DNA of 64,000 nucleotides. Origin: Gimesia benthica (GTDB lineage Bacteria > Planctomycetota > Planctomycetia > Planctomycetales > Planctomycetaceae). The stretch's first letter is position 1; every line of letters begins with the position of its first letter. This document shows positions 1 through 64,000 of this stretch, one piece after another. The notes beneath the pieces were generated by a model. It was given only the letters and a program-made list of their open reading frames with translations, was not told the origin of the DNA and did not search any database. Location of the stretch: positions 3,256,501 through 3,320,500 of the forward strand of contig NZ_CP043930.1 in NCBI RefSeq assembly GCF_009720525.1, read 5' to 3'. Made by a program: the position numbers and the translations under genes.

Positions 1-1
1 G

Positions 2-982
2 GAATCCGAAAACAAACAGCTGCAGAGCAAAGCAATTCACGACCCGCTGACCAAAACCTACAATCGCAGCTACTTCAACGAATACTTCGAAAAAGAACTG
101 CATCGCTGTGCCCGCTCTGCCCAGCCGATCGGAATCATTTTCTCCGACATCGACCGCTTCAAAAGTCTGAACGACACCTACGGCCACCAGTTCGGTGACC
201 TGGTCCTGCAGCGTGTTGCCAAAGTCGCCAGTGAATCCACACGACGCTCCGACATCTTCTGCCGCTACGGCGGTGAGGAATTCGTCATCATGGTCAACAA
301 TCCCTCTGAAAACGGGATCCATGAACTCGCGGAACGTCTGCGGAAACTGATCGAAAACGAAGTGATTGAATTCGAAGGCAAACGCGTACCCGTTACCGCC
401 AGCCTGGGTGCGGTAGTGGGTATCCCGCCTCGCGACATGACCGGCTTCGGAGAACGCCTGATCGCAGAAGCGGATGAAGCCATGTATAATTCAAAAGAGA
501 ATGGCCGCAACCAGGTTCACGTACGCTCGATCATCAGCCAGGAAGACAACGAACTGCAGAAGCTGGTCAAACGCAGCCGCTTCAGTCGCTGGCTGGTTAC
601 CAAGAAAATTTTTGATATCCCGACCATTTCCAAAGCACTCTTGAAGTGCCCTCAACAGGAAACACAGACGAAAATCGGTGAACTGGCAGTCAATGAAAAA
701 CTGCTGACCAGTAACCAGGTCACAGAGATACTCGAAGCACAGCAGAAAAATGGACAGCGATTCGGGGAAATCGCCATCCAGAGGCAACTGCTTACCCGTG
801 AGCAGGTGGCTTATCTGCTCGCAATACAGATCGAACCGCCGATCGTTCTGGGGAAAACGCTGATCTCGCTGGAGATGCTGCAAAGTGCAGAGACAGCGGA
901 GCTGGTAAAGCTGTATCTGTCGGAATTCAAAGCCAGTGCGGCTCCGATGGAAGAACGCCGCAGTGAATTCGCAAATTCATAA
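2..982 (+). CDS. GGDEF diguanylate cyclase with C-terminal MshEN-like double motif (5' truncated)
   Basis: Makes cyclic di-GMP from two GTP. The reading frame is open from base 2, so the N-terminus lies outside the window. In the visible 326 residues the GGDEF domain starts with a DPLT..YNR motif near residue 13. It carries the metal/substrate segment with SDIDRFK and the active-site signature GGEEF at residues 90-94. An RxxD inhibitory site (Arg81-Asp84) lies exactly five residues upstream, so product inhibition is expected. The C-terminal third holds two 24-residue motifs of the (K/R)-hydrophobic-G-E...L...Q type at residues 224-247 and 253-276, separated by five residues. That is the layout of MshEN (T2SSE N-terminal) c-di-GMP binding domains. 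Cyclase activity is well supported; product binding by the tail is inference. The gene stands alone before a 180-base gap. Confidence 0.93.
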   Translation, partial: ESENKQLQSKAIHDPLTKTYNRSYFNEYFEKELHRCARSAQPIGIIFSDIDRFKSLNDTYGHQFGDLVLQRVAKVASESTRRSDIFCRYGGEEFVIMVNNPSENGIHELAERLRKLIENEVIEFEGKRVPVTASLGAVVGIPPRDMTGFGERLIAEADEAMYNSKENGRNQVHVRSIISQEDNELQKLVKRSRFSRWLVTKKIFDIPTISKALLKCPQQETQTKIGELAVNEKLLTSNQVTEILEAQQKNGQRFGEIAIQRQLLTREQVAYLLAIQIEPPIVLGKTLISLEMLQSAETAELVKLYLSEFKASAAPMEERRSEFANS

Positions 983-1164
983 ATTCAATTTGTGAAATCC
1001 TGCCGACGTGGAAGTTGTACACAGGGTCGGTTCCTGCCATAATCCCGAGTTGACCACACGCCAGTTAGCAAGCTGAGCTCTTGTTATCACCGTTCTACAT
1101 GAAAACGGATTTTCGCGCTTTAACCCATTTTTTCATAATCCCCAAGTAACGGAGGGCGATTGAG

Positions 1165-2598
1165 ATGAACTTAATCGCTGATACATACGCGCAACTGGAA
1201 GCAACCTCATTTGTGGCCACGACTGAACAACCGCACGAGGAACATCATGGCCATGCCGAACCTCCCGCCTTTTATAGTGTAATTCCGTTCGCCGCGCTTT
1301 TGCTGTGTATCGCTTTTCTACCCCTGATTCATAAAACGGAAGAGTGGTGGGAACATAACAAAAACCGGTTTCTGGTCGCAGTCAGCCTGGGTCTGGTGAC
1401 CCTGCTCTATTACACATTCCTATACGGACACGGCGTCGTCGATCATGGCACACACGAGCTGTCAGCTCCCGGGTTCCCTGCCGCTGTCGTCGTCCTCAAG
1501 AATGCGATTCTCGGGGAATACATCCCCTTCATCGCCCTCTTGTTTTCCCTGTATGTCATCAGCGGCGGAATCGCGTTCAACGGCCATCTGGTGGGACGAC
1601 CGATTCTGAATACGGGCATCATTGCCATCGGTGGCGCGATCGCCAGCTTCATCGGAACCACAGGCGCCGCCATGCTCCTGATCCGTCCTTTGCTGAAAGC
1701 GAATGCCAAACGTGACTATGTGGCACACACGGTTATCTTTTTCATCTTTGTCGTCTGTAACACCGGCGGCTGTCTGCTCCCCATTGGTGACCCCCCCCTG
1801 TTCCTGGGCTTTTTAAGAGGCGTCCCCTTTACCTGGACGCTGACGCTCTGGCCTGAGTGGCTCGCCATGAATGGCATGCTGCTGGCCGTTTATTTTGCCT
1901 TCGATACCGTCCGCTATCGCAAAGAAAACAAAGCCAAGGTGGAAGCCGTTCCGGAAGACCCTGAACCTTTCGCACTCAAAGGGGGCATTAACTTCCTCTG
2001 GCTGCTGATGGTCATCTTCTGCGTCGCACTGCTGGACCCCTCCAAAACGGTCCCGGGGACCAGTTGGAGTGCACCTCACTTTTTCCGTGAAGGCTGCATG
2101 TTTGCCCTGGCAGGCATTTCCCTGCTCACAACTTCGAAAAGTATTCGCGAGCAGAACTCCTTCAATTACGAAGCCATCGTCGAAGTCGCCGCCCTCTTCG
2201 TCGGTATTTTTATCTGCATGCAGGCTCCCGTACAGATCCTGAATGTCTACGGTGCCTCGCTGGGCATTGATTCCCCGGCGAAGTTCTACTGGGCCACAGG
2301 CACGCTCTCCAGCTTTCTGGACAACGCTCCGACCTATGTCGTCTTCTTTGAAACGGCCAAATCTGCGGGCGGCAGTCCTCCCATGGTTGCCGGCGTCAGT
2401 GAAATTGAGCTGGTTGCCATCAGTTTGGGAGCCGTCTTCATGGGAGCCATGACCTATATCGGCAATGGTCCCAACTTCATGGTTAAAGCGATCGCCGAAA
2501 AGAACAACATTCGCATGCCCAGCTTCTTTGGCTACATGTTTTACAGCTGTCTGTTCCTGTTACCACTTTCAATTCTGCTGACGATCTTCTTCCTGTAA
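1165..2598 (+). CDS. NhaD-type sodium:proton antiporter
   Basis: Inner-membrane ion transporter of the ArsB/NhaD permease group (IT superfamily), predicted to exchange Na+ for H+. The 477 residues are the usual length for NhaD. A short His-rich N-terminal stretch (HEEHHGHAE near residue 25) comes first, then about 11-12 hydrophobic segments. The two re-entrant-type conserved regions are present: one around [13 protein letters not shown] (residues about 197-210), the other containing [13 protein letters not shown] and later YIGNGPNFM. These Asn/Gly/Pro motifs are typical of NhaD. A strong GGAGG at 1151-1155 sits nine bases before the ATG and fixes the start. A hairpin terminator follows. The ion specificity is inferred from family; other IT-superfamily substrates are possible but less likely. 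Confidence 0.88.
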
Positions 2599-2632
2599 GC
2601 AGCCGGTATCCAGAACCGCAACCGTACAAAAT

Positions 2633-2677
2633 AAAACAGGCAGTCCGGGTTTCAAACCCGGGCTGCCTGTTGTTTTA
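2633..2677. terminator. bidirectional hairpin terminator
   Basis: A near-perfect inverted repeat has arms of about 17-18 bases (2635-2652 and 2654-2671, one G-U pair). It is followed by TGTTTT on the plus strand and has AAAA on the left flank, which gives a T-run on the minus strand. It lies between two convergent genes and can serve both. Confidence 0.75.
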
Positions 2678-2712
2678 TAACATCTCGAATCAAGTTCTGA
2701 TGTCAGCGTCGC

Positions 2713-4113
2713 TTACTTTTTCTTAGCAGCGGTCACCTTCTTCAGGACATACTTCCGGGCCTCAGGCTGATTGATCTCATAGATCTTATCTTCCAGGGCT
2801 TTCGCAGCTGCTTCGCTCTCCTGGATCACGCGATCCTGGTCGGCCAGACGTTTCTCCAGCTGTGCCACAGCAGCCACCTTTTTCGGGTCCTTCTGATCCC
2901 CCTGTGCGTCCAGTTCCCGCTTCATCCGCGCGTATGACTGAAATGCACGCCAGCTGTTACGTTTGTCTTTTACGGGGCCGTCATTGCGTTCCTTGTTCAA
3001 CAACGCGACCTGCATCGCCTGCTGGTACTGAGGCGTCTTTGGATTTCCCTGCAGTTCTACATGCCGGGCCAGGGTCGTGTTGGAGTATTGTCCCACGACT
3101 TCCCCATCGATAGACAGTTCATACCGGCCGGGGGGCAGGTCATGGATCGACAGCGATTCCTGACTCATGCGATGCCCCAGTTTCGTCAACTCTGCGCCCA
3201 GCTTCGCTTCAGCAGGCACTACCCAGGGCAGGCTGTCAGCCAGCCAGGTGAAGGAGACGCCGTCGTCTGAATATTTCAGATCAGACAGCTTACCGCCACG
3301 CGCTGTCGAGGTGGCCTCACCGTTGGCTTTTTTACTGACGGTGATCCGCGAAACCTGTCGTTGCACGTTCATGTCAGACAGCAGGGCAAACGCCATCACC
3401 ACCTGCCCTGGCGCATCGGGATGCACGGCGTCCCTGATGATCGTGAACTGAGGATTTTTCTGACGTTCCGCAATCGTGATGTTATTCAACGGTCCGTACA
3501 TGTCCACAAACCCGAAACCGGATTCGGCAGCAACTTCACGCAGCCAGGTTCCATAGTACGCCAGAACCGAGTTATACAGCTCTACCGAAGCCGGATCCCG
3601 CGGGCGTTTTCCCATGCGGGCCGCCCGGGCGTCGAACATGGTTGGCGTCATCAGGATCGGAGTCGCACCAATGCCTTCGATCTTGCTGATCAGCTCTTTC
3701 ATGTCATCGTAGTAGGTCTTGAAAATCTCATCATTGAAGGGCTGATAGCGGCCGTCGTTCATTCCCAGCAGCACGGTCACATACTTGGGATGATAGGCGG
3801 CGACGTCCCGGTCAAAACGAGCCAGGGCATCCCAGGCCTTTGCGCCACCCACGCCTGCATTATGAAACTTCAGACGCATTTTCGGATAACGGGTGTAAAA
3901 GAAATCTTCAACATACTGGGTGTAGAGGCACTGGTGCGTAATACTGTCTCCCAGGAAGACAATGGAATCGCCGGTCTGCAATTCCATCTTGGACAGCGGC
4001 GCCTGATGCGTCTTTTGTTCCGCTTCCTGAGCGGATAAAAGCGTAGTTGCCTGCAGCAACAGACAGACTGCTGCCAGGCGGATCAGTTGATAGCTGATCT
4101 TCGGATATTTCAT
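2713..4113 (-). CDS. secreted SGNH/GDSL-family hydrolase
   Basis: Predicted exported esterase/lipase-like hydrolase of the SGNH fold. A signal peptide of about 28 residues ends near LLSAQ. Block I is GDSIT (nucleophile Ser, near residue 55), block III is LGMNDG (Asn), and block V is DAVHPD (Asp and His), so the catalytic set is complete. A beta-rich stretch and a charged, probably coiled-coil C-terminal extension follow the hydrolase domain. The whole is 466 residues, longer than a minimal SGNH domain of about 200. Planctomycetes carry many such secreted enzymes, often acting on acetylated or sulfated polysaccharide, but the substrate cannot be read here. GGGGAAA directly precedes the ATG. 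The gene is monocistronic and convergent with the antiporter. Confidence 0.88.
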   Translation of the reverse strand: MKYPKISYQLIRLAAVCLLLQATTLLSAQEAEQKTHQAPLSKMELQTGDSIVFLGDSITHQCLYTQYVEDFFYTRYPKMRLKFHNAGVGGAKAWDALARFDRDVAAYHPKYVTVLLGMNDGRYQPFNDEIFKTYYDDMKELISKIEGIGATPILMTPTMFDARAARMGKRPRDPASVELYNSVLAYYGTWLREVAAESGFGFVDMYGPLNNITIAERQKNPQFTIIRDAVHPDAPGQVVMAFALLSDMNVQRQVSRITVSKKANGEATSTARGGKLSDLKYSDDGVSFTWLADSLPWVVPAEAKLGAELTKLGHRMSQESLSIHDLPPGRYELSIDGEVVGQYSNTTLARHVELQGNPKTPQYQQAMQVALLNKERNDGPVKDKRNSWRAFQSYARMKRELDAQGDQKDPKKVAAVAQLEKRLADQDRVIQESEAAAKALEDKIYEINQPEARKYVLKKVTAAKKK

Positions 4114-4283
4114 GATGTTTCCCCTGCGTAAAGGTTCTCTGGAGTGTCAACGCGTCAGTATTGTTGACGAAAAGCATTGTTCATTTCGTCTAATGTCCCC
4201 TGAGTCACATCGATTTGCAAGCATCATCCCGGACGTCCCTCAGTTTTTCCTGGAACAGAAAACAGACGGGTATTCAGGTGTGC

Positions 4284-6041
4284 TTACTCGCGGACTTTCA
4301 TGCCGGGAGGATAAGCCAGGGGACTGGGATCCGCGGGCTGTAATTTCAATCGCTCCGCAGTCTGTCGATCGAGGAAGACCGCAGCCGCCTGGTCGGCAAA
4401 CACAAGCATCCAGCCCGGATTCGCGGCCATTCCCATGATTTCATTCCGGGAATAGCGACTGTCGAGAATCACCGCCGGTAACTGGCCATTATCATCCTGT
4501 AATAAATAGGCCCAGTCGGTACTCCCCTGCATCATCTGCTGTTTGATCTGCTCGTACCATTCAAACGTCTGCTGGCTGTTGACCTCCAGACGTCCGTCAA
4601 AGAACACTCGCTTCTCGGGCCCGTTATGATAAATGTAGACCGCCGCCTGTCCCATATTCGAAATATAGGCACGGTCCGGCATTCCCGGTTGTCCTGCAAA
4701 CTTCGAGGCACCATGCGCATACCAGGCTTCCGCCTCTCCCAGCGCCAGTCGTTTCCCTTCACCACCCCACGCATGCCAGTACCCGGTAAACAGGCTGATA
4801 AACAGGAACAGAAATATCCCCGCAGAAACAAGCGATCCACGAGATAGCTGACGCGTTCCCTCAGCAGTGCCAGACGCCGGCTTCCCGAAGAGAGCAATCC
4901 CAAAACGGGAGCAGTCCGAAAGATTGTCACAGAGTACGATCCCCGAGATCAGCGCAAAGATGCTGGTGTTCCGCGAGGCCTTGAAAGCCAGGTGTGTGAA
5001 CGCAGCAAATACCAATAACCGAAACACGTTGATCCGTCTGTTGATCAGCAGCGGAATGAAACTGACCAGCGTCAATACTCCCAGTAACACCTGTGATGCC
5101 AGAAATAAATTCTTCAGTCCATGCTGTCTGATAAAATCCAGGGGCGGCTGGAATTCACCGATGCGTACCGAATAGAAGGCCTGGTCCACCGAAAACTTTT
5201 CATACAGCGTCAGGGGGAATAGCACTCCCTGCTCGAAGTAGGGATTCAGAAAGCAGGCAATTCCCGTCAGCACGGCGATGCGAATCAACATCACACCAGT
5301 CAGCTCCGTCGCAGCCGGCTCCAACCCAAAGCGCCCCCGCGCCCAGATGCGCACCACATGATCGATCACCCACAACACGCTGACGACCAGCCCCAGTACA
5401 AACAGCGCATGACTGTTGACCCAGAGGAACGCCAGCAACGGAATCAGCCACAACAGTTGGGGACGCGCCGCAGCCCGGTTCAAAACCAGCATCCAGGCTG
5501 CCAGATAGACCAGCGAAAGCATTTCCGGACGCACGACCGAACGACCGGAAAGACAGATCACCGGCAGAATCCACAGCAATGCTTTCCCCCAGGGGGGCAA
5601 AAACCGACCACCGGCAAACCAGCCCAGCCCGACCGTCAACGCCAGGCAGAAGGCTTTGCTCAGGATCAGTAAATTGACGCCGCCCCAGTGATACAGCCAT
5701 GTTACCAGCAACTGGAAGCCCCAGTGCATGTCGATCCAGGGCCGATCAGAGTCCACGAACGTAAACCAGTCGAAATAAGGAACGGTCCCCCGCTCCAGAA
5801 TCAGCTCTCCGGTTCTCAGGTGCCACCAGATATCCATGTTCCGCATCGGAAAGCAGGAGACGAGAAATGACCAGATCAGCAGCAGAGAGAGAAACAGCCA
5901 GGTGTGGCGTGAAATCCCCGGCGATGGTTCCGTTAACGCCTGACTGCTGCCAGGAACACTCGAGACAGCAGCCCGCTTCTCAACCTGAGCAGTTTCCCGT
6001 TTCGATGTGTTTTTTCGCGCTCGCTTCGCCTTACGAGACAT
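4284..6041 (-). CDS. multi-pass membrane protein, GT-C glycosyltransferase-like
   Basis: A 585-residue integral membrane protein. It begins with a strongly basic cytoplasmic tail (residues 1-20), followed by about ten hydrophobic segments and a soluble C-terminal domain of about 130 residues. Just after the first membrane segment is an MDIWWHLRTGELIL motif, followed by WIDMHWGFQLL. Acidic and aromatic motifs in the first extracytoplasmic loop are typical of GT-C polyprenyl-phosphate glycosyltransferases and their uncharacterised planctomycete relatives. The C-terminal part has a globular pattern (FFDGRLEVN). No sugar or acceptor can be inferred. It lies 170 bases upstream of the SGNH hydrolase on the same strand. 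Family placement is by motif only, so function is tentative. Confidence 0.8.
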   Translation of the reverse strand: MSRKAKRARKNTSKRETAQVEKRAAVSSVPGSSQALTEPSPGISRHTWLFLSLLLIWSFLVSCFPMRNMDIWWHLRTGELILERGTVPYFDWFTFVDSDRPWIDMHWGFQLLVTWLYHWGGVNLLILSKAFCLALTVGLGWFAGGRFLPPWGKALLWILPVICLSGRSVVRPEMLSLVYLAAWMLVLNRAAARPQLLWLIPLLAFLWVNSHALFVLGLVVSVLWVIDHVVRIWARGRFGLEPAATELTGVMLIRIAVLTGIACFLNPYFEQGVLFPLTLYEKFSVDQAFYSVRIGEFQPPLDFIRQHGLKNLFLASQVLLGVLTLVSFIPLLINRRINVFRLLVFAAFTHLAFKASRNTSIFALISGIVLCDNLSDCSRFGIALFGKPASGTAEGTRQLSRGSLVSAGIFLFLFISLFTGYWHAWGGEGKRLALGEAEAWYAHGASKFAGQPGMPDRAYISNMGQAAVYIYHNGPEKRVFFDGRLEVNSQQTFEWYEQIKQQMMQGSTDWAYLLQDDNGQLPAVILDSRYSRNEIMGMAANPGWMLVFADQAAAVFLDRQTAERLKLQPADPSPLAYPPGMKVRE

Positions 6042-6154
6042 GACAACCTTACCCCGGATCAGATAACAACATACTGACAGTCAGCAGGTATTGTAGCGTG
6101 TTAAAGGTTACCAAAAAATAAACCGGGCACGTTCTGAATCAGTTTTCGCATGGT

Positions 6155-6679
6155 TCAAATCGGCACACCGTTTCGCTCTGCATCGGGAGACCAGTCGAAC
6201 TGGTATGTTTCTCCCAGCTGCAGCCGGGTCAGATAAATGATCTGGTGCGTATGCCCGACAAAATGAGGCACCGTATGTGCAATGGCTCCCAGCACGGAGA
6301 CGGAAAAGCCCTGGATCGTCCGCGACTCCAGTAAGTCAGCGGCAGACAGCGACTGAAAGACCGCACACGCACGTTCTACGCTCTGTTCCAGTAGAGACAA
6401 CAGTTCGTCGCGATTGTGGCTCTGTTCGGCCTGAAACTCGGCTTCCCGCTGCCGCTCATCATGGGCTCCGGTAATGCCGGCCACCGCCCATTGATTGAGA
6501 TTCCCGGACAGATGCAGTATCAGGTTTCCGATACTGTTGAGCCCCGGCTCCGGACGCCACCAGATCTGCTCCTGCTTCAACTGGCCCAGACAGTGACGGA
6601 TTTTACGTAACGACTGCGCGAGCAGGTGCTGGAATTCGCGAATCGCTTCCCGGGCCAGATCGTCTGCCGAGGGTGACAT
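6155..6679 (-). CDS. DinB-like / DUF1572 four-helix protein
   Basis: A small soluble protein of about 174 residues with the pattern of the DinB/YfiT metal-binding four-helix bundle. It has LILHLSGNLNQW (first ligand His) and a C-terminal helix containing HTVPHFVGHTHQI, which supplies further His ligands. Members are metalloenzymes, often thiol transferases, or of unknown function. I place the start at 6679 because AAGGGA and GGGG lie just upstream of that ATG. A start at 6727 would add 16 residues with no family resemblance and would begin two bases past the stop of the upstream ROK gene. Being so close to that gene, it is probably co-transcribed with the regulator. Confidence 0.75.
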   Translation of the reverse strand: MSPSADDLAREAIREFQHLLAQSLRKIRHCLGQLKQEQIWWRPEPGLNSIGNLILHLSGNLNQWAVAGITGAHDERQREAEFQAEQSHNRDELLSLLEQSVERACAVFQSLSAADLLESRTIQGFSVSVLGAIAHTVPHFVGHTHQIIYLTRLQLGETYQFDWSPDAERNGVPI

Positions 6680-6729
6680 ACCCCTGTTCCCTTCCTGATC
6701 AGCGCCTTCCGCAGCGGTTCGACACAACT

Positions 6730-7893
6730 CTAGGTCAACCGCGGTCCCAGGCCGTTTGCCAGATGGTTAATAATTCCGGCTACAGCGCCCAGATACTTGT
6801 TGCCTTTTGAGCGTTCAATCTCGCAGGAGCTGGAAGAAGGTTTCAAAGCCCGATTCTTGGCCAGATCACACATTCTGCCGAAGACATCGTCCTGCAGATC
6901 AAACAGCCGCGAGGTGATGAAGATATTCGAGGGATTGAAAATGTTGATCGCGGCAGCCACCCCGATTCCCAGGAACTCGATCGTGCGATCCAGTTCCGGT
7001 GTAATATCGAGCTCGCCCTGCTTCACGAGTTCTTTGATCGCATCAAAGTCGAGTTCTTTGCCAACCCGCTTCGAAACATAATGAGTCAAAGCCATGTCGG
7101 TCGCGACGGTTTCCAGGCAGCCCAGGTTACCGCAACCACAAACACGTCCTCCCTGGGGCTCGACGGTGATGTGGGCGATTTCTCCCGCCAGACCATGTTG
7201 ACCATCCAGCAGCTGACCGCCAGTAAAGGCACCCATACCGAAACCGGATGTCACGTCGAGGCTGATGAAGTCTTCCAGATCCTGGCCGGCACCATAAGTT
7301 TTTTCGGAGAGACACAACGAGGTGGATTTCTGCACCAGGATGCATTCCAGGTTGGTCTTCGCAGCAATATCCACGGCGGGTGCCTGTCCGTCTACAATGT
7401 GCAGGTTCGACGCGAGGAAGATACGACCATCATTGCTGTTAACCAGACCGGGCACAGTGATCCCGACACCCAGGGCAGGAATTTCTTCCTTCTTGACCAG
7501 GTCCATGATTTTCTGGGAAATGATATTAATCAGATCTTCATATGACGAAGGGGTTTTGAACTGATCGAGCTTTTCTTCGTGCAGAAAACCATCCAGCCCG
7601 GAGGCAACGATCGAACAATAGTCCCAGTCCAGAACCACGCCAATCACCTGGGCACTGAAGCGCGGTAACTGTAGCAGCTTGCCGGGACGACCCACCGAAA
7701 ATTCCGCTGTCTCACGTTCCTCAAGCAACCCCGCATCCAGCAGGGCACTCACGGCCTTGGAAACAGTAGGAGCACTGATTCCAGAACAACGCATGACATC
7801 AGCGCGAGTTAATGTTCCCTGGCTCTGGATAACTTCCAAAACCTTACGAACGTTCATTTTTCGTAACAAGCTCGGTCGGTGTGGGGATTGCAT
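6730..7893 (-). CDS. ROK-family transcriptional regulator (NagC/XylR type)
   Basis: Sugar-responsive transcription factor. An N-terminal winged helix-turn-helix (about residues 10-70, with TRADVMRCSGISAPTVSKA as the recognition region) precedes a full ROK domain. The ROK domain shows the GVGITVPGLV segment and the sugar-binding GEIAH region. The CGCGNLGCLET zinc-binding motif near residue 245 is intact. ROK repressors usually respond to a sugar or sugar phosphate. No transport gene is adjacent, but GlcNAc/MurNAc recycling genes lie 5-7 kb away. ATG at 7893 is preferred to a GTG at 7899. The 5' side is a long AT-rich gap with short inverted repeats that could be an operator. Confidence 0.87.
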   Translation of the reverse strand: MQSPHRPSLLRKMNVRKVLEVIQSQGTLTRADVMRCSGISAPTVSKAVSALLDAGLLEERETAEFSVGRPGKLLQLPRFSAQVIGVVLDWDYCSIVASGLDGFLHEEKLDQFKTPSSYEDLINIISQKIMDLVKKEEIPALGVGITVPGLVNSNDGRIFLASNLHIVDGQAPAVDIAAKTNLECILVQKSTSLCLSEKTYGAGQDLEDFISLDVTSGFGMGAFTGGQLLDGQHGLAGEIAHITVEPQGGRVCGCGNLGCLETVATDMALTHYVSKRVGKELDFDAIKELVKQGELDITPELDRTIEFLGIGVAAAINIFNPSNIFITSRLFDLQDDVFGRMCDLAKNRALKPSSSSCEIERSKGNKYLGAVAGIINHLANGLGPRLT

Positions 7894-7899
7894 AGTCAC

Positions 7900-8673
7900 T
7901 CTACGTATTAAGGAAGAAATGGAATGTACAACGACGGGTCGTCGAAATGAATCTAAATATCACTCGGTAATCATTACTATAAGTGAGATCGGGCTCTGAC
8001 CAGACTGGCGATTCTGGAGAGCACTTGATGCAGGTTTCTGAATCGTCCTGCCGCAGTAAATTTATATAATACGGAATCTTTTCGTAATTACAAACGCGAA
8101 CCAAAAAGAAGGTATTCATTTTTTCATCTGCGGAATTTTCGAGCTGGAGTCTCAGATATAAAACTCAGGAAGGGTCCCAAGTGCGACAACTGAACAAACA
8201 GACCCGGCTGACCACATAGAAGACAACTCGGGCCTGCTTGAGTTGAAAACTACCACGCATGATCAACCGGGTATTATTTGTGAACTAACGAGTTGCGCTC
8301 AACAACACTTGAGAAATTGAAAAATTTCAAAGAAAGGGTAAGTAATTCCACCAATTATCAGGTTATTTAAATATAAAGGAAGTTTGAACTGAAGTGTGGA
8401 GGTATAACCATTAAAAGTGGATATCCAAGTCATTTTGTACACGCACAATCGCTACGACCGGACGAGCCCTCTATAAAGCGTACCTGGAGCCGGAATCCGA
8501 ACCACAGAAAGACAGCCTTCAGCCGCATTTCTTAAACCATGGATTTACTACGCCAACCACGGAACTTCAGTGGGGCCTGTTTTAGAAAACCGGCTGATTT
8601 CCGGGGCAGCCGCAAAATCAATAAAACGAATTCTGCAACTGGCTTAGCCCCCGGATGAATGACCACAATCGCC
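7900..8673. other. 774-base gap upstream of the ROK gene
   Basis: No convincing gene; the only frames are short and lack family features. The sequence is AT-richer than its surroundings. The half next to the ROK gene holds two short dyads: a 12-base inverted repeat ACGACGGGTCGT at 7931-7942, and TCACT...AGTGA at 7960-7986. Both are plausible operator sites for autoregulation. A promoter-like pair lies at 8066-8093. A GGAGGT at about 8399 is not followed by a usable start codon. The rest shows nothing I can name. Confidence 0.4.
8066..8093 (-). promoter_or_regulatory. candidate sigma70-type promoter for the ROK gene
   Basis: On the minus strand TTGTAA (8088-8093) and TATTAT (8066-8071) are spaced by 16 bases, which fits a housekeeping promoter. 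Transcription would start near 8058, leaving a leader of about 165 bases that contains both dyads. This is a sequence match only. Confidence 0.3.
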
Positions 8674-9570
8674 TCACGACTCCGCGCTGACGGCACTCTC
8701 ATTATAAAGATGCACATCCCGGCTGGGATAAGGAATCGTAAAGCCACGCTCATCGAAGCCGAGCTTGATCCGTTCGGTCAGATCCCAGCGGGTGGCCCAG
8801 TAATCCGCATTTTTGACCCAGGGACGCACGACGAAATTGACACTGCTGTCAGCCAGTTCATTGACGGCAATCACCGGTGCAGGATCAGCCAGAACCCGCT
8901 CATCCCCGTTCACGACTTCTTCCAGAAATGATTTGACCGCTTTGAGGTCATCGTCATAGCCACACCCGATCACCAGATCGATGCGGCGATTCTCCTTGAT
9001 GGAGAAGTTGCGAATGTTGCCAGACGTGATATGACTGTTGGGCACGACAATCGCAATGTTATCCCCGGTGCGCATCGATGTGGTAAAGATCTGAATCTCC
9101 TCGACCACGCCCGCCGTCCCCGCCGCTTCAATGTAATCCCCCACCCGAAACGGCTTGAACAGGATCAGCATCACACCCGATGAAAAATTACTCAACGTTC
9201 CCTGGAAGGCCATCCCCACCGCAAAACCGGCTGCAGCCAGAACCGCCGCCAGAGAGGTTGTGTTAATCCCCAGCTCCGACAGCGCCGCCAGAACGACGAT
9301 GACCAGCAGAATCGAGTAAACAATATTCGACAGAAACCGGGCCAGTGTCTCATCGACCTTCGCCTGCTTCATCAGACGATTACAGAACCGGCTCAAAATA
9401 TTGGCAATCCATTTACCTACCAGAAAGATCGCCAGCGCCACAACCACATTAATGGCGAACTGCAGCCCCTGGGTCGCCAGGAATGTTTTGACTGTATGCC
9501 AGAGTTCATTTGCCTTTGTCACAGGATCTTCGGAAACCGTCGACGTTTTCTGAGCCAGGATTGACCACAT
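8674..9570 (-). CDS. mscS: MscS-type mechanosensitive ion channel
   Basis: Small-conductance mechanosensitive channel, which releases solutes on osmotic downshock. At 298 residues it is the compact MscS size. Three hydrophobic segments lie in the first half. The pore helix is rich in Ala/Gly (SLAAVLAAAGFAVGMAFQGTLSNFSSG, about residues 112-136), as in the TM3 gate. It is followed by FKPFRVGDYIEAAGTAGVVEEI of the beta domain and a C-terminal mixed alpha/beta cage. It is a single gene, divergent from the PpiC gene. The start is an ATG at 9570. The symbol is given by family similarity, not proven orthology. Confidence 0.92.
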   Translation of the reverse strand: MWSILAQKTSTVSEDPVTKANELWHTVKTFLATQGLQFAINVVVALAIFLVGKWIANILSRFCNRLMKQAKVDETLARFLSNIVYSILLVIVVLAALSELGINTTSLAAVLAAAGFAVGMAFQGTLSNFSSGVMLILFKPFRVGDYIEAAGTAGVVEEIQIFTTSMRTGDNIAIVVPNSHITSGNIRNFSIKENRRIDLVIGCGYDDDLKAVKSFLEEVVNGDERVLADPAPVIAVNELADSSVNFVVRPWVKNADYWATRWDLTERIKLGFDERGFTIPYPSRDVHLYNESAVSAES

Positions 9571-9858
9571 GCGCGGGCCCCTTGTTCAAGAGTAAAAAAG
9601 AAATGAGTATGGAATTGAGTGCCCCACACAGCCGGAAAAATCCAATGAACTCCTCTGCTGCTTCAGGTTGACTTGATTTTAGACAGTTGACTTCAGGAGT
9701 CCAACTTTGATTTTCATAATTTTCGCCGCCCGATTCACACTGACAGCGTGGTTCGAAAATGCAATAATATCCTCACCACACTCGTTTCACTGAGGCGATT
9801 CCCCTCCGGAATCTTCTTCGATCTGAGTTCGTTTCGCCCTTTGCAGGAAGCAATCACG

Positions 9859-10791
9859 ATGTCATCGCCGCGCCGTCACTCGTTCACATACCTCCTCTGC
9901 CTGGCTCTTCTGGGCCTCTCCGCAGGACAACCGCTTCGCGCTGCAGCAGCCGAAGAGGTACTCGCGACCGTCAATGGCCAGCCAGTGACCGAGGGCGACC
10001 TCTCATTTGCCCTGCTCTCACGTGGCATCACCGACGCACCGCCGGCTCTCCGTCAGCAACTGCTGGAGCAGCTGGTCAATCAACGTCTGATCCAGGAATT
10101 TCTGAAAGCGCAGAAAATCGAGGTCCCGCCGAAACAGTTGGATGAAAGTGTTGTCAAAGTCGAGAACTTCATCCGCAAGAAAGGCGATAATCCCCAGCAG
10201 GTACTCGGAAAAATGGGCTTCACTCCCGAAAAGCTCCGCGCCGCGATCGCCCTGCCGCTGGCCTGGAATCTCTATGCCCGACAGGAAATCACGCCGGAGA
10301 AAATGCAGGCCTATTTCAACGCTCATCGTGAAGAGCTGGATGGCACCCGCGTCGAAGCCAGTCAGATTCTTCTGAAACTCTCCCCCGACGCTTCCGCCAC
10401 TGAAATCGATCAAGCGAAACAGAAACTGCTGGATCTGCGGAAGCAGATCCAGTCCGGCAAGCTGACCTTCGCCGAAGCCGCCGCCCGGCATTCGCAGGCC
10501 CCCAGCAAAACAGAGGGAGGCAAACTGGTCACCTCCGCGTATCGGGGAAAAATGCCGCTGGTCTTCACCAGACAGGTCTTCCCCCTCAAAGAGGGTGAAA
10601 TCAGTGACCCCTTCCAGTCCCCCTTTGGCATGCACCTCATCACGCTGAATAAGAAACACCCTGGCCAATTCAGTCTGGAAGACGTGCGCGGCGAACTCTT
10701 TCAGACGCTCTCCCACGAACTCTACGATCAGACGCTGCAGAAACTGCGTTCCACGGCCAAAATTGATTGGAAGACCGAACCAAATTCCTGA
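9859..10791 (+). CDS. exported PpiC/SurA-type parvulin peptidyl-prolyl isomerase
   Basis: Periplasmic folding factor. A signal peptide (SFTYLLCLALLGLSAG...AAAA, about residues 7-30) is followed by a SurA_N-like helical chaperone segment. The parvulin domain then runs from VEASQILLKL to MPLVF...GMHLITL (about residues 165-270), including the EGGKL and PFGMHLI strands typical of the fold. I take ATG 9859, preceded by AGGAAG. A longer frame from 9748 would put 37 residues ahead of the signal peptide. The downstream hydrolase starts 46 bases after the stop, so the two may be co-transcribed. The substrate outer-membrane proteins are unknown. Confidence 0.9.
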   Translation: MSSPRRHSFTYLLCLALLGLSAGQPLRAAAAEEVLATVNGQPVTEGDLSFALLSRGITDAPPALRQQLLEQLVNQRLIQEFLKAQKIEVPPKQLDESVVKVENFIRKKGDNPQQVLGKMGFTPEKLRAAIALPLAWNLYARQEITPEKMQAYFNAHREELDGTRVEASQILLKLSPDASATEIDQAKQKLLDLRKQIQSGKLTFAEAAARHSQAPSKTEGGKLVTSAYRGKMPLVFTRQVFPLKEGEISDPFQSPFGMHLITLNKKHPGQFSLEDVRGELFQTLSHELYDQTLQKLRSTAKIDWKTEPNS

Positions 10792-10837
10792 TCCTGGCGC
10801 TCACCACTCGAACTCACTCTCACTTGAAGTAACCCCC

Positions 10838-11752
10838 ATGTCGAGTTTGCCTCCCATTGAATCGACTGTCATCACAGGCCAGCAACCCGGACCGCATCTG
10901 CTGATCCTCGGCGGCGTACACGGCGATGAATACGAACCCATGGCCGCCATTCGCAAACTGATCACGCTGATCAAACCCGCTGAATTCAGCGGCAAAGTCA
11001 CGCTGGTGCCGGTACTGAATCAACCCGCATACGAACGCTGCCAGCGCTGTGGTCCGGATGAACTGGACCTGGCCCGCACTTTTCCCGGCGCGCTCGACGG
11101 TTCCATCACCGAGCAGATTGCCCATCAGGCCACGCAGCTGATTCAGTCAGCCGATTATCTGATCGACCTGCACACGGGAGGCGTGATTTCTGACCTGGCC
11201 CCCTTCTCCGGCTACTGTCTGCACTCCGATCCAGCCATCCTGGAAACGCAACGCACGATGGCCCGCGCTTTCGGACTCCCCGTTGTCTGGGGCACGACCG
11301 CCACGCTGGAAGGACGCTCCCTGTCTGCCGCTCGCGACGCGAATGTGCCTGCGATCTACGCCGAATGGGGAGGCGGCAGCCAGTGCAACGCCACCGCCGT
11401 CTCCGGTTATGCCTCCGGCTGTCTACAAGTAATGTCTGCCCTCGGCATGCGGAACGAACCCGTTCCCGAACAGCCAATCCAGTACGAGATCGAAGACAAC
11501 CGCGATCAGAGTGGCCACCTGCAACTGCATAACAGTGCCCCCGTGTCGGGCTTTTTTGAACCAGCGATCCAGTTAATGGATACCGTTCAGGCAGGAGACA
11601 CACTGGGAACCATCTGCTCGCCGCTGGGAGATGAAGTCACCAGCATCAAAGCCAGTCAGACCGGCGTGGTTCTGGGAATCCGCACGCTCCCCTATGTGAA
11701 GCAGAACGAATGGCTGGTGGTAATCCTCGAAACCGATCACAGCGCCAGTTGA
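10838..11752 (+). CDS. succinylglutamate desuccinylase / aspartoacylase-family M14 metallohydrolase
   Basis: Zinc amidohydrolase-like protein of 304 residues. The GGVHGDEYEP motif (His and Glu zinc ligands, near residue 27) and the YLIDLHTGG motif (second His ligand) are present. Between them ARTFPG matches the Arg-containing substrate segment of the family. A C-terminal beta domain (VQAGDTLGTICSPLG) resembles the lipoyl-like tail of the AstE/AspA group. Such enzymes cleave N-acyl amino acids; the acyl group and amino acid are not determined here. ATG 10838 begins immediately before the conserved fold. The SDR gene follows at 60 bases, which suggests a small catabolic operon. Confidence 0.86.
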   Translation: MSSLPPIESTVITGQQPGPHLLILGGVHGDEYEPMAAIRKLITLIKPAEFSGKVTLVPVLNQPAYERCQRCGPDELDLARTFPGALDGSITEQIAHQATQLIQSADYLIDLHTGGVISDLAPFSGYCLHSDPAILETQRTMARAFGLPVVWGTTATLEGRSLSAARDANVPAIYAEWGGGSQCNATAVSGYASGCLQVMSALGMRNEPVPEQPIQYEIEDNRDQSGHLQLHNSAPVSGFFEPAIQLMDTVQAGDTLGTICSPLGDEVTSIKASQTGVVLGIRTLPYVKQNEWLVVILETDHSAS

Positions 11753-11812
11753 AGCATGCCACAGCGCTTTGAAACCTCAGCAATCACAACCAGAGACGGA
11801 AAGGAACTCGCC

Positions 11813-12628
11813 ATGAACCCGCAACCGGTTGCCATGATCACAGGAGCCGCGGGAGGCATCGGCGGTGAAACCGCCGTCCGCTTTGCCGAACGGGGCTACG
11901 ACTGCGTCCTGCTTGCCCTCCCCTCGGAGGACCTCAACCCCATCACCAAACGCATCGAGGATGCAGGCCGTCAATATATGATCTGCACCGGTGACCTCGC
12001 AGATCTGGCGTATGCAGAATCTGCCGTCGAACAATGTATCTCCGCCTGGGGACGCATTGATGTGCTGGTCAATAATGCCGCCTGGCGGGAAATCACCACC
12101 ATGCGGAAGATCGAACTCGCCAGCTGGGAACAGACCCTGCGTGTCTGCCTGACCGCCCCCGCGTTTCTCTCACGGTGGTGTGCAGCCCACATGGAAGCCC
12201 GCGGAGAGGGAGTGATTATCAACGTCTCCAGCATCCAGTCTCAGATGGCAGCCGGTATCAGCCCGGCTTACGTCGCAGCCAAAGGGGCCCTCGATTCGTT
12301 GACCTATGAACTGGCCACGCTCTACGGCCCCGCGGGCATTCGGGTGCTCAGCGTCAATCCCGGCGCGATCGACACGGCGATGGGACAGGATATCGCCGTT
12401 GACCAGCAGGCCACCGCCACGAAAATCCGCCAGGCTTCCGAAGACATGATTCCTTTACGACGCTGGGCACATCCGCGGGAAATCGCCCACAGCATTGTCA
12501 TGCTGGCCGGAGAAGACGCCAGCTATCTCACCGGAACCTCCGTCACCATCGACGGCGGCTGGAAACAGCAATGCTCCCCCTACTCGGTAAAACAGCTGCA
12601 GATACCCGATCAGTTCCCGGAAGATTAG
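11813..12628 (+). CDS. short-chain dehydrogenase/reductase (SDR)
   Basis: NAD(P)-dependent oxidoreductase with a classical SDR layout. TGAAGGIGGE (cofactor-binding Gly motif) is at residues 10-19, NNAAWRE near 90 (the NNAG position), INVSSIQSQ holds the catalytic Ser, and YVAAKGAL supplies Tyr and Lys. PGAIDTAM and LAGEDASYLTGTSVTIDGGW complete the C-terminal signature of FabG-like members. The 271 residues are normal. AAAGGAA just upstream supports ATG 11813. The substrate is unknown; neighbours suggest small-molecule catabolism rather than fatty acid synthesis. It converges with the sugar kinase gene across 15 bases. Confidence 0.9.
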   Translation: MNPQPVAMITGAAGGIGGETAVRFAERGYDCVLLALPSEDLNPITKRIEDAGRQYMICTGDLADLAYAESAVEQCISAWGRIDVLVNNAAWREITTMRKIELASWEQTLRVCLTAPAFLSRWCAAHMEARGEGVIINVSSIQSQMAAGISPAYVAAKGALDSLTYELATLYGPAGIRVLSVNPGAIDTAMGQDIAVDQQATATKIRQASEDMIPLRRWAHPREIAHSIVMLAGEDASYLTGTSVTIDGGWKQQCSPYSVKQLQIPDQFPED

Positions 12629-12643
12629 CCAGAGCCATACGAA

Positions 12644-13594
12644 TTATCCCAGCAGTCGGACGGCAATCCGCACAGCCCCTACGCTCGGATCTTCAACGCA
12701 CTCGATGGTTGCGGGAGCCAGTTGCTGCTCTGCCAGGCGTTCGAGCAGAGAGACCCGGTAATCGCGTTGATGCAACAATATCCCACCGGTCAGCGCCAGT
12801 GCATAGGCGTCTGCTTTGAAATGCAACCGCTGCGCCACCGCCAGTACCAGCTCAGACAGTTCCTGCGCGCCCTGATCCACAATCGAACGGGCCACCGCAT
12901 CCTCATCCATAGCGGCTTCAAACACAAAACCTGACAGCCGGGCGATCCGACCGCGGTCTCCCGGGTCCTGGTAGAGATAACCGATCAGCTCCTCGGGTGC
13001 ATTCAAATTCAAGGCCTTGAGAAATCGTGACTGTAGAACTGTCTCCGGCCCCCGTCCGTCAACCGCCCGCAGGATCGCCTTGATCGCCGCGATCGCCAGT
13101 TGATAGCCACTCCCTTCATCCCCCAACAGATATCCCCAGCCCCCGGCGCGCGTCTGAGTACCGTCGGCCCCTTTCCCGAAAGCCAGCGAACCGGTTCCCG
13201 CAATCAATGCCACACCGGTTCCTGCCGGAGTTCCCGCTGCCAATACCGTCTCGGCATCGGTGACCACGACCACTTCCTCCGCGATCTGATTCTGCATCGC
13301 CCATTCCGCCCAGGCATGCTGCTCGGCTGGTCGTCCCGCTCCCGCCATGCCCATACAGAGTACAGACACTATGTGCGGTTCTGCGCCAGCAGACTGAAAG
13401 GCCCGCTCGACCGCCCGTTGCAATTCACCGGCAGCCGCATCCAGGCCCACCACGTTCAGATTGGAAGCCCCCGCCGTGCCCCGTCCAACGACGTGAAAAT
13501 TCTGATCGTCAGAAACTACAGCCAGAGTTGCCGCGGTTTTGGTGCCACCACCGTCGATGCCCAGTACCAGTTGTCGGGACTGTAATCCGGTCAT
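12644..13594 (-). CDS. BadF/BadG-type ATPase, probable N-acetylhexosamine (GlcNAc/MurNAc) kinase
   Basis: A 316-residue ASKHA-fold kinase. The phosphate-1 loop GIDGGGTKT is at residues 12-20. MGMAGAGRP and VTDAETVLAA form the phosphate-2/substrate region, IAGTGSLAFG the adenosine region, and WGYLLGDEGSGYQ a motif shared with mammalian GlcNAc kinase and bacterial MurK. Because murQ lies 49 bases upstream on the same strand, phosphorylation of GlcNAc and/or MurNAc recovered from peptidoglycan is the likely job. MurQ would then convert MurNAc-6-P to GlcNAc-6-P. The sugar preference is inferred from context. Confidence 0.85.
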   Translation of the reverse strand: MTGLQSRQLVLGIDGGGTKTAATLAVVSDDQNFHVVGRGTAGASNLNVVGLDAAAGELQRAVERAFQSAGAEPHIVSVLCMGMAGAGRPAEQHAWAEWAMQNQIAEEVVVVTDAETVLAAGTPAGTGVALIAGTGSLAFGKGADGTQTRAGGWGYLLGDEGSGYQLAIAAIKAILRAVDGRGPETVLQSRFLKALNLNAPEELIGYLYQDPGDRGRIARLSGFVFEAAMDEDAVARSIVDQGAQELSELVLAVAQRLHFKADAYALALTGGILLHQRDYRVSLLERLAEQQLAPATIECVEDPSVGAVRIAVRLLG

Positions 13595-13643
13595 ACCGTG
13601 AATTCCTCAGAGGGGATTTGCCCTGCCAGCGACGGACTCAAGT

Positions 13644-14543
13644 TCACTCGGCTGCATCCAGTACCCGCCGCAGATGACCGCCCGCCTGCTTGAGCAGTTC
13701 CTCCGCACGTTCGGGAGACACATTCCGTTTCACGCTCACGATCGCGGTTTTCAACTCGCCATGGCAGGCTTCCAGCACCGTCTCGGCTTCGTCACGCGGA
13801 AGATCGGTAAACGCGATCAATATTCGAATGGAGCGGTCGATCAGTTTCTTGTTCGTGGCCCGCAGATCGACCATCAGGTTGCCATACGTTTTTCCAATCC
13901 GCACCATGGCTCCGGTCGTCAACATGTTCAACACCATTTTGGTTGCCGTCCCCGCCTTGAGACGCGTGGAACCGGTAACGACTTCCGGACCGACTACCGG
14001 ACAGATGGTAAGATCGGCCACATCCGCCAGTTGATTCTCCTGATTACAGGTAAACGCGATGGCAGCGGCCCCCTGCTCTCGCGCGTATTGCAGAGCGGCA
14101 ATCACATACGGCGTGCGTCCACTGGTGGCGATTCCAACCAGGACATCATCCTGACTGAGCCCCAGTTCCTCCAGATCGGCAATCGCAAACTCGGGATGAT
14201 CTTCGGCCCCTTCGACGGCATTCGTCAGTGCAGTTCGTCCCCCCGCGATTAAGCCGACCACCTGTTCGGGTGGACTGTTAAACGTAGGTGGACACTCACT
14301 GGCATCCAGCACTCCCAGTCGCCCCGAGGTTCCTGCGCCGATGTAAACCAGTCGACCTCCCCGTCGAAACGCTTCGGCAATCAGATCGACGGCAGCTGCA
14401 ATCGTTTCCGATTCTTTGGCGACGGCTGCAGCCACACCGGCATCTTCAGCATTCATCAGCTGCACGATTTCCAGACTGCTCATGGCATCAATCCTGTCGG
14501 ATGCCGGGTTGCGTTGTTCGGTCGTTAAATGCTCTAACATCAT
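13644..14543 (-). CDS. murQ: N-acetylmuramic acid 6-phosphate etherase
   Basis: Cleaves the lactyl ether of MurNAc-6-phosphate to give GlcNAc-6-phosphate and D-lactate in peptidoglycan recycling. At 299 residues it is standard MurQ size. The N-terminal LTTEQRNPAS signature, the SIS-domain GAGTSGRLGVLDASECPPTF segment (with the catalytic Glu), GIATSGRTPYV, and the GSTRLKAGTATKMVLNMLTT stretch that identifies the MurQ family are all intact. Two consecutive ATGs (14543, 14540) are possible starts. It forms a two-gene unit with the downstream kinase and is divergent from a solute symporter. Confidence 0.95.
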   Translation of the reverse strand: MMLEHLTTEQRNPASDRIDAMSSLEIVQLMNAEDAGVAAAVAKESETIAAAVDLIAEAFRRGGRLVYIGAGTSGRLGVLDASECPPTFNSPPEQVVGLIAGGRTALTNAVEGAEDHPEFAIADLEELGLSQDDVLVGIATSGRTPYVIAALQYAREQGAAAIAFTCNQENQLADVADLTICPVVGPEVVTGSTRLKAGTATKMVLNMLTTGAMVRIGKTYGNLMVDLRATNKKLIDRSIRILIAFTDLPRDEAETVLEACHGELKTAIVSVKRNVSPERAEELLKQAGGHLRRVLDAAE

Positions 14544-14710
14544 CTTTTGCCTGTTCGAATTGGGAGCGGACAGCTACTATGATAACCGGGATTCTGAATC
14601 TCGAAAGGATGCACTTCGCCAAACTCCACTGGAATTGGAAATTGTGCCCCCTGAAGTTCCTGTCACGCGTTCTGCCAATCATCACACGTTCCAATATAAC
14701 GGGTTGCACT

Positions 14711-16192
14711 GTGAACATCGCCATCGGAAATATCGATCTGATCATTCTGGGACTCTACCTGGCAGGCGTTGTCTGGTTCGGGTCCTGGGTGGGCGGCAAA
14801 CAGAAAGATCTGTCCGATTATCTGCTCGGCGGAAAAACGCTACCCTGGTGGGCCATCCTCGGCTCCATCGTGGCCACAGAGACCAGCACCGTTACCTTCC
14901 TGAGTGTGCCCGGCATCGCTTATCAGCCGGATGGTAACCTCCAGTTCCTGCAGCTTCCCCTGGGTTATATTGTGGGACGCTTCCTGGTGATCCTGTTTCT
15001 GCTTCCCCTCTATTTCCGGGGTGAAATCTTTTCCGCTTACGAAGTCTTCAAAAAACGGTTCGGCGGCAAAACCGAACGCCTGGCCTCGCTGACCTTTATC
15101 GTGATGCGCACCCTCGCGGATGGACTCCGTCTGTACCTGACCGCGCTCGTGCTGGAGAAAGTGGTCGGAATTCCCATCTCTGCCTGCGTGGTCGTCATCG
15201 GCATCGGCACGATCATTTACACCTGTCTGGGGGGGATGAAATCGGTCGTCTGGAACGACTGCCTGCAATTCGTAATCTATATCGCCGGCGCGCTCTTCGC
15301 GTTCTATATCATTCTCGAGGCACTCCCCGGGGGATGGACCGACTATCAACAGTTCGCCGTGGCGAATCACAAATGGACCATGTTCGATTTCCAATGGGAC
15401 CTCTCTCAGACTTATACTTTCTGGGCCGGTCTGGTCGGCGGCATGTTCCTCTCTATGGCCACCCATGGTGCCGACCAGCTGATGATCCAGCGGTACCTCG
15501 GTGCACGCAATCAGCGCGATGCGGCCCGGGCGCTCGGCTTCAGTGGCTTCGTGGTCTTCTTACAGTTCGCCCTGTTCCTGCTCCTCGGCATTGGCCTGGC
15601 GGCCTTCTACCAGAGTTTTCCGCCAGCCACGCCGTTCGAAAAGCCCGACGAAGTATTCGCCACCTTCATCATCGACAACCTGCCCAAGGGGATTAAGGGG
15701 CTCACGCTGGCCGCCGTCTTCGCAGCCGCAATGTCGACCCTCTCCAGTTCCCTCAGTTCGACCACCAGTGCCCTGGTTAACGACTTTTACTTACCGCTGA
15801 CCTCCAGGAAAAAACAGCAGTCCGAGCTGGTAGCCCTCAGTCGTGTGTTTACGGTTCTCTTCGGTCTCGCGCAGATCTTCGTGGGGATCGCCAGCCAGTC
15901 GATCGAAAGCAGCGTCGTTGGAAACGTGCTGGCCATCGCCGGCATCTCTACGGGCCTGATTCTCGGGATCTTTTTCCTGGCCACGTTCAGTCAGCGGGCC
16001 TCGCAGGCTTCCGCCCTGCTCGGTTTTCTCGTTGGCTTGGCCACCGTGCTCTATGTCGCCTTCATCATCAAGGGCACCGTCGCCTGGCCCTGGTACACGC
16101 TCATCGGAGCCACGACCGTCTTCGCAGTGGGAATTGCCACCAGTCGCTTCTTCCCGGCGACTGAGCCTGCAGATTCAGAAACCACCGAATAA
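14711..16192 (+). CDS. sodium:solute symporter (SSS family)
   Basis: Na+-coupled uptake carrier with about 13 hydrophobic segments. The SSSF signatures are present: WWAILGSIVATETSTVTFLSVPG in TM2, GMKSVVWND and GLTLAAVFAAAMSTLSSSLSSTTSAL in TM9. From the GTG at 14711 the protein has 493 residues and starts directly with the first membrane helix (IDLIILGLYLAGVVW), which is the family norm. An upstream ATG at 14609 after GAAAGG is the alternative. Divergent placement with murQ and the sugar kinase suggests uptake of an amino sugar or muropeptide-derived sugar, but the substrate is inference. Its stop codon abuts the stop of the next, convergent gene with no base between. Confidence 0.86.
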   Translation: MNIAIGNIDLIILGLYLAGVVWFGSWVGGKQKDLSDYLLGGKTLPWWAILGSIVATETSTVTFLSVPGIAYQPDGNLQFLQLPLGYIVGRFLVILFLLPLYFRGEIFSAYEVFKKRFGGKTERLASLTFIVMRTLADGLRLYLTALVLEKVVGIPISACVVVIGIGTIIYTCLGGMKSVVWNDCLQFVIYIAGALFAFYIILEALPGGWTDYQQFAVANHKWTMFDFQWDLSQTYTFWAGLVGGMFLSMATHGADQLMIQRYLGARNQRDAARALGFSGFVVFLQFALFLLLGIGLAAFYQSFPPATPFEKPDEVFATFIIDNLPKGIKGLTLAAVFAAAMSTLSSSLSSTTSALVNDFYLPLTSRKKQQSELVALSRVFTVLFGLAQIFVGIASQSIESSVVGNVLAIAGISTGLILGIFFLATFSQRASQASALLGFLVGLATVLYVAFIIKGTVAWPWYTLIGATTVFAVGIATSRFFPATEPADSETTE

Positions 16193-17155
16193 TTACTGAC
16201 CACGCCACAGAATCTGGTCGGAAATCTCCAGTTCAGCCTGGGCTGCCGCGATTTCACTTTTGAAGCGTCGTGCATCAACCGGATAGCCTTTCGTCGGCTT
16301 GATGTCAGGCACATGTTCCGACCAGAACTGGTTGAACAGTTCCATCATCACTTCGCGGGTGTACTTGCAGACCATGGAGGAAACCGCGACCGGAAAATGC
16401 GCCTCGGCTTTGGTCTGGAAGCGAATCTCTGTGGCCCCCACACGATAGATACTCCGTGCTGTCGACTCTTCTACGCGGAAGATCATTTCGCCATCCAGGA
16501 TCTCATCCAGATATTCATCGTAGCGATTTCGCCCGCCGTGCTTGTCTCCAATGATCAGCGTGGGCTCATCACTGTTCCGATCCCAGACGCGTGTCAGCAG
16601 CTGCATACACAGCCGCGTCAGCATCACTCCTTTGCTGCCATACTCTCTGCACAAATGATTGAACCGCTCGGGCAACACAATCTCCGAGCAGAGTGCCTTA
16701 AGCTTGATGCCAGCTGCGTCCAGTGCCGTCTGCAGCTTCTGTTGTGAGTCGCGCGTCCCCTCAGTTTCGACGGCCGTGGGCAGTGCAAACCGGTCGTCTC
16801 CGTTCCACGGATGTTCCTGAATCGCGTCCAGATGCGTGGGAGAAGCGATCAATAACCGCCAGAGTTTTCCCAGCGAATCCACCTGGTCGGCATCATTGAC
16901 CATCTGCAGAAAAGGAAAGGTCGAACGTTCCAGCGGCCCCAGTCCCTTGGCAGACGAGTGGACTTCTTTGGAATCGGCGACGTGCAGCAATTCAGAATTA
17001 CGGCGGGGACGGCTGTTGGAAACCACGGATTCCAGTGCCGACCAGAAATCGAAGGCGCGCGGTTCCCCGGGGACTTCCCATAAACTGGCCGTAATCACAA
17101 GCGGTCCCAGATTCGGACCATAGCCTGCTTCGTCCATGCCAATCAGGTAACCCAT
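16193..17155 (-). CDS. divergent RNase HII-like (RnhB-fold) protein
   Basis: A protein of 320 residues whose ends match ribonuclease HII. The N-terminus reads YLIGMDEAGYGPNLGPLVI, matching the RNase HII start with catalytic Asp8 and Glu9. The central IIGDKHGGRNRYDEYL offers another acidic residue. The KAEAHFPVAVSSMVCKYTRE stretch matches the family's K.D..YP.VAAAS..AK..RD motif, and the C-terminal KGYPVDARRF resembles the HRRSF-type end. The Arg of the GRG ribonucleotide-recognition loop is Tyr12, and the protein is about 100 residues longer than RnhB because of a central insertion. It is therefore probably a nuclease of a distinct subfamily. GGAG before 17155 sets the start; an upstream start at 17227 is less likely. 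Confidence 0.75.
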   Translation of the reverse strand: MGYLIGMDEAGYGPNLGPLVITASLWEVPGEPRAFDFWSALESVVSNSRPRRNSELLHVADSKEVHSSAKGLGPLERSTFPFLQMVNDADQVDSLGKLWRLLIASPTHLDAIQEHPWNGDDRFALPTAVETEGTRDSQQKLQTALDAAGIKLKALCSEIVLPERFNHLCREYGSKGVMLTRLCMQLLTRVWDRNSDEPTLIIGDKHGGRNRYDEYLDEILDGEMIFRVEESTARSIYRVGATEIRFQTKAEAHFPVAVSSMVCKYTREVMMELFNQFWSEHVPDIKPTKGYPVDARRFKSEIAAAQAELEISDQILWRGQ

Positions 17156-17324
17156 CGCCGCTCCATCTTCTCTTTCAAAACTAATCGCTCTGCAGACCAG
17201 CGGCAACTCAACCGCCGATCGTCCCATCGATTCTTAATCGACGTCATCATAAGCGAATCGAATGCTGCGTGAAACGCAGAGCGTCAGAGAAAAACGGCGA
17301 CTGTGAGTATTACCGGCTGCGCGT

Positions 17325-20300
17325 CTATTCAAACTTCATCAGCCCGAACGTATCGGGACGGGGAGACGTCGTCAGGGGGTAATTCCAGCCTTCCAGACCG
17401 ATGGCGGGCAGAATCCGCACGACCGAAAAGCCCCAGGTGCTGCGTTTGAGCTGTGTCTGTGGTACGAGTTCCTGTAATGGAATCGCGAACTCGGTCCGCC
17501 AGTGCCGCTTGTCTTTCTCGCGCGCCACGTACCAGCGGGGATTCCAGCTCTGATCAATCCAGCAGCTGTCACGCGTCCACCCGCGGTGATCGACTTCCAG
17601 CTGATAGTAAGTCGTGTAATCCCGATCGATATCAAACGCGAAAGCCAGGCGATCCTGCCGCTGCAGATCCGCATCGTAGGTCCGCCCCGAATCGGGAGCC
17701 GCGGGATATTCCAGTTCATCTCTGACAGGAATACTGGCGGCCACATACAGGTATTCCCGGTCATAAGACATCAGCACAAAGGGACGATCCAGCGGGTTGG
17801 CACCAATCGCATCCGGGTCTCCCCCGTTTTCCGCAGGATTCGCGGAGAGGTGCAGTTCGTCCGCAGACTGCCAGCATTCATCGGACAACACGCCGTCCAG
17901 GATCGGTCGCGTCTTGGTGAATTTACAGAGATACACCGGACGTGGCGGGGCACTGGCCGGATGCAGTAACCAGTTTTCCGCCTTGGCAATCTTCTTCCAC
18001 GACTCGTTCGCTGCGGGAGTGTGGTAATTACGGAAAATATCGTCGGCCTTGCCATGCGAACCGATCAGACGATACAGCGACGCCAGGGGAATCTGCACTT
18101 CCGGCGTCTCATAAAAAGCGGGCGCGTATTTCTGGAACCAGTGCACCGCCGCCAGGGCCTGCTTCTTCCAGTTCTCAGCAGTCTGGGTCCGCCAGTTCTC
18201 GGGCGCCCCTGTATTCAGCTGACCTACCTGCCGCACGGTCTCCAGCAATGAGTTCGTTGAAGGATCCGAAAACTGTGAGGCGTTCTGTACCTGGTCGGTC
18301 ACCTGTCCGGGTGAGTTGGTCGACCGGCTGCGTTCCACGGGTACATTTTTATTTCTCTGCCAGGCGATCTCTTCACTCGACCAGAGCTGAAACAGCCAGA
18401 GCATCGCCCGCACGGCCTCCGGTTGACGCGGATACTGCTCGACCAGTTCCTGGCAGGTCGCTTCGGCTTTCTCCAGATCCTGGTGATCGATGTATTGCTG
18501 AGCCAGCTGCTCCAGCTGCAACGCTGCCTGTCGTTCAGACATACCCTGTGTCATCGTTTTCAAATGTGATACCAGCTGAGCGGAATACTGGGGATCCGTA
18601 ATCAGCTTCGCAGCGATCGCTTTCAGGTTCCGCTGACGTTCAGCCAGCTTCCGATTACGTTCTTCATCTTCGACGTTAATCTCTGACAGTTTTCGACGAG
18701 CCGCGGAACCCGGTGCGATACCAATCCCCGCAAACAGGCTCCCCCCCGAAATCACGGATGGTGCCCCCGTTCCCTCAACGGCGTCCACATCGATCTGACG
18801 ATACACAAAGCGACTTTCCTCGCCGGTGACTTCCTTGCCCAGAATCTGTTTTCCAGACGAAGCCGCGGTCGCAGCCGTCAGGCCCAGACGTGCAAGATAT
18901 TCGTCTGCCTCAACCGAGACATGTCCCGAGCTTCCCGGCGGCAAGCGCAGAAAGACCTTTTTAACCTTCCAGGGATTCAACCCCGCCTGCTCCCGATGTT
19001 CCAGATATCGTGATCCATCGGCGGCATAACGGACTGCCTGCAGCATCGCATCTTTCATCAGAGTGGACGCGGCATCCTTTCCCTGGGGCTGATCGATGAT
19101 CAACACGTCGGGCCGCCAGGTACGCAGCTGCGACACAAAGCGACTCAGCGTGACCGCAGCCAGCCGACCTTCCGTATGTTTGTTCCATTCTGCAATCAGG
19201 CGATCTGCATTCTGTTCCAGCTCAGGAATATCGACGGGGAAACGCCAGTCCTGTCGTCCCACAGAAGCCCCGACACTGACGACCGCTTCGCCGAGTCGCA
19301 GATCGAGATCCTGAAATCGGGGCCCCTCCGGTCCGAGGTCACGACGAATCGGCAGCATGACCATACTGCGGTAACCCTGATCGCCCGCATATTTACTCAA
19401 CATCTCAAACGAAATCTGTTCGGGCTGGGCATGCACGCACATCAGTGCCACACGACGGGCATCCGCATGATTCGACTGCCATGTCATACCGCCGTCGCTT
19501 GTCCGTAAGATGGTTCCCAGTGCCCCCACTGCATAGCCGATCTGATCGTCGACAAAATCAATCGATGAGAGGGGAATACTCTGTCCCGTCCACTGCTGAT
19601 GCCAGGTCCGGCCTCCGTCTCTGGAGTGCCAGACCACCGATCCGGGATCGCCGACGACCCAGATACGATCACCGCGGACTTCGACGGCTTTGAAATCGGT
19701 AAAATCTTTTAAGGGATCGGGCAGCGCCCCTGCAGGCATTTCCCAGACCAGTCCCCGATTGGTCGTTTTTCGTAACATGGCGCCATCGCCGGCCATCCAG
19801 CCCGGTGAAGTCAACGGGACATTGATGTTCTGTATGCCGCGCAGCCCCTGTGGTGGAAAGCGTGGCGGCATGACGGCGCCACCCCCGACCAGGGTCAGAT
19901 GTCCCCGGTTGCCGGCCACGACTCCGGTCTCTTCATCGAAGAAGGCGGCACTGCGATAGCCGTCCGCTTCGTGACCTGTGATATCCTGCCAGGTCTGGCC
20001 ACCATCCTCTGTTTTGAAAACGCCGGTCGCATGCTGGACCGAGGTGTCTCCCACCACGACCCCTTGCTGCATGCCGAAGAACCGCACGTAATGCAGGCGC
20101 GGTAATCGCTTCTGGATCAGCTCGGTCCAGGTCTGGCCTCCGTCTTTGGTAAACAACAGAACGCCCTGGTTTAAATGACCGTAAGGGGCCGTCCCTCCAC
20201 CGGCGATCCAGCCGATCTGATCGGTGACAAAACAGATATGTCTCAGAGGACAATCCACGGGGCTCGGCACAAACTGCCAGCTCTGTCCGCCGTCGACAGT

Positions 20301-20522
20301 CTTGCGAATCACGCCCCGATCGCCGACCGCCCAACCGGTTTTGGAACCCAGAAACTGCACCGCATGCAGATTGGCATCGTCGAGCAGAGGCGAACCTGCC
20401 GCCCCGGTTCCTGTGTCTGCCTGTAACGAGACAGGCGAAGCCAGCAGACAGAGCGCAAGCAGACCTTGCAGGAACAGCACGCTCAGGGTGATATCAGTAT
20501 TCCGGCGGTTGAAAATCAGCAT
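17325..20522 (-). CDS. secreted mosaic protein: Ycf48/BNR propeller, degenerate LmbE-like, TPR and CBM9-like domains
   Basis: A 1065-residue exported protein. Signal peptide: SVLFLQGLLALCLLASPVSLQA (residues about 14-35). Residues about 45-355 hold repeated GWAVGD...DGGQSW / DGGQTW units of the Ycf48/BNR beta-propeller type. Residues about 357-530 follow the LmbE/PIG-L fold from RRVALMCVHAQPEQ to LNPWKVKKVFLRL, but without the HPDDE metal motif. A helical TPR-like part follows. Residues about 880-1065 (PILDGVLSDECWQSADELHL ... WRTEFAIPLQEL) match CBM9-like domains. AAGGA before 20522 supports this ATG. The role is unknown; polysaccharide binding or surface assembly is plausible. It may be co-transcribed with the RNase HII-like gene 169 bases downstream. 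Confidence 0.82.
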   Translation of the reverse strand: MLIFNRRNTDITLSVLFLQGLLALCLLASPVSLQADTGTGAAGSPLLDDANLHAVQFLGSKTGWAVGDRGVIRKTVDGGQSWQFVPSPVDCPLRHICFVTDQIGWIAGGGTAPYGHLNQGVLLFTKDGGQTWTELIQKRLPRLHYVRFFGMQQGVVVGDTSVQHATGVFKTEDGGQTWQDITGHEADGYRSAAFFDEETGVVAGNRGHLTLVGGGAVMPPRFPPQGLRGIQNINVPLTSPGWMAGDGAMLRKTTNRGLVWEMPAGALPDPLKDFTDFKAVEVRGDRIWVVGDPGSVVWHSRDGGRTWHQQWTGQSIPLSSIDFVDDQIGYAVGALGTILRTSDGGMTWQSNHADARRVALMCVHAQPEQISFEMLSKYAGDQGYRSMVMLPIRRDLGPEGPRFQDLDLRLGEAVVSVGASVGRQDWRFPVDIPELEQNADRLIAEWNKHTEGRLAAVTLSRFVSQLRTWRPDVLIIDQPQGKDAASTLMKDAMLQAVRYAADGSRYLEHREQAGLNPWKVKKVFLRLPPGSSGHVSVEADEYLARLGLTAATAASSGKQILGKEVTGEESRFVYRQIDVDAVEGTGAPSVISGGSLFAGIGIAPGSAARRKLSEINVEDEERNRKLAERQRNLKAIAAKLITDPQYSAQLVSHLKTMTQGMSERQAALQLEQLAQQYIDHQDLEKAEATCQELVEQYPRQPEAVRAMLWLFQLWSSEEIAWQRNKNVPVERSRSTNSPGQVTDQVQNASQFSDPSTNSLLETVRQVGQLNTGAPENWRTQTAENWKKQALAAVHWFQKYAPAFYETPEVQIPLASLYRLIGSHGKADDIFRNYHTPAANESWKKIAKAENWLLHPASAPPRPVYLCKFTKTRPILDGVLSDECWQSADELHLSANPAENGGDPDAIGANPLDRPFVLMSYDREYLYVAASIPVRDELEYPAAPDSGRTYDADLQRQDRLAFAFDIDRDYTTYYQLEVDHRGWTRDSCWIDQSWNPRWYVAREKDKRHWRTEFAIPLQELVPQTQLKRSTWGFSVVRILPAIGLEGWNYPLTTSPRPDTFGLMKFE

Positions 20523-20818
20523 CGGACATCCTTGTTCGAATCGATTCAGGGTGTCGGAAACAGCCAGACTTCCGTATTCCACGGAGAAACGCTGTTGCGA
20601 CGGTCGAAAACGGGGCGTAGTTTACAAAAATGCAGATTATACGGGGAGGGTAGTTTGAACTCATTGGAGGTCCATTTTCGTAAAATCCCCGCATTTTCAC
20701 CCCGAGATTGGCCTCCGCTTCCCTTGATGGTCCCACCCGGATTGTTATACTGGGAAATCCTCGACATTCAGACTGTTTTCAGGCACCTGTACAGGTAAAT
20801 GAGAGCATCTGCAGCCGA

Positions 20819-20903
20819 GCCCAAGTGGCGGAATTGGCAGACGCGCTAGCTTGAGGGGCTAGTGGGGGTAATCCCCGTGGAGGTTCGAGTCCTCTCTTGG
20901 GCA
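20819..20903 (+). tRNA. tRNA-Leu (anticodon GAG)
   Basis: An 85-base cloverleaf. The acceptor stem GCCCAAG (20819-20825) pairs with CTTGGGC (20896-20902), and A is the discriminator. The D arm has GCGGAATTGGCAGACGC. The anticodon stem CTAGC/GCTAG encloses TTGAGGG, giving GAG. A long class II variable arm (GGGGG...CCCC) and a T arm with TTCGAGT complete it. CCA is not encoded. Confidence 0.96.
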
Positions 20904-20910
20904 CTAAATT

Positions 20911-20940
20911 AGACTCAGGGTTATACCTGAGTCTTTTTTT
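20911..20940 (+). terminator. intrinsic terminator of tRNA-Leu
   Basis: A nine-base-pair stem (AGACTCAGG / CCTGAGTCT) with a short loop is followed by seven T residues, eight bases after the tRNA. Confidence 0.9.
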
Positions 20941-21364
20941 GCGCCTGCCTGAAATCATGCTGCGAATCAGCAGTTCTCTTTACCCACCTGGCTGGAGGGG
21001 TAAAACTCAGATTGAGTCCCACCGAATTTCTGAACGATCTTTCTAAAGCATGTGAATCAAATCTGAGGGAAATCCTCCTGTTCAGAATGCACGCAATCCC
21101 AAGCTATTTCTCAGCTTACTCCCCTGAAAACTGCATGGGAATTCCTCCTTATTTCAACTGATTTTTACCGGTTGTGAAGCCTATACATTGGTCTGTGCCA
21201 GATACCGGATCGTTTTATCAGTTTTTAAGCTGATTCCACCCACGCACCACAGATTTCAACTTATGTTTTCTTCGCTGTGGTGCAGATTCCCGGTAAGGAG
21301 CCTGCAGAGACCTCTGCAGAAACGCCCCTGACCAGTCTTATCTACAAAGAATCGATTTGACCTG
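20941..21364. other. gap between tRNA-Leu and the RedB-like gene
   Basis: No gene or repeat family seen in these 424 bases; AT-rich, presumably holding the promoter of the two-gene unit that follows. Confidence 0.4.
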
Positions 21365-22045
21365 ATGAATATCTCCAGTATCTGGCATATTGAGAAACCA
21401 CTCCGATTGAAACCTATCCCTTCCAGACGGATCGGGAACCGGTATCTCATTCCCTGTCTGACAATCGTCTGGGCAGGTCTGATTCTGTCCGTGATGGGAG
21501 TTCTCTGGAGTTATCAGACCACTCCCGGTGCGGTAGCGCATTCACCGACTCAGTGGCCGACAGAAAGTCAGACCACCTGGAATGCATTCCGTCCCACCCT
21601 GGTCATGTTTGCGCACCCCCGCTGCCCCTGTACTCGGGCCAGCATCAGCGAACTGGAACAGATCATGGCTTACGGCCCTGAACGACTGGATGCGCGTGTC
21701 GAATTTTATAAGCCGGAGAACTTCCCTCAGGATTGGGAAAAAACAGATCTCTGGAAAGCGGCGGCAGCAATTCCCGGAGTGACCGTCAATACAGACCTGG
21801 ATGGCCAGGCTGCCCGGCTGTTCGGTGCCACGACCTCCGGATATGTCGCCCTGTATGACACTCGGGGAGAACTGGTCTTCCACGGGGGAATCACCGGATC
21901 ACGGGGACACACGGGGGCCAATCGCGGCAGCAGTGCAGTTCTTGAATATCTCTCTCAGGGCAACTCAGAGCGGCATCAGACTTACACATTCGGTTGCCCC
22001 CTGCTGGGACGGGAAAAGACATGCCGACAGGAGGAAAAGAAATGA
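21365..22045 (+). CDS. RedB-like membrane-anchored thioredoxin-fold protein
   Basis: A 226-residue protein with one N-terminal membrane anchor ([22 protein letters not shown], about residues 28-49) and an outward-facing thioredoxin-like domain. The redox motif is [12 protein letters not shown] (Cys-Pro-Cys, near residue 85) rather than CxxC. Further along are [29 protein letters not shown] and [12 protein letters not shown], which match RedB-type proteins. The last third has two more Cys. The stop overlaps the start of the histidine kinase gene (ATGA), so the two are translationally coupled. That suggests the protein senses or sets a redox/peroxide signal for the kinase, or that both serve one metal or redox response. 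Function is inference. Confidence 0.78.
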
Positions 22046-24750
22046 AACTCAGTATCCTCAACAAACCCTGCCAACCTGATTTCGCACAAAGAGCAGACGA
22101 ACTTTTCAACGAACTTCGTCAGCAGCTCTGTCAGCGAACCGACCGTCTGTTCGCTGTTCTGATGATTATCCAGTGGCTGGCTGCCATCGGAGCTGCCTGC
22201 CTGGTGACCCCGTATACCTGGATCGGTAATTTAAATCAGACCCATCTGCATGTCTGGGCGGCTGTCATCCTGGGCGGTTTGATTACCTGCTTCCCCGTCT
22301 TTCTGGCCTGGTTTCATCCGGGCCGCGTCCTGACCCGACACGTAATTGCAATCAGCCAGATGTTGACGTCATCTTTATTGATCCACCTCAGTGGCGGGCG
22401 GATTGAAACACACTTCCACATTTTTGGTTCCCTGGCATTCCTGGCCTTTTACCGGGACTGGCGCGTTTTGATCTCGGCGACCATGGTCGTTGTCATTGAC
22501 CATACTGCATTCGGGCTGTTGTACCCCCAGGCGGTCTTCGGTGCGCTCACAGCCAGCCCCTGGCGGATTGTCGAACATGGTGCCTGGGTTGTATTCGAAG
22601 ACATCTTCCTGATCATTGCCATTCAACAGAACATGCAAGAAATGCAGGCGATGGCGCGTCAGAGAGCGGCCCTGGAGGAAACGAAAACGCTGATTAGATG
22701 CGAGGTTCAAAAACGAACCAGCGAACTGCATCTCGCCAATCAGAAAATCTCAGAAACTAATCGCCAACTGGAAATCAAGGCTCAGGATCTGCAGGCAGCC
22801 AATGAGCGGGCCGAACAGCTCAGCGCATTTGGTAAGATTCTGGATCAATCATTGAATGAAATTTATATTCTCGATTTCGACTCGCACCGATTCATACATG
22901 CCAACCGGGGTGCCCGGGAAAATATTGGTTACAGCCTGGAAGAACTCAAACAGCTGACTCCGATCGATATCACCTCGGAGCTCACACATGCAGAACTGTC
23001 GGAACTGCTGGAACCTTTGAAACAGGGTACGCAGAGCAATGTTGACCTGAACTGCACTCATCGTCGGAAAGACGGGACCGAGTACCCGATCGAGGTGCAT
23101 CTGGAGATGTCTGAAATGGGCAACCGCCGGGTACTGGTTGCGGTCGTGCTGGATGTCACCGAACAACAACGAACGGCTTGCGAAATTGAACGCCTTTCCC
23201 GTTTTGCAAATGAAAACTGCAATCCAGTTATGCGTTCTTCTGAAACAGGCAAGTTATTATACGCGAATATCTCCAGTACTCCGTTATTGAACTCCTGGGG
23301 AGTTCAAACCGGTGGGTATATCCCACAGGACATCCAGGATGTCTGTCAACAGGCACTGCAGATGGAGAAATCGATTCAGATCGAAGTCGAGGCAGAAAGT
23401 CGTTTCTATTCATTGAATGTGACACCGATCGTCAAAGAGAATTACGTGAACCTGTATGGGACAGATATTACCTCCCGCAAACAGGCTGAACTCGAACTGA
23501 TCGGAGCGAAGGAACATGCAGAGGCCGCCAACCGCGCCAAGAGTGCATTCCTTGCCAACATGAGCCACGAAATCCGTACCCCGATGAATGCCATTCTCGG
23601 CTTCAACGATATCCTGCTTGAGAACGTTTCCGCTCCCGAAAATGTGGAAGCAGCGAAAACCGTGAAGGTAAACGGCGAATACCTGATCCGACTCATCAAC
23701 GACATTCTGGACCTGTCCAAAATCGAAGCCGAAAAAATGGAAGTCGAACAGATCGCCTGCTCGCCCCACGAACTGTTGAATAATGTCTCTTCATTGATGA
23801 ATGTCCGCGCGGTCGCCAAAGCACTGCCGCTGGAATTTCAGATTGAGGGCCCCATTCCCGAAACGATCCAGACCGATCCTACACGTCTGCGACAGATTCT
23901 GATCAATACGATCGGCAATGCGATTAAATTCACTGAAACCGGTTCCGTAAAAGTCGTCACACGCCTGCTGAATGAATCAGGGCAGGCACCACAGCTGCAG
24001 TTCGAAGTCATCGACACTGGAATCGGTATTCCCACAGAATGTCTGGAAACTCTGTTCAACCCCTTCACCCAGGCCGATGGTTCCATGACGCGCAAGTTTG
24101 AAGGTACCGGGCTGGGACTGACGATCAGCAAACGCCTGGCAGAACTGCTGGGTGGATCGATTTCTGTCAGCAGTACCCACGGCGAGGGTAGCACCTTTAC
24201 CATCCGAGTCGGTACCGGCCCCCTGAATAATGTTCCCCTGGTAGAACAAGTGGCAACCAGCCTGAAACCGATTGCGAAAGAAAAAGAAGCCGTCTCTCCT
24301 GAGACTCTTCCAGGCACACCTCTTAAAGGGTATCGCATCCTGCTGACGGAAGACGGCCTCTACAATCAGCGGCTGATCACCTTCCTGCTGAAAAAAGCAG
24401 GTGCGGACGTCAGCCTGGCAGAAAATGGTCAGATTTCCATCGATCAGGCGACAGCAGCCGAATCACAGGGGCAGCCGTTTGACTTGATCCTGATGGATAT
24501 GCAGATGCCGGTTCTGGATGGTTACAATGCGACCAGGCAGTTGAGAGACGCTGGTTTCCAGGTACCGATCATCGCGCTGACAGCACACGCGATGAACGGT
24601 GATCGTCAGAAATGTCTGGATGCAGGCTGCGACGAATATCTGACGAAGCCCATTGATCGCAAGAAACTGATTGAGGTAATTTTAATGTCGCTCAATGAAA
24701 CTCAGGGGGAGCAAAACGTCCTGACTTCTGACATCGCTTACCAGATTTAA
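22042..24750 (+). CDS. hybrid sensor histidine kinase / response regulator with membrane input domain and PAS domains
   Basis: A 902-residue signalling protein. Residues about 25-190 form a 5-6 helix membrane domain with conserved His-rich motifs ([33 protein letters not shown]). A short coiled coil leads to a PAS domain (about 240-365) and a second PAS-like region (about 380-475). The HisKA helix has [13 protein letters not shown] (phospho-acceptor His). The HATPase domain shows N, G1 and G2 boxes (GNAIKFT, DTGIGIP, GTGLGL). The C-terminal receiver has [13 protein letters not shown] (phospho-acceptor Asp) and the TKPI lysine. ATG 22042 has a strong AGGAGG and overlaps the stop of the RedB-like gene. 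No output protein is adjacent, so the partner is elsewhere. Confidence 0.92.
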
Positions 24751-24768
24751 GCAACGAACGCTTTGAGC

Positions 24769-25824
24769 TCAAAGCTGATACACTTCATAACTTTGGTTAC
24801 AGGGGGTGCCCCGCGAGACATGCATCCGCTGCCGCTCCGATTCGATGATTACGGAAAATACAGTCTGCCAGTAGCCGTGGTCGGGGTCGTCGTTGACATG
24901 CCTGCAGATCGATCGTGGATAATCCTGATGATCGCGGAGAGCAGTTTTGATCTCTGCGACTCCTGGATCGGCGGAACTGGCTTGAAACAATTCATCAATC
25001 CGCGCCTTACGCGGGTGTGAACCGATCAGTTCCGGAAATTCAGCATTGTAGTGACAAAACTCCGGATGCAGACAATGATTGGTATGCGTAATCCAGCTTG
25101 TCTCATCCGGCCTTAAGACCTGCACACTGTCAATCGTCACTTCCAGGTTCGCAGGTCCTTCGGGAGTCGCCAGCATGATGTTCGCGGGAATCGCCCGCTC
25201 GGCCCGTTGGATCGCCTCCACCGCGCCTGCCAGGCTGTCTGCTTCATAGAGCTCGCGGAGCGTGAAATAGTGCGGTACTCCGTGTGCGCGACTGGGGGCA
25301 GGCAGGGAATTCAGACAGGCACCAATGCCCTCTGAATTGAACCCGATGTAGGAAATCAACCCGGCCTGTGTTAACGTCATCAGCGCCGGTTTCCCCGTCG
25401 GGCGACGCGTCAACACGATGGTAAACGCATCGAGAGCCGGGTCATTGTCCCAGTTCTGAGCCACGATCGCTCCCTTTCCGGAAGGATCCGGAACACTCAG
25501 CGAAGTGCAGCCCGCATCCGGTCCCGGGGTGAACTGATTCCGGATTTGCAACAGCATGATCTGCCACAGCGGAACAGCGACGGCTTCGGCCAGCCCCTCA
25601 AGTTCCTCTACCGAATCGGGACTATATTCTCTCGCGACAGGCAGACAGACTTCCGCCAGAGCCCGGGCCCGTTCTGGGCGGACCTGCATCGTCTCCTGAA
25701 GACGCTCCAGCGCCACAGCACAAAAAGCCCGCACATCTTCAGCAGCAGCTTCTCCCAACTGCCTGCCCATCTCGCGGGGAGAACCACTGACTTCGATTTC
25801 ACGATAACGTTCAGCTGGAACCAT
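24769..25824 (-). CDS. C45-family autoproteolytic acyltransferase / hydrolase
   Basis: A 351-residue N-terminal-nucleophile hydrolase related to penicillin acyl-CoA:6-APA acyltransferase. The key motif is GPDAGCTSLSV, with Gly105-Cys106 as the expected self-cleavage site that exposes the Cys nucleophile, followed by GAIVAQNWDNDP. TLTQAGLISYIGFNSEGIGACLNSL and THTNHCLHPEF are typical downstream signatures. It probably hydrolyses or transfers an acyl group on an amide; the true substrate is unknown. GCAGGTGAA before ATG 25824 is a good ribosome site. It is the last gene after a desaturase and a metallo-hydrolase, a suggestive lipid or acyl context. A 16-base palindrome at 24760-24775 covers its stop, 18 bases from the convergent kinase gene. 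Confidence 0.87.
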   Translation of the reverse strand: MVPAERYREIEVSGSPREMGRQLGEAAAEDVRAFCAVALERLQETMQVRPERARALAEVCLPVAREYSPDSVEELEGLAEAVAVPLWQIMLLQIRNQFTPGPDAGCTSLSVPDPSGKGAIVAQNWDNDPALDAFTIVLTRRPTGKPALMTLTQAGLISYIGFNSEGIGACLNSLPAPSRAHGVPHYFTLRELYEADSLAGAVEAIQRAERAIPANIMLATPEGPANLEVTIDSVQVLRPDETSWITHTNHCLHPEFCHYNAEFPELIGSHPRKARIDELFQASSADPGVAEIKTALRDHQDYPRSICRHVNDDPDHGYWQTVFSVIIESERQRMHVSRGTPCNQSYEVYQL

Positions 25825-25914
25825 TTCACCTGCTCACGATTGATTGTTGAATCTCGCCCGGAAAACGCGACGGCCTCCTGACAATCTTAAACCCTTCTCC
25901 CGGGATTGTTGAGC

Positions 25915-26940
25915 TTAAGCAGAGGAAATCCGCGGTTCACCTGCTTCTTTTTCAAGTTCTTGAATCAGCGATGCAGATGCTTCCTGCTGGAATTTCTCTC
26001 TCAAAAACGATTTGACGATATTACTCCGAGAGAAGTCCGAACCGGTAATCAGCGACAGCCAGCCTTCGCCAAATGAAAGAAAGTCGACCAGGCCACGTCG
26101 GTCGAAGACCTTACGCGTCAGTTCTTCAATCGTCTGTGCGTGCGTGGCAAACTCGTACACGCGATCGCGAATCGTCTGCAGGAACGCAAGTTTGCGGCTC
26201 AAATGCTGTTCCACGGCCTCGGCCCCTTCCAGAACCGTTCCATGCGCATCAAACAGCCACTCCGCACGCAGCTGAATGGCCTGCTCCAGGCTGGCGATCC
26301 ATTTCGGACCGTCCGCGTCTCCCAGCTGACTGTCCAGGTCGGCTGCGATATAGAGATCGCCGCTGAACAGGATCTTCCGCTCCGGCTCGAACAGACAGAT
26401 ATGCCCGGGGCAATGGCCGGGAGTTTCGATGACCTCGAATCGCATGTGTTCCGTTTTTATCGAATCTCTGATCGGCTGGGCATCCGCGATGGCGGAAGGG
26501 CCAAACAGGAAACTGCGGTACCAGCGCAACTCCACAGGAAAGCGGATTTCCGGAATCGCATCCGCATGCGCGAGAACCTGCGCGTCGCACAGCTCCACCA
26601 GCAGATCATTGTTCCCCGTGTGATCTTCATGATAATGCGTGTTCACGACGGTCGTAATCGTTTCCACAACGCCCAGTTTCTGCAGCGTCTGCTTCAGACT
26701 CCGACGGGCCCAGGGAAACCCGGTGTCGATCAGCAGTGTCTCGTCAACCAGGTAACAGACTGCGTAATCATAGCCGCCACTGAACCGGCTGAGCGTGCGT
26801 GTGAGTAAATTGTCGATCTGAATACAGGTCACGTATTCCACCGGTTGCGTAATCTTGACCTGGAACGGCCAGAGAGGAAACCGGCGGCAGAGCAGTGCAT
26901 AAGGCTGCCATAACAGAAATCGCAGCCACCTGCTGATCAT
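25915..26940 (-). CDS. metallo-beta-lactamase-fold hydrolase
   Basis: A 341-residue binuclear metal hydrolase. The hallmark VVNTHYHEDHTGN is HxHxDH. It is followed by VIETPGHCPGHICLF (third His), FSGDLYI (bridging Asp) and FDAHGTVLEG (last His), so the metal site is complete. The C-terminal 90 residues are helical, as in lactonase/glyoxalase II-like and LACTB2-like members. Substrates in the fold range from thioesters to lactones and phosphodiesters, and I cannot choose. GGGAGAA precedes the ATG. It begins 24 bases after the desaturase stop, so the two are almost certainly co-transcribed. Confidence 0.88.
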   Translation of the reverse strand: MISRWLRFLLWQPYALLCRRFPLWPFQVKITQPVEYVTCIQIDNLLTRTLSRFSGGYDYAVCYLVDETLLIDTGFPWARRSLKQTLQKLGVVETITTVVNTHYHEDHTGNNDLLVELCDAQVLAHADAIPEIRFPVELRWYRSFLFGPSAIADAQPIRDSIKTEHMRFEVIETPGHCPGHICLFEPERKILFSGDLYIAADLDSQLGDADGPKWIASLEQAIQLRAEWLFDAHGTVLEGAEAVEQHLSRKLAFLQTIRDRVYEFATHAQTIEELTRKVFDRRGLVDFLSFGEGWLSLITGSDFSRSNIVKSFLREKFQQEASASLIQELEKEAGEPRISSA

Positions 26941-26964
26941 GAATTTCTCCCAAGATTGTAAGTT

Positions 26965-27780
26965 TCAGAACCAGGAACGAATCGACTTCAGGCCGATCTG
27001 TTTAAACCAGGGATCCAGACGTTGTGCCAGCCGGTGCCAGTTCTGATGAGGAACATTGGGATACAGATGATGCTCCAGATGATACAAATGATCGAAGGCA
27101 ATCAGGCGAAAGAGAGTCCCGCGGAACAGTCGCGTCTGGTGGGCGGCATCCTGTCCCTGGGGATTGTGCGGGATATAAGCTGTGATCAGCGGAATGATCC
27201 AGCTTCCGGCAATCATCAGGCAGACATAAACCAGCGGCACAATTGTGACTGGAATCAGAAGAAACGCCGCAACAATGATTGAGCCTACCAGAACACCTTC
27301 CACTATGATCCAGTTCAATCGGCCTCGTGGATGTCGCAATGCCCAGAGATAGATACGCGGCTGGAAAAGAAAGCCTTCGCACAGAGCGCCCACCAGGGAC
27401 ATCCGGGAAGCACCAGCTTCGATATCATCATCGTGAGGAAACCGCGCGTGATGATACAGATGCACCACCTGATAGGCGTGCCCGCTCCGCAACGAAATCG
27501 CTTCAATCAACATCAGGAACAGGTCGTTGGTTTTCCGCTTCAAACCCAGGTTCTGATGCACGAGATCATGTGAAACAGAGCCGTAGGTCAAAAAGCTCAT
27601 GACCATCAGCGACAGGACAGCCAGGACCCAGTAACCCTGACAGGCGCAGATCCAATAAGCGGCGCAGGCCAGAAACGGAGACGAGAGTGCTCTCCTCCGC
27701 TGACAGCCTGTCAGCTGCAGCAGATCGGTCCCCAACTCTGAAATCCGGGGAATCGATTTAGAAATGACGCTCTGATTCAT
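26965..27780 (-). CDS. membrane fatty acid desaturase / carotenoid hydroxylase-type di-iron enzyme
   Basis: A 271-residue integral membrane oxygenase with the three His boxes: SHDLVH near residue 70, LYHHARFPHDDD near 107, and HLEHHLYPNVPHQN near 233. Four to five hydrophobic segments surround them. These His residues bind the di-iron centre that inserts double bonds into acyl chains, or hydroxylates or ketolates lipids and carotenoids; short size and spacing leave both open. It heads a presumed operon with the MBL-fold hydrolase and the C45 enzyme, and is separated from the upstream dehydrogenase gene by a terminator. Confidence 0.87.
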   Translation of the reverse strand: MNQSVISKSIPRISELGTDLLQLTGCQRRRALSSPFLACAAYWICACQGYWVLAVLSLMVMSFLTYGSVSHDLVHQNLGLKRKTNDLFLMLIEAISLRSGHAYQVVHLYHHARFPHDDDIEAGASRMSLVGALCEGFLFQPRIYLWALRHPRGRLNWIIVEGVLVGSIIVAAFLLIPVTIVPLVYVCLMIAGSWIIPLITAYIPHNPQGQDAAHQTRLFRGTLFRLIAFDHLYHLEHHLYPNVPHQNWHRLAQRLDPWFKQIGLKSIRSWF

Positions 27781-27885
27781 GACGCTTGCCAGCTGAAAGA
27801 GACAAAAATGCCACAGCAGCTATCTTAGCATAGATCGTAGTAAAAGAAATCAGAGAACAGGAGATTAACCCGTTTATTAACAGTC

Positions 27886-27937
27886 GTGAAAACAAAACGA
27901 CTCTGCCCGGCTCTGTGATTTCCCACAGCCGGGCAGA
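27886..27937 (-). terminator. hairpin terminator after the PVC dehydrogenase gene
   Basis: On the minus strand a GC-rich stem (TCTGCCCGG / CCGGGCAGA extended by CTGTG / CACAG) is followed by CGTTTTGTTTT. It lies 34 bases past the stop at 27971. Confidence 0.65.
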
Positions 27938-27970
27938 CACTCGTTGGACAATAGAATCAGCGGATGACGC

Positions 27971-30900
27971 TTACAGACTGGCCTTTTTGATCGGCTTGGC
28001 CTGCTTGAGCGTCGTCAGATATTCGACGATGTTAATCAGCTCTTCTTCCGTCAGTACCTTCTGCAGATCAGCCGGCATCAGCGAGACTTTCTGTTGAATC
28101 ACTTCTTCGACGTCATCCATTTTAAAGGTACGGGCAATGGCTTCGGCATCCTTGATCGTGATGGCGTCGTCGGTTTTATTGACCAGCAGACCATTCACCA
28201 CGTTACCCGAGACCAGAATCACCGTGTACGCTTCGAAGTTATGACTGATCCCGGCACTGGGGTACAGGATCGATTCAAACAACGCCTCGCGGCTCAGCTT
28301 CTTGCCGATCTCGGAGAGATCCGGGCCGACCTCTTTCCCCATGCCATTCACCACGTGGCACTTGGCACAGGTCCCCTTGGTGTTGAACATCACCCGACCA
28401 TCGACTACATCCCCCTTCATGCCCGCCAGCACATTGATCGGTGGCAAAGGCTTGTTATTCCGGGTGGGAGGTGCGGGGAACAGCTTCGCAGCCCGTTCCT
28501 TGACGTCCTTCATGATCGTGGAAGACATGGCAGCAGCAGCCGTCTGTTCCAGCTGGGGATCCACTTTGCCCTTCTCAGCCAGATCCAGTAACGCGTGCGC
28601 TCCCGGACGGGATTTCGCAACCGCCCTCACGGCTTCGCGTCGATCGACCAGTGGTTCCTCTGGGTCCTGGATGATTGAGAGCAGAATCTTATTGGCACCA
28701 TTATGGGCGGCATTTCCCAGCGCCCAGATCAGGTCCAGTTTCTGATTCTGTTCTTTTTCGTTATCCCGCTTGCTGTTCAGCGCTTTTTGAATCAGGGCAT
28801 TCTGCTTCAGAGTCAGAGCCGCACGAATCGCATCGACGGCGGTCTGTGACTTGCCGGAATGGCTGCCCAGCTTTACCAGTTCGGGATAGTATTCCTTCGC
28901 TTTGAACTTTTCGACCAGCTTGATGAACTCGGGAGTCCCCCGGCTGCTGTCGATCACCTGGTTCAATGCCTGCTGATATTTTTTATCGCTGGTGACGACA
29001 TTCGCTGACATCCGCGATAAAGCTTCCGCGATGATGTAGGTTTCCCGTTTTTGATTCCCGTCTTCCTTGAACAGAGACAGTTCGGCGACGGCTGCGTTCT
29101 TTTCTTTACCGGGGATGAAATCCAGAGCACGGAAGTAGCGCGGCAGCGCCGCCTGCTGCGTCTGGGGATCTTCAATGATTTTCACCAGGTACGGAATCGC
29201 CAGCGGAATTTTAGATCGCCAGAGCAGATCTCGACCGACCGGGGTATTCCAGTTGTCACCCGCCTGCTTGAGCCAGGCAGTCATGAACTTCTTTTCCTGC
29301 CCGTCCATGCCGATCCCGAGTGCTTCCAGATACCAGCGATCTTTACCATTGTACTGATCGACGAGCGTCGCCCAGAGTTCCGGTGCTGCGGGCGATTTAC
29401 TGTGATGCAGGGCAATCGCACATTCGCGGCGTACCTGGGGTGAGTCATCGTGAGCCAGCTGTTTCACGAAGGGAATCACATCCAGCTTGTAACGACGTGC
29501 CACCCGCAATCCGGTGATGCGGATATCGGGATTCTTATCTTTGATCGCCAGAGAAACATAGTCTCCGGCTTTTCCATCAATACCAGCTAACAGCCAGAGG
29601 GCGCGAGCGCGGAACCTCTGGTTGTCAGACTGATAGAGTTCTTCCAGTTGTGGCTGTGCTTCTGCCTGCAGTTCGTGCAGCTTGTTCCAGGCAAGATAAC
29701 GGGTCGCGACATTGGGACTCTTGATGCCGGCAATCGCGCCTTCGATAGTACTCAGATCCAGTTTTTGAAACTGATATTTTGCATCCGGAGGAGCAATGCG
29801 GAAGATTCGACCCCGTTCCTGGTCGCCAATCCGGTGTCCGCCGACGCCCGGATCGTACCAGTCTGCGACAAACAGAGAACCATCGGGGGCGATACACACA
29901 TCGGAGGGACGAAACCATTTGTCCTTTTCACTGGTAATAATATTGGCGATCTCGGCTTCATAACCGGCGCCTTCTTTTTTCACCGGATACGCACGGACCA
30001 CATTCGGACCGGCGTCAGAATGAATGATTTCATTCCGGTACTTCTCCGGCAGTAGAGCACCTTCATAGACACAGATCCCGGTCGGGGATCCCGCACCGGT
30101 CTGCAGCAGGTTGGGAACGACACCCGGATCGCGGAGATGCCAGTGACGTAGAGGAATTTCTTCGTGCATGCCGGTTCGCGGCGTTTTCCAGCGGGCCCCG
30201 GTCAGCTGATCGAGATAACCGTAGTTTCCGAATTCCATCACGTAGTTAATGCGGACACCACGGTTACCATCATCGTCATTGTCTGACTGCCAGAGGGTAC
30301 CGAAGGAATCGACGGTCACTTCGTAGTTATTACGGAAGTTATGGGCGAGTACTTCGAAGTCGCTGCCGTCCAGGTTACAGCGAAAGACCATCCCACCCCA
30401 GTAAGGTTTTCCGTTATCCAGCACGGGGCGACCATCGCGTTCCAGAATCGGTTTGCCTGCCGCATCGAAGACCTGCTTCCCTGAGTTCCCGAAGTTCCAG
30501 TAGAGCCGACCATCCGGACCGAAGACCGACGCATGCGCCGAGTGATCATGTTCGCCCCCCGCCACTTTGAAGAGCAGCTCTTTTTTATCAGCCTTACCGT
30601 CGTTATCTTCGTCAGTAAACAGGAAAACATTCGGAGAGGCAGCCACGATGACCTTATTCCCCAGCACACAGATTCCCTGTGAACCGTTGATGTCATTTCC
30701 CTGGTAGAACACTTTCGACTCATCGGCTTTGCCGTCGCCATTCGTATCTTCGAGAATGACAATCCGGTCCCCGGCTTCGCGTGTGGGGATGTTTCGGATC
30801 CCGGCACGGTAATTGACGACTTCACAGATCCAGATGCGGCCCTGTGCATCGACGTCCATGCTGGAGGGACTGCTGATGCGGGGTTCGGAGGCAAACAGTG

Positions 30901-31039
30901 TCGCCTTCAGCCCCGGTGCCACGGTCAAATTGGGCACGGCCTGGTCGGCGTCGTGCTCCGACTGCGCGAACAGTGAGGAACCTGTCAGAGAGGTTGAGAA
31001 AAACAGAGCCGGAATAATGGCAAGCCAACGGTAGTTCAT
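27971..31039 (-). CDS. PVC-type membrane-bound dehydrogenase with HEAT repeats and C-terminal haem c domain
   Basis: A 1022-residue exported protein of the large family seen in Planctomycetes and Verrucomicrobia (TIGR02604 plus TIGR02603). The signal peptide ends near GSSLFAQ. Residues about 35-430 form a quinoprotein/NHL-like beta-propeller (LKATLFASEPRISSPSSMDVDAQGRIW; PSDVCIAPDGSLFVADWYDP). Residues about 430-850 are HEAT-like helical repeats. Near residue 905 the CAKCH haem c motif lies in a small cytochrome domain with a distal Met region (ILYPSAGISHNFEAY, VSLMPADL). Members are thought to oxidise sugars or related compounds in the periplasm, passing electrons to the haem, but direct evidence is scarce. 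It follows the DUF1080-ThuA gene by 67 bases and is probably in the same operon. Confidence 0.92.
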   Translation of the reverse strand: MNYRWLAIIPALFFSTSLTGSSLFAQSEHDADQAVPNLTVAPGLKATLFASEPRISSPSSMDVDAQGRIWICEVVNYRAGIRNIPTREAGDRIVILEDTNGDGKADESKVFYQGNDINGSQGICVLGNKVIVAASPNVFLFTDEDNDGKADKKELLFKVAGGEHDHSAHASVFGPDGRLYWNFGNSGKQVFDAAGKPILERDGRPVLDNGKPYWGGMVFRCNLDGSDFEVLAHNFRNNYEVTVDSFGTLWQSDNDDDGNRGVRINYVMEFGNYGYLDQLTGARWKTPRTGMHEEIPLRHWHLRDPGVVPNLLQTGAGSPTGICVYEGALLPEKYRNEIIHSDAGPNVVRAYPVKKEGAGYEAEIANIITSEKDKWFRPSDVCIAPDGSLFVADWYDPGVGGHRIGDQERGRIFRIAPPDAKYQFQKLDLSTIEGAIAGIKSPNVATRYLAWNKLHELQAEAQPQLEELYQSDNQRFRARALWLLAGIDGKAGDYVSLAIKDKNPDIRITGLRVARRYKLDVIPFVKQLAHDDSPQVRRECAIALHHSKSPAAPELWATLVDQYNGKDRWYLEALGIGMDGQEKKFMTAWLKQAGDNWNTPVGRDLLWRSKIPLAIPYLVKIIEDPQTQQAALPRYFRALDFIPGKEKNAAVAELSLFKEDGNQKRETYIIAEALSRMSANVVTSDKKYQQALNQVIDSSRGTPEFIKLVEKFKAKEYYPELVKLGSHSGKSQTAVDAIRAALTLKQNALIQKALNSKRDNEKEQNQKLDLIWALGNAAHNGANKILLSIIQDPEEPLVDRREAVRAVAKSRPGAHALLDLAEKGKVDPQLEQTAAAAMSSTIMKDVKERAAKLFPAPPTRNNKPLPPINVLAGMKGDVVDGRVMFNTKGTCAKCHVVNGMGKEVGPDLSEIGKKLSREALFESILYPSAGISHNFEAYTVILVSGNVVNGLLVNKTDDAITIKDAEAIARTFKMDDVEEVIQQKVSLMPADLQKVLTEEELINIVEYLTTLKQAKPIKKASL

Positions 31040-31106
31040 GGAGTCAGTTTCCTTATGTTATTTCAGTAGCTGTCTCAAATCGGTGTTCTGTTGCAGAAAA
31101 ACTCGC

Positions 31107-32717
31107 CTATTGATTCCACTGAGCGAGCAGGGCTTTGATGCGTGCGGGGTTAAAGTTATCCGGCTGTGGATAATCCTGGTTGGCTTCCAGTTGCTCCAGG
31201 GTTACCGGAGCCGAAGCCACCCCATCGGCTGGCACATCCACCTGGGCAGACCAGGCGATGGCATTCAGCACCAGTTTGCGAAAATCATCGTTGCCCCAGT
31301 TCCAGTGAAAGTGACCGCCGGTAAAACCAAAACCGCGACCACCGTCCGGACGCTCATAGGCCCAGGCCATGTGCTGAGGCTGTCCGATGGTTTTCCGCAC
31401 AGCCGGATTACCGCTGTGAGCCCCATCGGGACGTTTGAGTGTTTCTTTGGGAGGCACTGCGGTCAGGATCGGATCGACGTTTTTCATCTCCGGCTGAAAC
31501 CGCATGTGGTAGTACCATTCATCGTTGATGGAAAATGGTTTGACGCCATTCGCGATCGGATGTGCGGGCAGACTTTTATAGTCGGCGGTCCAGTGCGGAT
31601 TGACCGACCACCACTCTTCAAAATAACCGCCGATCCAGCGCAGGAAGGCGTCCCCGGATTTCCCCTTGGGAACTTCCACCCCATAGTGAATGTTAACCAT
31701 CCCCACGCCCTGCTTTGCCAGTTCGTCGAGTTCGTCCAGGTGCTCGTTGTAAGGATGACGGCCACCCCCATCGCAGTAAATGACGATGGAATCAGCGTCA
31801 TCCAGAATCGAAGCGTCTTTCGGCCAGCCTTCGGTGACCACGGTGGCTTCGATATTCAAACCACTGTTGTTCAATGCCTCAGCCAGCAGCATGCAGCCGG
31901 CACGATGTTCGTGTGCCCCGTAACCGTGACTTTTTTTACCGGCGATAAGGACGACTTTTTTTTTAGCGCCATCAGTGGATGACGTCTCCTTAGAGGCCGG
32001 CAGTTCTTTGAGTTGAATATCGCGGAACTGAACTTCCATCGGAGGACCGGCGTGCAACTGCAGTGCAATCAGCCCTTTGTCGCGTCGCATGTCGACATCG
32101 TTGTCGGTCACGTCGACCGTGGTAATGCCGTTGATCTTGTGAATGAAATGATTACCGCGGGCGATGATGTGATAGTCATTCCAGTCTTCTTTTTTGATGT
32201 GCTTCTGAATCTCATCAGTATCACCGACAGAACCGACCACCTTGGGTTTGTGATTCTTGCCGATCACAGTCTTCTCGCCCCGCAGCGCGAGAATGCCGCG
32301 AAACTTTTCGCCATAGAGAATTCCCGAATACTTATCGCCGGCTTCCATGTCGGCCTGGTAACCGCCGATCCGCCACTTGTCTGCACCTTTGACGGGGAAG
32401 CTGCGATACTGGATTCCTGAATTATGTCCGATGATTTTGTACTGCAGTTTCAGTTCAAAATCGCCAGGCTCGCCTCCACGCCAGATGATGAAGGTATTCC
32501 CCTGTGTCGGATTGTCCTTGGTGGTGATTCCCGTGATCGCCCCATCTTTAACAGACCAGAAACGGGGATCGCCGTCCCAGTTCTTCAAAGTCTTGCCATC
32601 AAAGATTGGTTGAAACCCTTTGTCCTCCGCCTGCAGCAACTGGGGCGTTGCCAGTATCAGACAAATCAGAGAGCAGAAAAGTGAGGTGTGAATACGAAAC
32701 AAGCGCTGTGACGTCAT
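31107..32717 (-). CDS. secreted DUF1080 (3-keto-disaccharide hydrolase-like) and ThuA-like fusion
   Basis: A 536-residue exported protein. After a signal peptide ending near LLQA comes a DUF1080 domain (about residues 34-225; FQPIFDGKTLKNWDGD...FWSVKDGAITG, FIIWRGGEPGDFELKLQYK). Its relatives include hydrolases of 3-keto-sugars. Residues about 245-500 form a ThuA-like glutamine-amidotransferase-like fold (KVVLIAGKKSHGYGAHEH, GVGMVNIHYG, GFGFTGGHFHWNWGND). ThuA is tied to 3-keto-trehalose utilisation. The pairing with the downstream dehydrogenase suggests oxidation of a disaccharide to a 3-keto form and its cleavage. GGAGGG six bases before the ATG is a strong site. The exact sugar is unknown. 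Confidence 0.9.
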   Translation of the reverse strand: MTSQRLFRIHTSLFCSLICLILATPQLLQAEDKGFQPIFDGKTLKNWDGDPRFWSVKDGAITGITTKDNPTQGNTFIIWRGGEPGDFELKLQYKIIGHNSGIQYRSFPVKGADKWRIGGYQADMEAGDKYSGILYGEKFRGILALRGEKTVIGKNHKPKVVGSVGDTDEIQKHIKKEDWNDYHIIARGNHFIHKINGITTVDVTDNDVDMRRDKGLIALQLHAGPPMEVQFRDIQLKELPASKETSSTDGAKKKVVLIAGKKSHGYGAHEHRAGCMLLAEALNNSGLNIEATVVTEGWPKDASILDDADSIVIYCDGGGRHPYNEHLDELDELAKQGVGMVNIHYGVEVPKGKSGDAFLRWIGGYFEEWWSVNPHWTADYKSLPAHPIANGVKPFSINDEWYYHMRFQPEMKNVDPILTAVPPKETLKRPDGAHSGNPAVRKTIGQPQHMAWAYERPDGGRGFGFTGGHFHWNWGNDDFRKLVLNAIAWSAQVDVPADGVASAPVTLEQLEANQDYPQPDNFNPARIKALLAQWNQ

Positions 32718-32940
32718 TTGTCCCTCCGGGAAGATGATTCGAAGTCGTTATGTGCCGTGGATTGTGATGTTGGCAGGCGCAGCTGAAACAGCCGGTATGA
32801 ATTTATCTTCCTATCTTAAACAGCCGGGGGGATGGGAAGCTAGCGTGAAAGACCGGAATAGCCAATAGATAAGATTGTTAAGTAATTCGCCCCTGATCAG
32901 TAGTGTGAGCGGCGGAATGCCCGACTCACGTTCTGTGCAT

Positions 32941-32967
32941 AAAAAAAGGCGCTGTTGCCAGCGCCTT
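32941..32967 (-). terminator. intrinsic terminator after phosphofructokinase
   Basis: Minus strand: a nine-base-pair stem AAGGCGCTG / CAGCGCCTT with a four-base loop is followed by a run of T (AAAAAAA on plus at 32941-32947), 31 bases past the stop. Confidence 0.88.
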
Positions 32968-32997
32968 GACTCTTGTGACTTTGATCCTATTGATCGA

Positions 32998-34032
32998 CTA
33001 TTGCAGGAAGACTTCTGCTTCTTCGAGGAAGTTCTTCTCGAGTGCCCGCATCTCGCCCACAGCGTCAGCCAGAGCAACGGGAACGATGGAAGTACCCCGC
33101 AGAGCCACCATGTAACCGAAGTGATGCTTCAATGCGAGCCAGCCGGCGTGAACGCCGCAACGGGTTCCGAGTACGCGGTCTGCTGCACTGGGAGAACCAC
33201 CACGCTGCAGGTGACCGAGGGTCACGTGACGGGTTTCGAAACCGGTCCGGTCTTCGATCATCTTGGCAACGGTTTCACCAATGCCGCCCAGCTTGACGTG
33301 ACCGAAGTCGTCGACTTCACCATCCTGGGTGACCACGCCTTCTTCTTCGTTGAACTGTGCACCTTCGCTGACGATGATGATGCCGTACATCTTGCCGTTA
33401 GCGCGACGCTTTTTCAGAACTTCGACCATGCGATCCATTTCGATGGGCACTTCGGGAACCAGCGTGTAATCGGCGGCGGTTGCCAATCCGGAGAACAGCG
33501 CGATCCAGCCTGCATGACGGCCCATGGTTTCGACAACCATGATCCGGCGGTGCGATTCGGCTGTGGTCCGCAGACGGTCAACGGCTTCCATCACGATGTT
33601 GATGGAAGTGTCAAAACCGAAGGTCACATCGGTGGAGCTCAGGTCGTTGTCGATTGTCTTGGGACAGCCGATCACGGGCAGCTTGTAATCGTTCCACAGT
33701 TTGTTCGCGACACCGAGGGTGTCATCACCACCGATGGCGATCAGGCAGTCGAGGCCCAGACGCTCGAAGGTTTCGCGTACTTTAGGAACATCTTCTGCTT
33801 CGTTCTTGTAGGGGTTCGTACGGGAAGAACCGAGGATGGTTCCCCCTTTGAAAATGATGTCGTCAGTGTTTTCCGAATTCAGTTCGATGTAGTTGCCTTC
33901 GATGGCTCCCCGCCAGCCTTCCAGCAGGCCGTAGACTTCGCCACCAGCATTGCAGATCACGCGGACGGCACCGCGGATTACCGGGTTCAAACCAGGACAG
34001 TCACCACCACCAGTTAAAATACCAACTCTCAT
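32998..34032 (-). CDS. 6-phosphofructokinase, PPi-type active-site residues
   Basis: Phosphorylates fructose 6-phosphate in glycolysis. The 344 residues have the PFK fold: [12 protein letters not shown] at the N-terminus, the substrate loop [10 protein letters not shown] (121-131), and [11 protein letters not shown] near 170. The nucleotide-loop position reads GGDD (101-104) and the next motif reads PKTIDND. ATP-dependent PFKs have Gly at both variable positions (GGDGS, PGTIDND). Asp104 with Lys after the Pro is the pattern of pyrophosphate-dependent enzymes, so I favour PPi-PFK, reversible in both directions. AGGAAGAAT precedes the ATG. It is monocistronic with its own terminator, and lies downstream of accC with a 217-base gap. 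Confidence 0.93.
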
Positions 34033-34249
34033 TATTCTTCCTGTTATCTGTTCGTAAAAGTAAGGCCTCCGGTCAGTGACTGAGGCTCAAAAATGTACCA
34101 TACCACAACTAGAGATGAGCGAACTTCGGTCTGATCTCCAGATTCGTTCTGACATCAGGGGACTCTCTCTGCGGAACCACGAACGCAGTTTCCACGAGCC
34201 TGTCACAATACAGAACCATCCGTGATCATCAACTTCAACCGGCCGGCGA

Positions 34250-35587
34250 TTACCAGGTACGTTCAATGAACGTGGTATCGACTTTACCTTCAATAAAGGC
34301 CGAATGATTGAAGATCTTCTTCGCCAGAGGAATTGTCGTTTTAATCCCTTCAATGACGAACTCATCCAGACATCGACGCATACACGCCAGTGACTCCTCG
34401 CGTGTCGGCCGATGCACGATCAGCTTGCCAATCAGGGAGTCATAATAAGGGCCGACGGTATAGCCCTCATAGATATGCGAATCAAACCGCACTCCGGGAC
34501 CTGAGGGAACGCGCAGTTTGGTGATCTTACCCGGCGAACCCCGGAAATCATTGTCGGGGTCTTCGGCATTGATACGCAGTTCAATTGCGGAGCCATTGCA
34601 GGGAACGTTCTTCTGCTTCAGTTCCAGTTTTTCGCCTGCCGCAACACGGATCTGCTGCTTGATCAGGTCGAGCCCCGTCACCTCTTCGCTCACGGGATGT
34701 TCCACCTGAATACGGGCATTGACTTCGATGAAGTAGAACTGGTTATCCGGCCCTACCAAGAACTCGACCGTACCGGCATTGGTATAACCGGCTTCTTCGA
34801 TCAGGCGGCAGGCCGCTTTACAGATTTCTTCGCGAACCGACTGAGGCAGGTTCGGAGCCGGGCTCTCTTCCACCAGCTTCTGGTGACGACGCTGCAGACT
34901 GCAGTCCCGCTCCCAGAGGTGGAGTACGGTGCCATGATTGTCCGCGAGGATCTGGACTTCCACGTGCCGTGGATTCTCGATGTATTTCTCAATGTAAACG
35001 CCGGAATTTTTGAATGCGGCTTCCGCTTCGGCAGCGGCTGCTTTCAGACCGGCTTTCAGCGAAATGTCATTCCGGGCGACTCGCATCCCTTTACCACCAC
35101 CGCCGGCGGTAGCCTTGATCAGTACGGGATAACCGATCTCCTGGGCCACCCGCAGGGCTTCGGCTTCGTCGGTAACCAGACCTTCGGTACCCGGCGAAAC
35201 AGGTACGTTGGCATTTTTGGCAATTTCACGTGCCGAGACTTTATCGCCCAGCTGTGCCATTGCTTCGTGGGGAGGTCCGATGAATTCGATGTTACAGCTC
35301 CGACAGACTTCCGCAAAATGCGCGTTTTCTGCCAGGAACCCGTAGCCGGGGTGAATCGCCTGCACGTTACCGATTTCAGCAGCACTGATAATCCGGTTGA
35401 TCATCAGGTAACTGTCGGTCGCTGCAGCAGGTCCGATACAGTAGGCTTCGTCAGCCAGTGAGAGGTAGTGAGCACCACGATCTGCTTCACTGAAGACCGC
35501 GACTGTCTCAATGCCCATTTCACGACAGGCACGAATCACTCGCAGTGCGATTTCTCCTCGGTTGGCAACCAGTATTCTCTGAAACAT
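34250..35587 (-). CDS. accC: acetyl-CoA carboxylase, biotin carboxylase subunit
   Basis: Carboxylates the biotin of AccB at the expense of ATP, the first half-reaction of malonyl-CoA synthesis. At 445 residues it is the normal AccC size. It starts with [20 protein letters not shown]. It has the [10 protein letters not shown] motif, the ATP-grasp Gly-rich loop [12 protein letters not shown] near 160, the metal/ATP motif [16 protein letters not shown] near 275-290 and RINAEDP near 335. It is immediately downstream of accB (75 bases) on the same strand, the usual accBC order. No clear Shine-Dalgarno precedes the ATG. Confidence 0.96.
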
Positions 35588-35662
35588 ATGTTTTGACTTG
35601 GTAAAAGGATCCTACATCTGACATTCCGATCGCGACCGGCGACCATGGTACGACAACGGGTC

Positions 35663-36166
35663 TCAGCCCTGGCTGATTCTGAACAGGGGCTGGCCGAATT
35701 CGACCGCTTCACCATCTTTGACCAGAACCTCGCTGATGGTACCATTGAGCTCGGCGGGAATCTGATTGAAGACCTTCATCGCCTCGACAATGCAGACAAT
35801 CGTATCAGCGCTGACTTTGGATCCTACACTGACGAACGGTGGATCATCGGGACTGGGTGAGGAATAAAAGGTCCCCACGGTCGGGCTCTTGATGGCAGGC
35901 CCCGAATCAGCAGCAGGAGTTGCTTCCTGAGGTGCCGGCGCCGGAGCGGCAGGAGCCGCTGCAACGGGTTGCGGAACCGCTTGAGGAACAGCATGCGTTG
36001 CGGGAACCATGGAAATGGTTTCCTGGGGACCGCGACGCAGCTTCCAGGTTTCTTCGCCCCGCTTCAGATTGACTTCCGTCAATCCGTGCTTTTCCATCAT
36101 TTCAAACAGTGTCTGAAGTTTTTCCAAATCGAAAGGCTCGCCTTTCGGCACCTCGTTCTTTGCCAT
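35663..36166 (-). CDS. accB: acetyl-CoA carboxylase biotin carboxyl carrier protein
   Basis: Carries biotin between AccC and the carboxyltransferase. Of 167 residues, the N-terminal helix region ([21 protein letters not shown]) is followed by an Ala/Pro-rich flexible linker (about residues 55-90) and a C-terminal biotinyl domain. That domain has the PMVGTF-like [19 protein letters not shown] and the biotinylation site VEAMKVFN. The domain order and linker are typical. AAGGTAGG before the ATG supports the start. A 390-base gap separates it from the upstream peptidase gene, so it probably has its own promoter. Confidence 0.95.
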
Positions 36167-36555
36167 TGACCTACCTTATTTCATATTCTCAAGCTGCACG
36201 TGCTTTGCCTGCTGTAATGAGGGCATTCAACGCTCACTGCTGCCAGTGGTGCGTTCCGGTTTCTTGAAGAATCAAATTGATGCCGGGAAAGGATCGCATT
36301 CACTGATTGCGCGCACTATCTACCCTGTCTGACTTGTGTTGGGAGAGATTCTAAGCCAAAACCCCCGAGAATACCAAGCGCAACCGGGAAGTTTCTGCAA
36401 TAAAATCAGGCAGAGCCCCAACATCCATAACCCTTTTAAATAAGAGACTTACGTCAGTTTTTCTTACTTATTACGATCAGAGAACTTCTGACGCCACTCG
36501 AAAATGGAGCGCAGGCCTGCCTGCCCATGTACATTGTAATAGGCTTCTCGCGAAA
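36167..36555. other. gap upstream of accB
   Basis: No gene seen in 389 bases. It probably holds the accBC promoter; short A/T-rich blocks around 36430-36470 could contribute, but I see no clear -35/-10 pair or known riboswitch. Confidence 0.35.
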
Positions 36556-37653
36556 TTAAACCAGCGCCGACTCATAATCCTTGGGAACGCTGGTCAAGAC
36601 CTCATGTCCGCTCCGGGTCACCAGCACATCATCTTCAATGCGGACGCCCCCCCAGCCCGGCAGATAGATGCCCGGTTCCACCGTAACAATCATCCCCGGC
36701 TTGAGTTCGGTCTCGACATTGCCCCCCAGTCGAGGGCCTTCGTGAATGTCCAGGCCAATACCGTGGCCCAGGCTGTGGGTAAACTGTTTGCCGAAGCCGG
36801 CCTTGTTGATGACTTTCCGTGCGACCTGGTCGACGTCTTTGCAGAGAGCCCCGGGCTTAATGGCTTTAATCGCGGCCAGCTGCGCCTGCAGTACCGTATT
36901 GTAGACCTTCTTCAGTTTCGAGGGAGCCCGATCACGGATGATCATCCGAGTCAGGTCGCTGCGATACCCTTTCTGGGTCATCGCCCCCCAGTCCACCAGC
37001 ATAAACGGGGATTCGCCAATCAGCTTTTCCGTGGGGATCGCATGCGGCAGAGCTGATCGCTCTCCTACAGCCACGATCGGATCGAAGGCCGCCTGTCGCG
37101 CACCAAACCGCCGCATCGCGTGTTCCAGTTCGTGCGCTCCCTGCAGTTCGGTCATCTCATTGGTCAACAGTGCACGAAAGACTTCAAAGCCGCGCTGCGC
37201 CTGATCGACGGCTTCGCGGATCTCCTGGATCTCGGAGGCATCTTTGACCATCCGCAGTTCTTCCACCACATTCGATACCGGGTTCCACTGAATAGCCGGT
37301 GTAATTCCAGTCAACGCATCAAGCAGATCGCAGGTCACGACATGGCTCTCCAGTCCCACTTTGGTGAGATGCGACTTTTTCAGGACCTGCTCCAGGGCCA
37401 CGATCATCGATTCCGTCGGCTTGCGAATGTGGACATCCAGTCCCGGGCATTCCTCTTCCAGCTGCGTGGTATATCGTCCATCGCTGATCAGGACGGTCTG
37501 ATCTTTGCCAATCAGCAGATAACTGGAATCACCGCTGAAACCGGTTAAATACGTAACATTCGTTTCACTGGTTACCAGCAAGGCCTCGGCCCCGATCCGT
37601 TTGATCTGTGAAATCAGTTTTTTCTGCCTGGCGCCCAGATAGTCTTTACTCAT
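36556..37653 (-). CDS. M24 Xaa-Pro aminopeptidase/dipeptidase
   Basis: Cleaves Xaa-Pro bonds in peptides; cytosolic. Of 365 residues, the first 125 form the creatinase N-terminal domain and the rest the pita-bread fold. Metal ligands appear as VDWGAMTQKGYRSDLTR (two Asp), HSLGHGIGLDIHEGP (His), TVEPGIYLPGWGGVRIEDDV (Glu, Glu). AAGGGA lies at a good distance from ATG 37653, whereas ATG 37662 abuts it. I therefore prefer the shorter start. Xaa-Pro peptidases are often beside efp and accBC in bacteria; efp is missing here. It is divergent from the metal ATPase. Confidence 0.93.
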   Translation of the reverse strand: MSKDYLGARQKKLISQIKRIGAEALLVTSETNVTYLTGFSGDSSYLLIGKDQTVLISDGRYTTQLEEECPGLDVHIRKPTESMIVALEQVLKKSHLTKVGLESHVVTCDLLDALTGITPAIQWNPVSNVVEELRMVKDASEIQEIREAVDQAQRGFEVFRALLTNEMTELQGAHELEHAMRRFGARQAAFDPIVAVGERSALPHAIPTEKLIGESPFMLVDWGAMTQKGYRSDLTRMIIRDRAPSKLKKVYNTVLQAQLAAIKAIKPGALCKDVDQVARKVINKAGFGKQFTHSLGHGIGLDIHEGPRLGGNVETELKPGMIVTVEPGIYLPGWGGVRIEDDVLVTRSGHEVLTSVPKDYESALV

Positions 37654-37832
37654 TGTCGTCATTCCCTTCAGCGGCTGTTTGAATCGGGGTCCTGTTATTC
37701 CTTATATCTGAGCAGGATCTTATCCCTTTTCAGGAATTTTGCGAAGAAAAAAAACCGAAGTTTTTGTTTGCATTCCTCAAGTGCTATGATTGAAACAACA
37801 GAATCAGATCTTCCCACATCCCTTCATTCTGA

Positions 37833-40043
37833 ATGTCCCGCTGCATGAAACAGGAATCAACCGAGCTCATCTTCAAGATACAGGATATGGATTGCGCCGA
37901 GGAAGTCACGATCCTCAAGAGGGAACTCTCTCCCCTGGTGGGAGGCGAAGAGCACCTGTTTTTCGATATCCTCAATCGCAGGATGACGGTCACCCTCAAT
38001 GCGGAACCCGTTACCGGTGAAGCCATCATCTCCGCCGTCCGTCAGACCGGTATGCAGGCAGAACCCTGGGAGCCTGACAAAAAAAAGGCTTCGGACTCCT
38101 TCTGGAAGCGTCACGGCAGAACCCTGCTGACCAGCGTGAGTGGCATCATGCTGGTCTCCGCATTCGTAACCCACGTCATCCTGGCGGGCAGCTTCGCTGC
38201 GGCCCTCGGCGCAGAAGAAGCCGCAGGAGGCTTCATGCCGTTGCCTGTGCGCATCCAGTATCTGGCAGCCATGCTGAGCGGCATCTGGTTCGTGTTACCC
38301 AAAGCCTGGTTTGCCTTAAAGCGTCTGCGTCCCGACATGAACCTGTTGATGTGCGTCGCCGTACTGGGAGCCTTGTTCATCGACGAATGGTTCGAAGCGG
38401 CCGCGGTTGCCTTTCTGTTTTCGTTCTCACAACTGCTGGAAGCCTGGAGCGTGGGTCGCGCCCGCAAAGCGGTCGCTGCTCTGATGGACCTGTCCGCGCC
38501 CATCGCCCGTGTCCGCGATGCGGAAGGGAATGAAATCACGGTTGCCGCAGAATCTGTTTCGGTCGGCACCGTGTTTCTGATTCGTCCCGGCGAAAAGATT
38601 CCGCTGGACGGCACCGTCATCAAGGGGATCAGCGACGTTAACCAGGCGCCGATCACCGGCGAATCGGTGCCCATCGGCAAACAGGCGGACGATGAAATTT
38701 ACGCCGGCACGATCAACGGCGATGGTCTGCTGGAAGCGAAAAGCACTAAGCCGGCTGAGGACACCGTCCTTGCCCAGATCATTCGCATGGTGGGGGAAGC
38801 GCAGTCGAAGCGGTCTCCCTCCGAACTCTGGGTCGAGAAATTCGCCCGGATCTATACTCCCATCGTCATGGTGCTCGCTCTGCTGATGCTGGTGAGCCTG
38901 CCTCTGCTGCTGCAGGTCAGCTGGCACAATGCCATGTATCGTGCCCTGGTCCTGCTGGTCATCGCCTGCCCGTGTGCCCTGGTGATCTCGACGCCCGTCA
39001 GTATCGTCGCAGCGCTGGCTGCTGCTGCCCGTAACGGCGTACTCATCAAAGGGGGCGCGTTCGTGGAAACGCCTTCCCGGCTCCGCGCCCTGGCTCTGGA
39101 CAAAACGGGAACACTCACGCAGGGGAAGCCGGTCGTCACGAGAATCGTTCCCCTGAACGGACACACCGAAGCCGAACTGCTCGAACGCGCCGCGGCCCTG
39201 GAAGCACACAGCAACCACCCCCTCGCACTGGCCATCCTCGAAGCAGCCACCGAGCGGAACGTCGCGTATCAGCCTGCGGACGACTATCAGATCATCCAGG
39301 GCAAAGGGGCTACCGCTACGCTGAACGGCAGAAATTTCTGGCTCGGCTCACATCGTTACCTGGAAGAACGCAAAGAGGAAACAGCCGAAGTGCATCAGCA
39401 GCTGGAGGAACTCTCGACCAGCGGACAGACCGTCGTCGTGGTCGGTAACGACACACACGTCTGTGGCTTCATCGCGCTGGCAGACCGCGTGCGCGACACC
39501 TCTGCGACCGTCATTCGCGATCTGCACGCCGCGGGGATCGAGCAATTGGTCATGCTGACGGGTGACAACCAGGGCACCGCGCAAGCCGTCGCCCGGGAGA
39601 TCGGTCTGGATCAGGTACATGCAGAGCTGCTTCCGGCAGACAAGCTCACGGTCATTGAGTCCCTCGTCAATGAATACGAGCATGTCGCCATGGTTGGTGA
39701 CGGCGTTAACGATGCACCTGCCATGGGACGTTCGAGCCTGGGGATCGCCATGGGCGCCGCGGGCAGTGACGTCGCCATTGAATCAGCTGACATCGCCTTG
39801 ATGACTGACGACCTGACCCGAATCCCCTGGCTGATTCATCATTCACGCCGCACACTGAAGATCATCCGCCAGAACATCATCTTCGCGTTGAGCATTAAAG
39901 TTCTGTTCGTGATCCTGATGGCCGTCAATCACGCCTCCCTCTGGGCTGCGATCGCTGCCGACATGGGAGCTTCCCTGCTCGTCATTTTCAACGGCCTGCG
40001 TCTGCTCAAGCTCCCACCTGCCAAACGCAACCAGGCAAGCTAA
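37833..40043 (+). CDS. P1B-2-type heavy-metal (Zn/Cd/Pb) efflux ATPase
   Basis: ATP-driven exporter of divalent soft metals. An N-terminal HMA-like domain retains one Cys (MDCAEE, residues 19-24). About eight membrane helices follow. The actuator carries TGESVP near 275, the metal-binding CPCALVIST is at 379-387, the phosphorylation site DKTGTLTQGKP is at 423, and the hinge is GDGVNDAP near 630. The final helices show N-x7-K (NIIFALSIK) and DMG-x7-N, the pattern that marks the Zn2+/Cd2+/Pb2+ subgroup rather than copper. The 736 residues are standard. Regulation by the Fur/Zur-like protein at 46 kb is possible but not shown. Confidence 0.94.
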   Translation: MSRCMKQESTELIFKIQDMDCAEEVTILKRELSPLVGGEEHLFFDILNRRMTVTLNAEPVTGEAIISAVRQTGMQAEPWEPDKKKASDSFWKRHGRTLLTSVSGIMLVSAFVTHVILAGSFAAALGAEEAAGGFMPLPVRIQYLAAMLSGIWFVLPKAWFALKRLRPDMNLLMCVAVLGALFIDEWFEAAAVAFLFSFSQLLEAWSVGRARKAVAALMDLSAPIARVRDAEGNEITVAAESVSVGTVFLIRPGEKIPLDGTVIKGISDVNQAPITGESVPIGKQADDEIYAGTINGDGLLEAKSTKPAEDTVLAQIIRMVGEAQSKRSPSELWVEKFARIYTPIVMVLALLMLVSLPLLLQVSWHNAMYRALVLLVIACPCALVISTPVSIVAALAAAARNGVLIKGGAFVETPSRLRALALDKTGTLTQGKPVVTRIVPLNGHTEAELLERAAALEAHSNHPLALAILEAATERNVAYQPADDYQIIQGKGATATLNGRNFWLGSHRYLEERKEETAEVHQQLEELSTSGQTVVVVGNDTHVCGFIALADRVRDTSATVIRDLHAAGIEQLVMLTGDNQGTAQAVAREIGLDQVHAELLPADKLTVIESLVNEYEHVAMVGDGVNDAPAMGRSSLGIAMGAAGSDVAIESADIALMTDDLTRIPWLIHHSRRTLKIIRQNIIFALSIKVLFVILMAVNHASLWAAIAADMGASLLVIFNGLRLLKLPPAKRNQAS

Positions 40044-40062
40044 CGCGACGAGGCATCCCGCC

Positions 40063-41527
40063 TCACCGCGTGTATTCGCTCCGGCTGGTGAAAATCTCGT
40101 CCGGGATTTCCTGGCCGGTAATCGCCTTGAAAATCTGATTTAACTGCCGACGATACACTTCATCCACCGACACCACTTCACAGCCCCGGTTCTCCGCCTC
40201 ACGGATCAACTCTGTCTCCTCGGGCAGATGGCTGATGTCCATCACCGTCATGGTCTCGCGGAGATAAGAGGGATTGAAATTCAACTTGCCGGGTCCCAAC
40301 TGCAATTCAGGATCGGTTTGAATCACGATGTCACACAGCGTGTCATAGATCGTCGCAAACGGCACATACCGCACGTCAAACGTCTTCGCGATTCCCTGCG
40401 CTGCACGATCGTTGGGTGAAGTGACACTCACCACAGCACCGAGTTGCGTCAGGCTGTAGACGATGGCCTTCGTCAGCCCCCCTGTCCCAGTACCAGAATG
40501 TTCTTCCGCTGAAAGACAGAACTGTCTCCATCAGTGCCTGCCCCGAGCGTCGTCTCCAGACTCCGGATCGCACTCCGGCGGACGGTATCATAAGCGTGCC
40601 AGCCATCCGACTGATTCAGCTGCAGGTCACCATAGCCGGTCTTCTGTGAGGACTCCTCCAGATGTTCGGCCAGGGGCAAAATGAATTCTCCCATCCGCGG
40701 ACTGACTACCAGCGAACGGATTTTGAGAATCCCCAGCATCTTGTGAACCTGCTTGAAGTCATTGATCACCAGCGGCAGACAGACATAATCCAGCCCCAGT
40801 GTTTCAGACGCTTTATTGATGACCTCAACTGTCCGCCGTTCTGTCACCCCCAGCCCTGCGACACCAATGAAACGGGTCTTGGCCGAGATGCGCTGACAGT
40901 GGAACACTTCGCTGAGCTCCGCGACCGTCGGCTGTCCCTCGAAAACTTCCATCCCCTTTTCCAGGGCCGCGTATATCCAGGGAGAACCGTATTTCGTGCC
41001 CAGCAGAGAAAACGTAATCCCCGCTGCCCCCAGTCCCAGCCCTACGACGGGAATCTCCCGCTTCTGACTGATCGCCGCCAGTAAAGGCCACGCGGTCTGC
41101 AGCGTCGGAGTCGGCCAGGTAAACTTGATCACGTCGGCTTTCGCGTCTTCCATTTCGTCGAAAATATCATCGACCTGTGACAGCGGCTTTTTCAGACTCG
41201 TGTAAGTGATGACCCGTTTGGTCTTGCCGAAGCGGGGAATCTGTCGCGCTGTTTCCAGGTCCAGCTCAATGTATTCCGGCTCTGCGATGATCGCCTGCTT
41301 GAGCAGCTGAACCCGCTCCGCTTCCGTGCCTTTGAACTGCCCCCTTCTTCGGGGTGCCGACAGGAAACCAGAATCGGCACTTCGAACCCTGAGATCAGAT
41401 CGCCGATATCGGGTGTCTTAATCAACCGGTCCAGGCAGAGTTCTACCAGGTCGCACTGTGCGGCTGCATTCAGGATATCGACCTTGGCAAAGTTACGTGA
41501 TTCGGGAGTTACAGAAATACAGATCAT
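40063..41527 (-). pseudogene. aroDE: bifunctional 3-dehydroquinate dehydratase / shikimate dehydrogenase, two frameshifts
   Basis: Shikimate-pathway fusion broken into three frames. Segment 1 begins at ATG 41527 with MICISVTPESRNFAK, the start of a type I dehydroquinase, and runs to PILVSCRHPEEGG. A lost G in the run at 41340-41344 moves the frame. Segment 2 carries the rest of the AroD domain (ITYTSLKK, ADVIKFTWP with the Schiff-base Lys) and the start of the AroE domain, ending at ILVLG. A lost base in the GGG run at 40486-40488 moves the frame again. Segment 3 (40063-40434 and upstream) completes the AroE domain. One added G at each place restores PEEGGQFKGTE and LGTGGLTKA, so either this is a very recent pseudogene or the sequence has two homopolymer errors. 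The AroE part lacks the usual PHK lysine motif. Confidence 0.8.
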
Positions 41528-41671
41528 GCTGTCACTCAACAATCAGGAAGGGAAAGAACATCTGAGCGGTACCAGGCTGACGCTCTTTAATTATGCCAGA
41601 ACTGGCCCTGATTGAAAGCATCAAACATTGTATGAACTCATTTTCCATCAAGCTGGTCCGCCAACAGATAA

Positions 41672-41704
41672 ACGCCTCCTCGCGTACTGAGACCGAGGAG
41701 GCGT
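41672..41704. other. GC-rich hairpin between aroDE and the Cys-rich gene
   Basis: Eleven-base-pair inverted repeat (ACGCCTCCTCG / CGAGGAGGCGT) with an 11-base loop. There is no T-run on either side, so it could be a weak terminator for the minus-strand gene that ends at 41766, or a structured leader for aroDE. The surrounding 41528-41765 has no gene. Confidence 0.4.
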
Positions 41705-41765
41705 ATTGATCTGACTTCATTGTCACAGGCCCTCGTCAAAAACGGAACCTGTTCACCCAATCAGC

Positions 41766-42230
41766 TTACCTTTTTCTGATAGAAGTCGCCGGTGCCAGCG
41801 GAGGCTGAGCCTGGGCTGACTTCGCAGGAGCGGGAGGCATGGCCTCGCAGGCACCGCTGTTGCAGTTCCCGCAGAGATCTTCCACCGTCCACTTGTATCC
41901 GCATTTATCACACTTGTATTCGTGCTTCTTCAGCACACGTACGGTCTTGACCTTCCCGCACTTCAGGTCGCAGCACTTCTGCCAGGGAAACCGCACGGGA
42001 GGAATACAGATGTCTTTGCATTCAAAGAAGTAGCAGTGCTTTTTCTCTTTCAGCGTTTCGACGTACAGCCGACAGGTCTTACAGCCCTGAGAACAACTGT
42101 TACAGCTGTTGCAGCTGCCGCACGCACCGTTTGCTTTGTCGCAACAGGGGGCGCCGTTTCCGGCTGAGCTCTGAGTTCCCCCCGACAGGCTGACCGTGAC
42201 TGCCAGCACAACGATTGCTAAATATTTCAT
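41766..42230 (-). CDS. Cys-rich exported protein with zinc-ribbon-like pairs
   Basis: A 154-residue protein of unknown function. A signal peptide (YLAIVVLAVTVSLSGG) is followed by about 19 Cys in CxxC and CC arrangements: GACGSCNSCNSC, CKTC, KCC, then YKCDKCGYKWTVEDLCGNC, which resembles a zinc ribbon. The tail is Pro/Ala/Gln-rich and low in complexity. A GTG at 42239 lies in frame, but ATG 42230 with AGGAAGTGAG upstream is the better start. Metal binding, or stabilisation by disulfides in the planctomycete periplasm, is plausible. It lies 61 bases downstream of an OprP-like porin and may be co-expressed with it. Confidence 0.78.
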   Translation of the reverse strand: MKYLAIVVLAVTVSLSGGTQSSAGNGAPCCDKANGACGSCNSCNSCSQGCKTCRLYVETLKEKKHCYFFECKDICIPPVRFPWQKCCDLKCGKVKTVRVLKKHEYKCDKCGYKWTVEDLCGNCNSGACEAMPPAPAKSAQAQPPLAPATSIRKR

Positions 42231-42291
42231 AATTCTCACTTCCTGAGATTTTAAATTTCAAATATTGATAGTCGCTGAGTTTGAACCTGGC

Positions 42292-43893
42292 TTAGAAGTC
42301 CACCATAAACCGGGCACCGAAGATGTCGGATCGACCGCCGGTATAGCCGTTGATCGGACCACGGTCATCAATCTGAGCATGGATGTAGTTGAACTGCACA
42401 CGTGAGTGAGAGTTCCACAACCAGTTCATACCAAAGGTAAAGTTGGTCTCATCACCACCGGTGATATTTCCGTTCGACAGATCCAGATAGGAATAACGGG
42501 CAATCACCTGCCACGCACCCCATCCACCGCCGGTTTCACCGTCACAAGTACGAACCAGGAAGAAGTTCTCCAGCGGCTTGACGCGACCAATGGTTCCGGA
42601 CTTACGATCGATCGGCTGATATTCGCCAGTCAGGAAGTAACCAGCCTCGACATAAGCACCTTCAAACGTCAGCTGAGATCCCTGTGAACCACGGCCCACA
42701 TGAGTCACCTGGTATTCGCTGACGACCCCGAAAGATCCGATGTTCAACATCGCTTCGAAGCCCAGTGTGTTGAACCATTCGGCTCCTGCAATCGCACCGG
42801 TGTCAATCCAGCGGCTGCTGGTACGGGCTTCAGGACGGGTCCGGAAACGGGCTTCGTTATCATTGGAAGCGGTCGCACTCGGATCGCCATCCGGTTTCGC
42901 CCACATGTCGGCAACAGCCAGGTGCAGGTAACCGCGACCACCCGAGGTTTCATCGTACCAGGGAGTACCGGCAAAACGACCGTTGATCGAGTACTGACCC
43001 GCGTCACCAATGTAAGCCCCGTCTTTCGAGACATCTTCCAGGTTGAAGATACCGTAACGCCAGTTCCAGGTCTCATCATCCGAAACGCCGTAGGCACAGA
43101 TACCCAGACGACGTGCATCCTGGTTGAAAGCTTCGATCACCAGCGGACGTTCCATGAACCAGTTGTATCGACTACTGTTAAGGTGGTCCATACCCAGCGG
43201 ACGTTTCTGGTTACCAATCAACAGTGTCTGAAAGACCGGCAGGTCGTCCCATCCCATGTAAACGTCTTTGAACGCGGGATCACCAGGATCGGCGAAGTCA
43301 TACTCGAATTTGTAGAGCATGTTGTCTTTGATTTTACCAGACACCCCGATACGCACGCGACGGAACCCAACACGGTTCTGTGGATCGGTCGGGTCGGTCG
43401 GGTCATTAAAGGACTCGATCCCCGGAGTGCTGTTAGAGAAGTTCCAGCCATCCAGGTGAATACGACCGAAGACTTTCAATGTGGTCGGCTTCGCAGCATC
43501 TTCGGCTTTCTTGGCCTGCTCTGATTCGGAGAACTTTTTCCAGTCCTCTTCCAGAGTCGACAGGCGGCTCTCCAGGGCGTTGTCGCCCGCTTCATCATAG
43601 AAGTTGTTGATCAGCAGCTGCTCGGAGTCGTCCAGTCCCCCACTCGCTGCTTCCAGTTGAGGTGGAGGGGCTATCCGCGAAGCCGGCGCGGGCGGCGGTG
43701 TCTGCTGCTTTGGCTCCTCTTTCTTCTGCTCCAGTTCCTGGATCCGTTGTTCTGCTGCTTCTAAACGGTCCAGCAGTCGCTCCAGTTGAGCAGAATCGAT
43801 TCGAGCATCTTCAGCAAAGACACTGGTCGTACGAAACAGTGTCCCCAGTAAGAGCAGGAAACCTGCAGTCTTAATGAATGTGCGCATCTTCAT
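42292..43893 (-). CDS. OprP/OprO-like outer-membrane porin with N-terminal coiled coil
   Basis: A 533-residue outer-membrane beta-barrel. The signal peptide ends near VFAED. Residues about 35-60 form a heptad-rich coiled coil (LLDRLEAAEQRIQELEQKK), probably for trimerisation or wall attachment, followed by a Pro/Gln-rich linker. The barrel shows alternating strands (FGRIHLDGWNFSN; VGFRRVRIGVSGKIKDNMLYKFEYDF; FTFGMNWLWNSHSRVQFNYIH) and ends with VDF, a C-terminal Phe as in many porins. Phosphate or other anion selectivity is known for relatives but not inferable here. Confidence 0.87.
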   Translation of the reverse strand: MKMRTFIKTAGFLLLLGTLFRTTSVFAEDARIDSAQLERLLDRLEAAEQRIQELEQKKEEPKQQTPPPAPASRIAPPPQLEAASGGLDDSEQLLINNFYDEAGDNALESRLSTLEEDWKKFSESEQAKKAEDAAKPTTLKVFGRIHLDGWNFSNSTPGIESFNDPTDPTDPQNRVGFRRVRIGVSGKIKDNMLYKFEYDFADPGDPAFKDVYMGWDDLPVFQTLLIGNQKRPLGMDHLNSSRYNWFMERPLVIEAFNQDARRLGICAYGVSDDETWNWRYGIFNLEDVSKDGAYIGDAGQYSINGRFAGTPWYDETSGGRGYLHLAVADMWAKPDGDPSATASNDNEARFRTRPEARTSSRWIDTGAIAGAEWFNTLGFEAMLNIGSFGVVSEYQVTHVGRGSQGSQLTFEGAYVEAGYFLTGEYQPIDRKSGTIGRVKPLENFFLVRTCDGETGGGWGAWQVIARYSYLDLSNGNITGGDETNFTFGMNWLWNSHSRVQFNYIHAQIDDRGPINGYTGGRSDIFGARFMVDF

Positions 43894-44446
43894 CCCTGAT
43901 GTTCATGGCCCGGTTTCCTTACCAGGCGGTTTTACTAATTAATCCGTATTTCCACTTGCCTGTAAAAATAACGTGATCCTGTATTCGCTTATCGGCGGAT
44001 CTTTTTTGAAGCAAATATTAAGAAACGGTTAAGACCCTTCACAATTGGCCGCACCTCAGGAACACTCCGAACAGAACCCCTAACCGGAAGAGTTTAACAG
44101 GGTAAAGTGAGGCAATACCTGCACTTATCTTTAGTGGAGACACACATCCCTTTAATAAACCCACTTAAGGAAGCGCTGTTTCGAACCGGCAAATAGTGTC
44201 TCAAACCGGGGTAAAACCCTCCGTATCGCAGGATCTGCTCCGAATCGCCTCCCCCAACCCCCGAACCGCGGTGCAGAAGTTCAGAAACTTCCCCAATCAA
44301 CACGGGACGGCTCTTGTCTTGATTCATAGTAAAAGCTAAATTCAATCGCAATTTATTTGCTATTACAATACTTGAACGCCGATAGAGGATTCCATTCCCG
44401 CTAAGTCCGCTTCAAGTTTACGCTCAATGCTGATAGTTCTGATTCC
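43894..44446. other. gap between porin and ZIP transporter genes (divergent promoters)
   Basis: About 550 bases without a supported gene. The end near the ZIP start is AT-rich (for example ATTTATTTGCTATTACAATA at 44351-44370). A Zur or Fur operator could lie there, but I do not see an unequivocal consensus. Confidence 0.35.
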
Positions 44447-45592
44447 ATGAAACCCCTGTCACACCTCAAAAACGACGTGCGGTTGACCTTTCTGCTGCTC
44501 ACGATTCCCCTGGTCACCTTCCTGGTAGCGCCCGGCTTTTTCACCTCGCGCCCCACCCAGGCCGCGGCTGCCGAACACACTCACCCGCACCCGGAAAAAA
44601 CAACCAGCACCGCCGCTGAGGAATCCACGACAGAACCGGCTTCCCACAACAGCACCGGCTGGTCATACACGCTGCTCGGCATCTATTGCGCGCTGATTGT
44701 CTTCTCGTCTTTACTGGGAGGCTGGCTCCCCTCGTTTGTCAAACTGACACATACCCGCATGGAAACGCTCATCAGTTTTGTCGGCGGACTCATGCTGGGC
44801 ATCGGCGTCTTTCATCTTCTGCCACACGCGGTCGCCGAGATGGGATCGATTGACCGCGCCGTCTGGTGGATGATGACCGGCATCATCACGCTCTTCTTCC
44901 TGCTGAGAACCTTCCACTTTCACCAGCACGGTACCGTGGAACTCGAAGAAGAAGGACACACACATGACCACGACCATGACCACGATCACGACTGCGATCA
45001 GCATCACGCGCACGCGCCGGTCCATTCGCACACGCATGCCCACTCGCATCATTTGAGCTGGGTCGGCATCGCCCTGGGCCTGGCCCTGCACACCCTGATC
45101 GACGGGCTCGCTCTCGGCGCCAGTATCATAGCCGAGCAGCACCACGAAGTCTTTCTCTCTTTGTTCGGCCTCGGAACTTTTCTGGCGATCGCACTACACA
45201 AACCACTAGATGCCGTTTCGATCACATCACTGATGGCTGCGGGTGGCTGGTCCGCCGGCTGGAGAAACGCCGTCAACATCGGCTTCGCGTTGATGTGCCC
45301 CCTCGGTGCCCTGCTCTTCTTCCTCGGCGTGCAGCAGTTTTCCGATAACCAGCACATCATCATCGGCTGTGCCCTGGCCTTCGCCGCGGGCGTCTTCATC
45401 TGTATCTCGCTGGGTGACCTGCTGCCGGAAATGGAATTCCATTCGCATAACCGCTTCCGACTTTCGTTCGTGCTCCTGCTGGGCATCGCCCTCGCATATG
45501 GCATCGGTTTTATCGAACCCGATCACGTCCACAATCACGGCTCGCACGCGGAAGAATCAGACGACGGTCACTCGCATTCGCACGATCACTAA
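44447..45592 (+). CDS. ZIP-family divalent metal transporter
   Basis: Zn2+/Fe2+/Mn2+ uptake or redistribution carrier with eight helices expected. The protein has 381 residues. A hydrophobic N-terminus precedes a His-containing linker (HTHPHPEK). A cytoplasmic His-rich loop of about 40 residues (HTHDHDHDHDHDCDQHH) lies between TM3 and TM4. TM4 carries HTLIDGLALGASI and TM5 carries ALHKPLDAVSI, which provide the binuclear metal site positions, and the C-terminus is again His-rich. It converges on a Fur-family gene six bases away, which makes zinc regulation likely. The direction of transport cannot be read from the sequence. Confidence 0.9.
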   Translation: MKPLSHLKNDVRLTFLLLTIPLVTFLVAPGFFTSRPTQAAAAEHTHPHPEKTTSTAAEESTTEPASHNSTGWSYTLLGIYCALIVFSSLLGGWLPSFVKLTHTRMETLISFVGGLMLGIGVFHLLPHAVAEMGSIDRAVWWMMTGIITLFFLLRTFHFHQHGTVELEEEGHTHDHDHDHDHDCDQHHAHAPVHSHTHAHSHHLSWVGIALGLALHTLIDGLALGASIIAEQHHEVFLSLFGLGTFLAIALHKPLDAVSITSLMAAGGWSAGWRNAVNIGFALMCPLGALLFFLGVQQFSDNQHIIIGCALAFAAGVFICISLGDLLPEMEFHSHNRFRLSFVLLLGIALAYGIGFIEPDHVHNHGSHAEESDDGHSHSHDH

Positions 45593-45598
45593 CAGCGT

Positions 45599-46045
45599 TC
45601 ACTCTTCCTCTTCACACTCGCTGCAGATTCCCTTAAGCAGGATCTCGGTCACTTTACCGACCGCCGCCCACTGCTTGTTTTTGGGCGTCTTGAACTCCAC
45701 ATCGTGCAGACACGAAACACTGCCGCATTCCGTACAGACAAAGTGCGGATGCTCTGCATCTTCCGGCTCATCCGGGTTCCGTAATTCGAACCGCCAGGCA
45801 TGATCTCCCAGCTCGGTCCGTTTCACCAGACCTGCATCCGCCAGGTCAATCAGGTTGCGATACACGGTCGCTTTATCAAAGCCCATGGGGGTCAGATCTT
45901 CTGCAATCTCGGCGTGCGTCAGTGGAGACTTCGCCTTCCGCAAAAACTGGATCACGGTAATCCGGGCCGCCGTACTCCGCAGGCCGCTCTTCCGCACCAG
46001 CTGGCGGATTTCCTCAATTTCTTCTGCTTGAGACAGATGTTTCAT
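45599..46045 (-). CDS. Fur-family metalloregulator (possible Zur)
   Basis: A 148-residue metal-dependent repressor. A winged-helix DNA-binding half (residues about 12-90, LRSTAARITVIQFL, DKATVYRNLIDLADAGLV) precedes the dimerisation half with the regulatory HPHFVCTECGSVSC motif. Two CxxC pairs (CTEC near 104 and CSEC near 143) form the structural zinc site. Neighbouring ZIP, Zn/Cd ATPase and porin genes favour zinc over iron as the sensed metal, but this is context only. The stop lies six bases from the stop of the ZIP gene. Confidence 0.9.
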   Translation of the reverse strand: MKHLSQAEEIEEIRQLVRKSGLRSTAARITVIQFLRKAKSPLTHAEIAEDLTPMGFDKATVYRNLIDLADAGLVKRTELGDHAWRFELRNPDEPEDAEHPHFVCTECGSVSCLHDVEFKTPKNKQWAAVGKVTEILLKGICSECEEEE

Positions 46046-46424
46046 AAATCAGATCCAGGCACCCCATAGTGCCGATATATGTCAGTTGTGAAGATTCAGA
46101 CAGTTCTCGGTTCGAAGCGAATATCTTAGCCATTATATACCAGAAATACGAGATTGAGGAACTTATTTGTCGTTTCCCCTGACACGCGCCCCGTAATCGG
46201 GTGCTCATTTTCCCCGTATTTACTGCATAAACTCACCTTGATCCGCCCCTCCCGAATCGTATGCTGTTCCCCTCTGGCTCGCGCGCGAGGCAGGTCAGCG
46301 TGCACCGGAACACCCGACACCACTGACGCAACAGCACCTGAATCCACACCGCTTTTCACCAGGTTTTCACCGGAGCAAACAGAACTCATGCGAAATGTTC
46401 TCCCCCCGATGTTCACGGCAGACC

Positions 46425-46507
46425 AGGACAGACCCCGGTCACACAAGGACAAAAACCGGGACACACCAGGACAAAATCCGGCCACATCGGGACAAAATTT
46501 TGTCTTG
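46425..46507. repeat. short tandem repeat, about four units of 21-22 bases
   Basis: Units start with AGGACA or GGGACA at 46425, 46446, 46468 and 46489, and share a middle of A-run/CCGG/CACA. The last unit runs into GACAAAATTTTGTC (46491-46504), a perfect 14-base palindrome. This is iteron-like. It lies upstream of the Fur-like gene start (about 400 bases), not within an ORF I trust. Confidence 0.7.
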
Positions 46508-46675
46508 ACCCCCTCACGCCATTCAGCAAAATTCAACAACAAGAATACACTCCCACAAAAAAATAAACGGCCAGGCGCCAGTCTCCGGTCTTTAACAAAA
46601 ACTCAGGGTGCCACTGTTGGCTTGCCCAACAGTGCTTGCAGAATTCACTACACCAACAACACAAGACAGAATTCC

Positions 46676-46730
46676 CGGGTGGTCCCGGATGCAATCCGGG
46701 ATTGCCGCAGGCAACAGGAGGTCACAGAAC
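46676..46730 (+). repeat. double-hairpin interspersed repeat, single unit
   Basis: Order: GGGTGG, hairpin 1 CCCGGATGCAATCCGGG (46684-46700), hairpin 2 TTGCC-GCA-GGCAA, then CAGGAGGTC. It shares architecture with the units at 47081, 48361, 48581, 48707, 51482, 51618, 57807 and 57943. Confidence 0.75.
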
Positions 46731-46751
46731 AACCGCTCAACCCCAAACCAG

Positions 46752-46850
46752 CCCACCAACCCTGAGCGGCAAGGCGCTAGCCGCCGGTAAAAAGTTTGAC
46801 GCTGATCCAAAGTCGGTGCCGAACGCTAATCCGCTCACAACGCAAACCTG
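46752..46850 (+). repeat. GCTAGCC-type interspersed repeat
   Basis: CCACCAACCCTGAGCGGCAA then GGCGCTAGCCGCCGGTAAA, followed by a tail (GACGCTGATCC...CCGAACGC) that recurs at 48852-48922. The core recurs at 48532-48573. Confidence 0.7.
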
Positions 46851-46961
46851 CCTGCATTCTACACAGCCGCCCCCCTCACGCGAGATGCACACCGGACACT
46901 CACACCAGTCACCACTCGAATAAGCACTCTCCCTTATCAGCCATCAACCGCGCACACAAAC

Positions 46962-46987
46962 ATTTCGTGTATTTCGTGGTTCATAAA
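46962..46987. repeat. TTTCGTG dispersed motif
   Basis: ATTTCGTGTATTTCGTGGTT followed by CATAAAA. Related copies lie at 48924-48946, 50001-50025, 51453-51475, 51711-51748 and 51766-51795. Confidence 0.6.
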
Positions 46988-47080
46988 AATAACAGATCGA
47001 GCCCCGCCCCCATTCTCCCCCCATTCTCCCCCTTGACCTTCCCCCAGCGTTCCCCTGTAATAGAATGACACAAGACTTCA

Positions 47081-47133
47081 CGGGTGGGCCCGAATGCAAT
47101 TCGGGCCGAGCGCAGCGAGCAGGAAACTGACAG
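47081..47133 (+). repeat. double-hairpin interspersed repeat, single unit (left type)
   Basis: GGGTGG, hairpin GCCCGAATGCAATTCGGGC (47088-47106), then the direct repeat CGAGCGCAGCGAGC and CAGGAAAC. It is 55 bases before the hydrolase start. Confidence 0.75.
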
Positions 47134-47187
47134 TGCGACTCCCGAACCAACCCAAACATCCCCTGATCTGATTGACGGTAAAATAAC

Positions 47188-48342
47188 ATGCACCTGCCAA
47201 CTCCTGTTTCCTGTTTCAATACCTCCCACCAACAAACACTCACCCGCAGCCTGCTCGTCACCATCCTGACCAGCCTGCTGATCACCCCAACCACCGCAGC
47301 AGAACGCGACCCAGCCGAGAAACCATTTACCGTCACCGAAAGCTACCAGCAACTCGCCGACGCCATGGAACCGCTGCAGGCCTGGCAGGCCACAAACAAA
47401 GCTGAGCACGCAGCCTGGCGGAAACAGTTTCATCCGACCGTCACCCGCATTCTGGGTAAAATGCCCGAGCGCGTCCCCCTGGAAGTCAAGTGGGCCGAAA
47501 AGAAAGAGTTCGACACCTTCACCCGCCACAAAGTTTTTGTCCGCACCGAAGCCGCCTATTGGGCCCCCGTCTATTACTTCGTCCCGCACAACTTAAAGAA
47601 AAAAGTGCCCGCGATTGTCTGCATGCACGGACACAGCGGCATCATCCCCTACATCGATGAAGGCAAAACCAAAGCCGACAAAGAAAAGACCCGCCAGAGC
47701 GAACTCGACTACGCCGTCTACTTCGCGAAGCATGGCTATGTTACCGCCGCCATCGTCATGCGGGGCTGGAACGAAACCGCCGGCGACCAGGATCGCGGCG
47801 TCTCACACACCAAACGCAGTTGCCTGCAGATGACCATGAACGCCCTCCTCATCGGCAGTACCCCGCAGGGCCAGCGCAGCTGGGACGCCATGCGCGTCAT
47901 CGACTTCCTGCAGACCCAGGACGAGGTCGACCCGGACCGCATCGCAGCCGCCGGCCTCTCCGGCGGCGGAGCCACCGCCATGTACCTCCCCGTCCTCGAC
48001 GAGCGCGTCAAACTCACCATGATCGCTGGCGCCTTCTCAACCTACCGCGCGTCCTACTACGCCATGCCACACTGCCTGTGTCAGTGCATGCCCGAGATGA
48101 TGCGGTTCGGCGAAATGTCCGACGTCGTCGCCCTGCACGCCCCCCGCCCGGTCCTGCTCATCAACGGCATCGAAGACAAAATCTTCCCCATCGACGCTGC
48201 CCGTGAAGGTTATGCCAAACTGCAACAGGTCTACAAAGTCCTCGGAGCAGAAGAAAACATTGACGCCGACTTCTTCCAAGGCGGCCACCGCTGGTCCAAC
48301 AACAAAAGCCTCGCCTTCCTCAAACAACACTTCGGCGAGTGA
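47188..48342 (+). CDS. exported alpha/beta hydrolase (acetyl-xylan-esterase / dienelactone hydrolase-like)
   Basis: A 384-residue secreted hydrolase. The signal segment is RSLLVTILTSLLITPTTAAE (about 22-41). The alpha/beta core includes AIVCMHGHSG (oxyanion region), GLSGGGATAMY (nucleophile Ser in GxSxG, near residue 255), LINGIEDKIFP (acid) and QGGHRWSN (His). The 47-residue Ser loop and YYAMPHCLCQCMPEMM insert are unusual but within family range. It belongs to the esterase group acting on acylated sugars; the substrate is unknown. Both flanks carry double-hairpin repeats, and there is no clear ribosome site. Confidence 0.85.
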   Translation: MHLPTPVSCFNTSHQQTLTRSLLVTILTSLLITPTTAAERDPAEKPFTVTESYQQLADAMEPLQAWQATNKAEHAAWRKQFHPTVTRILGKMPERVPLEVKWAEKKEFDTFTRHKVFVRTEAAYWAPVYYFVPHNLKKKVPAIVCMHGHSGIIPYIDEGKTKADKEKTRQSELDYAVYFAKHGYVTAAIVMRGWNETAGDQDRGVSHTKRSCLQMTMNALLIGSTPQGQRSWDAMRVIDFLQTQDEVDPDRIAAAGLSGGGATAMYLPVLDERVKLTMIAGAFSTYRASYYAMPHCLCQCMPEMMRFGEMSDVVALHAPRPVLLINGIEDKIFPIDAAREGYAKLQQVYKVLGAEENIDADFFQGGHRWSNNKSLAFLKQHFGE

Positions 48343-48360
48343 TCGCCCCAATCAGTGCCC

Positions 48361-48416
48361 ACGGATGGTCCCGGATGCAATCCGGGATTGCCGACAGGCA
48401 ACAAGAAACTGTCAGA
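48361..48416 (+). repeat. double-hairpin interspersed repeat, single unit (right type)
   Basis: GGATGG, hairpin CCCGGATGCAATCCGGG (48370-48386), second hairpin TTGCC-GACA-GGCAA, then AAGAAACTGTCAG. It begins 18 bases after the hydrolase stop, so it could sit in the mRNA 3' end. Confidence 0.75.
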
Positions 48417-48531
48417 GCAACAGCTCAATTCATCACAAGGAACCCAACCCTTGAGTTGTAGGGGCGAACCCATGTGTTCGCCCGCCTGGCGACATGCCAT
48501 CCGTATCAACGACCAAAGGGAATCACGGTCC

Positions 48532-48573
48532 GCCCACCAACCCTGAGCGGCAAGGCGCTAGCCGCCGGTAAAC
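48532..48573 (+). repeat. GCTAGCC-type interspersed repeat
   Basis: CCCACCAACCCTGAGCGGCA core continuing through GGCGCTAGCCGCCGGTAAA. It is nearly identical to 46752-46792 and ends eight bases before the composite element at 48581. Confidence 0.7.
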
Positions 48574-48580
48574 AGAACGA

Positions 48581-48753
48581 CGGGTGGGCTCGGATAAAAT
48601 CCGAGCCGAGCGCAGCGAGCAGGAGGTCCCAGAGAGATCGCCCCCTGCAGAACAAAGCCCCGATATGCTGAGGTTCGTTTCCCTAAAACAGAACGCGTGC
48701 TCCACAACCTCCTGTTGTCTCACGACAACCTCGGATTACATCCGAGGCCACCC
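48581..48753. repeat. composite double-hairpin element, copy 1
   Basis: A left unit on plus (48581-48634; hairpin CTCGGATAAAATCCGAG, then CGAGCGCAGCGAGCAGGAGGT) faces a right unit on minus (48707-48753; CCTCCTG, hairpin TTGTC-TCAC-GACAA, hairpin CTCGGATTACATCCGAG, then CCACCC). The middle shares fragments (CTGAGGT, AGAACGCG) with copies 2 and 3. The ends form terminal inverted repeats of about 24 bases. Confidence 0.8.
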
Positions 48754-48787
48754 AACAATAGAATGAACCACAGCAAATGCTCTCAGA

Positions 48788-48922
48788 AAATGAGTCGCAG
48801 GGCGTAAGCCCCGGTTGAAACGACTTTGGTATAGACCATCCGAAATAAGAAACGCTACCTGGCCGCCGGTAAAAAAGGTCGACGCCGATCCCAGAACCGG
48901 TGGCGAACGCCATTCCGCCCAC
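48788..48922. repeat. diverged GCTAGCC-type repeats
   Basis: GTCGCAGGGCGTAAGCCCCG around 48790, then GGCCGCCGGTAAAAAAGG with a tail matching 46797-46850 (GACGCCGATCC...GGCGAACGC) at 48858-48922. Confidence 0.55.
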
Positions 48923-48923
48923 A

Positions 48924-48946
48924 ACTTTTCATGCCTTCCGTGGTTC
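48924..48946. repeat. TTTCGTG dispersed motif (diverged)
   Basis: TTTTCATGCCTTCCGTGGTT, a diverged relative of the copy at 46962. Confidence 0.4.
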
Positions 48947-49140
48947 CACAAAACCCCCATTCAACGGTATTACAGAAAAATACTTAACCACTGCGTGGAA
49001 AATCGTTAATCTGTTAAAAAGCAGTTGTTAAGTCATCAGAACTCGGGGATGATAAAAGGAACAGGACCTTTGAGACCTGCCGCTTTTCATGTGGCGCACT
49101 TTCATAACTGGCTCCATGTCGGCTTCCTCCTTCCAGGACA

Positions 49141-49926
49141 ATGCACATGTTTTTCTTTGGTACAGTGAAAGAATGGGAGCGTCACGCCCTGTTTTTCCTC
49201 GGGAAGTTTTACCGGATGGTTGAGCCCGGTTTATACTTTTACATCCCCTTCGTCACGCGTGTTCTCTACCGGATCGACTTGCGAATTATCACCTACACGG
49301 TCCCCATGCAGGTAGGACTGACGAAAGACAACATTCCGGTAGAAGTGGATGCGATCCTCTTCTACCAGGTGATGGATCCCAAGGCGTGCGTTTTGAACGT
49401 CGATAACTACCACAAAGCCACACAGCTTAGCGCGCGATCCTCGATCCGGGACATGGTAGGGAAATCCAATCTTGACGAGCTCCTCGCCGAACGGGACAAA
49501 ATCGGAAAGCGGCTGAAAGAGCACATTGATGGATTCGTTTCCAAATGGGGAGTGACCGTGATTTCTGTAGAAATCAAGGACGTCATTGTTGCCAAAGAGC
49601 TGGAAGATGCCATTGCGCGCGAAGCGGCCGCCGAACGCGAAAAACGCGCACGTGTGATCCTGGCTGATGCGGAACAACTGGCTGCCGATGCCATTATCGC
49701 TGCATCCAAAAAATACGCAGACAATCCCATTGCCCTTCAACTGCGATCTATGAATATGCTCTATGAAATCTGCCTCGAGGGGAAGTCTTCTGTCGTATTT
49801 ATTCCTACCGACAAATCAATGGGCGCGATGCCCGCTTTTATGGGAATCACAAGCCTCGAAGAACTCATGAAAAAACGTTTGCAAGAGGACTCCAACGAGT
49901 TCGAAGAGACAGATAATGAAGACTAA
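49141..49926 (+). CDS. slipin / stomatin-like SPFH-domain protein
   Basis: A 261-residue band-7 (SPFH) membrane-organising protein. The SPFH core runs from GTVKEWERHALFFLGKFYRMVEPGLYFYIPFV through VGLTKDNIPVEVDAILFYQVMDP, to LDELLAERDKI and GVTVISVEIKDV. A heptad-rich stretch (AIAREAAAEREKRARVILADAEQLAADAIIAASKKY) then predicts oligomerisation, followed by LQLRSMNMLYEI. Unlike typical slipins it has no clear N-terminal membrane helix. Two Met codons (49141, 49147) are possible starts. Slipins organise lipid domains; no NfeD-type partner lies next door. Confidence 0.87.
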   Translation: MHMFFFGTVKEWERHALFFLGKFYRMVEPGLYFYIPFVTRVLYRIDLRIITYTVPMQVGLTKDNIPVEVDAILFYQVMDPKACVLNVDNYHKATQLSARSSIRDMVGKSNLDELLAERDKIGKRLKEHIDGFVSKWGVTVISVEIKDVIVAKELEDAIAREAAAEREKRARVILADAEQLAADAIIAASKKYADNPIALQLRSMNMLYEICLEGKSSVVFIPTDKSMGAMPAFMGITSLEELMKKRLQEDSNEFEETDNED

Positions 49927-50000
49927 CCAACAGGACTTTTGAACCTGCCTCAATCCAGTTGAGCACTGTTTATACCCCTTTTGATTCACTGCAAACAGAT

Positions 50001-50025
50001 TTTTTTCGTGTTTTTGTGGTTCTTA
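50001..50025. repeat. TTTCGTG dispersed motif
   Basis: TTTTTTCGTGTTTTTGTGGTT, between the convergent slipin and methyltransferase genes. Confidence 0.45.
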
Positions 50026-50050
50026 AATCAGATCACTCGAGTCTCCCGAA

Positions 50051-50599
50051 TCACTCCACCACCCGATACCCCTTCCATCGCGGCACCCAGCACCGCACCT
50101 CCCGGCGATACGCCACAAACGCCTCCCCGAACCGCTTCTCCAGGTCCTGCTCTTCCACCGGCCGCACACAAATATTCCACAGCACCATGCCGACTACCAC
50201 GTACGCCAGAACCAGACCGCTGCCGAAATACAAACCCACGGCGGCCCCCTGCACCAGCCCCGCAATCGCCATCGGGTTCCGTACAAACCGATACGGTCCC
50301 GCCACCACCAGCTGCCGCGCCGTATCGAAAGGGACCGGCGTCCCGCGACCATAAATGCCCATCGTCGCCCCGCTGGTCAGCCCCAGGCTCCCCCCCAGCA
50401 CAAACAGGATCACTCCCAGCACCCGCTGCCCGTCGAACCGAAACGCCGGCCATCCCAGAACACCTTCCAGCCAGATCAGCCCCGCCGGGAGCACCAGCAG
50501 AAACAGCGTCCAGAACACGACCGTCTGCAGCACAATCTTCAGCAGCAGCCACCACAGTGGCGTCTCAGCCCGCGTCGGTCGAAATGTGATCTTGAACAT
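50051..50599 (-). CDS. isoprenylcysteine-O-methyltransferase-like (PEMT/ICMT) membrane protein
   Basis: A 182-residue integral membrane protein with four or so hydrophobic segments. The C-terminal half holds the family signature: GPYRFVRNPMAIAGLV, then VRPVEEQDLEKRFGEAFVAYRREV. The RxPxY-like NP motif and the E-E-L-x-x-x-F-G-x-x-Y pattern bind S-adenosylmethionine in this fold. Bacterial members may methylate lipids or quinone-like substrates, and the true substrate is unknown. Its start lies 35 bases inside the upstream membrane protein gene, so the two are probably translationally coupled. Confidence 0.85.
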   Translation of the reverse strand: MFKITFRPTRAETPLWWLLLKIVLQTVVFWTLFLLVLPAGLIWLEGVLGWPAFRFDGQRVLGVILFVLGGSLGLTSGATMGIYGRGTPVPFDTARQLVVAGPYRFVRNPMAIAGLVQGAAVGLYFGSGLVLAYVVVGMVLWNICVRPVEEQDLEKRFGEAFVAYRREVRCWVPRWKGYRVVE

Positions 50600-51008
50600 C
50601 CCCGGCTTTCCCGCAACATCGGCCCGTATGAATCAGACAAACCAGCAGCATCAGTCCCAGACACACCAGCATCAGACAGGTTCCCAGCCAGCCCCCTTGC
50701 GTCGTCAGGCTCAGCGACAGACAGTACAGGCTCACATAAGCAATGCCGCCCGTCAGAAAATACAACACCGGCCCCGCCCAGCAGCGCTGCCGCCAGAGAC
50801 CATACGCCAGCACAAAAGAACCGCCCACAAACACCACCCCGTCCGGCAGCCAGAACGCCAGCAGCACCCGCTCCGACAGTGTCTCCGACAGAAACAGCGC
50901 CCGACTCTCCGGCACCGCCAGCAACAGACACCACCACCCCACGCCGCCCAGCCCCTGCAGCAGCGGATAAAGAAACAACCAGCTTTTCCAATCCGATTCT
51001 GATTTCAT
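50565..51008 (-). CDS. small polytopic membrane protein, unknown
   Basis: A 147-residue protein with about four hydrophobic segments (for example WLFLYPLLQGLGGVGWWCLLLAV and CLMLVCLGLMLLVCLI) and a short Cys-containing tail. I recognise no family. ATG 51008 has GAGGATT upstream; a frame from 51044 would add 12 residues. It overlaps the ICMT-like gene by 35 bases, which suggests they work together, perhaps in the modification of a membrane lipid. Confidence 0.6.
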   Translation of the reverse strand: MKSESDWKSWLFLYPLLQGLGGVGWWCLLLAVPESRALFLSETLSERVLLAFWLPDGVVFVGGSFVLAYGLWRQRCWAGPVLYFLTGGIAYVSLYCLSLSLTTQGGWLGTCLMLVCLGLMLLVCLIHTGRCCGKAGDVQDHISTDAG

Positions 51009-51099
51009 ATTGCTAATCCTCGCGGAATACGACACGATTACCAACAGGAAATGTCACAAAGTGTAAGGGAAATCACGAATTTCAATCCACCAGAGAACC

Positions 51100-51420
51100 A
51101 TGCAAACCAGACTCAAGCCGCGATATCTGATTCCAGCGACGCTCGTTGTCATCCTCATCTCAACAGTGTGGCACTTTCGAGATGAGCTGACTCTCTACTG
51201 GCATACCGCCCCCGAGTTCCACGCCCGGTTTGAGAAAATTGAACGAGGACAAACCAGGTCAGAAGTCGAGGAAATCCTGGGCAAGCCGGCGCATCACTTC
51301 GCCTTTGAGGACAGCCTGGAATATTATCTTGGCTGGCCACGCGATCAACACACCACTTATGCAGTGAAGTTTCGCGACGGTCATGTCATCGCCAGTTACG
51401 ATCGATTTGGTTCATTCTAA
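51100..51420 (+). CDS. small membrane-anchored protein with SmpA/OmlA (BamE-like) domain
   Basis: A 106-residue protein: one N-terminal helix (YLIPATLVVILISTVW) then a domain with RFEKIERGQTRSEVEEILGKPA, the pattern of SmpA/OmlA/BamE-like folds, where a Gly-x-(S/T)-xx-E-V segment precedes LGxP. It may stabilise an envelope complex. It has no operon partner and is followed at 32 bases by a TTTCGTG motif, then a composite repeat. Length and composition are consistent with a real gene. Confidence 0.68.
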   Translation: MQTRLKPRYLIPATLVVILISTVWHFRDELTLYWHTAPEFHARFEKIERGQTRSEVEEILGKPAHHFAFEDSLEYYLGWPRDQHTTYAVKFRDGHVIASYDRFGSF

Positions 51421-51452
51421 ACCAGCTGCTACACGAGTCCCGACTCGAAGCA

Positions 51453-51475
51453 TTTTTTCGTGTCTTTTTTGTTTA
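51453..51475. repeat. TTTCGTG dispersed motif (diverged)
   Basis: TTTTTTCGTGTCTTTTTTGT, just before the composite element at 51482. Confidence 0.4.
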
Positions 51476-51481
51476 CTCAAA

Positions 51482-51664
51482 GGGTAACCCCGAATGCAAT
51501 TCGGGGCGAGCACAGCGAGCTGGAGGTCCCAGCGAAAATGATCAATTCAGTGCAATGACTCCGACATCCCTCAGTAAGTGAGGTACATTCCCCCCTCAAC
51601 AAAACGCGAACTCCGCAACCTCCTGTTGTCTCACGACAACCTCGGATTACATCCGAGGCCACCC
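51482..51664. repeat. composite double-hairpin element, copy 2
   Basis: Left unit (51482-51531): hairpin CCCCGAATGCAATTCGGGG at 51488-51506, then GAGCACAGCGAGCTGGAGGT. Right unit (51618-51664): CCTCCTG, TTGTC-TCAC-GACAA, CTCGGATTACATCCGAG at 51641-51657. The arms of the left hairpin differ from those of the right, yet both remain self-complementary. The middle has CATCCCTCAG.AAGTGAGGT.CATTC, shared with copy 3. Confidence 0.8.
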
Positions 51665-51710
51665 GAATCGTAACAAAACCGTCAAAAATCCTTTTCAGTC
51701 ACCTAACAAA

Positions 51711-51795
51711 AATTTTCGTGTTTTTCGTGCCTTTCGTGGTTTATAAAAAAATCCATTACGACCATGGTTCATAAAATTTCGTATCTTTCGTGGTC
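51711..51795. repeat. cluster of TTTCGTG motifs
   Basis: Two adjacent copies: AATTTTCGTGTTTTTCGTGC followed by CTTTCGTGGTTTATAAAA (51711-51748), and GGTTCATAAAATTTCGTATC continuing to TTTCGTGGTCCACC (51766-51795). They lie 110-190 bases before the CE15-like gene start. Confidence 0.55.
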
Positions 51796-51902
51796 CACCC
51801 ACGGTTTCATATTGCCAATCCTTGCGGAAACCGGCACGATTGAGAATAGTAACCTCAGTACTTACAAAAGATCTCCCACCAGAATATAAAGGCCGCCTCA
51901 CC

Positions 51903-53180
51903 ATGAAACGTCTGCTGTTCCTGCTCAGCCTTACGCTGCTGTTGACTCCCGCTGCCCACGCCCAGCGTCCCAAACCCAATTACGATGAAAGCCAGGTCCC
52001 GAAATTCAAACTCCCCGACCCGCTCGTCACCAATAAAGGGAAAAAGGTCGATTCAGCAGAGGAGTGGCAGAACGTTCGCCGCCCCGAAATTCTGGAGCTC
52101 TTCGAAAACGAAGTCTACGGCAAAAGCCCTGCAGCCCCTAAAGACATGCTGTTCGAAGTCACCTCTGTCAAGAACGACGCCCTCGGCGGCAAGGCCATCC
52201 GTAAGGAAGTCTCGGTCTATTTCTCGGGCAAGAAAGAAGAACCGCGGATGGATCTGTTGATCTATCTCCCCGCGAAAGCCACCAAGCCGGTCCCTGTCTT
52301 CATGGGTCTCAACTTTTACGGCAACCACACCATCACCGATGAGACAGACGTCAAACTCAACGACCACTGGATGCGGTCCAACAAAGACAAAGGCATCGTC
52401 GACCATAAAGCGACCGAAGCCTCACGGGGCAAGTCATCGTCCCGCTGGCCCATCGAAAAGATTATCGATCGCGGCTACGGACTCGTCGCCATCTACTGCG
52501 GCGACATCGACCCCGACTATGACGACGGCTTCAAGAACGGCGTGCACGCCCTCTATAATTCCAAACAGAAACCTGCGCCCGATGAATGGGGCACGATCGC
52601 TGCCTGGGCCTGGGGACTCAGCCGCGCCCTGGATTACCTCGAAACCGACAAACAGATCGACGCGAACAAAGTCGCCGTCATGGGACACTCCCGTCTCGGG
52701 AAAACCTCCCTCTGGGCCGGCGCACAGGATCCACGGTTCGCCCTCGTCATTTCTAACGACTCCGGTTGTGGCGGTGCCGCCCTCAGCCGTCGTCGCTTCG
52801 GCGAAACCCTGCACGTCATCAACAATGCCTTCCCCCACTGGTTCTGTGACAACTTCAACAAGTATATCGACAAGGAAAACGAGCTCCCCGTCGATCAACA
52901 TATGCTGATCTCACTGATCGCCCCCCGCCCCGTCTACGTCGCCAGTGCCGTCGAAGACCGCTGGGCCGATCCCAAGGGAGAATTCCTCTCGGTCAAATAT
53001 GCGGAGCCCGTTTACAAACTGCTCGGCACCTCCGGCTTCGGTGCAGACAAGATGCCCGGCATCAACGAACCCGTGCAGAAGCAGATGGGCTATCACATCC
53101 GCACCGGCAAACACGATGTGACCGACTTCGACTGGGAACAGTACCTCAACTTCGCCGACCAGCATTTCCGGGGCAGCTGA
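51903..53180 (+). CDS. secreted CE15 glucuronoyl-esterase-like hydrolase
   Basis: A 425-residue exported alpha/beta hydrolase similar to CE15 (4-O-methyl-glucuronoyl methylesterase). The signal peptide ends at AHAQ (residue about 22). The core has VFMGLNFYGNHT (oxyanion strand), VAVMGHSRLGKTSLWAGAQDPRFALVISNDSG with the nucleophile Ser in GHSRxG, and a C-terminal RTGKHDVTDFDWEQYLNFADQHF with His. The GHSRxGK motif is the CE15 hallmark. The enzyme would cleave ester links between lignin or sugars and glucuronic acid in plant or algal polysaccharides; the real substrate is inference. ATG 51903 is chosen because the signal peptide begins there. Confidence 0.88.
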   Translation: MKRLLFLLSLTLLLTPAAHAQRPKPNYDESQVPKFKLPDPLVTNKGKKVDSAEEWQNVRRPEILELFENEVYGKSPAAPKDMLFEVTSVKNDALGGKAIRKEVSVYFSGKKEEPRMDLLIYLPAKATKPVPVFMGLNFYGNHTITDETDVKLNDHWMRSNKDKGIVDHKATEASRGKSSSRWPIEKIIDRGYGLVAIYCGDIDPDYDDGFKNGVHALYNSKQKPAPDEWGTIAAWAWGLSRALDYLETDKQIDANKVAVMGHSRLGKTSLWAGAQDPRFALVISNDSGCGGAALSRRRFGETLHVINNAFPHWFCDNFNKYIDKENELPVDQHMLISLIAPRPVYVASAVEDRWADPKGEFLSVKYAEPVYKLLGTSGFGADKMPGINEPVQKQMGYHIRTGKHDVTDFDWEQYLNFADQHFRGS

Positions 53181-53408
53181 TCCCGGTTCATCCGCCCGCC
53201 GATTCCCCGTAGTCTGAACACCAGTCGATAACCAACGATCGACAGTTGGGTTACGGGGACTTTTCTGCGCAGAATGCAGCCTTGAAAGCGGGTTTTCGTC
53301 GGGGAAAAAGCAGTTTTCGCGATGCCCGCTTGCCTCTACCTGAACTCCCACGATAAGATGGGAGCGTGTTCACGATTCCTTAATTAAGACCGATCAGACG
53401 ATTTCAAT

Positions 53409-56400
53409 ATGATGAATCAACGTTTCCGGCTCCCTTCCTTTGATGCCTCTTCCCTCCGCAGGTTCGCCCTGATTTTACTCTGTCTCTGCCTGCTCCCGAC
53501 CACCCTGGTCCGGGCCGACAAAGCCAGTGATGAATTTCAGCTGGCCATCGGCCTCTACAAGCAGAACCGCTGGGAACTGGCGACCGAGACGTTTCAGAAG
53601 TACCTCAAGGATTACCCCAACCACGAAAACGTGCCGCTGGCGAAATTCTACCTGGGGCTCACGCTCGTCAATCAGCAGAAGTATAAAGAGGCCCGCGACA
53701 TTCTGCGGGAGTTCGTGAAGCAGTATCCCCAGAATAAAAATCTCCCCGACGCCCTGTATCGCGTCGCCGAGTGCAGTTACCTGCTCGATGATCTGAAAGC
53801 AGCCGAGTCCGAGTTCACCGACTTCCTCAAACGCTACCCCAATCACGCCCTCGAAGAATGGGCCTATGCCTATTTCGGAGATGCACTACTCCGGCAGGGG
53901 AAAGCTGACCTGGCGATCAAGAGTTTCCAGCGTTCCCTCGATCGGCACCCGGAAGGCGCCATGTCGCAGGATGCCCAGTTCGGTCTCGCGTCCGCTTACC
54001 TGCAGAACAAACAACCCAAAGAAGCAGAGAAACGCTTCCTGCAGATCGCCAGTCAGAAAACCCATTCCCGGGCCAGCGACGCCCAGATGGCACTGGCCAC
54101 ATCACTCTTTGATCGCGGACAATTCCAACAGGCCGCGGATGCCTTTCTGGCACTGCCCACCAAATTCCCCGAAAGTCCCCTGGGCATCACGGCTCGCCTG
54201 AATGCCGGCTATGCCTTTTACGATCTGAAACAGTACGACAAGGCCGTGGAACAGTTCGACATCGTCGCCAAAGATCCCGCGCAGGCCGCCAATGCCCTCT
54301 ACTGGAAAGGGGTCAGCCTCAAGGCCGCCGGTCAGCTCTCGGAAGCCATTACTGCGCTGGAACAGTCCCAGAAAGCCAAACCCTCGTCCGCTCAGCAGCC
54401 CTTGATAAACTACCAGCTGGCCGACGCCCTGCTCCGCAGCGGTAAACAGGCTCAGGCCAAAACCCTGTTCCTGGACCTGGTCAAGCAGTCGCCTCAGAGT
54501 GAGCTGGCTGACGACAGCCTGCACTTCGCCATCGAAGCCGCCCTGCTCAGCGACCAACTCGAAGAAGCCGCTCAGCTCGCTGCCCGGTTTGAAAAAGAGT
54601 ATCCCCAGAGTGGACTTCGCCTGCACCAGGAACTGCTCAAAGGACGCATCAGCGATGCCCAGGGCAAGCCCGAAGATCTACAGGCCGCCGTCAAACACTT
54701 TCAAAACGTACTCGACCAGAGCAAGCTCGAGAACACACAACTGCTGGCCCGTCTGTACCTCGCGCGGACTTATCAGAAGCTGAAAGAATACCAGAAGTCG
54801 ATCGACGTTCTGAAGCCGTACCTCGATGACGCGAACACCGACAAAACGACCAGCGAATACGCGGACGCCCTGATCCTGCAGAGCAACAACTTCAACTCGC
54901 TGCAGAAATTCCCGGAAGCGGAGTCGCTGGCCAAAACGTATCTCAAGCAGTTCCCCAATGAACCCCGCTACGATCAGATCCTCGCGAACCTGACCATCCT
55001 CACTTCCAAAAACGACAAGCCCGCGGAAGTTGATCAGTATCTCGCAGAACTGGAAAAACGCAAACCGAATCTCGACCTCCTGATCCAGACCTATCGACAA
55101 CTGGCCGAACGCAATTACGAAAACCAGCAGTGGAGCCGTGCGAAGAAGTTCTTCGCTGAAATCGTCGAGCGCGGTGCGACCTCCCCCGAATTCCCGGCCG
55201 GCCTGTCGGGCCTCGCCTGGAGTGAGTTTCAGCTGAATGAATTCCCCGCAGCGGCAACGCACTTTGAACAGTTCACCAAAGAGTTCCCCAAGAACCCGCT
55301 GGCCGCGGAAGCCTCTTACATGCAGGGACGCAGTCTGGAAAGCGACCAGAAGCTCCAGCCCGCAGTCGACGTCTATCAGCAGACCCTCAAACAGTTCGCC
55401 CCCTCGCGTTATGCGATGCTCTCGGGACTGCAGGCCGCTCGCACACTGTTCCAGCTGAAGAAAATCGATGAAGTCAACAAGGCCTACGAAGCCCTGCTGG
55501 CCAAGTTCCCCAAGCCCGACAACTTGGATAAGATCCTCGATGAATGGGCACTCATCAATTACGAAGCCGAAATGTTCGACGAGTCAGATGCGATCTTCCG
55601 CCGACTCGTCAAAGAGACCCCGGACAGCGAGCTGGCTGACAATGCCCGCCTGAGCCTCGCCGAAAGCGATCTCATTGCCGGCAAACTCGATGCCGCCGCG
55701 AAAGAATTCGACGCCCTGCAGGCTTCCGAGAAATCCGATCAGAAGGTACAGGAAGTCTCCCTCTACCGGTTAATCGAAATCAATCTGGAACAGCAGAAAT
55801 GGAAAGAGGTCGAGAAGTTCAGCCAGGATCTGCTCAAGCGGTTCCCCCAGAATGAATACGCGGCCTTCGCTCGTTTCCACCAGGCGGAAGCCGCCCTGTA
55901 TCTGAACCAGGTCGAAGCGGCTCAGAAAGAACTGCTGACCCTCACAACCAAAGAACAGACCGAACAGCTGGGCGACCGTCCCTGGTATCCACGGGTCTGG
56001 GTGCTGCTCGCTGAGACTTACTTCCGGCAGAAAAAATATGCCGAAGTCCAGAAAACCGTCGACCAGTTCCGCAGCTGGGATCCGGAGAGCCCCTTCCTTT
56101 ATCAGGCGGAAGAGGTCCTGGGACGCAGCCTGAAGAATCAGGCCAAATTCGACGAAGCCCGCAAAGTCTTCCAGAAAATTATCGACTCGGAAAACAGCCG
56201 CCGCACCGAAACCGCGGCCAAGTGCCAGTTCCTGCTCGCTGAAACCCTGATGATCCAGGAGAAATTCAAGGAAGCCCTGCTCGCCTATCTGCAGGTCGAT
56301 ATTCAATATAAATTCCCCGAATGGCAGGCCCCGGCCCTGTTTCAGGCCGGCATGTGCCACGAAGCTTTGAAGGAATGGAAACAGGCGTTGAAAACATATC

Positions 56401-56489
56401 AGGACTTTTTGAAGCGTTTCCCGGAACACGAACTGGCCGCCCGCGTCAAAGAACGCATCCAGCAGGTCCAGCCCCGGGCCGGCACCTGA
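53409..56489 (+). CDS. giant exported TPR-repeat protein
   Basis: A 1026-residue secreted or periplasmic protein. The signal peptide runs RFALILLCLCLLPTTLVRADK (about 18-38). Nearly the whole mature chain is tetratricopeptide repeats, beginning SDEFQLAIGLYKQNRWELATETFQKYLKDYPNH, with the A-x-Y/F-x-G-x-x-L and YP-x-S/N spacing of about 34-37 residues; YbgF- and BamD-like repeats are the nearest known relatives. The repeats probably form a scaffold for envelope proteins. It precedes an ExbB/TolQ gene by 224 bases, and in planctomycetes TPR, ExbB and ExbD genes are often together, so a role in a Tol/Exb system is plausible. Confidence 0.88.
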   Translation: MMNQRFRLPSFDASSLRRFALILLCLCLLPTTLVRADKASDEFQLAIGLYKQNRWELATETFQKYLKDYPNHENVPLAKFYLGLTLVNQQKYKEARDILREFVKQYPQNKNLPDALYRVAECSYLLDDLKAAESEFTDFLKRYPNHALEEWAYAYFGDALLRQGKADLAIKSFQRSLDRHPEGAMSQDAQFGLASAYLQNKQPKEAEKRFLQIASQKTHSRASDAQMALATSLFDRGQFQQAADAFLALPTKFPESPLGITARLNAGYAFYDLKQYDKAVEQFDIVAKDPAQAANALYWKGVSLKAAGQLSEAITALEQSQKAKPSSAQQPLINYQLADALLRSGKQAQAKTLFLDLVKQSPQSELADDSLHFAIEAALLSDQLEEAAQLAARFEKEYPQSGLRLHQELLKGRISDAQGKPEDLQAAVKHFQNVLDQSKLENTQLLARLYLARTYQKLKEYQKSIDVLKPYLDDANTDKTTSEYADALILQSNNFNSLQKFPEAESLAKTYLKQFPNEPRYDQILANLTILTSKNDKPAEVDQYLAELEKRKPNLDLLIQTYRQLAERNYENQQWSRAKKFFAEIVERGATSPEFPAGLSGLAWSEFQLNEFPAAATHFEQFTKEFPKNPLAAEASYMQGRSLESDQKLQPAVDVYQQTLKQFAPSRYAMLSGLQAARTLFQLKKIDEVNKAYEALLAKFPKPDNLDKILDEWALINYEAEMFDESDAIFRRLVKETPDSELADNARLSLAESDLIAGKLDAAAKEFDALQASEKSDQKVQEVSLYRLIEINLEQQKWKEVEKFSQDLLKRFPQNEYAAFARFHQAEAALYLNQVEAAQKELLTLTTKEQTEQLGDRPWYPRVWVLLAETYFRQKKYAEVQKTVDQFRSWDPESPFLYQAEEVLGRSLKNQAKFDEARKVFQKIIDSENSRRTETAAKCQFLLAETLMIQEKFKEALLAYLQVDIQYKFPEWQAPALFQAGMCHEALKEWKQALKTYQDFLKRFPEHELAARVKERIQQVQPRAGT

Positions 56490-56713
56490 CGGACACTGTC
56501 TGCCTGTTCCCAAAGTTCGTGCATCAGGAAATCCAACCGCGGGAAATCCCAATCCAGACTCGACGCCATATTCCATCTCGCGTAAACTAGAGCACGAACT
56601 GAATTCCCCATTCCGGGTAAGTCAGGCTCATCCAATCCCGCGCCTCTCTTCCGGTTGATCCGGCTAAGCTCCGGGCCGGTTTATTAGTCATTACACAGCG
56701 ATACCCCTGGTTC

Positions 56714-57673
56714 ATGATCAAACTCTTCCACAGTCCACAGGAATTCTCTACTCCCGATCTCGCGGTCCAGAGTCCCTCTCGACGACTGGTCAGTCTGGTC
56801 ATGACACTCCTGGTAACGCTGGTCCTCTTCGCCCCGTTCGCCTCCGCTCAGGAGCGACTGCCCAAAGTCGTCGAACAGCGGGGCGACAAACTCGTGGAAG
56901 CAGCGGATCCCGACGGTCCCCTGCCCGAATCGGTGGCCGCCGTCAAACAACGGCAGGTGATCCCTTCCACGCCCGAAGATATCATCGAAGAGATGGGCTA
57001 CTTCCTGCTCCCCTTCGTGATCGCTTCCATCATCTCCATGTGGTTCATCATCGAACGCCTGGTGATTCTCCGCTCCGGCCGCGTCATACCCAAACACTTT
57101 GTCAGCCGCTTTCTCAAGCTGCTTAGGGACGGCAAACTCAACGCACGCTCCGCCCTGAAACTGTGTGAGGAAAACCCGAGCCCGATTGCTTCGGTCTTCG
57201 CGCACGGCGTCCGAAAATGGGGCAAGCCGAGTGTCGAAGTGGAACAGGCCATCATCGACGGCGGCGAACGTCAGCTGTCACAACTTCGGAAACACCTCCG
57301 CGTGATCAACGGCGTCGCTACAGTCGCCCCCCTGATGGGTCTGCTGGGAACCGTGATCGGCATGATCCAGGCCTTCAACGAAATCGCCAACAGCAGCGCG
57401 ATGGGCAAAGCGGAAGAACTCGCCGTCGGCATCGCGATGGCCCTGCTCACCACCGCCTTCGGTCTGGGCATCGCCATCCCCTCGCTGATCATGTACATGT
57501 ACCTGGCCGGCCGCGTGGATGGACTCGTGATGGAGATGGACCAGAATGCACAGGACCTCGTCCACCTGATTTCCGCCGAAGGGCTCGCCGCCAGTGCCGC
57601 CAGCCGCAAAACGACCACAACCACCACCACGACGGCCAAAGCCAAAACGGATAAAGCAGCCAGTAAGTCGTAG
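56714..57673 (+). CDS. MotA/TolQ/ExbB proton-channel family protein with N-terminal extension
   Basis: A 319-residue inner-membrane protein. The first 60 residues contain a hydrophobic signal or anchor ([21 protein letters not shown]) and a periplasmic stretch rich in Val/Glu/Pro. The canonical core then begins at [29 protein letters not shown], followed by the TolQ-domain helices with [25 protein letters not shown] (the proton-path Thr/Gly region) and [19 protein letters not shown]. The C-terminus is a Thr- and Lys-rich tail. Partner ExbD/TolR is not in the next kilobase, where a composite repeat lies instead. Confidence 0.9.
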
Positions 57674-57713
57674 GCACGTGCAACAACCCTCGCGACTGCG
57701 CGGCAATTCAAAA

Positions 57714-57745
57714 TTAGCCGCAGAACGTTAGCCCCGGTTCTTCCC
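57714..57745. repeat. diverged GCTAGCC-type repeat remnant
   Basis: AGCCGCAGAACGTTAGCCCC followed by GGTTCTTCC, close to GGGCGTAAGCCCCGGTTG at 48796. Confidence 0.4.
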
Positions 57746-57806
57746 GTTTGCAAAGACACATTCTACCCAGCAGCACCAACCGCTCCATCCAAGCTTCCAA
57801 TAGAAT

Positions 57807-57988
57807 GGGTGGGCTCGGATGTAATCCGAGCCGAGCGCAGCGAGCAGGAGGTCTCAGAAAAATCGATCGGTTCAGAGCGAATCCACCAACCTGCATCCCT
57901 GAGATGAGGTGCACTCCCCCACAGCAGAACGCGTACACCGCAACCTCCTGTTGTCTCCGACAACCTCGAATTCCATTCGAGGCCACCC
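57807..57988. repeat. composite double-hairpin element, copy 3
   Basis: Left unit: GGGTGG, hairpin CTCGGATGTAATCCGAG, CGAGCGCAGCGAGCAGGAGGT. Right unit: CCTCCTG, TTGTCTCCGACAA, hairpin CTCGAATTCCATTCGAG, CCACCC. The 24-base ends (57807-57830 and 57965-57988) are inverted repeats with two mismatches in the hairpin arms, each compensated within its own hairpin. Internal CATCCCTGAGATGAGGTGCA matches copy 2. Confidence 0.8.
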
Positions 57989-58202
57989 GACCTGATGGAC
58001 GACTAAATACATCCCCCGTTACCCAACGATGATACCCCGTTCGCACCCGCATCGTCTCGATCCTCGCGAACTTCCACTTCTAAGTTGTTCCCCGACCTGT
58101 TCCGATTTACAATGAATTCTGATCTCTCCCGTGGGAGAACCGGCATTTCCGCCAGCTGAAACAGCGACTCATTCATTCTCTTGAAACACGACGAGAACCG
58201 GT

Positions 58203-59039
58203 ATGGCTGACTCCAAAGAATTCAAGGCAGTCCCCCTCGAAGAAGAACTGTCTCAACTTGAGCGCGATCTCAAGTTCTATCCTTCCACCACTGCTGATCC
58301 ACAACTGCTGACGGTCGCACAGATCGAAGACTTCAACCGCGACGGCTTCCTCCGTGGCATTCGCATCTTTGACGACCAGGAAGTCATCGCCAACCGCGAA
58401 TACTTTGATCAGCTGCTGGAGCAGGTCATCGCCGCGGGTGGTAACAGCTACTCGATCAGCACTGCCCACATGAAGTACGGCAAAGTCTACGATCTGCTCA
58501 CCCATCCCAGGATCGTCGCCCATGTCAAAGATCTGCTCGGCGAAAACGTGATTGCCTGGGGATCGCATTTCTTCTGCAAAATGCCCCATGACGGGAAGGC
58601 CGTCTCCTGGCATCAGGACGCCAGTTACTGGCCGCTATCCCCCTCCAAGGCGGTCACGGTCTGGTTGGCCATCGATGACGCCGACCCGGAAAACGCCAAC
58701 ATGCGATTCATCGCCGGCAGTCATCACTACGGACACATGACCTACCGCCCCAGCGGTTCCCACGAAGACAACGTACTCAATCAGACCATCGACAATCCCG
58801 AACAGTACGGCGCTCCCGTTGACGATACTCTGAAAGCCGGCGAGATTTCGATTCACTCCGACCTGCTCCTGCACGGTTCCGAAGCCAACCAGTCCGACCG
58901 CCGCCGCTGTGGACTCACTCTCCGCTACTGTGCCGCAGATGTCCGCGCCGGGATGGACTGGAACGCCAAAGGTGTGATTGTCGCCGGTTCCGATCCTTCC
59001 GGACACTGGCTCAATCCACCTCGGCCGGAAAACGATTAA
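58203..59039 (+). CDS. phytanoyl-CoA dioxygenase (PhyH)-family Fe(II)/2-oxoglutarate oxygenase
   Basis: A 278-residue mononuclear iron oxygenase with the two-His-one-carboxylate facial triad. WHQDASYW gives His and Asp (near residue 139). The distal His is in HSDLLLHGSEANQSDRRR, followed by the 2-oxoglutarate-binding Arg in the next strand (RRCGLTLRYC). A preceding FDDQEVIANREYFDQLLEQV is an N-terminal helix typical of the bacterial branch. Hydroxylation of a small alkaloid-, sugar- or lipid-type substrate is expected; no substrate is evident. An aquaporin gene starts about 45 bases downstream and may be co-transcribed. Confidence 0.88.
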   Translation: MADSKEFKAVPLEEELSQLERDLKFYPSTTADPQLLTVAQIEDFNRDGFLRGIRIFDDQEVIANREYFDQLLEQVIAAGGNSYSISTAHMKYGKVYDLLTHPRIVAHVKDLLGENVIAWGSHFFCKMPHDGKAVSWHQDASYWPLSPSKAVTVWLAIDDADPENANMRFIAGSHHYGHMTYRPSGSHEDNVLNQTIDNPEQYGAPVDDTLKAGEISIHSDLLLHGSEANQSDRRRCGLTLRYCAADVRAGMDWNAKGVIVAGSDPSGHWLNPPRPEND

Positions 59040-59084
59040 ACTCCCAACCTCCATTTGAGTTTCATGCTCGGGAAGTCATCAGAG

Positions 59085-59786
59085 ATGCAAAAATACTACG
59101 CGGAGATCTTCGGTACTTTTATTCTGCTGTTCTGCGGCGCCGGCGCCATTGTCACTAACCAGGTTTCCGAGGGAACCGTGACGCACGTCGGCATCGCCCT
59201 GGTCTTCGGCCTGGTTGTCACCGCGATTATTTACGCCATCGGCGAAATCTCCGGCGCACATATTAACCCTGCCGTGACAATCGCCTTCTGGGTCGGCAAA
59301 CGCTTCCCGGGCAATCAGGTGCTCCCCTACATCATCTGCCAGATCATCGGCGCCCTCGCCGCCTGCCTGCTGCTGAAAATCACGTTCCCGGGCCTGACCA
59401 ACTACGGCATGACCCTGCCTGCAGGTACGGAGATCCAGTCGCTGATTCTGGAAGCGGTCCTCACCTGGATCCTGATGTTTGTCGTTTTATGCGTGAGTAC
59501 CGGCGCGAAAGAGACCGGTATTCTCGCCGGTGTCGCCATCGGCGCCGTGATCGCTTTGGAAGCGATGTTCGCCGGCCCCATCTGCGGCGCCTCCATGAAT
59601 CCGGCCCGTTCCCTGGCTCCGGCCCTGGTCAGCGGTCACCTGGAATCACTCTGGCTCTATCTCATCGGTCCGACCGCCGGCGCCGTCCTTGCGGTGCCTT
59701 CGCTCTGGCTGGTCCGCAACAATACACATGAGACCGAAACTGATACTGAATTTGATGCCGAAATCGAACCTGCGGAGGCATCCTGA
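59085..59786 (+). CDS. MIP-family aquaporin / glycerol facilitator-like channel
   Basis: Six-helix water or small-solute channel. NPA box 1 is GAHINPAV near residue 65 and NPA box 2 is CGASMNPARSLAPA near 180, so the pore has both half-helices. The N-terminus MQKYYAEIFGTFILLFCGAGA at 59085 matches the usual AE..GTF start. In-frame starts at 59055 (TTG) and 59064 would add 7-10 residues with little benefit. The acidic C-terminus (TETDTEFDAEIEPAEAS) is unusual but harmless. The solute is not predictable from the NPA boxes alone. Confidence 0.9.
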   Translation: MQKYYAEIFGTFILLFCGAGAIVTNQVSEGTVTHVGIALVFGLVVTAIIYAIGEISGAHINPAVTIAFWVGKRFPGNQVLPYIICQIIGALAACLLLKITFPGLTNYGMTLPAGTEIQSLILEAVLTWILMFVVLCVSTGAKETGILAGVAIGAVIALEAMFAGPICGASMNPARSLAPALVSGHLESLWLYLIGPTAGAVLAVPSLWLVRNNTHETETDTEFDAEIEPAEAS

Positions 59787-59855
59787 TGGCGCTCGCACCT
59801 TGAGATATCTTAAATCGCTCGTTTTGCATTCACAGCAACAGAAGAGGAACAAACC

Positions 59856-60887
59856 ATGGTTCACTGGCAACACGTTCTTGTACTGGGAATCGTCATCTCC
59901 GGACTGACCGGCTCCCGGGTCTCTGCTGAAACCGCCGCCCCCAGCGGCGACGCGTCGATCGTCTCCCCGGATGCCAAAGTCGAAACCCTCTGGGTCGACA
60001 AAGGCTTCACCGAAGGGGCCTGCGTCGATGTTGACGGGCTGATCTACTTCAGCGATATCAACTTCGCCGGCGGTAAAGGCAAAATCATGACCTTCGATCC
60101 CACGACCGGTAAGACCAGCGTCTTCAGTGCGGACAGCGGTCAGAGCAACGGACTGATGATCGACCAGAAAGGACGACTGCTGGCAGCCTGTGGTGCCAAC
60201 AACGGTAAACAGTGCCTGGCGCGGATCTCCAAAACAGGCAAACCCGTGTGCCTGGTCGACAAATTCGAAGGCAAGAAATTCAACGCACCGAACGACCTGG
60301 TAATCCACCCCAAAGGCTGGGTCTATTTCACCGATCCCCGCTACGTCGGATTCGAGCCACTCGAACTCGATCACATGAGCGTCTTCCGCTATGATCCGAA
60401 AAAGAAAACCGTCCACCGGGCCACGACCGACATCACCAAACCCAACGGCGTCGTCGTCTCCCCGGATGGCAAAACTCTCTACGTCGCGGAAACCAACAAT
60501 GGTCTCTCCGGACTCGAGAAAGATCCTCCGAAAAACCCCAAAAAACGGATGACCCTCAACGCCTTCCCGATCAAGGCCGATGGTTCTCTGGGTAAGAAAA
60601 AAGTCCTGGTCGACTTCGGTCCACAACAGACCGGCATCGACGGCATGACCGTGGATCAGAAAGGAAACGTCTACGCCGCCTACCGCGCCGAGAATCGGTT
60701 CGGCATTCTTGTCTTCTCTCCCGAAGGCAAAGAGCTGGCTTACATCCCCACGCCGGAAATGCCTACCAACTGCACATTCGGCATCGGCAAGGATGCATCT
60801 ACACTCTACATTACCGCAGGCAGCGGTCTGTATCGCATCCCCTGCAAGATCCCGGGCTTCCACCCTTCACTGCCCCTGGATCAATAA
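59856..60887 (+). CDS. secreted SMP-30 / gluconolactonase-like beta-propeller
   Basis: A 343-residue exported six-bladed propeller, lactonase type. A signal peptide (WQHVLVLGIVISGLTG...SAE) precedes GACVDVDGLIYFSDINFAGGKGKIMTFDPTTG and NAPNDLVIHPKGWVYFTDPRYVGF, which contain the Glu/Asn/Asp metal-binding positions (EGA, APND, TDP). KPNGVVVSPDGKTLYVAET and TGIDGMTVDQKGNVYAAY complete the pattern. It probably hydrolyses sugar lactones in the periplasm. GAGGAAC before the ATG is a good site. Confidence 0.9.
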   Translation: MVHWQHVLVLGIVISGLTGSRVSAETAAPSGDASIVSPDAKVETLWVDKGFTEGACVDVDGLIYFSDINFAGGKGKIMTFDPTTGKTSVFSADSGQSNGLMIDQKGRLLAACGANNGKQCLARISKTGKPVCLVDKFEGKKFNAPNDLVIHPKGWVYFTDPRYVGFEPLELDHMSVFRYDPKKKTVHRATTDITKPNGVVVSPDGKTLYVAETNNGLSGLEKDPPKNPKKRMTLNAFPIKADGSLGKKKVLVDFGPQQTGIDGMTVDQKGNVYAAYRAENRFGILVFSPEGKELAYIPTPEMPTNCTFGIGKDASTLYITAGSGLYRIPCKIPGFHPSLPLDQ

Positions 60888-60891
60888 GACC

Positions 60892-62559
60892 TCAGCGGGG
60901 CGGATTGAGTCTCACCAGTCGTGCTAAAGGCACCTGCTTTCGCACGACGGCAATCTCGGTCTGCCACGCAGCTGACTCGCGTGGCTGCAGTTCTTCCGGC
61001 AGGTAAGGTTTCCGCTGGAAGTACAACACGTATTCAGAAACGCCCTGACGTTCGGAATCGAAGGGGATCAGCTTGATCCCCTTCCGTTTCACTTCCGGCG
61101 TCTCCTGCAACATCTGTATGTAAGCCGGATGCAGAATCGGTGCCAGCTGGAGATACGAATTCTCGGGCACCCGCTCGACCACATCGTGCAGCATCTCAGC
61201 GGTGATGGAATCGCCCCAGTACGTTACTTCCATTCCCAGTGCGTTCGCTCCCTGCAGACCGCCGGTCAGCAGGCTGTAATAACTGAGCCAGCAGGGACTG
61301 AATGCGAATGCAGCATACGCCTGCGTCAGGATCAGCACTCCCACCGCAGTGCGGGCCACACGCATGGAAAAGCGCTGCTGCAGCCAGTCACAGATCTGTG
61401 CTGCCCCCACGCCGATCAGAATCGCCGCCATGGGAAAGACCATCAGAAACAACCGCACGCCGTCGTAGACCGTAATCCCCGGCCAGGAAAACAGCATGAG
61501 TGGCCAGAGCAGCGAACCGATCAGCAGCACACCACCGCTGGATCGCTGCTCACGTTCTGCCTCTAAACGGCGTCCCGTCTTCCAGCCACCAATCAACGCC
61601 AGTACCAGCAAACCCAGTGGGATCGTCACCAGCAGCATCACCCAGGGATAATGCCAGGGAACATCGCGGTCGGCGTATTTCGTTCCAAAGTAATCGATAT
61701 AGATCGCAGCCCGGCCCGTGGTTCGTCCCAGGTATTCACTGAGATGCCCGACCGGATCAAACCAGAGCCACGGCCAGCCCGCAAAGAAGACGAGCACTCC
61801 CACGCCTCCCCAGCAGAGAAGTGGCTTGATCGCCTTGAGACGCCACTTCCACAGCGCCCAGATGATCACGGGAATCGGAATCAGTACCGCCTGAATCTTG
61901 GTCAGCAGCGCCAGTCCGAGCAGAATACCGGTCAGGCAGGCCCGCTTAGCGGTCGGCGGTTCCGTAGTATCCCAGAATCGGATCACCGCAAGCACCGCGG
62001 TCACATAGAAGAGTGCCGTCACCGTCTCCAGTGCCGCCAGATGCGCATGTCCGAACACACGGGGCAATGTAATCAACGCGACAGCAGCCACTACGCCCGC
62101 GAAATGACCGGATCGCTGAGAGGTAAACCAGCCCACCACGAACACCAGGCAGGCGAAACAGAGTGCCGACGCGTAACGACCATAGGTCACGACGAACGGT
62201 CGCTCTCCCTCTCCCGCCAGTCCCGCTACTGTTTCATGGGCGATGCCAATCAGCAGACGCCCCAGCGGCGGATGATCGGGCAGATAGTTCTCATGCTCGA
62301 AGATCTCCCGCAGGCTCTCCGGGGCAATGATACCCAACCCATAGACGCGAATCGCACGTACCAGGAACACCCCCTGCCCCACGTTAAACGGTTCGTCGAC
62401 CGTCATCCCGGGTCCCGGACCGGTGAGCGACAGATCCTGGGCACAGTCCAGGCGGGCCGCCACCAGCAGAAATGCCAGGCAGGCCAGCAGCGCATACCAG
62501 GCAGCGGGCTTCAGTTTCTCGCGGGGGGTCAGCGGTGCTTGTGTTGTGGATTGATTCAT
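60892..62559 (-). CDS. PMT/ArnT-like GT-C glycosyltransferase
   Basis: A 555-residue membrane glycosyltransferase with about 11-12 helices. The first large extracytoplasmic loop contains MTVDEPFNVGQG (the DE motif for the polyprenyl-phosphate sugar) and NYLPDHPPLGRLLIG, the paired acidic/PPL motifs of protein O-mannosyltransferase and ArnT families. The C-terminal domain is soluble and exported. The donor is probably a polyprenyl-phosphate sugar. ATG 62559 with GGAAG upstream is preferred to a TTG at 62583. The gene converges with the lactonase over four bases, and a terminator lies just upstream for the regulator gene. Confidence 0.87.
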   Translation of the reverse strand: MNQSTTQAPLTPREKLKPAAWYALLACLAFLLVAARLDCAQDLSLTGPGPGMTVDEPFNVGQGVFLVRAIRVYGLGIIAPESLREIFEHENYLPDHPPLGRLLIGIAHETVAGLAGEGERPFVVTYGRYASALCFACLVFVVGWFTSQRSGHFAGVVAAVALITLPRVFGHAHLAALETVTALFYVTAVLAVIRFWDTTEPPTAKRACLTGILLGLALLTKIQAVLIPIPVIIWALWKWRLKAIKPLLCWGGVGVLVFFAGWPWLWFDPVGHLSEYLGRTTGRAAIYIDYFGTKYADRDVPWHYPWVMLLVTIPLGLLVLALIGGWKTGRRLEAEREQRSSGGVLLIGSLLWPLMLFSWPGITVYDGVRLFLMVFPMAAILIGVGAAQICDWLQQRFSMRVARTAVGVLILTQAYAAFAFSPCWLSYYSLLTGGLQGANALGMEVTYWGDSITAEMLHDVVERVPENSYLQLAPILHPAYIQMLQETPEVKRKGIKLIPFDSERQGVSEYVLYFQRKPYLPEELQPRESAAWQTEIAVVRKQVPLARLVRLNPPR

Positions 62560-62583
62560 GGTGACATTACTTCCGGGGCGCAA

Positions 62584-62624
62584 TAAAAAAACCCGACCAA
62601 GAGTGTTACCTCTTGGCCGGGTTT
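62584..62624 (-). terminator. intrinsic terminator after the HTH-receiver gene
   Basis: Minus strand: a 15-base-pair stem (AAACCCGGCCAAGAG / CTCTTGGTCGGGTTT, one G-U) with a six-base loop, then TTTTTT from the plus-strand A-run at 62585-62590. Confidence 0.88.
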
Positions 62625-62759
62625 AGTCGTTCACGCAAACCAGCAAATCCCTTTGCGATTGTTCTGGTTGGCCAGCGGGCCGTTCTCTCGACACCGTCCA
62701 TAATATCGAGAACTACACGTCCCTGGCAATCTCACCTTAAGGCATTCCTGCCCGGTCTA

Positions 62760-63332
62760 TTAGGCGATCTGCTTTTTACGTCCAACCAAGGTCCGAATCC
62801 GTTCGGCCAGCAATGCAGCGTCAAATGGTTTCCGGAAAGTTTCGTTAAACAGTGTTCTGTCGAAACCGCTGGCGTTGTCTTCATCGCTCAGCAGGGCAAT
62901 CAGAACAGAGTCGGTGTAGTCTTTGTTGCGTCGCAGGTTTTGTGCGATCATCAGAGCTTCGTTGCGACCCATGGCGAAATCAACGATTACGCAGTCGGGG
63001 TGCAGTGATTCTGCCTGGATACCGGCTTCAAAACCGCTCACGGCATATTCAATTTTGAAGTCTTCTGTTGCCATCAGATCGTCAAGGCTGGCTCGAACCT
63101 GGGTATCGGCACCGACGAGCAGCAGTTTGCCCATCGCTTCGTCTTCCAGTTCGCCTAATGGCATGCCGTGTTCTTTAAGAAATCGAATAAGGTGCTCACG
63201 TGGGATTCGGCGGTCCTGAGAACCGGGGATCCGGTAGCCTCTCAGGCGTCCAGAGTCGAACCACTTACTAACCGTGCGGGGTGCAACCTTACAGATCTTT
63301 GCTACTTGGCCAGTAGTGAAGATCGTTTTCAT
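62760..63332 (-). CDS. HTH (MerR/BldC-like) plus receiver-domain transcriptional regulator
   Basis: A 190-residue regulator in the reverse order of most response regulators. The N-terminal helix-turn-helix (residues 1-60, TTGQVAKICKVAPRTVSKWFDSGRLRGYRIPGSQDRRI) is of the excisionase/BldC type. A receiver domain (about 70-185) follows, with LLLVGADTQVR, the phospho-acceptor CVIVDFAMG, the Ser of IALLSDED and the FRKPFD lysine. All key receiver residues except one of the acidic pair are visible, so phosphorylation is plausible. ATG 63332 with GGAG eight bases upstream is preferred to 63350. No kinase is next to it, and the 650-base leader upstream is long. Confidence 0.88.
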   Translation of the reverse strand: MKTIFTTGQVAKICKVAPRTVSKWFDSGRLRGYRIPGSQDRRIPREHLIRFLKEHGMPLGELEDEAMGKLLLVGADTQVRASLDDLMATEDFKIEYAVSGFEAGIQAESLHPDCVIVDFAMGRNEALMIAQNLRRNKDYTDSVLIALLSDEDNASGFDRTLFNETFRKPFDAALLAERIRTLVGRKKQIA

Positions 63333-64000
63333 TGCGGGCTCTCCAATCACATGCTTGGCAAATCTCGTCGAAGAAAGGTTACTTTTCTTCTGCTTTAACC
63401 CCTACTACAGTTTGCGGCTATCCTGGCCAGTCAGTTCACGTTGTAACCTGTGTAGTCTTGGGTCGGGGTTTGTCTCTGGAGACAGCATCTCCAGAAACTG
63501 TTTCAAAATGCCAATCTTTAATTTTAAGGAAATTTGGGATCTGGTACGTAATACTTTTGGGGTCGGACTGAATGACAATCGCAATACCATTCAGATCAGT
63601 TCGTCAGACTAGATCCGTCTTGTCCTCTCCCCCCTTACAGACTGTTGATCGGATTGAACCATTCAAACTGGTGTTGACTGGCTCGACGTGGTTTTTACGT
63701 CTTTCCGGTTTCAACCGTCTGCCCTAATTGCATCGACGAAACTGCCGTGAGGACTTTAAGTTCTTTGACAAGAGAGAGTGCAGTAGTGACAGAGACACTC
63801 GGAATAGCTGGTACGGAAGAATCAGCTGTGAGGGATATTATGCTCTAATGCCCTGTAAAACAGGCACTTAATACGTCCCGGGGAAATGCTTAAGATGTGA
63901 ACCTTATTTCTGAGGTGACTTGAGTTTTCGTATCAGATTCCGCTGATTTTCCCCGGGGTAAGCCTGCTCCGAGCGGATAACCGTTATGACAACAGCAACC
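63333..64000. other. long gap upstream of the HTH-receiver gene
   Basis: About 650 bases with no supported gene except a possible partial start at the very end. A TTGACA at 63765-63770 lacks a good -10. A hairpin TGCCCTG-TAAA-ACAGGCA with a mismatch lies near 63848. It could be a regulatory leader for a gene beyond the window. Confidence 0.35.
63986..64000 (+). CDS. possible start of a gene truncated by the window edge
   Basis: An ATG at 63986 opens MTTAT before the window ends, with GAGCGG about 11 bases upstream. Only five codons are visible, so identity and even reality cannot be judged. Confidence 0.15.

Follow-up and report, generated by a model that had tools for sequence, protein, structure and literature searches.

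We conclude that the nine repeat units of the window (the whole stretch of Gimesia benthica DNA analysed here, 64,000 nucleotides long) are very probably REPs (small non-coding mobile repeats), that their inverted pairs are REPINs, and that both are apparently copied or moved by a cognate, domesticated RAYT (REP-associated tyrosine transposase) encoded at C1:2163527-2164036. This conclusion draws on what we observed of the units: their sequence, the number of copies, their position outside genes, pairing within a narrow range of lengths, covariation, place on both flanks of the RAYT gene, co-distribution with it, and presence or absence among relatives. Cleavage and movement of the units by the RAYT we infer. 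An earlier, sequence-only reading had described this family and its compensatory hairpins; the observation itself is confirmed, and the interpretation is partly supported.

That reading gave the nine units (Table 1) a common plan of GGGTGG, a palindromic hairpin, a second element and AGGAGGT. All nine are present, but GGGTGG is exact in seven (the exceptions being GGATGG at 48363 and GGGTAA at 51482) and AGGAGGT in six (TGGAGGT at 51482, GGAAAC at 47082 and AGAAAC at 48363). In every unit the arms of hairpin 1 form 8 or 9 Watson-Crick pairs enclosing a 3-nt loop, and the second element is indeed there, but it is a second hairpin, unseen in the first reading, that recurs in other planctomycetes. 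A local pattern scan allowing up to 3 mismatches gave 11 matches, namely the nine units plus two weak ones at other places; shuffles averaged 2.3, and none of 100 reached 11. A looser pattern of GGGTGG, a gap and CG was at chance level (38 found, 37.4 expected) and was rejected. Three inverted pairs of 172-183 bp, with their heads pointing outward, take up six of the nine units. The hydrolase, CE15-type esterase and ExbB genes named as neighbours were confirmed by Pfam.

Table 1. Repeat units of the window, read as solo REPs and REPINs, with their matches to covariance model R1 and their state in the relatives G004, G008 and G012.
Feature	Position (strand)	Sequence features	R1 match	State in relatives	Fold as DNA
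Solo REP unit	46677..46722 (+)	Hairpin 2 TTGCC-GCA-GGCAA; tail AGGAGGT	33.0 bits, E 0.00038	No clear state, or beyond the compared DNA	Two hairpins, z -3.0
Solo REP unit	47082..47127 (+)	GAG-type second element; tail AGGAAAC	None	Present G008; absent G004, G012	
Solo REP unit	48363..48408 (+)	Head GGATGG; hairpin 2 TTGCC-GACA-GGCAA	None	Present G012; absent G004, G008	
REPIN, inverted pair, 172 bp	48582..48753	GAG-type end 48582 (+); TTGTC-type end 48753 (-)	Right end, E 0.0013; left end unmatched	Absent G004; common to G008, G012	
REPIN, 183 bp	51482..51664	GAG-type end with head GGGTAA 51482 (+); TTGTC-type end 51664 (-)	Right end, E 0.0013; left end unmatched	Absent G004, G012; common to G008	
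REPIN, 182 bp	57807..57988	GAG-type end 57807 (+); TTGTC-type end 57988 (-)	Right end, E 0.00092; left end unmatched	Common to G004, G008, G012	Entire element, z -3.45

Further copies should exist in the genome and in relatives if the family is real, and they do: the genome holds 148 motif matches against 1 for the reversed control. We collected units from 43 regions plus the window, from among the matches listed of the 148. Three of these 120 units (77435, 2635506 and 3097385) were dropped by the analyst as poor matches before pairing, gene position, pair length, solo strand and orientation were counted, and two of the remaining 117 (with 3 mismatches) had been let in partly on account of their pairing. 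None of the 117 lies inside a predicted gene, in a sample of DNA that is 72.6% predicted coding, which agrees with the intergenic position first ascribed to them. GT[AG]G is found at the foot of hairpin 1 in 94 units (GGGTGG in 86, GGGTAG in 5, CGGTGG in 2 and AGGTGG in 1) and is missing in 23 (including GGGTAA in 11, GGATGG in 5 and GGGTGA in 3), counts that reflect a collecting pattern biased toward GGGTGG. The same pattern left the variable positions of hairpin 1 free or fixed only as R/Y, and the four variable pairs are Watson-Crick in 114, 108, 114 and 114 of the 117 units, against shuffle maxima of 76, 73, 100 and 62; the claim that arm bases change in matched pairs therefore stands. Head-outward pairs number 26, with lengths of 172-195 bp, against 2 head-inward pairs and 9 direct neighbours no more than 260 bp apart. 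They account for 52 units, and the other 65 lie outside such pairs. The units have the properties by which REPs are recognised, being short palindromes in many copies, extragenic, with GT[AG]G at the hairpin foot, and the pairs have that of REPINs, two inverted REPs at a set short spacing. Solo units lie on the plus strand in 47 cases and on the minus strand in 18, an imbalance for which neither GC skew nor gene direction yielded a rule.

Strong hairpins of this kind could also be RNA-level elements, either terminators or mRNA 3' stabilisers, that were passively spread by duplication. Gene context offers this idea some support, with 46 units between convergent and 10 between divergent genes (109 units with both neighbours called) and a 3' end as the closest gene end for 43 of 59 solo units. 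The region as a whole also has more terminator-like sites (34) than its shuffles do (mean 16.6), and an action of E. coli REPs on mRNA has been reported (PMC6006769). However, the unit hairpins lack the T-run that follows the stem of a Rho-independent terminator, and tails of AGGAGGT or AGGAAAC-like sequence come next instead. Only one of the 34 sites overlaps a unit (46674-46689, minus strand), where it is not the unit's hairpin, and another falls in a REPIN spacer (51605-51617, minus strand). No Rfam family scored above its gathering score in window positions 44000-60000, orientation relative to genes shows no significant bias (15 same, 8 opposite, p 0.21), and sequence, tree and distribution link the units tightly to a transposase clade. 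We therefore consider the RNA-level explanation very unlikely and find the earlier suggestion that the units are mRNA ends unsupported, although a mobile REP could still affect mRNA incidentally.

The RAYT gene lies on the same chromosome, 1.1 Mb away and outside the window, and REPINs of the window family flank it on both sides, giving the arrangement of a REPtron, a Y1 transposase gene flanked by cognate REPs. The first reading was right to list REP-like sites among the possible roles of the family. The gene product scores 112.7 bits against the NCBIfam model REP_Tyr_transpos (cut-off 80) and 30.1 bits against the IS200 model, below the cut-off of 55. Residues H60, V61, H62 and Y130 are invariant in RAYT alignment A1, as are H60, V61, H62 and Y131 in alignment A3. 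We take these to be the catalytic HUH motif and tyrosine, a predicted role drawn from the features of the family and from alignment with E. coli TnpA_REP (4er8). A profile of the RAYT clade finds the latter at E 2.8e-9; compared as single sequences (E 0.0021), the RAYT and TnpA_REP are distantly related. The narrow length of the inverted pairs and the homology to Y1 transposases would also suit MITEs belonging to an ordinary IS200/IS605 transposon whose transposase is mobile, in place of REPs of a domesticated RAYT. This we judge extremely improbable, as the gene passes the REP-associated model and fails the IS200 model, the genome contains a single match to the RAYT at E<=0.001, and REPs are characterised by a GT[AG]G foot and by numerous extragenic palindromes (PMC6006769, PMC3733652). 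A plasmid search with one unit returned 21 records, all with query coverage below 80%, and the 15 listed have E 3-9.

In four sister species (G004, G007, G009 and G013), orthologues of the RAYT gene likewise lie between members of this REP family. Within the genus, the five genomes with a close RAYT hold 73-202 motif matches, which bears out the expectation of copies in relatives. Twelve genomes are without a close RAYT; eight of them hold 5-50 matches, and four (G008, G011, G012 and G014) are REP-rich, with 123-186, which counts against the cognate-RAYT reading. A different 207-residue gene with no Pfam match occupies the RAYT position in G008 and G012, and so the RAYT there was replaced rather than having decayed in place. 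Species about 95% identical differ in which units they have: six of the nine window units are absent in G004, one in G008 and three in G012. Such presence and absence at orthologous sites is as expected of mobile REPs and REPINs, with gain indistinguishable from loss. Two sites were compared base by base, and no base-exact empty site was found at the sites compared; since the absent alleles also differ from the present ones in nearby bases, the insertion junctions are not base-exact.

The whole plan, consisting of GGGTRG, hairpin 1, a short hairpin 2 whose loop is usually GNA, and an AAGAGG-like tail, recurs beyond the genus. Under a strict rule that matched no shuffles it was found at 28 of 47 loci of related RAYTs, several of which share a genome (L093 and L206 stand for one place in a single genome, as do L108 and L218). 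A relaxed rule found it at 33, with 0-1 locus in each of 10 shuffles, and gave no unit at the other 14; neither rule found it at any of 22 loci of other RAYT clades. In the RAYT tree, from which 22 of 75 loci were omitted for short length or stops, one branch (support 99/96) splits 31 two-hairpin rows from 5 single-hairpin rows, with 17 other rows left out of the count. Twenty-one of the 33 relaxed loci, some again from a shared genome, were selected for similar stem lengths and aligned. Eleven of the 12 pairs show changes on both sides, and the covariation score reaches 0.812, where shuffles average 0.209 and slid controls never exceed 0.079. Because the rows were selected for pairing, the percentage paired is partly a matter of construction, and a fairer test comes from the slid, shuffled and shuffled-flank controls. 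The number of pair types counts against us, as 28 of 500 shuffles reached the observed value.

A covariance model, R1, was built without the window's genus. At E<=1 it picks out four places in the window, each of them one of the nine units. Of the five units that it misses, four belong to the GAG type; their hairpin 2 requires a tandem G.A mismatch, and the folding program predicts no such pairing. It also matches 6 of the 22 control loci at E<=0.1, and the match at one control locus, L112, is strong (46.5 bits, E 5.7e-6). Searching planctomycete genomes with a covariance model had been proposed as a check on the family. Among 297 genomes of the class, R1 matches in 45 of the 50 with the RAYT clade (defined at E<=1e-40, a cut set after seeing a gap in the scores) and in 34 of the 247 without it, the latter including 7 of 23 genomes that hold only other RAYTs. 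The class searches over 40 genomes were run with tighter filters and scored no more than 20 candidates in each genome, so that copy numbers should not be read from these matches.

The two ends of a REPIN are seldom alike. All 26 REPINs of the window's genome combine one GAG-type and one TTG-type second element, where 47% would be expected (p 2.5e-9, a statistic that ignores shared descent), and hairpin-2 stems are unlike at the two ends in 11 of 12 other loci (one end pair per locus, arms marked by eye; one locus, L112, adjoins a RAYT of another clade). Hairpin 1 was rejected as the end marker; it differs in 9 of the 12 loci, but less per base than hairpin 2, with 77 of 96 bases identical between ends against 28 of 48 (p 0.009). 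That REPIN ends mostly carry different hairpin-2 stems suggests that hairpin 2 may mark the two ends.

These REPs and REPINs are very probably non-autonomous elements of the IS200/IS605-like (HUH, Y1) world. The cognate RAYT would recognise the units as folded single-stranded DNA, with GTGG at the foot of hairpin 1 probably acting, by homology to TnpA_REP, as the guide tetranucleotide, and would nick and join the strand at the unit, solo units perhaps being decayed or half elements. Each REP of the clade of this RAYT has, besides a family-specific hairpin 1, a short hairpin 2, in most cases with a GNA loop, and then AAGAGG or a variant. It is a tentative and rather doubtful extension that Planctomycetota possess a REP class with a bipartite single-strand code, in which hairpin 1 picks the RAYT, hairpin 2 picks the end and the RAYT joins unlike ends; with similar reserve, hairpin 2 in such a code might carry a GNA cap in most cases, and its stem might in some be made of sheared tandem G.A pairs. 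Both planctomycete REPs and pairs with unlike ends are already known, and the accessible sections of the REP/RAYT literature contain no description of a conserved class of REPs with two hairpins that goes with a single RAYT clade; they still call the mechanism of REPIN movement by RAYTs unresolved. A class with apparently split recognition, two unlike ends and many species-specific versions offers ready matched RAYT/REP pairs, with which to test what part of the element determines specificity and if its two ends have to differ. Our results also suggest that a good part of the intergenic repeats in this planctomycete genus belongs to RAYT-type systems.

The REP/REPIN and RAYT systems of Pseudomonas and Stenotrophomonas have the same GT[AG]G foot, perfect palindrome, inverted doublets and extragenic position, and there too the RAYT gene is flanked by its elements; the S. 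maltophilia palindrome has 8 bp and a 3-nt loop (PMC8266576). The units described here differ in having a second hairpin and an AAGAGG-like tail. The E. coli REPs of the BIME/TnpA_REP REPtron (4er8), each one bulged stem with GTAG, are unlike ours. Strand-specific binding and cleavage (CT/CA) of single-stranded REP is reported for proteins of E. coli, S. maltophilia and Marinomonas (PMC8266576). The sequence-only reading knew of no named family that matches, which is half true: the units fit the REP/REPIN class, and hairpin 1 of the 46677 and 48363 units, CCCGGATGCAATCCGGG, agrees in every letter with the hairpin within REP GTAGCCCGGATGCAATCCGGG of Pseudomonas mendocina (PMC2817692, its Table 1). 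The latter is given in that table with a single hairpin and comes from a gammaproteobacterial host, and the comparison covered the hairpin sequence. The GTAG families of Rhodopirellula baltica and Opitutus terrae are, as here, REPs in Planctomycetes and relatives, with a GTGG variant of the foot in O. terrae, and heterodimers are described as well (PMC3733652). The accessible descriptions of these families include no conserved second hairpin, a comparison made by text only, so that overlap with our class is possible. Double inverted repeats of P. putida and P. fluorescens likewise unite a REP with a second stem-loop beside a Y1 transposase gene, in hundreds of copies, and are described as TIRs in which a degenerated GTAG-1 unit is joined to an unrelated stem-loop (PMC3733652). 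Unlike in those repeats, the REP hairpin here is intact, and both hairpins covary across genera.

The nine units that the sequence-only reading had described as an interspersed family with one shared plan are all present in the window. Each starts with GGGTGG or a variant differing by one or two bases, followed by a perfect stem of 8-9 pairs with a 3-nt loop (hairpin 1) and then by a second element; the tail is AGGAGGT in six units and a variant in the rest. Six units are arranged as three inverted, head-outward pairs of 172, 183 and 182 bp; the other three stand alone. When folded as single-stranded DNA, all nine did better than the mean of their own shuffles (z -2.1 to -4.6), and minimum free energy gave two neighbouring hairpins in five. 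The four GAG-type units (e.g. CGAGC-GCA-GCGAG) showed a clear fold of hairpin 1 only. Sheared GA pairs and stable GNA loops are familiar from DNA chemistry, and from these we infer that a second hairpin in GAG-type units would require a tandem G.A mismatch.

Allowing up to 2 mismatches, a search of the 8.03-Mb chromosome matched the motif at 148 places, versus 1 for a reversed control. From fetched regions 120 units were collected and 117 kept, and over these the variable stem pairs of hairpin 1 covary, which bears out the earlier suggestion that its arms change in matched pairs; 95 of the 117 have a GNA loop in hairpin 1. None of the collected units lies inside a predicted gene, with 72.6% of 259,825 bases called as coding by a home-made caller based on codon usage. 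The 117-unit set holds 26 head-outward pairs (REPINs) of 172-195 bp and, within 260 bp, 2 head-inward and 9 direct pairs. A GAG-type and a TTG-type second element are joined in all 26 REPINs. At 12 other loci, compared at one pair per locus, the hairpin-2 stems were unlike between the two ends in 11, and hairpin 1 was also unlike in 9, with less difference per base. PMC3733652 describes heterodimers in other REP families, said to be without obvious explanation.

Its relatives mark the host as a planctomycete, and its chromosome carries three Y1 transposase genes. The REP-associated tyrosine transposase (RAYT) gene listed in the table scores above the cut-off of the model for such transposases, and its orthologues in the genus relatives G004, G007, G013 and G009 (73-82% identity; split into two frames in G009) are flanked by the same REP family. 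The RAYT stop codon, compared at the 3' ends of four orthologues, lies within hairpin 1 of the downstream unit in our genome and G007, and not in G004 and G013. The five genus genomes having the RAYT hold 73-202 motif matches each; among twelve without it, G008, G011, G012 and G014 hold 123-186 and the other eight 5-50. G008 and G012 have another gene at the RAYT position and keep their motif matches (157 and 152). There an unrelated 207-residue gene, for which a Pfam match was looked for and none found, replaces the RAYT between REP units, the far-side one degenerate.

Coordinates of the features (chromosome positions for the two transposase genes, window positions otherwise)
Feature	Position	Strand	Remark
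RAYT gene	2163527-2164036	minus	REPIN of the window's family on either side
R1 window matches	46677, 48753, 51664, 57988		E 0.0004-0.0013
Second REP family, GGGTGCCACTGTTGGCTTGCCCAACAGTG	46606-46634	plus	single-hairpin; one window copy
Third palindromic family, GAGCGGCAAGGCGCTAGCCGCCGGTAAA	46764-46791, 48545-48572	plus	
Dispersed repeat	46223-46513		roughly 290 bp
Fourth short repeat	48787-48816, 57710-57739		83% identical; first copy bears GGGCGTAAGCCC hairpin
Another Y1 transposase gene	3955592-3955891		bracketed by GAGCGGCAAGGCGCTAGCCGCCGGTAAA copies

Searching named genomes with a RAYT alignment found 47 RAYT loci, mostly in Planctomycetota, with three in Desulfarculales, one labelled Deltaproteobacteria and one in an unnamed bacterium. 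The flanks of these loci show the same unit plan with different stem sequences. Two-hairpin units occur at 28 of the 47 by a strict rule (none in shuffled flanks) and at 33 by a relaxed one (0 to 1 locus), and the same rules found them at none of the 22 loci from other RAYT clades used as controls. Five controls carry a different, single-hairpin REP, GGGTGGCACTGTTGGC-TTG-CCCAACAGTG and variants. Taking the best unit at each of 34 loci, the hairpin-2 loop was GNA in 22 (GCA 11, GAA 10, GGA 1), GGTA in 4 and something else in 8. In a 53-row RAYT tree, two-hairpin units occur in 31 of the 38 rows on one side of a branch with support 90/87 and, by rule, in none of the other 15; the split from the 5 single-hairpin rows has support 99/96, with a long-branch warning for rows outside the two-hairpin side. 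Among 21 aligned units, both sides had changed in 11 of 12 pairs, including all 4 of hairpin 2, and four of five covariation measures exceeded all 500 shuffles; on the fifth, pair types, 28 shuffles scored as high.

A covariance model built from these 21 units (R1), none from the Gimesia genus, gave four matches at E<=1 across the 64 kb of the window. All are among the nine units, and at that threshold R1 missed 48363 and all four GAG-type units. Run on 57 RAYT loci at E<=0.1, it matched 29 of 33 clade loci whose units had been left out of model building (L093 among them duplicates L206, whose unit was in R1), compared with 6 of 22 controls; with E required to be below 0.001 the figures were 20/33 versus 1/22, and the strong control, L112 in genome G017, looks like a carrier of a genuine two-hairpin unit. 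Among 297 genomes of the class, R1 matched 79 at E<=0.01 and the RAYT clade was present in 50 at E<=1e-40, with both in 45 (odds ratio 56, Fisher p 6e-26, kinship uncorrected). Four of the five RAYT-positive, R1-negative genomes are sister species with units found by pattern. The 34 genomes with R1 matches and no RAYT of the clade, including 7 of the 23 having only other RAYTs, fit RAYT loss or distant RAYTs, yet are a real exception.

Units differ between close relatives. The long matches of G004, G008 and G012 to the window region are 92-97% identical. In these three genomes the nine units were respectively absent in 6, 1 and 3 cases and shared in 2, 7 and 5, the remaining one lying outside the compared DNA in G004 and being unclear in the other two. 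Over 29 units in four compared regions, 10, 3 and 3 were missing from these genomes. At 47082 and 48363, read base by base, some genomes have a unit of ~80 bp that others lack, and nearby bases are also somewhat changed.

Other repeats lie near the units. When up to 3 mismatches are allowed, the GGGTGCCACTGTTGGCTTGCCCAACAGTG family has 12 genome copies (control 0), and in sister species similar REPs flank RAYTs that belong to another clade. The GAGCGGCAAGGCGCTAGCCGCCGGTAAA family has 49 at the same tolerance (control 0). Three of them, at 3955201, 3955395 and 3956046, lie around another Y1 gene, so this family may also be REP-like and have a transposase of its own. The dispersed repeat recurs at least 13 more times in this genome, at 76-86% identity, and sister species carry additional copies.

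The predicted structure of the Pan216 RAYT has a mean pLDDT of 89.7, and a sequence profile places E. coli TnpA_REP (4er8) nearest among solved structures. Earlier work has established RAYTs, REPtrons and REPs with a GT[AG]G foot (PMC6006769, PMC8266576, PMC3116915). The main text of PMC12306157 does not contain "planctomyc-", and the titles and abstract openings among the matches listed describe no two-hairpin REP class. PMC3733652 reports REPs from planctomycetes, R. baltica by name, stem-loops in some dimer spacers and, in Pseudomonas, REPs joined to unrelated stem-loops. The units are ordinary in kind, REPs and REPINs with a RAYT; as far as seen, the new form is a two-hairpin REP class going with one RAYT clade.
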